Shown piece by piece: positions 1 through 20,216 of a DNA stretch of 20,216 nt. The stretch's first letter is position 1. The number at the start of each line of letters is the position of its first letter. The notes under the pieces were generated by a model. It was not told the origin of the DNA and did no database searches. It saw nothing but the letters and a program-made list of their open reading frames with translations. The translations under genes and the position numbers were made by a program. This stretch comes from a virus: IMG/VR virus record IMGVR_UViG_3300044987_002817, positions 1 through 20,216 of that record; one strand, given 5' to 3'.

Positions 1-2
1 GA

Positions 3-116
3 CCAGAATATTCCAAAGAATACTCCCACCCAAAAGCCCATACACATACAGCACTTGAGAAGCTTTTCAAAGAATTCCCATTGTCTGAGAAAGACACGAA
101 TAGGCTCAAGGATTGA
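3..116 (+). CDS. C-terminal fragment of an unknown protein (5' end outside window)
   Basis: Reading frame 3 is open from the left edge to a TGA at 114-116 and gives 37 residues ending KDTNRLKD. The other two forward frames give either an early stop or a basic, low-quality peptide. The tail is charged, rich in Glu and Lys, and looks like a helical C-terminus. A perfect 7-bp inverted repeat begins at its stop codon. No family can be recognised from so short a piece. It converges on the leftward gene ending at 173. Confidence 0.5.
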   Translation, partial: PEYSKEYSHPKAHTHTALEKLFKEFPLSEKDTNRLKD

Positions 117-134
117 TCCGTATTTCAGGATCAA
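113..134. repeat. Small inverted repeat at the stop of the left-edge gene
   Basis: TTGATCC (113-119) and GGATCAA (128-134) are perfect inverted copies separated by 8 nt. The repeat lies between two convergent genes and could be a weak bidirectional transcription end. There is no T-run on either strand, so it is not a classic intrinsic terminator. Confidence 0.3.
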
Positions 135-172
135 ACAACAGCCAATTAAAACAAATGATTGAAACCAAAGGC

Positions 173-370
173 TCATCCAAGGATCAATTTCTGACTATCA
201 ATCGTTTTCACCCCATCGGAAATCAAGAGGGCTTCTTCCTTGCGGACTACGATACGATTGCCGTTATCATCCACAATCTCCACCATTCCATCAGCAAGTT
301 CAGTAACGATAGGGCAACTTTTTCCTTTGCAGCACAATTGAACACTATTATTTTTTAGAATTTTAATCAT
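173..370 (-). CDS. Small Cys-containing protein of unknown function
   Basis: This is a 65-residue protein starting MIKILKNN. The frame is open upstream to 481, but the extra residues are hydrophobic filler that would overlap the next gene. The ATG at 370 follows a TTAAATA motif by 8 nt, so it is taken as the start. A Cys pair plus a third Cys (QLCCKGKSC, near residues 12-20) could bind metal or form a disulfide. The rest (VEIVDDNGNRIVVRKEEA) looks like a small beta-rich domain with a helix. No function can be assigned. It is the last gene of the leftward thyX block. Confidence 0.6.
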   Translation of the reverse strand: MIKILKNNSVQLCCKGKSCPIVTELADGMVEIVDDNGNRIVVRKEEALLISDGVKTIDSQKLILG

Positions 371-377
371 AACGAAA

Positions 378-563
378 TTATTTAATGAGTTCCAAATCTT
401 TTTCAAGTAAACAAAATTTACCCCAACCTTTATATCTTTCTTCAAGAGGAATTGCCACATAAGCAATCTCCCCACTTTCAATCATAGAACCCTCACTTCC
501 AATCTCACACATCCCCCATTTCGGGTCTTGAACTTTATATCCAATCTTGAAATTTGTATTCAT
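378..563 (-). CDS. Small protein of unknown function
   Basis: This 61-residue protein starts MNTNFKIGYKV. It has a beta-rich pattern (GYKVQDPKWGMCEI, EIAYVAIPLEE, LLEKDLELI) that suggests a small SH3-like barrel, but this is only an impression from the pattern. Its start lies 6 nt after a TTAAGTA motif. Its first 29 nt overlap the end of the SLOG gene, and its stop codon is part of the TTAAATAA motif serving the next gene. It belongs to the leftward block behind thyX. Confidence 0.6.
   Translation of the reverse strand: MNTNFKIGYKVQDPKWGMCEIGSEGSMIESGEIAYVAIPLEERYKGWGKFCLLEKDLELIK
379..385 (-). promoter_or_regulatory. Late-promoter-like motif TTAAATA before the 65-aa gene
   Basis: TTAAATA reads leftward and ends 8 nt before the ATG at 370. 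It overlaps the TAA stop of the upstream gene. The spacing is longer than the usual 5 nt in this window, so the call is weaker. Confidence 0.4.
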
Positions 564-912
564 TGATTTTACTTAAATCATGGACAAACACTTTCAAACC
601 TTTTTCTTTGGCATATTTGATCATGTGTGCAGTTCCTCTACTTGAGCCATCCCACACAGCTATGAGAGCATCGGCATAATCTCCCATTTGTTCATTTCTA
701 CGATATCCAGCAGACCTCCCTAGATTTTTCCAATCGGCAGGAAATTCTTTAATTGGAATATTATTTTCCATTGCCCACTGTTCTCCCATAGTATCAACCC
801 CACGGGCTTTGCCTGACACGACTTCTGTGGGCGACCATGGGCAGGTTTCCATGGCTTTTAGGATATCATCGTAATGGACACCCTCTCTTGATCCTGCTAA
901 TATTGTAATCAT
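535..912 (-). CDS. SLOG-superfamily (DUF2493/YspA-like) protein
   Basis: This 125-residue protein has a Rossmann-like nucleotide-binding fold of the YspA/cpYpsA-related SLOG type. The signs are a beta strand and loop at the N-terminus (MITILAGSRE, 1-10), a glycine loop SGKARGVD (33-40), and the segment NEQMGDYADALIAVWDGSS (73-91) followed by a GTAHMIKYA helix. SLOG proteins are thought to bind nucleotides or nucleotide-derived ligands; some process nucleotides and others act as sensors. The gene starts 1 nt after the thyX stop, so the two are probably co-transcribed and translationally coupled. This fits a role in nucleotide metabolism, but the ligand is unknown. No late-promoter motif precedes it. 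Confidence 0.8.
   Translation of the reverse strand: MITILAGSREGVHYDDILKAMETCPWSPTEVVSGKARGVDTMGEQWAMENNIPIKEFPADWKNLGRSAGYRRNEQMGDYADALIAVWDGSSRGTAHMIKYAKEKGLKVFVHDLSKINEYKFQDWI
570..576 (-). promoter_or_regulatory. Late-promoter-like motif TTAAGTA before the 61-aa gene
   Basis: TTAAGTA reads leftward and lies 6 nt before the ATG at 563, inside the 3' end of the SLOG gene. No Shine-Dalgarno sequence is visible. Confidence 0.5.
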
Positions 913-913
913 A

Positions 914-1555
914 TTAATATCCCCAAGCGTTTAAAGTGTGTTCAAACGGGTTCCCCTCGATGTTTTTAACAAGATCAAACATCTGTTGGGCAATTTCTCT
1001 TGTTTCTTGTTGGGTGTCACTTTTCAACCGCAATTTCCACATATGAATGAATGCCAACAACGATCCAGTCCAGATAAATTGCGTCTCCAAACAAAGCGGC
1101 AGGATAACTCTAGCTTGTTCTTTGGCAACACCAGCATCACACAATTCCTTATACAATTTCTTACCCAATGTAATATGATGATCCATTTGGCTAATCAAAT
1201 CCGGTCTATTCAACAACCCATCACTCCCTTGTTTGGACGAAGACGATTGTTGTCTAAGCTCCTCAACATGATAATAATTATCGGAGAAATCCACATATCT
1301 ACCACTAATACTGTTGGCTGATAATCCTACCTGATGTTTGAAAAGCTGTCGTTCCACAAAGATAGGACATTCAATTCTGAATTGTAATTGGGGATGTCGA
1401 AAAGGTGCTGTGTGTTTATGCTCCACTAAATACTTGATCAGCTTTTCATCTTTCTCATCCAAAATATTTTTATTTTTCCCAAAAGAAACTCTAGCCGCAT
1501 TGACGATCATTAAATCGTCTCCAAAATAATTCATTAGTTCTGCTTTCATTTCCAT
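914..1555 (-). CDS. thyX: Flavin-dependent thymidylate synthase ThyX
   Basis: ThyX makes dTMP from dUMP using methylene-tetrahydrofolate, NADPH and FAD, without needing a separate dihydrofolate reductase. The signature RHRxxSxNxxSxRY appears in its phage form as KHQVGLSANSISGRY (near residues 74-88), preceded by PIFVERQLF. The C-terminal half has ARVILPLCLETQFIW and DTQQETREI, matching the conserved LP and AQxEIR regions. About 213 residues is normal for the family. The start is ambiguous: GTG (1558), ATG (1555) and ATG (1549) are in frame, and 1555 is used here. It heads a leftward block and diverges from the DUF1353 gene across about 40 bp. Confidence 0.95.
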   Translation of the reverse strand: MEMKAELMNYFGDDLMIVNAARVSFGKNKNILDEKDEKLIKYLVEHKHTAPFRHPQLQFRIECPIFVERQLFKHQVGLSANSISGRYVDFSDNYYHVEELRQQSSSSKQGSDGLLNRPDLISQMDHHITLGKKLYKELCDAGVAKEQARVILPLCLETQFIWTGSLLAFIHMWKLRLKSDTQQETREIAQQMFDLVKNIEGNPFEHTLNAWGY

Positions 1556-1585
1556 CACTATAATAAAATATTTCCCAATGTCAAG

Positions 1586-1592
1586 CTAAATA
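1586..1592 (+). promoter_or_regulatory. Late-promoter-like motif CTAAATA before the DUF1353 gene
   Basis: CTAAATA followed by exactly 5 nt (TTATT) and then ATG at 1598. This is a canonical example of the window-wide motif. There is no Shine-Dalgarno sequence. Confidence 0.65.
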
Positions 1593-1597
1593 TTATT

Positions 1598-2005
1598 ATG
1601 ACCACCGTTAATAAAAACACCTTTCCTGATACGATATATCTGAAAGATTTGGGTATCCATAAAGGAACCCGAAAATTTGAGTTGGGGGAGAATTTTCGCT
1701 GTTTTTATAAGAATCATCTCATCACCGTAAAGAAAGGATTCATCACTGATGGGATCAGTTCCCCGAAATTCGCTTGGCCAATTGTCGGGCCATTTGGAGG
1801 AGCTTTTCCAGCGGCTCTGATTCATGATTGGTGCTTCTCTCCATTCAACGACAAATTCACTTGGAAGGAATCCAACTGGATGTTTTTAGAATTGATGAAA
1901 GAGGCTGGGGTATCTCTTCCCATGAGATGGACGATTTATTCTGCTGTTGTTGCGGGTTCTTATTTTATCTGGAAAAAGAGATTTGAAAAATATGGATTGG
2001 ACTAA
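1598..2005 (+). CDS. DUF1353 family protein
   Basis: This 135-residue protein carries the DUF1353 core: KGFITDGISSPKFAWP (46-61), a glycine-rich turn (GPFGGAFPAAL), and the HD motif in IHDWCF (75-80), followed by a helix WKESNWMFLELMKEAG. DUF1353 is common in tailed phages and has no proven function. The C-terminal stretch IYSAVVAGSYFIW (113-125) is hydrophobic enough to be a membrane segment or a buried helix. It is the first gene of a rightward pair with the endolysin, and its TAA stop forms part of the motif in front of that gene. This suggests, but does not prove, a link to lysis. Confidence 0.85.
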   Translation: MTTVNKNTFPDTIYLKDLGIHKGTRKFELGENFRCFYKNHLITVKKGFITDGISSPKFAWPIVGPFGGAFPAALIHDWCFSPFNDKFTWKESNWMFLELMKEAGVSLPMRWTIYSAVVAGSYFIWKKRFEKYGLD

Positions 2006-2008
2006 GTA
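2002..2008 (+). promoter_or_regulatory. Late-promoter-like motif CTAAGTA before the endolysin gene
   Basis: CTAAGTA, then 5 nt (TTTTT), then ATG at 2014. The motif contains the TAA stop (2003-2005) of the upstream gene. Confidence 0.6.
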
Positions 2009-2013
2009 TTTTT

Positions 2014-2592
2014 ATGAATAGCGATGAAATTAAAAAAATGCAGAAAAAAATCGGAACAACTGTTGATGGATTTTGGGGTCCGAAATCACAAGCCGCATGT
2101 AAAACATATCTACGCTCTCTGATGCCTAAGAACAACCCATGGCCAAAAAGTGATCAAGCATCCTTAACTAAATTTTACGGAAAACCCGGAGACGAATCAA
2201 ATCTCGTAATGATCAACTTTCCATACCCAATGTATTATGGTGGTAAATTGGTTACTAAAACCCGTGTTAATAAGAAATGTGTGGATTCTCTTTTGAGGGT
2301 ATTGAACAACATTAAGGATATAATTCCAAAATATCCAGATATTAAAGATGAAGCTGAAGATTATGGGGGCGTTTTCAATTTCCGCTTGAAGCGTGGAGGT
2401 TCTTCTTATTCTCTACATGCCTATGGTGCTGCCATTGATTTGGATGCCGATGATAATACTTTCCGCGATAGCTGGCCAATGAAATCAGATATGCCATTGG
2501 AGATTATGGAATGCTTTGCCCGTGAGGGGTGGATTGCCGCTGGTGCTTTTTGGGGATACGATGCAATGCACCACGAAGCAGTGAATCGGTAG
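2014..2592 (+). CDS. Endolysin: peptidoglycan-binding domain plus M15 peptidase
   Basis: This 192-residue protein is predicted to cut the peptide part of peptidoglycan at the end of infection. Residues 4-34 (IKKMQKKIG..VDGFWGPKSQAA) match a PG_binding_1 repeat. The C-terminal domain is an M15 (VanY/D-Ala-D-Ala carboxypeptidase-like) zinc peptidase. It has SLHAYGAAIDLD (133-144) giving ligands H135 and D142, a GGVFNFR strand before it, and GYDAMHHE (181-188) with the third ligand at H186. EGWIAAGAFWG matches the usual region before the last motif. No signal peptide is seen, so export would need a holin, and none is identified here. The length is typical for two-domain phage M15 endolysins. Confidence 0.92.
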   Translation: MNSDEIKKMQKKIGTTVDGFWGPKSQAACKTYLRSLMPKNNPWPKSDQASLTKFYGKPGDESNLVMINFPYPMYYGGKLVTKTRVNKKCVDSLLRVLNNIKDIIPKYPDIKDEAEDYGGVFNFRLKRGGSSYSLHAYGAAIDLDADDNTFRDSWPMKSDMPLEIMECFAREGWIAAGAFWGYDAMHHEAVNR

Positions 2593-2616
2593 TTGTTGCA
2601 TATTGTCATAATCATG

Positions 2617-2623
2617 TTAAATA
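2617..2623 (+). promoter_or_regulatory. Late-promoter-like motif TTAAATA before HNH gene 1
   Basis: TTAAATA, 5 nt (TGATT), then ATG at 2629. It decides the start among TTG 2593 and ATGs at 2614, 2623 and 2629. Confidence 0.6.
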
Positions 2624-2628
2624 TGATT

Positions 2629-3297
2629 ATGCAAGATGATATCGAAATACAACGACCAAAATTCCCAGAAGGAGTATCATTATGGTGGAATCTACCACGA
2701 AAAGACATGACTCCCGAACAATTGGAAATTAAAAGAAAATATGATAAGGAATCGAAAACCTTTTATCGAAACAATCCAGAATATAAACAAAAAGACTTAG
2801 AAAGCCAAAGAAGATATACTGAAAAAAATAGAAAAAAGGTATATGAAAGAAATCAAGAGTGGCGGAAAAATAATTGGGATGCTGTATATAAACAGCGAAA
2901 AGAATCTGGTTCTCAGAGGAGAAATATCAATAAATGGTATCACAGCAGAGGAAAACATAATATAAACCATGTTTTATCTGAACGTTTAAGAATAAGAATT
3001 AGAAGAGCTTTACATGGGAAATGTAAGTCGAAATCGACAATAGAATTACTTGGTTGTGATGTAGATTTTTTTAAGCTGCATCTTCAAAATCAATTTCAAG
3101 AAAATATGTCATGGGATAATTATGGTGAGTGGCATATTGATCACATTATTCCTTGTTGTTCTTTTGATTTATCCATCCCTGAAGAACAATTCAAATGTTT
3201 TAATTATGTAAATCTTCGCCCGTTATGGGGTATAGAAAATCTTCTAAAATCTAAAGAAGATAAAAAAATCTCCATAAACAATAAAAATCTTCAATAA
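2629..3297 (+). CDS. HNH homing endonuclease (free-standing)
   Basis: This 222-residue protein ends in an HNH nuclease domain: WHIDHIIP (168-175, with D171 and H172), followed by EEQFKCFNYVNLRPLW and ENLLKSKED, which supply the conserved Asn positions. The N-terminal half is very basic, with repeated units rich in R/K, N and Y (RYTEKNRKKVYERNQEWRKN), probably a DNA-contacting helical region. The start at 2629 is chosen because it lies 5 nt after TTAAATA. The gene is more A-rich than its neighbours, a usual sign of a mobile gene. It ends 1 nt from the stop of the leftward gene at 3299. Neighbouring genes look intact, so no intron is implied. Confidence 0.85.
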   Translation: MQDDIEIQRPKFPEGVSLWWNLPRKDMTPEQLEIKRKYDKESKTFYRNNPEYKQKDLESQRRYTEKNRKKVYERNQEWRKNNWDAVYKQRKESGSQRRNINKWYHSRGKHNINHVLSERLRIRIRRALHGKCKSKSTIELLGCDVDFFKLHLQNQFQENMSWDNYGEWHIDHIIPCCSFDLSIPEEQFKCFNYVNLRPLWGIENLLKSKEDKKISINNKNLQ

Positions 3298-3298
3298 A

Positions 3299-3550
3299 TC
3301 AATTATATCCAAGCTTTTTCAGAAAACGAAAAACGGGATCAACTGCAACTTCCCCAAGATGAGCTAGATATTGGCGATCATCTTTCAGGGACTTCACCAT
3401 AATCTTCCCATTTTTCTCGACGTATTTCACAAATCCTTTTTTCACGGCATCATCCAAAAGCTCATATAACTTGCGGGTCTTACCATGTTTGGCAATTTCC
3501 TCGATAATTTCCCTCACCATCTCTTCCAATATTTCCTGATCCTTGTTCAT
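3299..3550 (-). CDS. Small helical protein of unknown function
   Basis: This 83-residue charged protein starts MNKDQEILEEMVREIIEEI. Its N-terminal half looks like one or two amphipathic helices, followed by a short beta hairpin (GFVKYVEKNGKIMVKSL) and a helical end (VFRFLKKLGYN). This could be a small winged-helix-like shape, but no known family is recognised. The start codon overlaps the stop of the upstream leftward gene by 4 nt (ATGA), so the two are translationally coupled. Confidence 0.7.
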   Translation of the reverse strand: MNKDQEILEEMVREIIEEIAKHGKTRKLYELLDDAVKKGFVKYVEKNGKIMVKSLKDDRQYLAHLGEVAVDPVFRFLKKLGYN

Positions 3551-3852
3551 GCCAATTTTTCCTTTAATTTGCCGAATGCCAATCTCACGGCATTATTTAT
3601 GGGAGAATCCCCCCGATATTCCGATTCCACATCCTGAATAATTTTTAAAATACCTTCAGCTTCCTCCTCCTGTTCCCCATAGACATTGGTAGTTACTGGA
3701 GTGTTGACCATTCCCATTTTAATCTTACCATATGATAATTTACCCCCAGCTTCATCGGGAACCGCTTGCTTGGGAACCCTTTGGGGAGGATTGAAACCCG
3801 ATTGGTATTCCAAAATAATATCGGAATAGATGTTTTTTAATTCTTGATCCAC
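3547..3852 (-). CDS. Unknown acidic protein, predicted GTG start
   Basis: This 101-residue protein begins MDQELKNIYSDI if the GTG at 3852 is used. The frame is open to 3948, but that extension would run antisense into the start of the ClpP-like gene and contains no clear domain. The GTG sits exactly 5 nt after CTAAATA, matching the window-wide start motif, so it is preferred. The middle is Pro/Gly-rich (NPPQRVPKQAVPDEAGG), then an acidic stretch (GEQEEEAEG) and a C-terminal helix. No family is recognised. It is coupled to the 83-aa gene and diverges from the ClpP-like gene. Confidence 0.7.
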   Translation of the reverse strand: MDQELKNIYSDIILEYQSGFNPPQRVPKQAVPDEAGGKLSYGKIKMGMVNTPVTTNVYGEQEEEAEGILKIIQDVESEYRGDSPINNAVRLAFGKLKEKLA

Positions 3853-3857
3853 ATTAG

Positions 3858-3864
3858 TATTTAG
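3858..3864 (-). promoter_or_regulatory. Late-promoter-like motif CTAAATA before the 101-aa gene
   Basis: Reading leftward, CTAAATA, 5 nt (CTAAT), then GTG at 3852. It supports a GTG start. Confidence 0.6.
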
Positions 3865-3886
3865 ATTGCGAACCCCGATTTCTGTG

Positions 3887-3893
3887 TTAAGTA
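3887..3893 (+). promoter_or_regulatory. Late-promoter-like motif TTAAGTA before the ClpP-like gene
   Basis: TTAAGTA followed by 6 nt and ATG at 3900. It forms a divergent pair with the leftward motif at 3858-3864, 22 nt apart. Confidence 0.55.
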
Positions 3894-3899
3894 TTATAC

Positions 3900-4541
3900 A
3901 TGAAGTGGCGTTACCGAAACGAAGAGGAGAAGGAGAACATGAATGCATTCCAAATGCCCCAGATTATCATAAATTCTTCTGATAATGAAGAAACTCAATA
4001 TCCTCAAGGTATTAGAGTCATCAATAATAAAATTTTATTTTATGCTGATGTTAATGAGGGGGCGATGTTAGAATTGAATAGGGTTCTTTTAGAAACAGAT
4101 TTGAAGCTTCAAAGCATGGAACTTGCTTTAGACGGTGCGTATGAATCCACCATCCATCTTCACCTGAATACCTTTGGTGGTAGTATCTTTGCAGCATTCT
4201 CCACCGTGGATACCATCCGCAGACTGAAATCCAAAGTCCATACCCACATTGATGGTAGTGTGGCAAGTGCAGGAACCTTGGTTTCCGCCATTGGTAGCAA
4301 GAGATACATGGGACAACATGCTCATCTTTTGATCCACCAATTGAGTTCCGGTGTGTATGGTAAGTTCTCAGAGATGGAGGATGAGATTTTCAATTGCACC
4401 AATCTGATGAAACTTTTGAAAGATTTCTATAAAAAGAATACCAAGCTTCCCATGAAGAAATTGGATGAACTTTTGAAGCGGGACATCTGGCTCAATGCAG
4501 AGGAATGCCTCCAATACGGAATCGTTGATGAGATCGTTTAA
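3900..4541 (+). CDS. ClpP-like serine protease (candidate prohead protease)
   Basis: This 213-residue protein has the ClpP/crotonase fold. The oxyanion region is LHLNTFGGSIFAAF (87-100), the nucleophile is S123 in GSVASAGTLVSAIG, the catalytic His is H146 in HLLIHQLSSG, and the Asp is probably D195 in KRDIWLNAEECLQYGIVDEI, which aligns with the end of ClpP. The full triad suggests an active peptidase. In many phages ClpP-like enzymes replace the gp21-type prohead protease that trims the scaffold, so that is the most likely role. A host-Clp-like regulatory role is possible. It starts 6 nt after TTAAGTA. A second in-frame ATG at residue 14 is an alternative. Confidence 0.88.
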   Translation: MKWRYRNEEEKENMNAFQMPQIIINSSDNEETQYPQGIRVINNKILFYADVNEGAMLELNRVLLETDLKLQSMELALDGAYESTIHLHLNTFGGSIFAAFSTVDTIRRLKSKVHTHIDGSVASAGTLVSAIGSKRYMGQHAHLLIHQLSSGVYGKFSEMEDEIFNCTNLMKLLKDFYKKNTKLPMKKLDELLKRDIWLNAEECLQYGIVDEIV

Positions 4542-4543
4542 GG

Positions 4544-4599
4544 CTTGATTTTTGGAAAAGCTATGCCAGTATTTAGCGTGGCGAACAACCAAAATCAAG
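4544..4599 (+). repeat. Inverted repeat in the nrdB leader
   Basis: CTTGATTTTTGG (4544-4555) and CCAAAATCAAG (4589-4599) can pair over 11 bp with one bulged T, leaving a 33-nt loop. It lies just after the ClpP-like stop and before nrdB. It could end the protease transcript or fold in the nrdB leader. No T-run follows, so a simple terminator is unlikely. Confidence 0.35.
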
Positions 4600-4631
4600 A
4601 AAGAGAAACAACGAAAGTGGGGAATAAATAA
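4563..4631 (+). CDS. Possible 22-codon leader ORF before nrdB
   Basis: The gap between the ClpP-like gene and nrdB holds an ATG at 4563 followed by 22 codons and a TAA at 4629-4631 (MPVFSVANNQNQERETTKV...). It has a GGA about 10 nt upstream. The peptide matches nothing known. It may be chance, or a leader peptide overlapping the inverted repeat. Confidence 0.2.
   Translation: MPVFSVANNQNQERETTKVGNK
4624..4630 (+). promoter_or_regulatory. ATAAATA motif before nrdB
   Basis: ATAAATA lies 10 nt before the nrdB ATG (4641), with AGG in the spacer as a weak ribosome site. By T4 late geometry transcription would start near 4636. The wider spacing than most genes here may mean a different expression class. 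Confidence 0.4.
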
Positions 4632-4640
4632 TCAGGCGAT

Positions 4641-5615
4641 ATGAGCATTTTTGACGAACAGATAAGCAGGAAACCAAACAAATACCCGTGGACAGAAAAA
4701 TTCATTGAAGCAATGCACAATGGTTTTTGGACTGACAAGGAATTCTCTTTCAAAAGCGATCTTCATCAATTCAAGACACAACTCACGGATCAGGAACGGG
4801 AAATCATTGTGAGAACCTTGTCTGCCATTGGACAGATTGAGGTTGCGGTAAAGACATTTTGGGCAAAGCTTGGGGACAACCTCCCCCACCCATCCTTGTC
4901 TGATCTAGGATTTGTGATGGCAAATGTTGAGGTGATCCACAATAATGCATACGAACGTCTCCTGTCCGTATTGGATATGGAGGATGTTTTTGAAGAGAAC
5001 CTTAAATTGGAATGGATTCAGGGAAGAGTGAAATATCTCAAAAAATATACCCATCGTTTCTATAAGGATTCCAAGAAACAATATCTTTATGCCCTGATTC
5101 TTTTCACATTGTTTGTGGAAAACGTATCCTTGTTTTCTCAATTCTATGTGATCAATTGGTTCGGACGGAACAAGAGTGTCCTGAAAGACACTGATCAACA
5201 GGTTCGATACACCCGCAATGAAGAAATGATTCATGCGTTGGTAGGTGTTAAGATTATCAATACCATTAGGGAGGAACTACCGGAGCTTTTTGATGAGGAA
5301 TTGGAAACCAAGATTTTACAGGAAGCAGAACAAGCTTTCATATCGGAATCGAAGATCATCGACTGGATGGTGAATGGTATTGATGAAAAGGGACTGACTG
5401 CTCCAATTCTCAAGGAATTCATCAAAAACAGGATCAACGAATCTCTGGTTCAGATTGGATTTAAAAAAGTTTTTGATATTGATGAAGTATTATTGGATGA
5501 AACATCATGGTTTGAAGAAGAATTGATGGGTTCCAATATGACAGATTTTTTCCATTCAAAAAGTGTGGAATATTCTAAAAAGGGGCAGTGTTATGAGGAA
5601 GATGAACTATTTTAA
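4641..5615 (+). CDS. nrdB: Ribonucleotide reductase class I small subunit NrdB
   Basis: This 324-residue radical-generating subunit works with NrdA to reduce ribonucleotides to deoxyribonucleotides. The di-metal ligands are visible: probable E67 (GQIEVAV), E97 and H100 (VEVIH), E160 (FVEN), and E195 and H198 (EEMIH). A Tyr four residues after H100 (Y104) matches the radical tyrosine position of E. coli R2 (Y122). A Glu rather than Asp as first ligand is inferred by alignment from memory. The C-terminus (GQCYEEDELF) is the expected acidic tail that docks on NrdA. No intron or intein interrupts it. nrdA follows 3 nt after the stop, so the order is nrdB-nrdA. Confidence 0.95.
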   Translation: MSIFDEQISRKPNKYPWTEKFIEAMHNGFWTDKEFSFKSDLHQFKTQLTDQEREIIVRTLSAIGQIEVAVKTFWAKLGDNLPHPSLSDLGFVMANVEVIHNNAYERLLSVLDMEDVFEENLKLEWIQGRVKYLKKYTHRFYKDSKKQYLYALILFTLFVENVSLFSQFYVINWFGRNKSVLKDTDQQVRYTRNEEMIHALVGVKIINTIREELPELFDEELETKILQEAEQAFISESKIIDWMVNGIDEKGLTAPILKEFIKNRINESLVQIGFKKVFDIDEVLLDETSWFEEELMGSNMTDFFHSKSVEYSKKGQCYEEDELF

Positions 5616-5618
5616 TAT

Positions 5619-7271
5619 ATGACAAGAGAAAAATACTATTGGTTGAACGAAGACTCCGTTAAATTTTTGGAGAAGGGATATTTGAAAGAGGGGCAGACTC
5701 CTTTGGAGAGAATTAAAGAGATTGCTGATGCCGCCGAAAAAATCTTGGGTGTTGATGGATTTTCCGATAAATTCGAGGATTATATGTCCAAGGGTTATTA
5801 TAGTTTGGCAACTCCCGTTTGGATGAATTTTGGGAATAAACGTGGATTGGGTATTTCATGTTTCAATTCACACGTTTCTGATAGTATTGAAGATTTCCTC
5901 TTCAAACAAGCAGAAGTGGGGATGATGACGAAAGTTGGTGGGGGATGTTCTGGTTATTTTGGGGATATTCGTCCTCGCGGTTCTAAAATCACTGGTGGTG
6001 GAATTGCTGAAGGTGCAGCGCGTTGTATGGAATTATTTGATACTGTAACAAGTATCGTTAGTCAAGGAAGCGCACGTAGAGGACACTTTGCTGCATATTT
6101 ACCAATTGATCATGATGACTTTGATGAATTTATCAAAATTAGATCGGAAGGTAATACCATCCAAGAAATGTCAATTGGTGTATGTGTTTCTGATGAATGG
6201 ATGCAATCAATGGTTGAAGGTGATAAGGAAAAAAGACGTAGATGGTCTGCTGTTATCAAAAAACGTTCTGAAACTGGTTATCCGTATGTATTTTTCACTG
6301 ATAATGCAAACAATCAGAAACCACAAGTTTATAAAGATAAAGATTATAAAATCAATAGTTCCAACATGTGTACTGAAATTTTTCTCCCTTCAACCAGAGA
6401 AGAATCGTTCGTGTGCTGTTTATCGTCGTTGAACCTGCTTTGGTGGGATGAAATCAAAGATACTGATGCTGTCGAAACGCTGATTATGTTCCTTGACGCT
6501 GTGATGAGCGAATTCATCGAAAAAACCGCAGATATTAGATTGATGGAAGCTGCTCATAGATTTGCCAAGAATCATCGGGCATTAGGTATGGGAGTTCTGG
6601 GTTATCACAATTACCTCCAATCCAAGATGATCGCTTGGGAAAGTATGGATGCACATTTCGAGAATATTGAAATCTTTTCCAAGATTCGTGAACGTGCTGA
6701 TAAGGCAACGGAAGAATTGGCTCAAATGTTCGGGGAACCGGAAGTCCTAAAAGGATATGGAAGACGGAATACTACAACGTTGGCTGTGGCTCCAACAACT
6801 TCAAGCAGTTTTATTTTGGGGCAAGTCTCTCCATCCATCGAACCTCTCAATTCCAACTACTTTGTAAAGAATTTGGCAAAAGGTAAATTCACATATAAAA
6901 ATCCACATCTCATTGAATTATTGAAATCTAAAGATAAAAATACCAAGGATGTTTGGAAAGATATTTTGGCGCATGGGGGGAGTGTTCAACATCTAGATTT
7001 CTTAACCCAAGAAGAGAAAGATGTGTTTAAGACGTTTGCAGAAATTTCCCAACGAGAAATCGTTGTTCATGCTGCTCAACGGGGTCAATATCTAGATCAA
7101 GGACAATCGCTAAACCTAATGATTCCAGCGGGAACCAAACCAAAGGAAATTAATCAGCTTATGATCTTCGCTTGGGAACAGGGGATTAAATCTTTATATT
7201 ACAGTCGCAGTTCAAATCCTTCCCAAGATTTGGCGAGATCGATCATGAATTGTAAGTCCTGTGAAGGTTAG
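5619..7271 (+). CDS. nrdA: Ribonucleotide reductase class I large subunit NrdA, short form
   Basis: This is the catalytic subunit, which reduces NDPs in the cytoplasm. Active-site parts are complete: C81 (GISCFNS), the NxCxE motif with N249, C251 and E253, the second redox Cys at C266 (CCLSSLNL), the tyrosine relay Y527-Y528 (KSLYYSRS), and a C-terminal CxxC (C545, C548) for re-reduction. At 550 residues it is about 200 shorter than E. coli NrdA. It begins directly at the R1 helical domain, so the N-terminal ATP-cone that senses dATP is missing. The product would be expected to escape dATP shutdown. Its TAG stop overlaps the TAA of the convergent spike gene (TTAG at 7268-7271). Confidence 0.95.
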   Translation: MTREKYYWLNEDSVKFLEKGYLKEGQTPLERIKEIADAAEKILGVDGFSDKFEDYMSKGYYSLATPVWMNFGNKRGLGISCFNSHVSDSIEDFLFKQAEVGMMTKVGGGCSGYFGDIRPRGSKITGGGIAEGAARCMELFDTVTSIVSQGSARRGHFAAYLPIDHDDFDEFIKIRSEGNTIQEMSIGVCVSDEWMQSMVEGDKEKRRRWSAVIKKRSETGYPYVFFTDNANNQKPQVYKDKDYKINSSNMCTEIFLPSTREESFVCCLSSLNLLWWDEIKDTDAVETLIMFLDAVMSEFIEKTADIRLMEAAHRFAKNHRALGMGVLGYHNYLQSKMIAWESMDAHFENIEIFSKIRERADKATEELAQMFGEPEVLKGYGRRNTTTLAVAPTTSSSFILGQVSPSIEPLNSNYFVKNLAKGKFTYKNPHLIELLKSKDKNTKDVWKDILAHGGSVQHLDFLTQEEKDVFKTFAEISQREIVVHAAQRGQYLDQGQSLNLMIPAGTKPKEINQLMIFAWEQGIKSLYYSRSSNPSQDLARSIMNCKSCEG

Positions 7272-8860
7272 CCCTTTTGCGGTTTCTTCTTCTCATGCAT
7301 CTGAGGATACGCTTGGGCAATCGAATTGTGGACATTGATACCGTTCTTGTGGGCATCCTTCCGAACGTCCTCATTGGCTTCCATAAGTTTCAACGGTAGG
7401 TTGTTGAAGTGGTGGCTATGGGGATACGTCACAATCAGGTCATCGGCGGCTCTGGCATACACGGGATAATACTCTCCTGCAATTTCGCAGTCCCCAATAT
7501 ACAAGCTGCGATCAGTGGTTGTGGCGAACCTGCCGGAAACCAGCGTATTTTCCGTCTGCTGCACCTCCAGCGGGGCAGTAACGCCTTGGAGGTATGTCTG
7601 ACCCTCCACGGCAAGACCACCCCCCACAATTAAGTTATTTTTAACTCCAAGGGATGATTCGATATAAACCTGCCTGTTCGTGCGGAGAACGATGGTTTTC
7701 ATGGATTGCAATTCAATTGCGTTCTCCGATCCAATGTGGACACCATGGGAAGCATTAATATTTATTTTTTTGAATCCGGCTTTTAAAGTGGCTCCCCCCA
7801 ATTCGGTGGCTCCCGTGGTCTTCAGGGAAATGCCACCGGAACCGACGATACGGTTGTAGGAATTGCCCACAATCTTAGTGTCCTGTCCACAAGGGAAATT
7901 GGAAGAATTATCTATTTCTTCCACATGGGGAATGTAATCATGGTTTTTATATACACCCGTATCACCAACCAACATTTCAAATGGTTGACTTCTCCCTTTT
8001 TCATCAATGCGAACCGATGGGTAATCATTGAAAATCGCTCCCACCGTTTCAATTTTGTTTCTCTTGACGATGATATGTTCATCCCCCCCATCACCCATCT
8101 TCTCTTCAATGGGAGTGAGTTCTTCCTGAATTGCCAATACAGCATCAGCAATGTTTTGGGCATCCTCTTCCGGCTCCCATTCCCCGTTCTCCGTAGCTGC
8201 TGATTTATTTGCTCCAAATTCCAAAACACCGGGAGCTTTCGATCCTTGCTCTCCCGCACTCTTGGAAATATCCTCCTCTTTTATATCTTTTTCTTCCGCT
8301 GGTTTGGTCTTGCCACGGTCAGGAACGGGGGAATAATCAGTAACTTCATCTGTAGATGATAATCTTCGGGGTAATTTTATATACCCCCCGAACTTATTCT
8401 CGACAACATAGACCTTGGAACCGATCACCGGATTGTCCGCACGTTCTCCTTCCAAATCAGTATCCACACCATTCGGGCCGGATACTCCTCCCCGTTTGAT
8501 TTTGAATTTGGAATTTACCAATGCCACCGAATTAAAAGTGTCTTTCCATTGCTGGTAAGCATCAAATTCCTCGTCTTTCAGGAACCCCTTGAAATCATAT
8601 CTGGTATTTCCCACACGATTGGTCTGAACGCCTTTTACGAATTTATTATCATCATTCAGAACAGTCTCAAAATTATCATTGATGACATGGGTTTGCTTGT
8701 TGTTAGTGGCAAGTTCTGAATTGACCAGATTGTTCATCAGAACATTGCTTCCCGATCTTTGGGAAAGCTGAATGCTCTCCTGATCGGTTGTGTTTGTAAT
8801 CACCAAAGAGCCACCCCTTTGGTTTAGTATCGTCCTATTTCTGTAAATTTTATCGGCCAT
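7268..8860 (-). CDS. Baseplate central spike / tail-tip structural protein
   Basis: This 530-residue protein starts at ATG 8860 (MADKIYRN), 2 nt after the stop of the OB-fold hub gene, so the two are coupled. The N-terminal 120 residues are Asn/Gln/Thr-rich. The middle is a charged, disordered linker (around 180-250). Residues about 340-430 show repeated short beta strands split by glycines (GGISLKTTG, GGATLKAG, KININASHGVHIGS, GGLAVEGQTYL), typical of trimeric beta-helix spikes such as the T4 gp5 C-terminus. A HSHH motif near residue 481 could bind a metal ion. No lysozyme domain is seen. The family is inferred from context and repeat style. An adhesin-like tail protein is the alternative. 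Confidence 0.65.
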   Translation of the reverse strand: MADKIYRNRTILNQRGGSLVITNTTDQESIQLSQRSGSNVLMNNLVNSELATNNKQTHVINDNFETVLNDDNKFVKGVQTNRVGNTRYDFKGFLKDEEFDAYQQWKDTFNSVALVNSKFKIKRGGVSGPNGVDTDLEGERADNPVIGSKVYVVENKFGGYIKLPRRLSSTDEVTDYSPVPDRGKTKPAEEKDIKEEDISKSAGEQGSKAPGVLEFGANKSAATENGEWEPEEDAQNIADAVLAIQEELTPIEEKMGDGGDEHIIVKRNKIETVGAIFNDYPSVRIDEKGRSQPFEMLVGDTGVYKNHDYIPHVEEIDNSSNFPCGQDTKIVGNSYNRIVGSGGISLKTTGATELGGATLKAGFKKININASHGVHIGSENAIELQSMKTIVLRTNRQVYIESSLGVKNNLIVGGGLAVEGQTYLQGVTAPLEVQQTENTLVSGRFATTTDRSLYIGDCEIAGEYYPVYARAADDLIVTYPHSHHFNNLPLKLMEANEDVRKDAHKNGINVHNSIAQAYPQMHEKKKPQKG

Positions 8861-8862
8861 AA

Positions 8863-9588
8863 TCAATTCTCAAAATCGTTTGGATAATAAGGGGAAATTT
8901 TATTATCATTGTCGGTTCTATTTATCAGTGTCAGTCCACGGAAATCCTGCGACACTCCAAAGTAAATGGGAAAGTTTAAATCTCCCAGATAATGGAACAC
9001 CCAAACCTTGGAACCCACTTCGGGAATACCGAACATTCCCTTGGATTTGTTTGTGAAATTATTCGATTTATATCCAAAAGCATAGGGATTGCATTTGACA
9101 GCGAAAACATCAAGAGGATTGGCAAACGCATCGGATACCATGGTATCCATGTTTTCATATAAAAATGAAGGGGAGAACGATCCCCCGCTTAAAGTTGGGA
9201 CTTCAGTATTATTATTTTCGTAAGTCTCCGAATAGTTACTGTCCGTTATAACAGCCAAACCATCCCCATCCTGTTTGAAGTATCGTCCATTACCGGATTC
9301 TCCCATCAGAGGATAACACGGTTCCGCCCATGGAATGTGTTTGGAAATCTCTTCGTAAATCTTGATATCAACCCAAGTGTCTTCGGGGTTGTTGAGTCCG
9401 GGTCTTTGAATATTCATTTCCTCATATTTCTCAAACCATTCCTCAAAAGGTTGGTTGGATAATTCGGGAATGAATATCTTAACCCGATTCATTTTCAGGG
9501 GATCGTTGTTCTTGACCACAATTCCACGGTAGAACGATTCGTCGTTCCTTTTCGCCTCATTGCCCGCCCCTGATCCACGAATAAACAC
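8863..9588 (-). CDS. Baseplate hub protein with gp5-type OB-fold
   Basis: This 241-residue protein has an N-terminal OB-fold like T4 gp5 and P2 gpV: FYRGIVVKNNDPLKMNRVKIFIPEL (19-43). The closing strands are GIPEVGSKVWVFHYLGDLNFPIYFGV (187-212). This domain sits at the centre of the baseplate, linking the tube to the spike. The start is a GTG at 9588, exactly 5 nt after TTAAGTA. No ATG exists upstream in frame before the motif. The lysozyme and beta-helix parts of T4 gp5 are absent, and the helix-like part is carried by the next gene, so this looks like a split hub-spike system. Confidence 0.75.
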   Translation of the reverse strand: MFIRGSGAGNEAKRNDESFYRGIVVKNNDPLKMNRVKIFIPELSNQPFEEWFEKYEEMNIQRPGLNNPEDTWVDIKIYEEISKHIPWAEPCYPLMGESGNGRYFKQDGDGLAVITDSNYSETYENNNTEVPTLSGGSFSPSFLYENMDTMVSDAFANPLDVFAVKCNPYAFGYKSNNFTNKSKGMFGIPEVGSKVWVFHYLGDLNFPIYFGVSQDFRGLTLINRTDNDNKISPYYPNDFEN

Positions 9589-9593
9589 AACAA

Positions 9594-9600
9594 TACTTAA
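9594..9600 (-). promoter_or_regulatory. Late-promoter-like motif TTAAGTA before the OB-fold hub gene
   Basis: Reading leftward, TTAAGTA, 5 nt (TTGTT), then GTG at 9588, in the 21-nt gap after the neck-protein gene. Confidence 0.6.
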
Positions 9601-9609
9601 TAAGGTATC

Positions 9610-10749
9610 TCACATCACGAGCATCAAGGGAGGGTCCGTTGAGAATCCACCTTCAATTAAGAATTGTTCCAATTCTTTTTTCGCTTCCAATCCTTCCGAA
9701 AGAATGCTGGAACCATCAATGGAACCACCTCCGGGTAAAGTAACACCGGATATCTTAGTGAGTATCCGTCCCCACATGATCTTAGACATGGCGGTGGCGT
9801 ATTCCAAAATCCACTTCTCCTTGATCAAATCTCTTAAAGGTTTTTCCACGTAGCAAGTGAGCAAGCCAAAAAATTGAGTGTTTTTCGGTTGAGGTATTAA
9901 ACGGAGATATTGTGTTCTTGCATCAAAATAGATGTCCCGACGAGTAGCAAACATTTTTTCGCGGGTATCAATCCAATCCTTGACGGTGTGCCAAGATAGA
10001 ATATCAAATCCATAGTTACCCAGCGAATAAGCGTGATAACTTTGTTGAGCCATGGTTTGTTCCACGGAAAACAATGTGTTTACACCTGTGGAAGAACCTT
10101 CCTCAAAAGAAATAACATCAACTACTTTGCGGTAATCCATGACATCATAATCAAACATATTATTGAATGTGTTCACATCATCCTGTTGTTCACACTGTAT
10201 CGTGAACGGTTTTTGATAGGATTGTTGGAACAGCACACTCAAACCAGCATTGAATCCCACTAGAAGATCGTAAGTAGTTTGGTCAATAATTTGCATGGAA
10301 GTAATGCCATCGGAAGGAACCACTCCGCTTAATGCTGAAGAAGCTGTGAAATATGCGCTGGGAATTGTGGAAAGGGAAACATATAAAGGAGTTGGGAGAG
10401 TCACTTCATAATCCGGTTGTGGTCCGGTTCTCTTATCATTGAGCTTTTCCGATGGTGTGTATCCCGAATTGGCAACTGTGAAAAGATGATCCAATCGTAA
10501 GCCTTTGTTACCCTCATACAATCGGCTGTCAAAAATAAGATATTCTTTAGTGTAACCACTATATACTGTATAGAAGTCAACCGCCATTGATATGGCTTCG
10601 TGTAACTGATCGTAATGTAACTCCACATTAATCATGGGATGTCCCAAGGTTCTCAGAATCCTCTCTCCCAAACGCTGGTAACACTCAATCTTGGAATTGA
10701 GATTGGTGGACATGAAAGCGGAAATTGGTTCAACTTGGCATAAGCTCAT
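9610..10749 (-). CDS. gp13-like neck / head-completion protein
   Basis: This 379-residue virion protein has two stretches resembling T4 gp13. The first is an N-terminal RTLGHPMINVELHYDQLHEA, as in gp13 LGAPIINVEL. The second is a C-terminal helix-loop with WILEYATAMSKIMWG followed by TLPGGGSIDGSSIL and an acidic helix, as in gp13 YATAL..LPGGVTIDG. gp13 helps form the neck that joins the filled head to the tail. The match is from memory of the family and the middle is not conserved. The longer frame starts at 10806, but ATG 10749 (MSLCQVEP) sits 5 nt after TTAAATA and is preferred; the extension would also overlap the divergent gene at 10778. Confidence 0.65.
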   Translation of the reverse strand: MSLCQVEPISAFMSTNLNSKIECYQRLGERILRTLGHPMINVELHYDQLHEAISMAVDFYTVYSGYTKEYLIFDSRLYEGNKGLRLDHLFTVANSGYTPSEKLNDKRTGPQPDYEVTLPTPLYVSLSTIPSAYFTASSALSGVVPSDGITSMQIIDQTTYDLLVGFNAGLSVLFQQSYQKPFTIQCEQQDDVNTFNNMFDYDVMDYRKVVDVISFEEGSSTGVNTLFSVEQTMAQQSYHAYSLGNYGFDILSWHTVKDWIDTREKMFATRRDIYFDARTQYLRLIPQPKNTQFFGLLTCYVEKPLRDLIKEKWILEYATAMSKIMWGRILTKISGVTLPGGGSIDGSSILSEGLEAKKELEQFLIEGGFSTDPPLMLVM

Positions 10750-10754
10750 AATCT

Positions 10755-10761
10755 TATTTAA
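10755..10761 (-). promoter_or_regulatory. Late-promoter-like motif TTAAATA before the neck gene
   Basis: Reading leftward, TTAAATA, 5 nt (AGATT), then ATG at 10749. It is back to back with the rightward motif at 10766, only 4 bp away. Confidence 0.65.
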
Positions 10762-10765
10762 TCTG

Positions 10766-10772
10766 TTAAGTA
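10766..10772 (+). promoter_or_regulatory. Late-promoter-like motif TTAAGTA before the NNG-repeat gene
   Basis: TTAAGTA, 5 nt (TTATT), then ATG at 10778. It is the rightward half of the divergent pair. Confidence 0.65.
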
Positions 10773-10777
10773 TTATT

Positions 10778-11074
10778 ATGTCCTTTGAATCAAACAACGG
10801 TTCCATTTATTACGAATTATCCTGCGGCATCCCCACCGTTTCAGGTTGGAATGCTAATACCAACAACGGTTCCGCGTATTATTACCTATCTGCCAACGAT
10901 TTCATCCTCTGGGGGCAGGACACCACTTACATCCACCCATCGTCCAATAATGGGAGTCAATTCTACTTCTATGACTGTGATAGACCCACTGATTCGGGTT
11001 GGAATGCTGAAGAAAACAATGGAACAAAATATTATTATAATTCCGCGTTCAACTGTGTGAGCTTTTGTGATTAA
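10778..11074 (+). CDS. NNG(S/T)xYY-repeat protein, unknown function
   Basis: This 98-residue protein is built almost wholly of four imperfect repeats beginning NNGS or NNGT and followed by aromatic pairs: NNGSIYY (6-12), NNGSAYYY (29-36), NNGSQFYF (57-64) and NNGTKYYY (80-87), spaced 23, 28 and 23 residues apart. Two repeats are preceded by SGWNA. The GW..NG..YY rhythm recalls choline/cell-wall-binding type 1 repeats, though it is not a clear match. There are Cys at 16, 67, 93 and 97. There is no signal peptide or membrane segment. The longer frame from 10691 is rejected because the ATG at 10778 follows TTAAGTA by 5 nt. It is a rightward gene among leftward virion genes. Confidence 0.7.
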   Translation: MSFESNNGSIYYELSCGIPTVSGWNANTNNGSAYYYLSANDFILWGQDTTYIHPSSNNGSQFYFYDCDRPTDSGWNAEENNGTKYYYNSAFNCVSFCD

Positions 11075-11079
11075 CTTTC

Positions 11080-11086
11080 ATAAATA
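11080..11086 (+). promoter_or_regulatory. Late-promoter-like motif ATAAATA before the PAS gene
   Basis: ATAAATA, 5 nt (ATATT), then ATG at 11092. This one is nearly identical to the T4 late box TATAAATA, with CA in place of T before it. Confidence 0.65.
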
Positions 11087-11091
11087 ATATT

Positions 11092-11766
11092 ATGGATTTT
11101 TACGATTTTGTTCAACAACACGCCAATTTTATAAAAATTATTCTAGGGGCGATTGGTGCCATTATATTGACTTGGAAACAACTCAGGACTTTTATTGTCG
11201 AAAAATATAAGGAACGTCAGGAATATATTAAATCTCGGAATTCCATACCAGAATCTTTAAAAAATATTCAAGGAACTGTGTCAAATATTGATGATCGTTT
11301 AAAAAATGTTGAATATGAAATATCCCCGAATGGTGGGGGTTCCATGCGGGATTCTGTGAAAATAATCAAAGCTGAAATAGAGGCTATGTTTTGGCTCAAT
11401 CCCAAACCATCGTTTAGAGTTACCTCCAAAGGTCTTAATATTATGGTGAATGAAGCATATTGTAATCTGTGTGCAACATCATCAGAAGAATTGCTTAGAT
11501 TAAATTGGAAAAATTTCGTGGAAGACGAACATCAACTTGATGATTACATGCGTAGATGGGAGGATTCAACCGATGTATTTTCACAGTTTTCTGGTAAATT
11601 AAAATTTAAAAACTCCAAAGGCGAATATATGGGCGAGTGGATTGTGAAAGTCCGTCCTTTGGGGGCAATCGATTCGGGAAACGATTTCCTGTGGCATGGG
11701 ACAATTTATCCTTTTGACCAGAAATCGAAAGAATATGCCAAGACTTATGGCATTCCTTTAAATTAA
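11092..11766 (+). CDS. Membrane-anchored coiled-coil PAS-domain protein
   Basis: This 224-residue protein has one N-terminal membrane helix (about 12-27, NFIKIILGAIGAIILT) followed by a basic segment. Then come a coiled coil (about 38-76) with an NGGGSMRDSV turn and a PAS-like domain (about 97-207). PAS features are the NEAYCNLCATSSEELLRLNW helix pair, the VEDEH..DDYMRRWED segment, the strand FSGKLKFKNSKGEYMGEWIVKVRPLG and a final HGTIYP strand. PAS domains bind small ligands or partners and act as sensors. No kinase, cyclase or other output domain follows, so any signal must go through the coiled coil or membrane part. The function in the phage is unknown; a lysis-timing or host-state sensor is conceivable. 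Confidence 0.75.
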   Translation: MDFYDFVQQHANFIKIILGAIGAIILTWKQLRTFIVEKYKERQEYIKSRNSIPESLKNIQGTVSNIDDRLKNVEYEISPNGGGSMRDSVKIIKAEIEAMFWLNPKPSFRVTSKGLNIMVNEAYCNLCATSSEELLRLNWKNFVEDEHQLDDYMRRWEDSTDVFSQFSGKLKFKNSKGEYMGEWIVKVRPLGAIDSGNDFLWHGTIYPFDQKSKEYAKTYGIPLN

Positions 11767-11767
11767 A

Positions 11768-12187
11768 CTACTGTATATCCGACACATCCAATACTTTCAA
11801 AGATTGTTTCATCAAAATAGCTGCAATAATTCGATGATACCCATCCAAAGCCGTGTTATTATTAATGACGATTGGGTTATCGTGTAATTCATTTAAATTT
11901 TTCTTGTAATGATTTACGATTTGCTTCTGATCCCTATCAGCAAAATCTTTATATGCTTGAAATACCGTGGTATCATCTTTATATGTCGTCAATTTCAACA
12001 ATTGATCTGGTGATAGTGTTTTGATCGGAATTTGGATATCCCCTATTTCGGGGTCAACAGCACTATAAAGTGCCTCGTTTTCAGGAACATCATATTCAAT
12101 ATCACCATAAATATCGTTCAGAGACATGGTATGGTTTTCCATACTTTCATATAATAGTGCTAGATTTTTGAAGTCGTGGGAAGTCAT
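11768..12187 (-). CDS. Small protein with ParB-like nuclease fold motif
   Basis: This 139-residue protein has a C-terminal stretch NPIVINNNTALDGYHRIIAAIL (104-125) that fits the ParB/sulfiredoxin pattern of a short strand pair, then DGxHRxxAA. Earlier IQIPIKTLSPDQLLKL (51-66) suits the preceding strand-helix. ParB-like folds include CTPases, nucleases and kinases, so the activity is open. The N-terminus MTSHDFKNLALLYESM resembles the short N-terminal tags common on phage head-packaged proteins, but that link is speculative. It starts 5 nt after TTAAATA. It lies leftward of the portal, separated from it by the rightward HNH gene. Confidence 0.6.
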   Translation of the reverse strand: MTSHDFKNLALLYESMENHTMSLNDIYGDIEYDVPENEALYSAVDPEIGDIQIPIKTLSPDQLLKLTTYKDDTTVFQAYKDFADRDQKQIVNHYKKNLNELHDNPIVINNNTALDGYHRIIAAILMKQSLKVLDVSDIQ

Positions 12188-12192
12188 GATAA

Positions 12193-12199
12193 TATTTAA
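12193..12199 (-). promoter_or_regulatory. Late-promoter-like motif TTAAATA before the ParB-like gene
   Basis: Reading leftward, TTAAATA, 5 nt (TTATC), then ATG at 12187. Confidence 0.65.
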
Positions 12200-12248
12200 T
12201 TTGATGGTGATTTATCACAATTTTTTCTTTCCAGTTTGATCCGTTTAG

Positions 12249-12255
12249 TTAAATA
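12249..12255 (+). promoter_or_regulatory. Late-promoter-like motif TTAAATA before HNH gene 2
   Basis: TTAAATA, 5 nt (TTAAT), then ATG at 12261. The mobile endonuclease gene thus carries its own phage-type promoter. Confidence 0.65.
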
Positions 12256-12260
12256 TTAAT

Positions 12261-13394
12261 ATGAATACGAAGGAATGCACTAGATGTAAAAGTGAGTTAT
12301 CATTAAATTTATTTACAAAATCTTCCAAAAGTCCTGATGGTTTGCAATATGAATGTATTGAATGTGGGAAAGAACGAAAACGTGAATGGAGATTGAAAAA
12401 TAAAGATCGTCATGATGCTTATATGGTAAAATACAGAGAAGAAAACCGTGAGCTTTGTATAGAGAGAGGTAAAATATATAGAGAAAAGAATTTGGAAAAG
12501 GAATTACTCCGTTCTAAAAATTATAAATTGAAGAATCCGGTGATTAGACAATTGGGTTCTTATAAGACGAATGCAATTAAAAACGATGCTTATCACGAAC
12601 AACATGATCCGAAGATAGAAGCTGTTTTAATAGAAATGAAAATTAGATTGCAAAAATGTTTAGGTGTTAAATTTATATTACATAAAATAATCCCAATGAA
12701 TAAAGGAGGTTATCATCATCACCAAAATATTCAAGTTATACCAAAATCATTCGAGGGAATAGCCAATAAATTAATTAAGCACGATAATCCCATATTAAAA
12801 TATTGGGGGGACACTCCAGAATTTTTATGGGACAAGGCATTACAAATAGAAAATGTAAAATTAGAAATGAGTGGTAATAAAAAATGTTACTCATGCGATC
12901 AAATTTCCCCAATTGATAGCTTTTGTATATTACATAAAAAATTTAAAAATAGATCGTCTTATTGTGAAGCTTGCCACAACAAAAAATTTTCTGAATATTA
13001 TAAAAATAATAAAGAACAATTAAATATTAAAAAGAATAATTGGGATAAAAATAATTGGGATAAGGTATTATTGAGAAATAGTAAAAGACGAGCGTTAAAA
13101 AAGAACGCAACACATCCTAATCACGATCAAAACATTGAAAAAACATATGTTGATATGCGAATCAGGCTGGAAGATTGTCTAGGTATCAAATATAATGTTG
13201 ATCATATCTTACCTCTAACCAAAGGAGGTTATCATCACCATGGAAATCTCCAAACAATACCAGAGTCTCTTAACGACAGTAAGAGAGCTAATTTAAAATT
13301 TAGACACCCATCTCTGGTTCATTGGACGGAGCTTCCGGCGTTTCTGCTTGATCGAGTGGAGCTTCGACATTTGGAGCTTCTGAATCAGTTATAG
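12261..13394 (+). CDS. HNH homing endonuclease with internal duplication
   Basis: This 377-residue protein is made of two homologous halves. Each has a Cys4 zinc finger (C6, C9, C32, C35; and C209, C212, C235, C238), a basic linker, then an HNH-like domain (about 126-195 and 299-366). The second half has the DH of the nuclease (D314, H315) and N329 and N338. The first half aligns well (KGGYHHH in both), but DH is replaced by HK (141-142) and the last Asn is lost, so it is probably inactive. The last 32 codons lie antisense to the portal gene. HPSLVHWTELPAFLLDRV (349-366) still aligns with residues 176-193, so the overlap is truly coding. The gene is A+T-rich and faces the leftward portal. Confidence 0.85.
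   Translation: MNTKECTRCKSELSLNLFTKSSKSPDGLQYECIECGKERKREWRLKNKDRHDAYMVKYREENRELCIERGKIYREKNLEKELLRSKNYKLKNPVIRQLGSYKTNAIKNDAYHEQHDPKIEAVLIEMKIRLQKCLGVKFILHKIIPMNKGGYHHHQNIQVIPKSFEGIANKLIKHDNPILKYWGDTPEFLWDKALQIENVKLEMSGNKKCYSCDQISPIDSFCILHKKFKNRSSYCEACHNKKFSEYYKNNKEQLNIKKNNWDKNNWDKVLLRNSKRRALKKNATHPNHDQNIEKTYVDMRIRLEDCLGIKYNVDHILPLTKGGYHHHGNLQTIPESLNDSKRANLKFRHPSLVHWTELPAFLLDRVELRHLELLNQL
12702..13237 (+). repeat. Pair of 17-bp direct repeats inside HNH gene 2
   Basis: AAAGGAGGTTATCATCA occurs at 12702-12718 and again at 13221-13237. Both encode the start of KGGYHHH. They mark the internal duplication at DNA level. The rest of the two halves has diverged. Confidence 0.8.
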
Positions 13395-15123
13395 CTGCGC
13401 CAGAGCCTCCAAAATCTGGAGGCATCCCACCACCTCCACTTGATCCTCCCATGGCTCCCATATCACCACCAGCTTCGCCTCCAGCTTGTTGAGCTAATAA
13501 CTCTTTGTAGTTGGGTCCGAGTGTTTTTATTTGTTCGATTTCAAACATGTGTTCCGCTTCCACCTTCTTGAAATGTAGGTTGGCAAGGATATCGGAATCT
13601 CTCCAATCCAGATATTTCTTCATGGCATAAATCGTGGATACCATTTCATTACCCGTAATGTTATTGAAAGTCTCAATCTTAAGATTGAGCTTCTGGCTCT
13701 CCCGCATATCATAGAAATTGGTGGGAACATTGAATTCCACGCGGATATTGTCATCGAACAAATCCCAATCATCGAACATGTCCTTGAACTTGAGGTGTGT
13801 GATAAACGCTCTCTTGATACCTTGGGCAAAGCGTTGTTGTTGACGAATGATCATCTTGGCAAACTTCAGTTCTTCCCGAAGCATCTCCGTTCCATCATTA
13901 TAACCCGTTTCATTATTCAAACGAGAAGTTGGAGTCTTGAGAGAACGATATAATTTCTTGATGAACCAATCAAGAGGTTCCATATTACCATCCGACATTT
14001 GACCCCCAAATGTTTCAACTGTAGTTGCCTCTTGTCCTTGTCTCTTGGCAAACCAGAATGAATCAAGCGTGGATTGAGGTGCGTATTTCTTGACAATATC
14101 TCCCTGATCCATGTCAAACGTCTTGGTTGACCAGTATTGGCTCTGTAGCTTGCGTAGGTAGGCTTCTGCTGCGGGGACGGGCAATCTTCCCACATCCACG
14201 TTGAAGAGGAAGCGGAGGGGCGCATGAACCATTCTGTGGATCACCACGGAATCCTCAATCATGGAAAGCTGTCTGTAAGCTCTACGGCAATTCTCAATGA
14301 AAGGAATGATAAAATCCTTGGTTTCATTATATTGCCCACTGTTCACATAGAGGACTTGGTTTTGTTCAAAGGGAATGTATTCATAGCGTTCTACCTTTTT
14401 ATTATCCACCGAAGAGAAGATTGGCTTCTTGTAAATGAACGCTTTCACCAACATCGTCTGAATGTTGTCATATACAGGATCAAATTGTTCAGCAGGGAGG
14501 TTTTTGATGGCAACTACCCCTTGTTTGATATAATCATCTTTTAGAATCAATTCAAAGAACAGTTCGCCTTCAATAAGAAATTGGCGGAAATAATTCCAAC
14601 CATTGTCTTCCAGTTCCATCATGGCAACGAAACGGGAGAATTCCTTCTCAATCTCCTCTTTCTTTTCCGATTCCAGATCAGTATTACGGATTTCTAGAGT
14701 TACAATCTCTCCGTTCTCATCCACATTGATCGTCTCATCGCAAATCTCATCCATGGCATCCGCCACTTCAGAGTAAGCGGCAATCATGCGGTAGTCCCGC
14801 AAACGCCCCGGTTTTTCCTCCGAAGCTTGGGAATACATCAAATCCGTAAAGGACTTGTCTTGGTAAATTGCGGAAAATGCAGTGTTGTTCCAGTCGTTAT
14901 TGAGAGCTACGGAATTTCTAGCAATCGCTTCCGGTCTGCGTAAACCAATCTTTTGGAAATATTTATATTTTGTATTCTTCGCTTCGTCAGGAGTCTTCTC
15001 AATGAAATTCCCGCGATTCTTCAAATAGGATTGCATGTTCCTATCAAATGTGGAACCTTTACCATCCGTTCCTTGGTATTGTTTGTTTGAAGATGGTGTT
15101 GTTGAACTGCCGATACCCGCCAT
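13300..15123 (-). CDS. gp20: Portal vertex protein (T4 gp20-like)
   Basis: This 607-residue protein forms the dodecameric DNA gate at one capsid vertex and nucleates head assembly. Gp20-type features are YRMIAAYSEVADAMDEICDE (111-130), NYFRQFLIEGELFFELIL (177-194) and the conserved core MIEDSVVIHRMVHAPLRFLFNVDVGRLP (288-315). Next come GQEATTVETFGGQMSDGNMEPLDWFIKKLY and SRLNNETGYNDGTEM. The C-terminal 60 residues are low complexity, Gly/Met then Glu/Ala/Pro, and the last 30 overlap HNH gene 2 on the other strand. The start ATG lies 6 nt after TTAAATA. No intron or intein is present. The length is slightly above T4 gp20 because of the tail. Confidence 0.95.
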   Translation of the reverse strand: MAGIGSSTTPSSNKQYQGTDGKGSTFDRNMQSYLKNRGNFIEKTPDEAKNTKYKYFQKIGLRRPEAIARNSVALNNDWNNTAFSAIYQDKSFTDLMYSQASEEKPGRLRDYRMIAAYSEVADAMDEICDETINVDENGEIVTLEIRNTDLESEKKEEIEKEFSRFVAMMELEDNGWNYFRQFLIEGELFFELILKDDYIKQGVVAIKNLPAEQFDPVYDNIQTMLVKAFIYKKPIFSSVDNKKVERYEYIPFEQNQVLYVNSGQYNETKDFIIPFIENCRRAYRQLSMIEDSVVIHRMVHAPLRFLFNVDVGRLPVPAAEAYLRKLQSQYWSTKTFDMDQGDIVKKYAPQSTLDSFWFAKRQGQEATTVETFGGQMSDGNMEPLDWFIKKLYRSLKTPTSRLNNETGYNDGTEMLREELKFAKMIIRQQQRFAQGIKRAFITHLKFKDMFDDWDLFDDNIRVEFNVPTNFYDMRESQKLNLKIETFNNITGNEMVSTIYAMKKYLDWRDSDILANLHFKKVEAEHMFEIEQIKTLGPNYKELLAQQAGGEAGGDMGAMGGSSGGGGMPPDFGGSGAAITDSEAPNVEAPLDQAETPEAPSNEPEMGV

Positions 15124-15129
15124 ACTTAT

Positions 15130-15136
15130 TATTTAA
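15130..15136 (-). promoter_or_regulatory. Late-promoter-like motif TTAAATA before the portal gene
   Basis: Reading leftward, TTAAATA then 6 nt (ATAAGT) and ATG at 15123. It lies in the 40-nt gap after the 102-aa gene. Confidence 0.6.
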
Positions 15137-15163
15137 GCGGAATCTTCAATTATTCAATGAAAT

Positions 15164-15472
15164 CTATTTAGGTATTTCAAAAGTGGAACCATCTGGTAAT
15201 TGAACTGCTGTCGTGGACGATGGTAACATACCAGTCTCAATTGCATCATACAAAGCATTGGAAAAATATTGTTGTTGATACTCACTCATTGGAAATTTGA
15301 AAGTTACTGGTTCTCCACCGCTAGAATATCCCATTAACATTTCCAATTCACCGTCTGGTGTTCTGGTCGAAAGATTTCCAAATTCATCTTGCTCCAATTT
15401 AACAATACCTGATTGTTCTGAATACATCTCTGTTATAAGATTTGAAATTGCAAATTGATCTTTCGTAGTCAT
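15164..15472 (-). CDS. Small acidic protein of unknown function
   Basis: This 102-residue protein starts MTTKDQFAISNLITEMYSEQ. The frame is open to 15517, but the ATG at 15472 follows CTAAATA by 5 nt, and the extension would overlap the gp15-like gene. The sequence is acidic, with beta strands ending in two short turns (PDGELEML and LPDGSTFEI) and a middle helix (SEYQQQYFSNALYDAI). The N-terminus may be a helix like those of capsid-packaged proteins. No known domain is seen. It lies between gp15-like and portal genes, which suggests a head or connector-linked role. Confidence 0.65.
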   Translation of the reverse strand: MTTKDQFAISNLITEMYSEQSGIVKLEQDEFGNLSTRTPDGELEMLMGYSSGGEPVTFKFPMSEYQQQYFSNALYDAIETGMLPSSTTAVQLPDGSTFEIPK

Positions 15473-15477
15473 GATAT

Positions 15478-15484
15478 TATTTAG
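15478..15484 (-). promoter_or_regulatory. Late-promoter-like motif CTAAATA before the 102-aa gene
   Basis: Reading leftward, CTAAATA, 5 nt (ATATC), then ATG at 15472. It lies in the 26-nt gap after the gp15-like gene. Confidence 0.65.
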
Positions 15485-15498
15485 TTGAATTGTTTTTT

Positions 15499-16578
15499 TT
15501 AATAGGATGCAACCCATCCCGCATCATTAGCTGTCACAAAAACCATATTTCCTGACAAATTACTAAAATAATTGGAACTTAGCGACACCGTGACAATATT
15601 ATCATTCACTGTGGTAATCACATTCTCTGGTAACTGGTATGCGGAAATGGTGGGGAACTTGGCAGTGTCAATCTCCGTATATACCAATTCGGGAATATTA
15701 TAAGCACCTGATAGATACCAAGTGTTATTATATCCAAATCGCTTACCATAGAATTGGAAGTTCCTGTCATTCAATTCCGTGACAACCAGAGAATCCCCTT
15801 GGTGAATACCGTTGATGAAATAATTGGTGAATTCTGGATATGCACTGATTGATACGCTATCCGTCACCACTCCTTCAGCACTGATCGCATCAAAGAGATT
15901 GTAATCACAGAAGCGGCTGCTAAACGGAAGCGCATGAAAGTCAGCATTGATTACATAGATTGGTGCTTGGGTCTGATTGTAATCCTTGAACAACCATCCC
16001 TTGACCGTGAAAGAAGTGGAAGCAGAAATTCTCCATTTCACATCGGGAGACAAGTCCTTGGGATTTTCATAGGAAATATCTCCCGACCACTGAATTTCCG
16101 AACGAATCTCATCAATGAACGGCATGTTGAATTTTTCAGGAATTTTCCAAGAAACCATGATATATGGATTGCAATTCACCACGAAATTCTGAATGATCTG
16201 ATCCAAATCCTCCTTGAAATAGCAGATGATGTTCACATCCAGAGTAAGATTTACGGGAATTGGTTGGGGAATTTTAGCCATCCGATTCGTGGAATCCAAC
16301 TGTTTTCTGTAAATAAATTGGCCTTTATTATGGATACGGGACGGATCACGCGCCAATGAGGTTTGCTCAATCGTCACCACGGGTAGGGTGAGTGTCTTGG
16401 CTCTATCGCTCAGATCGAGGAGAACACGGTGTTTCGGTCCATTGACGTATCGAACCTCAATCTTCTCCTTTGCTACACGGGTGCGAGCATCATAACGATA
16501 TACGAATGCATCGTCAAACGCTGCAACGAACATGTTGAGGAGTTGGGAATTTTCAAAGAAGTAATTGTAATCGTTCAT
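15499..16578 (-). CDS. Tail sheath stabiliser / completion protein (T4 gp15-like)
   Basis: This 359-residue protein resembles gp15 of T4-type phages, which caps the tail tube and sheath and joins the tail to the head. The matching pattern is an N-terminal helix (LLNMFVAAFDDAFVYR), KIEVRYVNGPKHRVLLDL (39-56), then TLPVVTIEQTSLARDPSRIHN (64-84). It is followed by IPQPIPVNLTLDVNIICYFKEDLDQIIQNFVVNCNPYI (103-140), where the proline pair and the DLDQIIQN helix are typical. The C-terminal third is beta-rich and not recognised, and it makes the protein longer than T4 gp15. The gene lies upstream of the portal gene in transcription order. The promoter-like motif is 19 nt from the start, so this transcript should have a short leader. 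Confidence 0.65.
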   Translation of the reverse strand: MNDYNYFFENSQLLNMFVAAFDDAFVYRYDARTRVAKEKIEVRYVNGPKHRVLLDLSDRAKTLTLPVVTIEQTSLARDPSRIHNKGQFIYRKQLDSTNRMAKIPQPIPVNLTLDVNIICYFKEDLDQIIQNFVVNCNPYIMVSWKIPEKFNMPFIDEIRSEIQWSGDISYENPKDLSPDVKWRISASTSFTVKGWLFKDYNQTQAPIYVINADFHALPFSSRFCDYNLFDAISAEGVVTDSVSISAYPEFTNYFINGIHQGDSLVVTELNDRNFQFYGKRFGYNNTWYLSGAYNIPELVYTEIDTAKFPTISAYQLPENVITTVNDNIVTVSLSSNYFSNLSGNMVFVTANDAGWVASY

Positions 16579-16597
16579 TTTTTACACGGTCTGATAA

Positions 16598-16604
16598 TAC
16601 TTAA
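16598..16604 (-). promoter_or_regulatory. Motif TTAAGTA upstream of the gp15-like gene
   Basis: TTAAGTA reading leftward, with the ATG 19 nt downstream (16578). By T4 late geometry the transcript would carry a leader of about 14 nt. It is an exception to the usual 5-nt spacing. Confidence 0.45.
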
Positions 16605-16663
16605 TATAATAACCTTCTCTCAACTTTTTTATGAAAAAATCATGGAAAAATCATTAAAATTTA

Positions 16664-16670
16664 CTAAGTA
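16664..16670 (+). promoter_or_regulatory. Motif CTAAGTA before the ribbon-helix-helix gene
   Basis: CTAAGTA followed by 7 nt (ATATAGT) and ATG at 16678. It lies in the 99-nt divergent gap from the gp15-like gene, which is otherwise A+T-rich and holds no convincing ORF. Confidence 0.5.
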
Positions 16671-16677
16671 ATATAGT

Positions 16678-16821
16678 ATGGAAACAATAAAGAAAAAAAT
16701 AGAACTGTATGTGACTTCCGAGATGAAGGAACAAATTCGTAAAATTGCTAAGAAATCTGGTCTGACTATGACCGAATATATCAAAAGAATACTAGAGGAT
16801 AAATTGAATGAGACTAACTGA
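16678..16821 (+). CDS. Ribbon-helix-helix (CopG/Arc-like) DNA-binding protein
   Basis: This 47-residue protein, METIKKKIELYVTSEMKEQI..., fits the ribbon-helix-helix pattern: a short basic beta strand (KKIELYVT, 6-13), helix A (SEMKEQIRKIAKKSG, 14-28), a turn, then helix B (MTEYIKRILEDKL). Such proteins dimerise through the strands, which enter the DNA major groove. Most are repressors. The end of the gene overlaps the GIY-YIG start by 14 nt, so the two form a coupled unit. It could repress its own promoter, limiting endonuclease levels, or help target the nuclease. It was found by direct translation. Confidence 0.75.
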   Translation: METIKKKIELYVTSEMKEQIRKIAKKSGLTMTEYIKRILEDKLNETN

Positions 16822-17581
16822 TAAATTTGAGAACAAACCGGGGGTGTATATCATTCGCAATGAGGTGAATGGGAAGTATTATATTGGGGAAACGATGAAT
16901 ATCCATAAACGAATAAGTGAACACCGATCCCATAAACACCAAGTTATTTCAAAAGCTTTTAAAAAACATGGTATTAATAATTTCCACGTAGAAATATACT
17001 ACCTACCAGATGTCAATAAAACATTTTTACATGACTTAGAAGAACAATTAATAATAAAATATAATTGTTTGGTTCCACTTGGGTATAATGTTTGCACTAG
17101 AGGTTTAGATAATACTGGAAGAAAATATAGTGAAGAAAGTAGAAAAAAAATGTCACTAGCTAAATTAGGAAAGAAAGCATCACCTGAAGCTAGAATAAAT
17201 ATGAGCTTATCTAAGAAGGGTAAGAAAAAGAAACCATTCACAGAAGAGCATAGGGAAAATATTAGAAAGTCTAGATTGGGGGTTAAAGCTTCTCCAGAAG
17301 CTATTGAAAATATGAGAAGATCACAAAAAATCCGAGCTAATTCCGAAGAAGGAAAAAGAAAAACTGCTGAAATAATGAGAAAACGATACGAAGACCCCAA
17401 CGAAAGATTAAAATTATCTCTAAAATTGAGCGGTGAAAATAATCCAAGCTATGGTAACCCAGTTCCAGAAGAACGAAGAAAAAGAATTTCTCAAAGTTTG
17501 ATGGGAAATAAAAATGCCATAGGCGGAAACAAAATTAAAAATTCCCAAACCCCATTGGACGATCCTCAAACGACTTCGTAG
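16808..17581 (+). CDS. GIY-YIG homing endonuclease with NUMOD3 repeats
   Basis: This 257-residue protein has an N-terminal GIY-YIG nuclease domain: GVY (12-14) and YIG (25-27), catalytic R35 in NIHKRISEH and catalytic Glu near E79 in LEEQLIIKYN. The rest is a basic DNA-binding tail with several NUMOD3-like units (YSEESRKKMSLAKLGKK at 107-123, FTEEHRENIRKSRLGVK at 144-160, EERRKRISQSLMGNKNA at 221-237). This layout matches SegA-type T4 endonucleases. The gene is A-rich. It overlaps the ribbon-helix-helix gene by 14 nt at the start. Its last 47 nt are antisense to the end of the AAA+ ATPase gene. It is free-standing, with no sign of an intron. Confidence 0.92.
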   Translation: MRLTDKFENKPGVYIIRNEVNGKYYIGETMNIHKRISEHRSHKHQVISKAFKKHGINNFHVEIYYLPDVNKTFLHDLEEQLIIKYNCLVPLGYNVCTRGLDNTGRKYSEESRKKMSLAKLGKKASPEARINMSLSKKGKKKKPFTEEHRENIRKSRLGVKASPEAIENMRRSQKIRANSEEGKRKTAEIMRKRYEDPNERLKLSLKLSGENNPSYGNPVPEERRKRISQSLMGNKNAIGGNKIKNSQTPLDDPQTTS

Positions 17582-18680
17582 AAGTGTTTTCTTTATGATA
17601 ATTGAAAATATCAGCCAGTGTCATTTCCTTGTCAATTGTAATATCAAGATTACAATGATCAGCTAATCTCTGACCATCTTTAATGGAAAGCTCTCCGAAA
17701 CGGTATTCTAGGTAGAGCCTACCCTTACGCAATAAGGCTGGATCAACTTTTTTCAAATCGCAATTGAATGTGCAAATGATACGCATACCCATACAGTCGC
17801 GGAGGAAACCATCGGTCATACCCAAAATATTTTGTGTTCCCGAATTCCTATCAACTGATAATATTTCTTCCGCATCTTCGATTAATAATATGCATCCGCG
17901 ATTATCTAACATGAATGATATGAAAGATGGTTGGGAGATCACCGATACCATGGAGGGTGGAATATAGATCACATCATCTTCACATTCGGTGATGAGATTT
18001 TTAATCAGGTTAGATTTTCCAGACCCCGGCACCCCATGAAAAAGTAGCAAACTTTCTGGATGTTTATCCTTAACAAAGCTCATAATTTTATCTTTTGGAA
18101 ACGCTTCTCCATAATATAGATCATATCTATCATCCTTAATTTCAATATCAGCAAAACTCGTTTTCTGCTTAGTTAATCCATGCTGAGTCTGAGCAATCAT
18201 ATAAAAGTTCTTTTCAGAAGTGGGGAGAAACAGAAATTCCCCATCCACAAATTCTTTCAAAAATTCCTCAATATTTTTTCTATTCTTAATCAGAGGTGAA
18301 AAGCTAATAGTGATCCCTCCACTATTTGGCGAGAAAACCTCCCCCTCATCATCCTCTTTCTCAACCTTATCTTCCGGCATACCAAATGTAGCCCGAACCA
18401 TAAGCGTCAGATCGTCGCAGTAATAATACCCCGTGTTGTATTCGTTGATCTTGTATTGTTGTGTGACATCGAATTTCCATTTTCTCAGGAAATCATGGAT
18501 TCTCTCAAGCTGCTGCTTGTCAAAAAGATAGTCATCTATTGCCAAAGACACATAGGAGATATTCCCATATTTCTGCTCAAATTCTTGGGGGTAATCGGAA
18601 GAGCCAAGGAATTTCCCCTGATGGGAAACCCAGAACACGTTCTCCAACGATTTGTCGATTATTGTTTTTAATTTACTCAT
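17535..18680 (-). CDS. AAA+ ATPase, BCS1/Rvb-like core
   Basis: This 381-residue protein has an unrecognised N-terminal domain (1-190) and a C-terminal AAA+ module. It has Walker A GVPGSGKS (216-223), a Walker B-like CILLIEDAEE (263-272, ED pair as in BCS1), a sensor 1 Asn in CTFNCDL (N306), and DPALLRKGRL (313-322) with Arg residues that can act as fingers. It probably couples ATP hydrolysis to remodelling a protein or DNA complex; the substrate is unknown. It starts 3 nt after the helicase stop, so the pair is co-transcribed and coupled. The C-terminal 15 codons overlap the convergent GIY-YIG gene. No clear late motif precedes it, so it may be an early gene. Confidence 0.85.
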   Translation of the reverse strand: MSKLKTIIDKSLENVFWVSHQGKFLGSSDYPQEFEQKYGNISYVSLAIDDYLFDKQQLERIHDFLRKWKFDVTQQYKINEYNTGYYYCDDLTLMVRATFGMPEDKVEKEDDEGEVFSPNSGGITISFSPLIKNRKNIEEFLKEFVDGEFLFLPTSEKNFYMIAQTQHGLTKQKTSFADIEIKDDRYDLYYGEAFPKDKIMSFVKDKHPESLLLFHGVPGSGKSNLIKNLITECEDDVIYIPPSMVSVISQPSFISFMLDNRGCILLIEDAEEILSVDRNSGTQNILGMTDGFLRDCMGMRIICTFNCDLKKVDPALLRKGRLYLEYRFGELSIKDGQRLADHCNLDITIDKEMTLADIFNYHKENTSTKSFEDRPMGFGNF

Positions 18681-18683
18681 TTT

Positions 18684-20216
18684 TTAATTAAATCTATCTA
18701 AAAAGAACTTCGGCAGCTTCTTCTTGTTCCTGTTTATAGCATCAAAAATGCTCCCGTCAAGTATGTATGTTTCGCAATAATCATCTTTTGATCTAACGCC
18801 GCGACCACAAGCTTGCACCAGTGTCTTCAACATCTGATTTCCATACCAATCCTTATCAAGCTTCATCAGCTTCTCCACCCGCACATCCTTGGTTGGTAGC
18901 CAAGGTGCCTTCAGGATGATCTGGAACCGCGCCAGATCGCCTTTCAGGTCAACACCATAGGTCATGGAGGGAGACACCAGAACAGTGGGTTCCTCCGACT
19001 CCTCATGCATTTCCAAAAGCTGCTCATTATTCACCCCCGGTTCCCGACAAAGTAAACGATCTGATTTTACATTATCTCGAATATAATCCGTCAAGTATTG
19101 GGTATGAGTGTGTATGATACCTTTTTCATCCCCATGGTGTTCAAGAATCCCCTTGATCTGTTTCACCAGAGTTGGAAGCATGGATTTCAAATTTTGAAAA
19201 TTCAACTTTTGTTTAGCCATAATATGAATTGGAGATTTCTCAGGATTGAAATCAGTTCCAATATGAAGGTATTCATAATCCTTGATTCCCAGAGATTTGC
19301 AATATGCATCGGGATCAATGATCGTTGCGGACATGATTACCACCTTCTCCGCATGGGAGAAAAGGTGCTTGGACAGGACATCCACTTTCAGGGGAATGAA
19401 CCGGATACCATATTCCACCCGCTCAATTATATAATCACTGTCATAGAATGATTCAGAGAGTAATCCCAAAGAATTGAAAAGATTCTGAAGTTTGGTATAT
19501 TCCTGTTTCTTTTTATTGAACGTGATGATGTCTTTCTTGGCTGTATTGGAAGAGAACCATTCCTTGTAATCCTCACAAGACGTTTCGACTTTTTCCATCA
19601 GGGAATTTATCCATGAGAGAACCTTGGGCTTATTCTTGTCATCGTTGGGGAACGGTGTCACCAAAGTCTGGGTTTTCATCAGGAATGGGATATCAACCTC
19701 ACATGTGAATTGACTCACCAATTGCTCTTCCAATTCCGATCCCTCGTCACACACCATCACTTGTCTCTTCTTGAGATGGTTTGGTAAGGAAAAAAACATG
19801 CTGTAATTCAGGGCTGCAAATTTGGAAGTCAGCATGTCATTACGGGAATTGTAATAAGGGCAGCGATTTGCTTTCCAGCATTCGGTCTTCTGGTTTGCCA
19901 CGTAGATGCAGGGAGCGACATCGACCGATAGTGTGTCATCCACATCGCATTGGTAATTGCTCTTGCCTTTTAACAGTCCCGTATCATCGAAGGTCATCTG
20001 ATATTGGTCTTGGAGGGATTTGGTAATTGTCAGGGCATAACAGCCAAAAGGTTCAAAATCTGAAACCAATCCCGCTCCATCCTCCCCAAAGATGCTGTAA
20101 TTTCTGACGATCCTTTCAAATTCGGCAGGAACATCTTTGGATACATTGCCAAGCGTCTTTGCCAAATGTGTTTTACCAACACCCGTATCGGCATGGACGA
20201 TCACGAATTTCTTACC
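18684..20216 (-). CDS. DinG/XPD-like superfamily 2 helicase (5' end outside window)
   Basis: The frame stays open to the right edge, so the GTG at 20204 is not necessarily the start and the protein is partial. It has motif I ADTGVGKT, four Cys (C86, C99, C109, C115 counted from the GTG) beginning KSNYQC and ending NRCPYY as in the XPD/DinG iron-sulfur domain, motif II CDEGS (a DEAH variant), motif III MSATI, motif V MTYGVDLKGD and motif VI QACGRGVRS. Such helicases unwind DNA 5' to 3' and act in repair and in removing R-loops or other obstacles. It is the upstream partner of the AAA+ gene, from which it is separated by 3 nt. A role in phage replication or recombination is inferred. Confidence 0.85.
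   Translation of the reverse strand, partial: GKKFVIVHADTGVGKTHLAKTLGNVSKDVPAEFERIVRNYSIFGEDGAGLVSDFEPFGCYALTITKSLQDQYQMTFDDTGLLKGKSNYQCDVDDTLSVDVAPCIYVANQKTECWKANRCPYYNSRNDMLTSKFAALNYSMFFSLPNHLKKRQVMVCDEGSELEEQLVSQFTCEVDIPFLMKTQTLVTPFPNDDKNKPKVLSWINSLMEKVETSCEDYKEWFSSNTAKKDIITFNKKKQEYTKLQNLFNSLGLLSESFYDSDYIIERVEYGIRFIPLKVDVLSKHLFSHAEKVVIMSATIIDPDAYCKSLGIKDYEYLHIGTDFNPEKSPIHIMAKQKLNFQNLKSMLPTLVKQIKGILEHHGDEKGIIHTHTQYLTDYIRDNVKSDRLLCREPGVNNEQLLEMHEESEEPTVLVSPSMTYGVDLKGDLARFQIILKAPWLPTKDVRVEKLMKLDKDWYGNQMLKTLVQACGRGVRSKDDYCETYILDGSIFDAINRNKKKLPKFFLDRFN

Follow-up and report, generated by a model that had tools for sequence, protein, structure and literature searches.

A YTAARTA box five nucleotides before the start codon suggests leaderless T4-type late transcripts in a lineage of uncultivated phages

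Genes and boxes of the locus

The window analysed here is a complete IMG/VR viral record of 20,216 bases from a T4-superfamily phage, and it carries genes for a gp20 portal, a gp13-type adaptor, a tail sheath stabiliser, a ribonucleotide reductase, ThyX and a ClpP-type protease. A preliminary description of this DNA had reported eleven genes, on both strands, in which the motif YTAARTA (once ATAAATA) is separated from the start codon by exactly five nucleotides, an arrangement that we call N5. All eleven sites are present. On the plus strand, the putative late boxes are CTAAATA at 1586..1592, before ATG 1598 of a gene of the DUF1353 / tail assembly chaperone family; CTAAGTA at 2002..2008, before ATG 2014 of an M15 peptidase endolysin; TTAAATA at 2617..2623, before ATG 2629 of a gene without family match (2629-3297); TTAAGTA at 10766..10772, before ATG 10778; ATAAATA at 11080..11086, before ATG 11092; and TTAAATA at 12249..12255, before ATG 12261 of an endonuclease VII / HNH type gene. 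In the case of the endolysin, the TAA of the box (2003-2005) doubles as the stop codon of the preceding gene. The minus strand contributes CTAAATA at 3858..3864, before GTG 3852; TTAAGTA at 9594..9600, before GTG 9588 of a gene with a weak gp5-type baseplate hub match; TTAAATA at 10755..10761, before ATG 10749 of the gp13-type head-tail adaptor and divergent from the box at 10766..10772; TTAAATA at 12193..12199, before ATG 12187; and CTAAATA at 15478..15484, before ATG 15472.

Boxes at a larger distance, which had also been described, were equally found. Six nucleotides separate box and start codon at the gp20 portal gene (TTAAATA, 15130..15136, minus strand, ATG 15123), at the gene of ClpP / head maturation protease type (TTAAGTA, 3887..3893, plus strand, ATG 3900) and at ATG 563 (TTAAGTA, 570..576, minus strand, within the upstream gene). 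The distance is N7 at ATG 16678 (CTAAGTA, 16664..16670, plus strand), N8 at 370 and N10 at 4641. A box that the preliminary description had not listed belongs to the tail sheath stabiliser gene, with TTAAGTA at 16598..16604 on the minus strand and N19 before ATG 16578, which would be a leadered exception. Inspection by eye of the 40 nt before each of the eleven N5 sites revealed no recognisable Shine-Dalgarno sequence, in agreement with the preliminary description.

An exact N5 followed by ATG or GTG was observed at 10 of the 20 YTAARTA sites of the window (binomial P 1.3e-10), and TAAATA-N5 is the leading combination of 6-mer and gap before ATG. The signal in the window is one of spacing and not of motif frequency, since the 7-mer on its own shows only a slight excess (20 occurrences versus 13.7 +/- 3.4).

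Enrichment in relatives and restriction to gene classes

Relatives were fetched by their portal, at 59-100% identity, and contigs of 82-207 kb were among them. One of these, G003, is a 177-kb contig that includes the region of the window (portal identity 100%). Offset histograms were made by counting all TAARTA and all ATG, without the use of gene calls; the gene calls behind the start classes mentioned below are mechanical open reading frames whose starts were partly chosen by motif, and the histograms are independent of them. In six relatives, ATG was found at N5 58, 54, 54, 52, 43 and 21 times, compared with about 5 at other offsets. The motif, first described from the window alone, is enriched genome-wide: in nine related contigs ATG occupies N5 422 times against 49.6 expected, GTG is also in excess (45 against 23.4), and TTG is not (40 against 50.7). 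Moreover, 94.5% of the N5 ATGs open a reading frame of at least 50 amino acids, compared with 20.5% at control offsets. SD-like sequences are rare in these phages generally. Starts other than the box starts are also A-rich.

The peak weakens in more divergent relatives. Among relatives whose major capsid protein is 58-78% identical, 293 cases fell at N5 against about 40 per offset (0.99 Mb), and several of them have no N5 peak; at loci with 25-31% portal identity the peak is nearly gone (46 against about 25 per offset). G013, a more distant relative, has gp55, but its peak is blurred across N2-N6. A general feature of all T4-like phages was rejected, given that T4, Syn9, KVP40 and C48C1 lack the N5 peak. 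In HTVC008M, N5 accounts for 5 among 94 boxes, indistinct from the other offsets of that phage.

The genes that carry the box are not a random sample. In G003 a box at N5-N19 precedes 11 of 13 recognisable virion and packaging genes, versus none of 10 genes of replication, recombination or transcription (Fisher 6.7e-5). Virion and packaging genes have the box on both strands. The motif, its spacing and this restriction to one class of genes are direct observations. Families with N5 are tail sheath, terminase, head closure, protease, endolysin and homing endonucleases; DNA polymerase, ThyX, clamp, helicase, MazG and RNA ligase belong to the other promoter classes. The major capsid gene has no box nearby, and its leader contains a conserved covarying hairpin. 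No Rfam family reached the gathering threshold in the 140 kb searched, which included the window and the major-capsid leaders.

Late sigma factor and a register common to other promoter classes

In the T4 late promoter, an 8-bp TATA box lies roughly one helical turn before +1 and is followed by an AT-rich segment; a -35 element is absent (PMC2988020). The preliminary description had placed this box at -13 to -6, which fits the numbering of that review, where its first base is -13. An N5 box occupies the same location, and +1 would therefore fall on the start codon. In common with T4 late promoters (TATAAATA; gp55-gp33-gp45), the phages studied here present a TAARTA core at -10, an AT-rich segment downstream, virion and packaging genes as targets, a gp55 homologue and, in most relatives, a clamp homologue. 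The logos of the late class show an invariant TAARTA core with nothing conserved upstream, and thus no -35. In contrast to T4, the consensus of the clade is YTAARTA, with Y for A at -12, R at -8 and a free -13. Furthermore, the box lies 5 nt before ATG, whereas in the T4 genome the TATAAATA box lies 24-28 nt before it.

Of the two late-transcription proteins whose homologues the preliminary description had pointed to, gp55 was found and gp33 was not. A gp55 homologue (phrog_234, E about 1e-25) is present in 9 of 10 relatives; it lies outside the 20-kb window and is present in G003. The clade protein is 39% identical to T4 gp55 across the aligned part, but it ends in EGDEYDDx, without the C-terminal tail SPSLDFLYEAND, which in T4 is the sliding-clamp epitope (PMC2988020). 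A sliding clamp homologue was found in 6 of 8 relatives. The weak, 84-position profile of gp33 (phrog_254) gave no match at E up to 1 in 10 contigs, which include incomplete ones, and it was also unmatched in G018, which has a strong gp55. The presence of gp55 is observed; its recognition of the box is inferred.

A second class of promoter, AAAAACTAG...TACAAT with an AAAACTA core, precedes mostly short genes arranged in co-oriented strings. In four relatives AAAACTA, part of TTAAAAACTAGAATACAAT, stops at exactly 15 nt from the following ATG in 79, 42, 34 and 64 cases, and three of these relatives show a smaller peak at 18. The box of this class varies by lineage (TAAACACTAA in G011, TTAATTAAAACCGAACTA in G012), and its place is constant. 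Starts with neither a late nor an AAAACTA box showed a TANNNT peak at -12 (40 against about 10) and a TTGA[CT][AT] peak at -34. These are sigma70-like promoters, with TTGACA at -34 and TANNNT at -12, and their commonest arrangement has a 16-nt spacer and 6 nt between the -10 and the start, although starts and spacers in this tally were partly chosen by motif. The window holds an example before thyX (1557..1584, minus strand), where TTGACA at 1584-1579, a 16-nt spacer and TATAGT at 1562-1557 are followed by 7 nt and ATG 1549; the arrangement has an orthologous counterpart in a relative. The ThyX start is probably this ATG and not GTG 1558, the start initially assumed, which the -10 overlaps. 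Bacteroidota-type TAnnTTTG promoters gave no start-locked peak in G011-G013 and G015.

In each of the three promoter classes a -10-like hexamer occupies -12 to -7 relative to the start codon; the other classes share the geometry of the late box, which extends the preliminary description. The geometry of RNA polymerase explains such a common register, and a ribosome signal does not. In Actinobacteria and Deinococcus-Thermus, leaderless genes are marked by TA-like (TANNNT) signals some 10-12 bp upstream of the start (Zheng et al. 2011, PMC3160421). Our phages resemble these bacterial genes in the -10 hexamer at -12 to -7, in the AUG/GUG starts and in the absence of SD; unlike them, a single virus genome combines a phage-specific late sigma and two other promoter classes in a common register.

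Interpretation and meaning for the lineage

We consider it probable that YTAARTA-N5-start is a T4-type late promoter that gives leaderless mRNA, as the preliminary description had inferred. The enrichment, gp55 and the geometry of the box support the inference, which was made from sequence, and no 5' end has been mapped. According to this proposal, a gp55-like late sigma of the phage, on the host RNA polymerase, would recognise YTAARTA, which would fill the -10 position; the AT-rich 5 nt after the box would be the melting stretch, and +1 would coincide with the initial nucleotide of the start codon. For the majority of virion, packaging and lysis genes the late mRNA would be leaderless, or would carry a leader of 1-3 nt at N6-N8, and the 5'-terminal AUG or GUG would be recognised directly as start codon without a Shine-Dalgarno sequence. 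Both the position of the 5' end and leaderless translation, in a host that remains unidentified, are inferences. The promoters of other genes of these phages, sigma70-like or of AAAAACTAG type, would have the same register. Against this explanation count the lack of transcript 5' ends, the undetected gp33, the absent gp55 tail, the boxless major capsid gene with its structured leader, the boxes at N6-N19 and the blurred peak of G013.

The preliminary description had left open that the motif is instead a translation-initiation signal, that is, a Kozak-like A/U-rich context in a host with low use of Shine-Dalgarno, on leadered mRNAs whose transcription starts elsewhere. The rarity of SD-like sequences would fit it, and the box supplies an A at -6 and often an A at -3, in phages whose other starts are A-rich too; we take this to resemble the start context described for Flavobacterium. 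Nevertheless, we regard it as unlikely. The same ribosomes serve the replication genes, yet none of these ten has the box, and the box matches the late promoter of T4 in phages with a gp55 homologue. Neither does a ribosome have a reason to prefer the register shared by the sigma70 -35/-10 pairs with their 16-nt spacer. TTG is not enriched at N5, although it makes up 27 of the 178 ATG, GTG and TTG starts at genes with a 4-nt overlap (an approximate count from mechanical open reading frames), and the lack of a TTG excess fits initiation at a purine rather than a translation signal.

The preferred reading of a late promoter could also hold in part, with initiation off the canonical +1 and leaders of about 3-15 nt, or with processed mRNA. 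Start-site selection could indeed differ with a gp55 truncated relative to that of T4 and no gp33 found, and the spacing is relaxed in G013 and in Rhodothermus phage RM378 (TTATTTAA at N6 and N8-N17). However, N5 is strict in nine contigs and holds for ATG and GTG only, and promoters of sigma70 type, for which the geometry of +1 is well established, stand in the identical register; we judge such shifted initiation very unlikely. A motif that arose by chance, or as a side effect of the A+T-rich stop/start junctions (TAA...ATG) of packed genes, is hardly conceivable and was rejected: among 80 late-class genes that are closely packed, 41 have a box whose TAA is also the upstream stop codon (gap 8) and a further 22 have a gap of 4, but divergent genes, which lack an upstream stop codon that could be shared, carry the box as frequently or more so (28% of cases, against 12% at a gap of at most 15, pooled), the remaining offsets are flat, and T4, Syn9, KVP40 and C48C1 lack the N5 peak.

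The lineage probably corresponds to the Far-T4 phages, an assignment inferred, without a phylogeny, from a gp23 identity of 32-34% to cyanophages and from the many aquatic uncultivated relatives. As in the Far-T4 phages (PMC4360716) and RM378, we find a T4-superfamily phage of aquatic metagenomes with divergent gp23 and gp20, RNR, PhoH and helicases. The Far-T4 paper makes no mention of promoters or gp55, and it reported that core transcription-regulation genes went undetected (PMC4360716). RM378 similarly presents a short TTATTTAA box near many starts, but its sigma is of another family (phrog_1740) and the spacing of its box is looser. Our literature search turned up no description of leaderless late transcripts of T4 type. 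Flavobacteriales have been proposed, in part, as hosts of Far-T4-like phages (PMC13037479, PMC7198788). A portal scan of genome contigs for a host found nothing, and a scan for the TnpB-family transposase pointed to scattered phyla, with identities not exceeding about 52%; we therefore claim no host.

Leaderless mRNA is likely the default in this lineage, a conclusion drawn from DNA without any mapped 5' end. That all temporal classes are leaderless (the promoters of the host sigma, the lineage-specific AAAAACTAG type, which has a DNA box of its own, and the late promoters of gp55), together with a late transcription that lacks both the clamp epitope and gp33 and is perhaps not coupled to replication as it is in T4, is a more tentative proposition, possible rather than probable.

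Late transcription in T4, with its leadered mRNAs, is a standard example in textbooks. In a sister lineage that is widespread and uncultivated, the promoters appear to have moved by about 20 bp, making promoter and start codon a single unit, which often also uses the stop codon of the previous gene. If this is true, promoter strength would be coupled to start codon choice for most genes, the DNA sequence would suffice to call the gene starts of these viruses, and the host would have to translate leaderless mRNA efficiently, which would narrow the search for it. The lineage also makes it easy to test if gp55 is able to function in the absence of gp33 and the clamp.

The major-capsid leader

In G003, the 177-kb relative that contains the window region, the major capsid gene (G003:34118) is preceded by a conserved leader (L083:12655-14118, minus strand; also in L243-L321) with a hairpin laid out as TGA-stem-TGA. 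The stem covaries between loci, with pairs such as GGAA/TTCC, GGTC/GACC, GGTG/CACC, GGCAT/GTGCC and AGTACT/AGTACT, among others. This arrangement was found in 42 of 76 loci, against 0.5% of shuffles, and a second form ends in GAGGTCGA. The leader had no Rfam match at the gathering threshold, and we consider it a candidate new structured RNA.

Individual genes of the window and of G003

In the thyX promoter/start region (window 1547-1584, minus strand), the start codon is probably the ATG at 1549, since the GTG at 1558 shares bases with the -10 element of the gene's TTGACA promoter. In G003, the terminase large subunit (G003:123721-127224, L088) is split into two reading frames with a separate late-box ORF in between, which suggests an intron or an inserted homing endonuclease gene. 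The same phage carries a TnpB/OrfB_IS605-type gene (L086:1488-2564, minus strand), whose nearest bacterial matches are spread across phyla.

Sigma factors and boxes near start codons

The gp55 homologue (149 aa, L085:1911-2360) lacks the C-terminal clamp-binding tail that T4 gp55 has, and this tail-less form is conserved clade-wide. The sigma of Rhodothermus phage RM378 belongs to a different family from the gp55-type sigma of the window's relatives. In RM378 (L358/L357/L322), which is the cultured relative, TTATTTAA boxes lie 6 nt or 8-17 nt ahead of start codons, with 12 cases of TATTTAA at 6 nt, and positions -1 to -6 are A-rich.

In the related contigs G001-G004 (L099-L109, L062-L090), G011 and G012, arrays of short genes are preceded by a lineage-specific start-locked box (AAAAACTAG, TAAACACTAA or TTAATTAAAACCGAAC), adjoined by a -10-like hexamer. 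This box may be the site of a MotA-like activator, changing fast from lineage to lineage.
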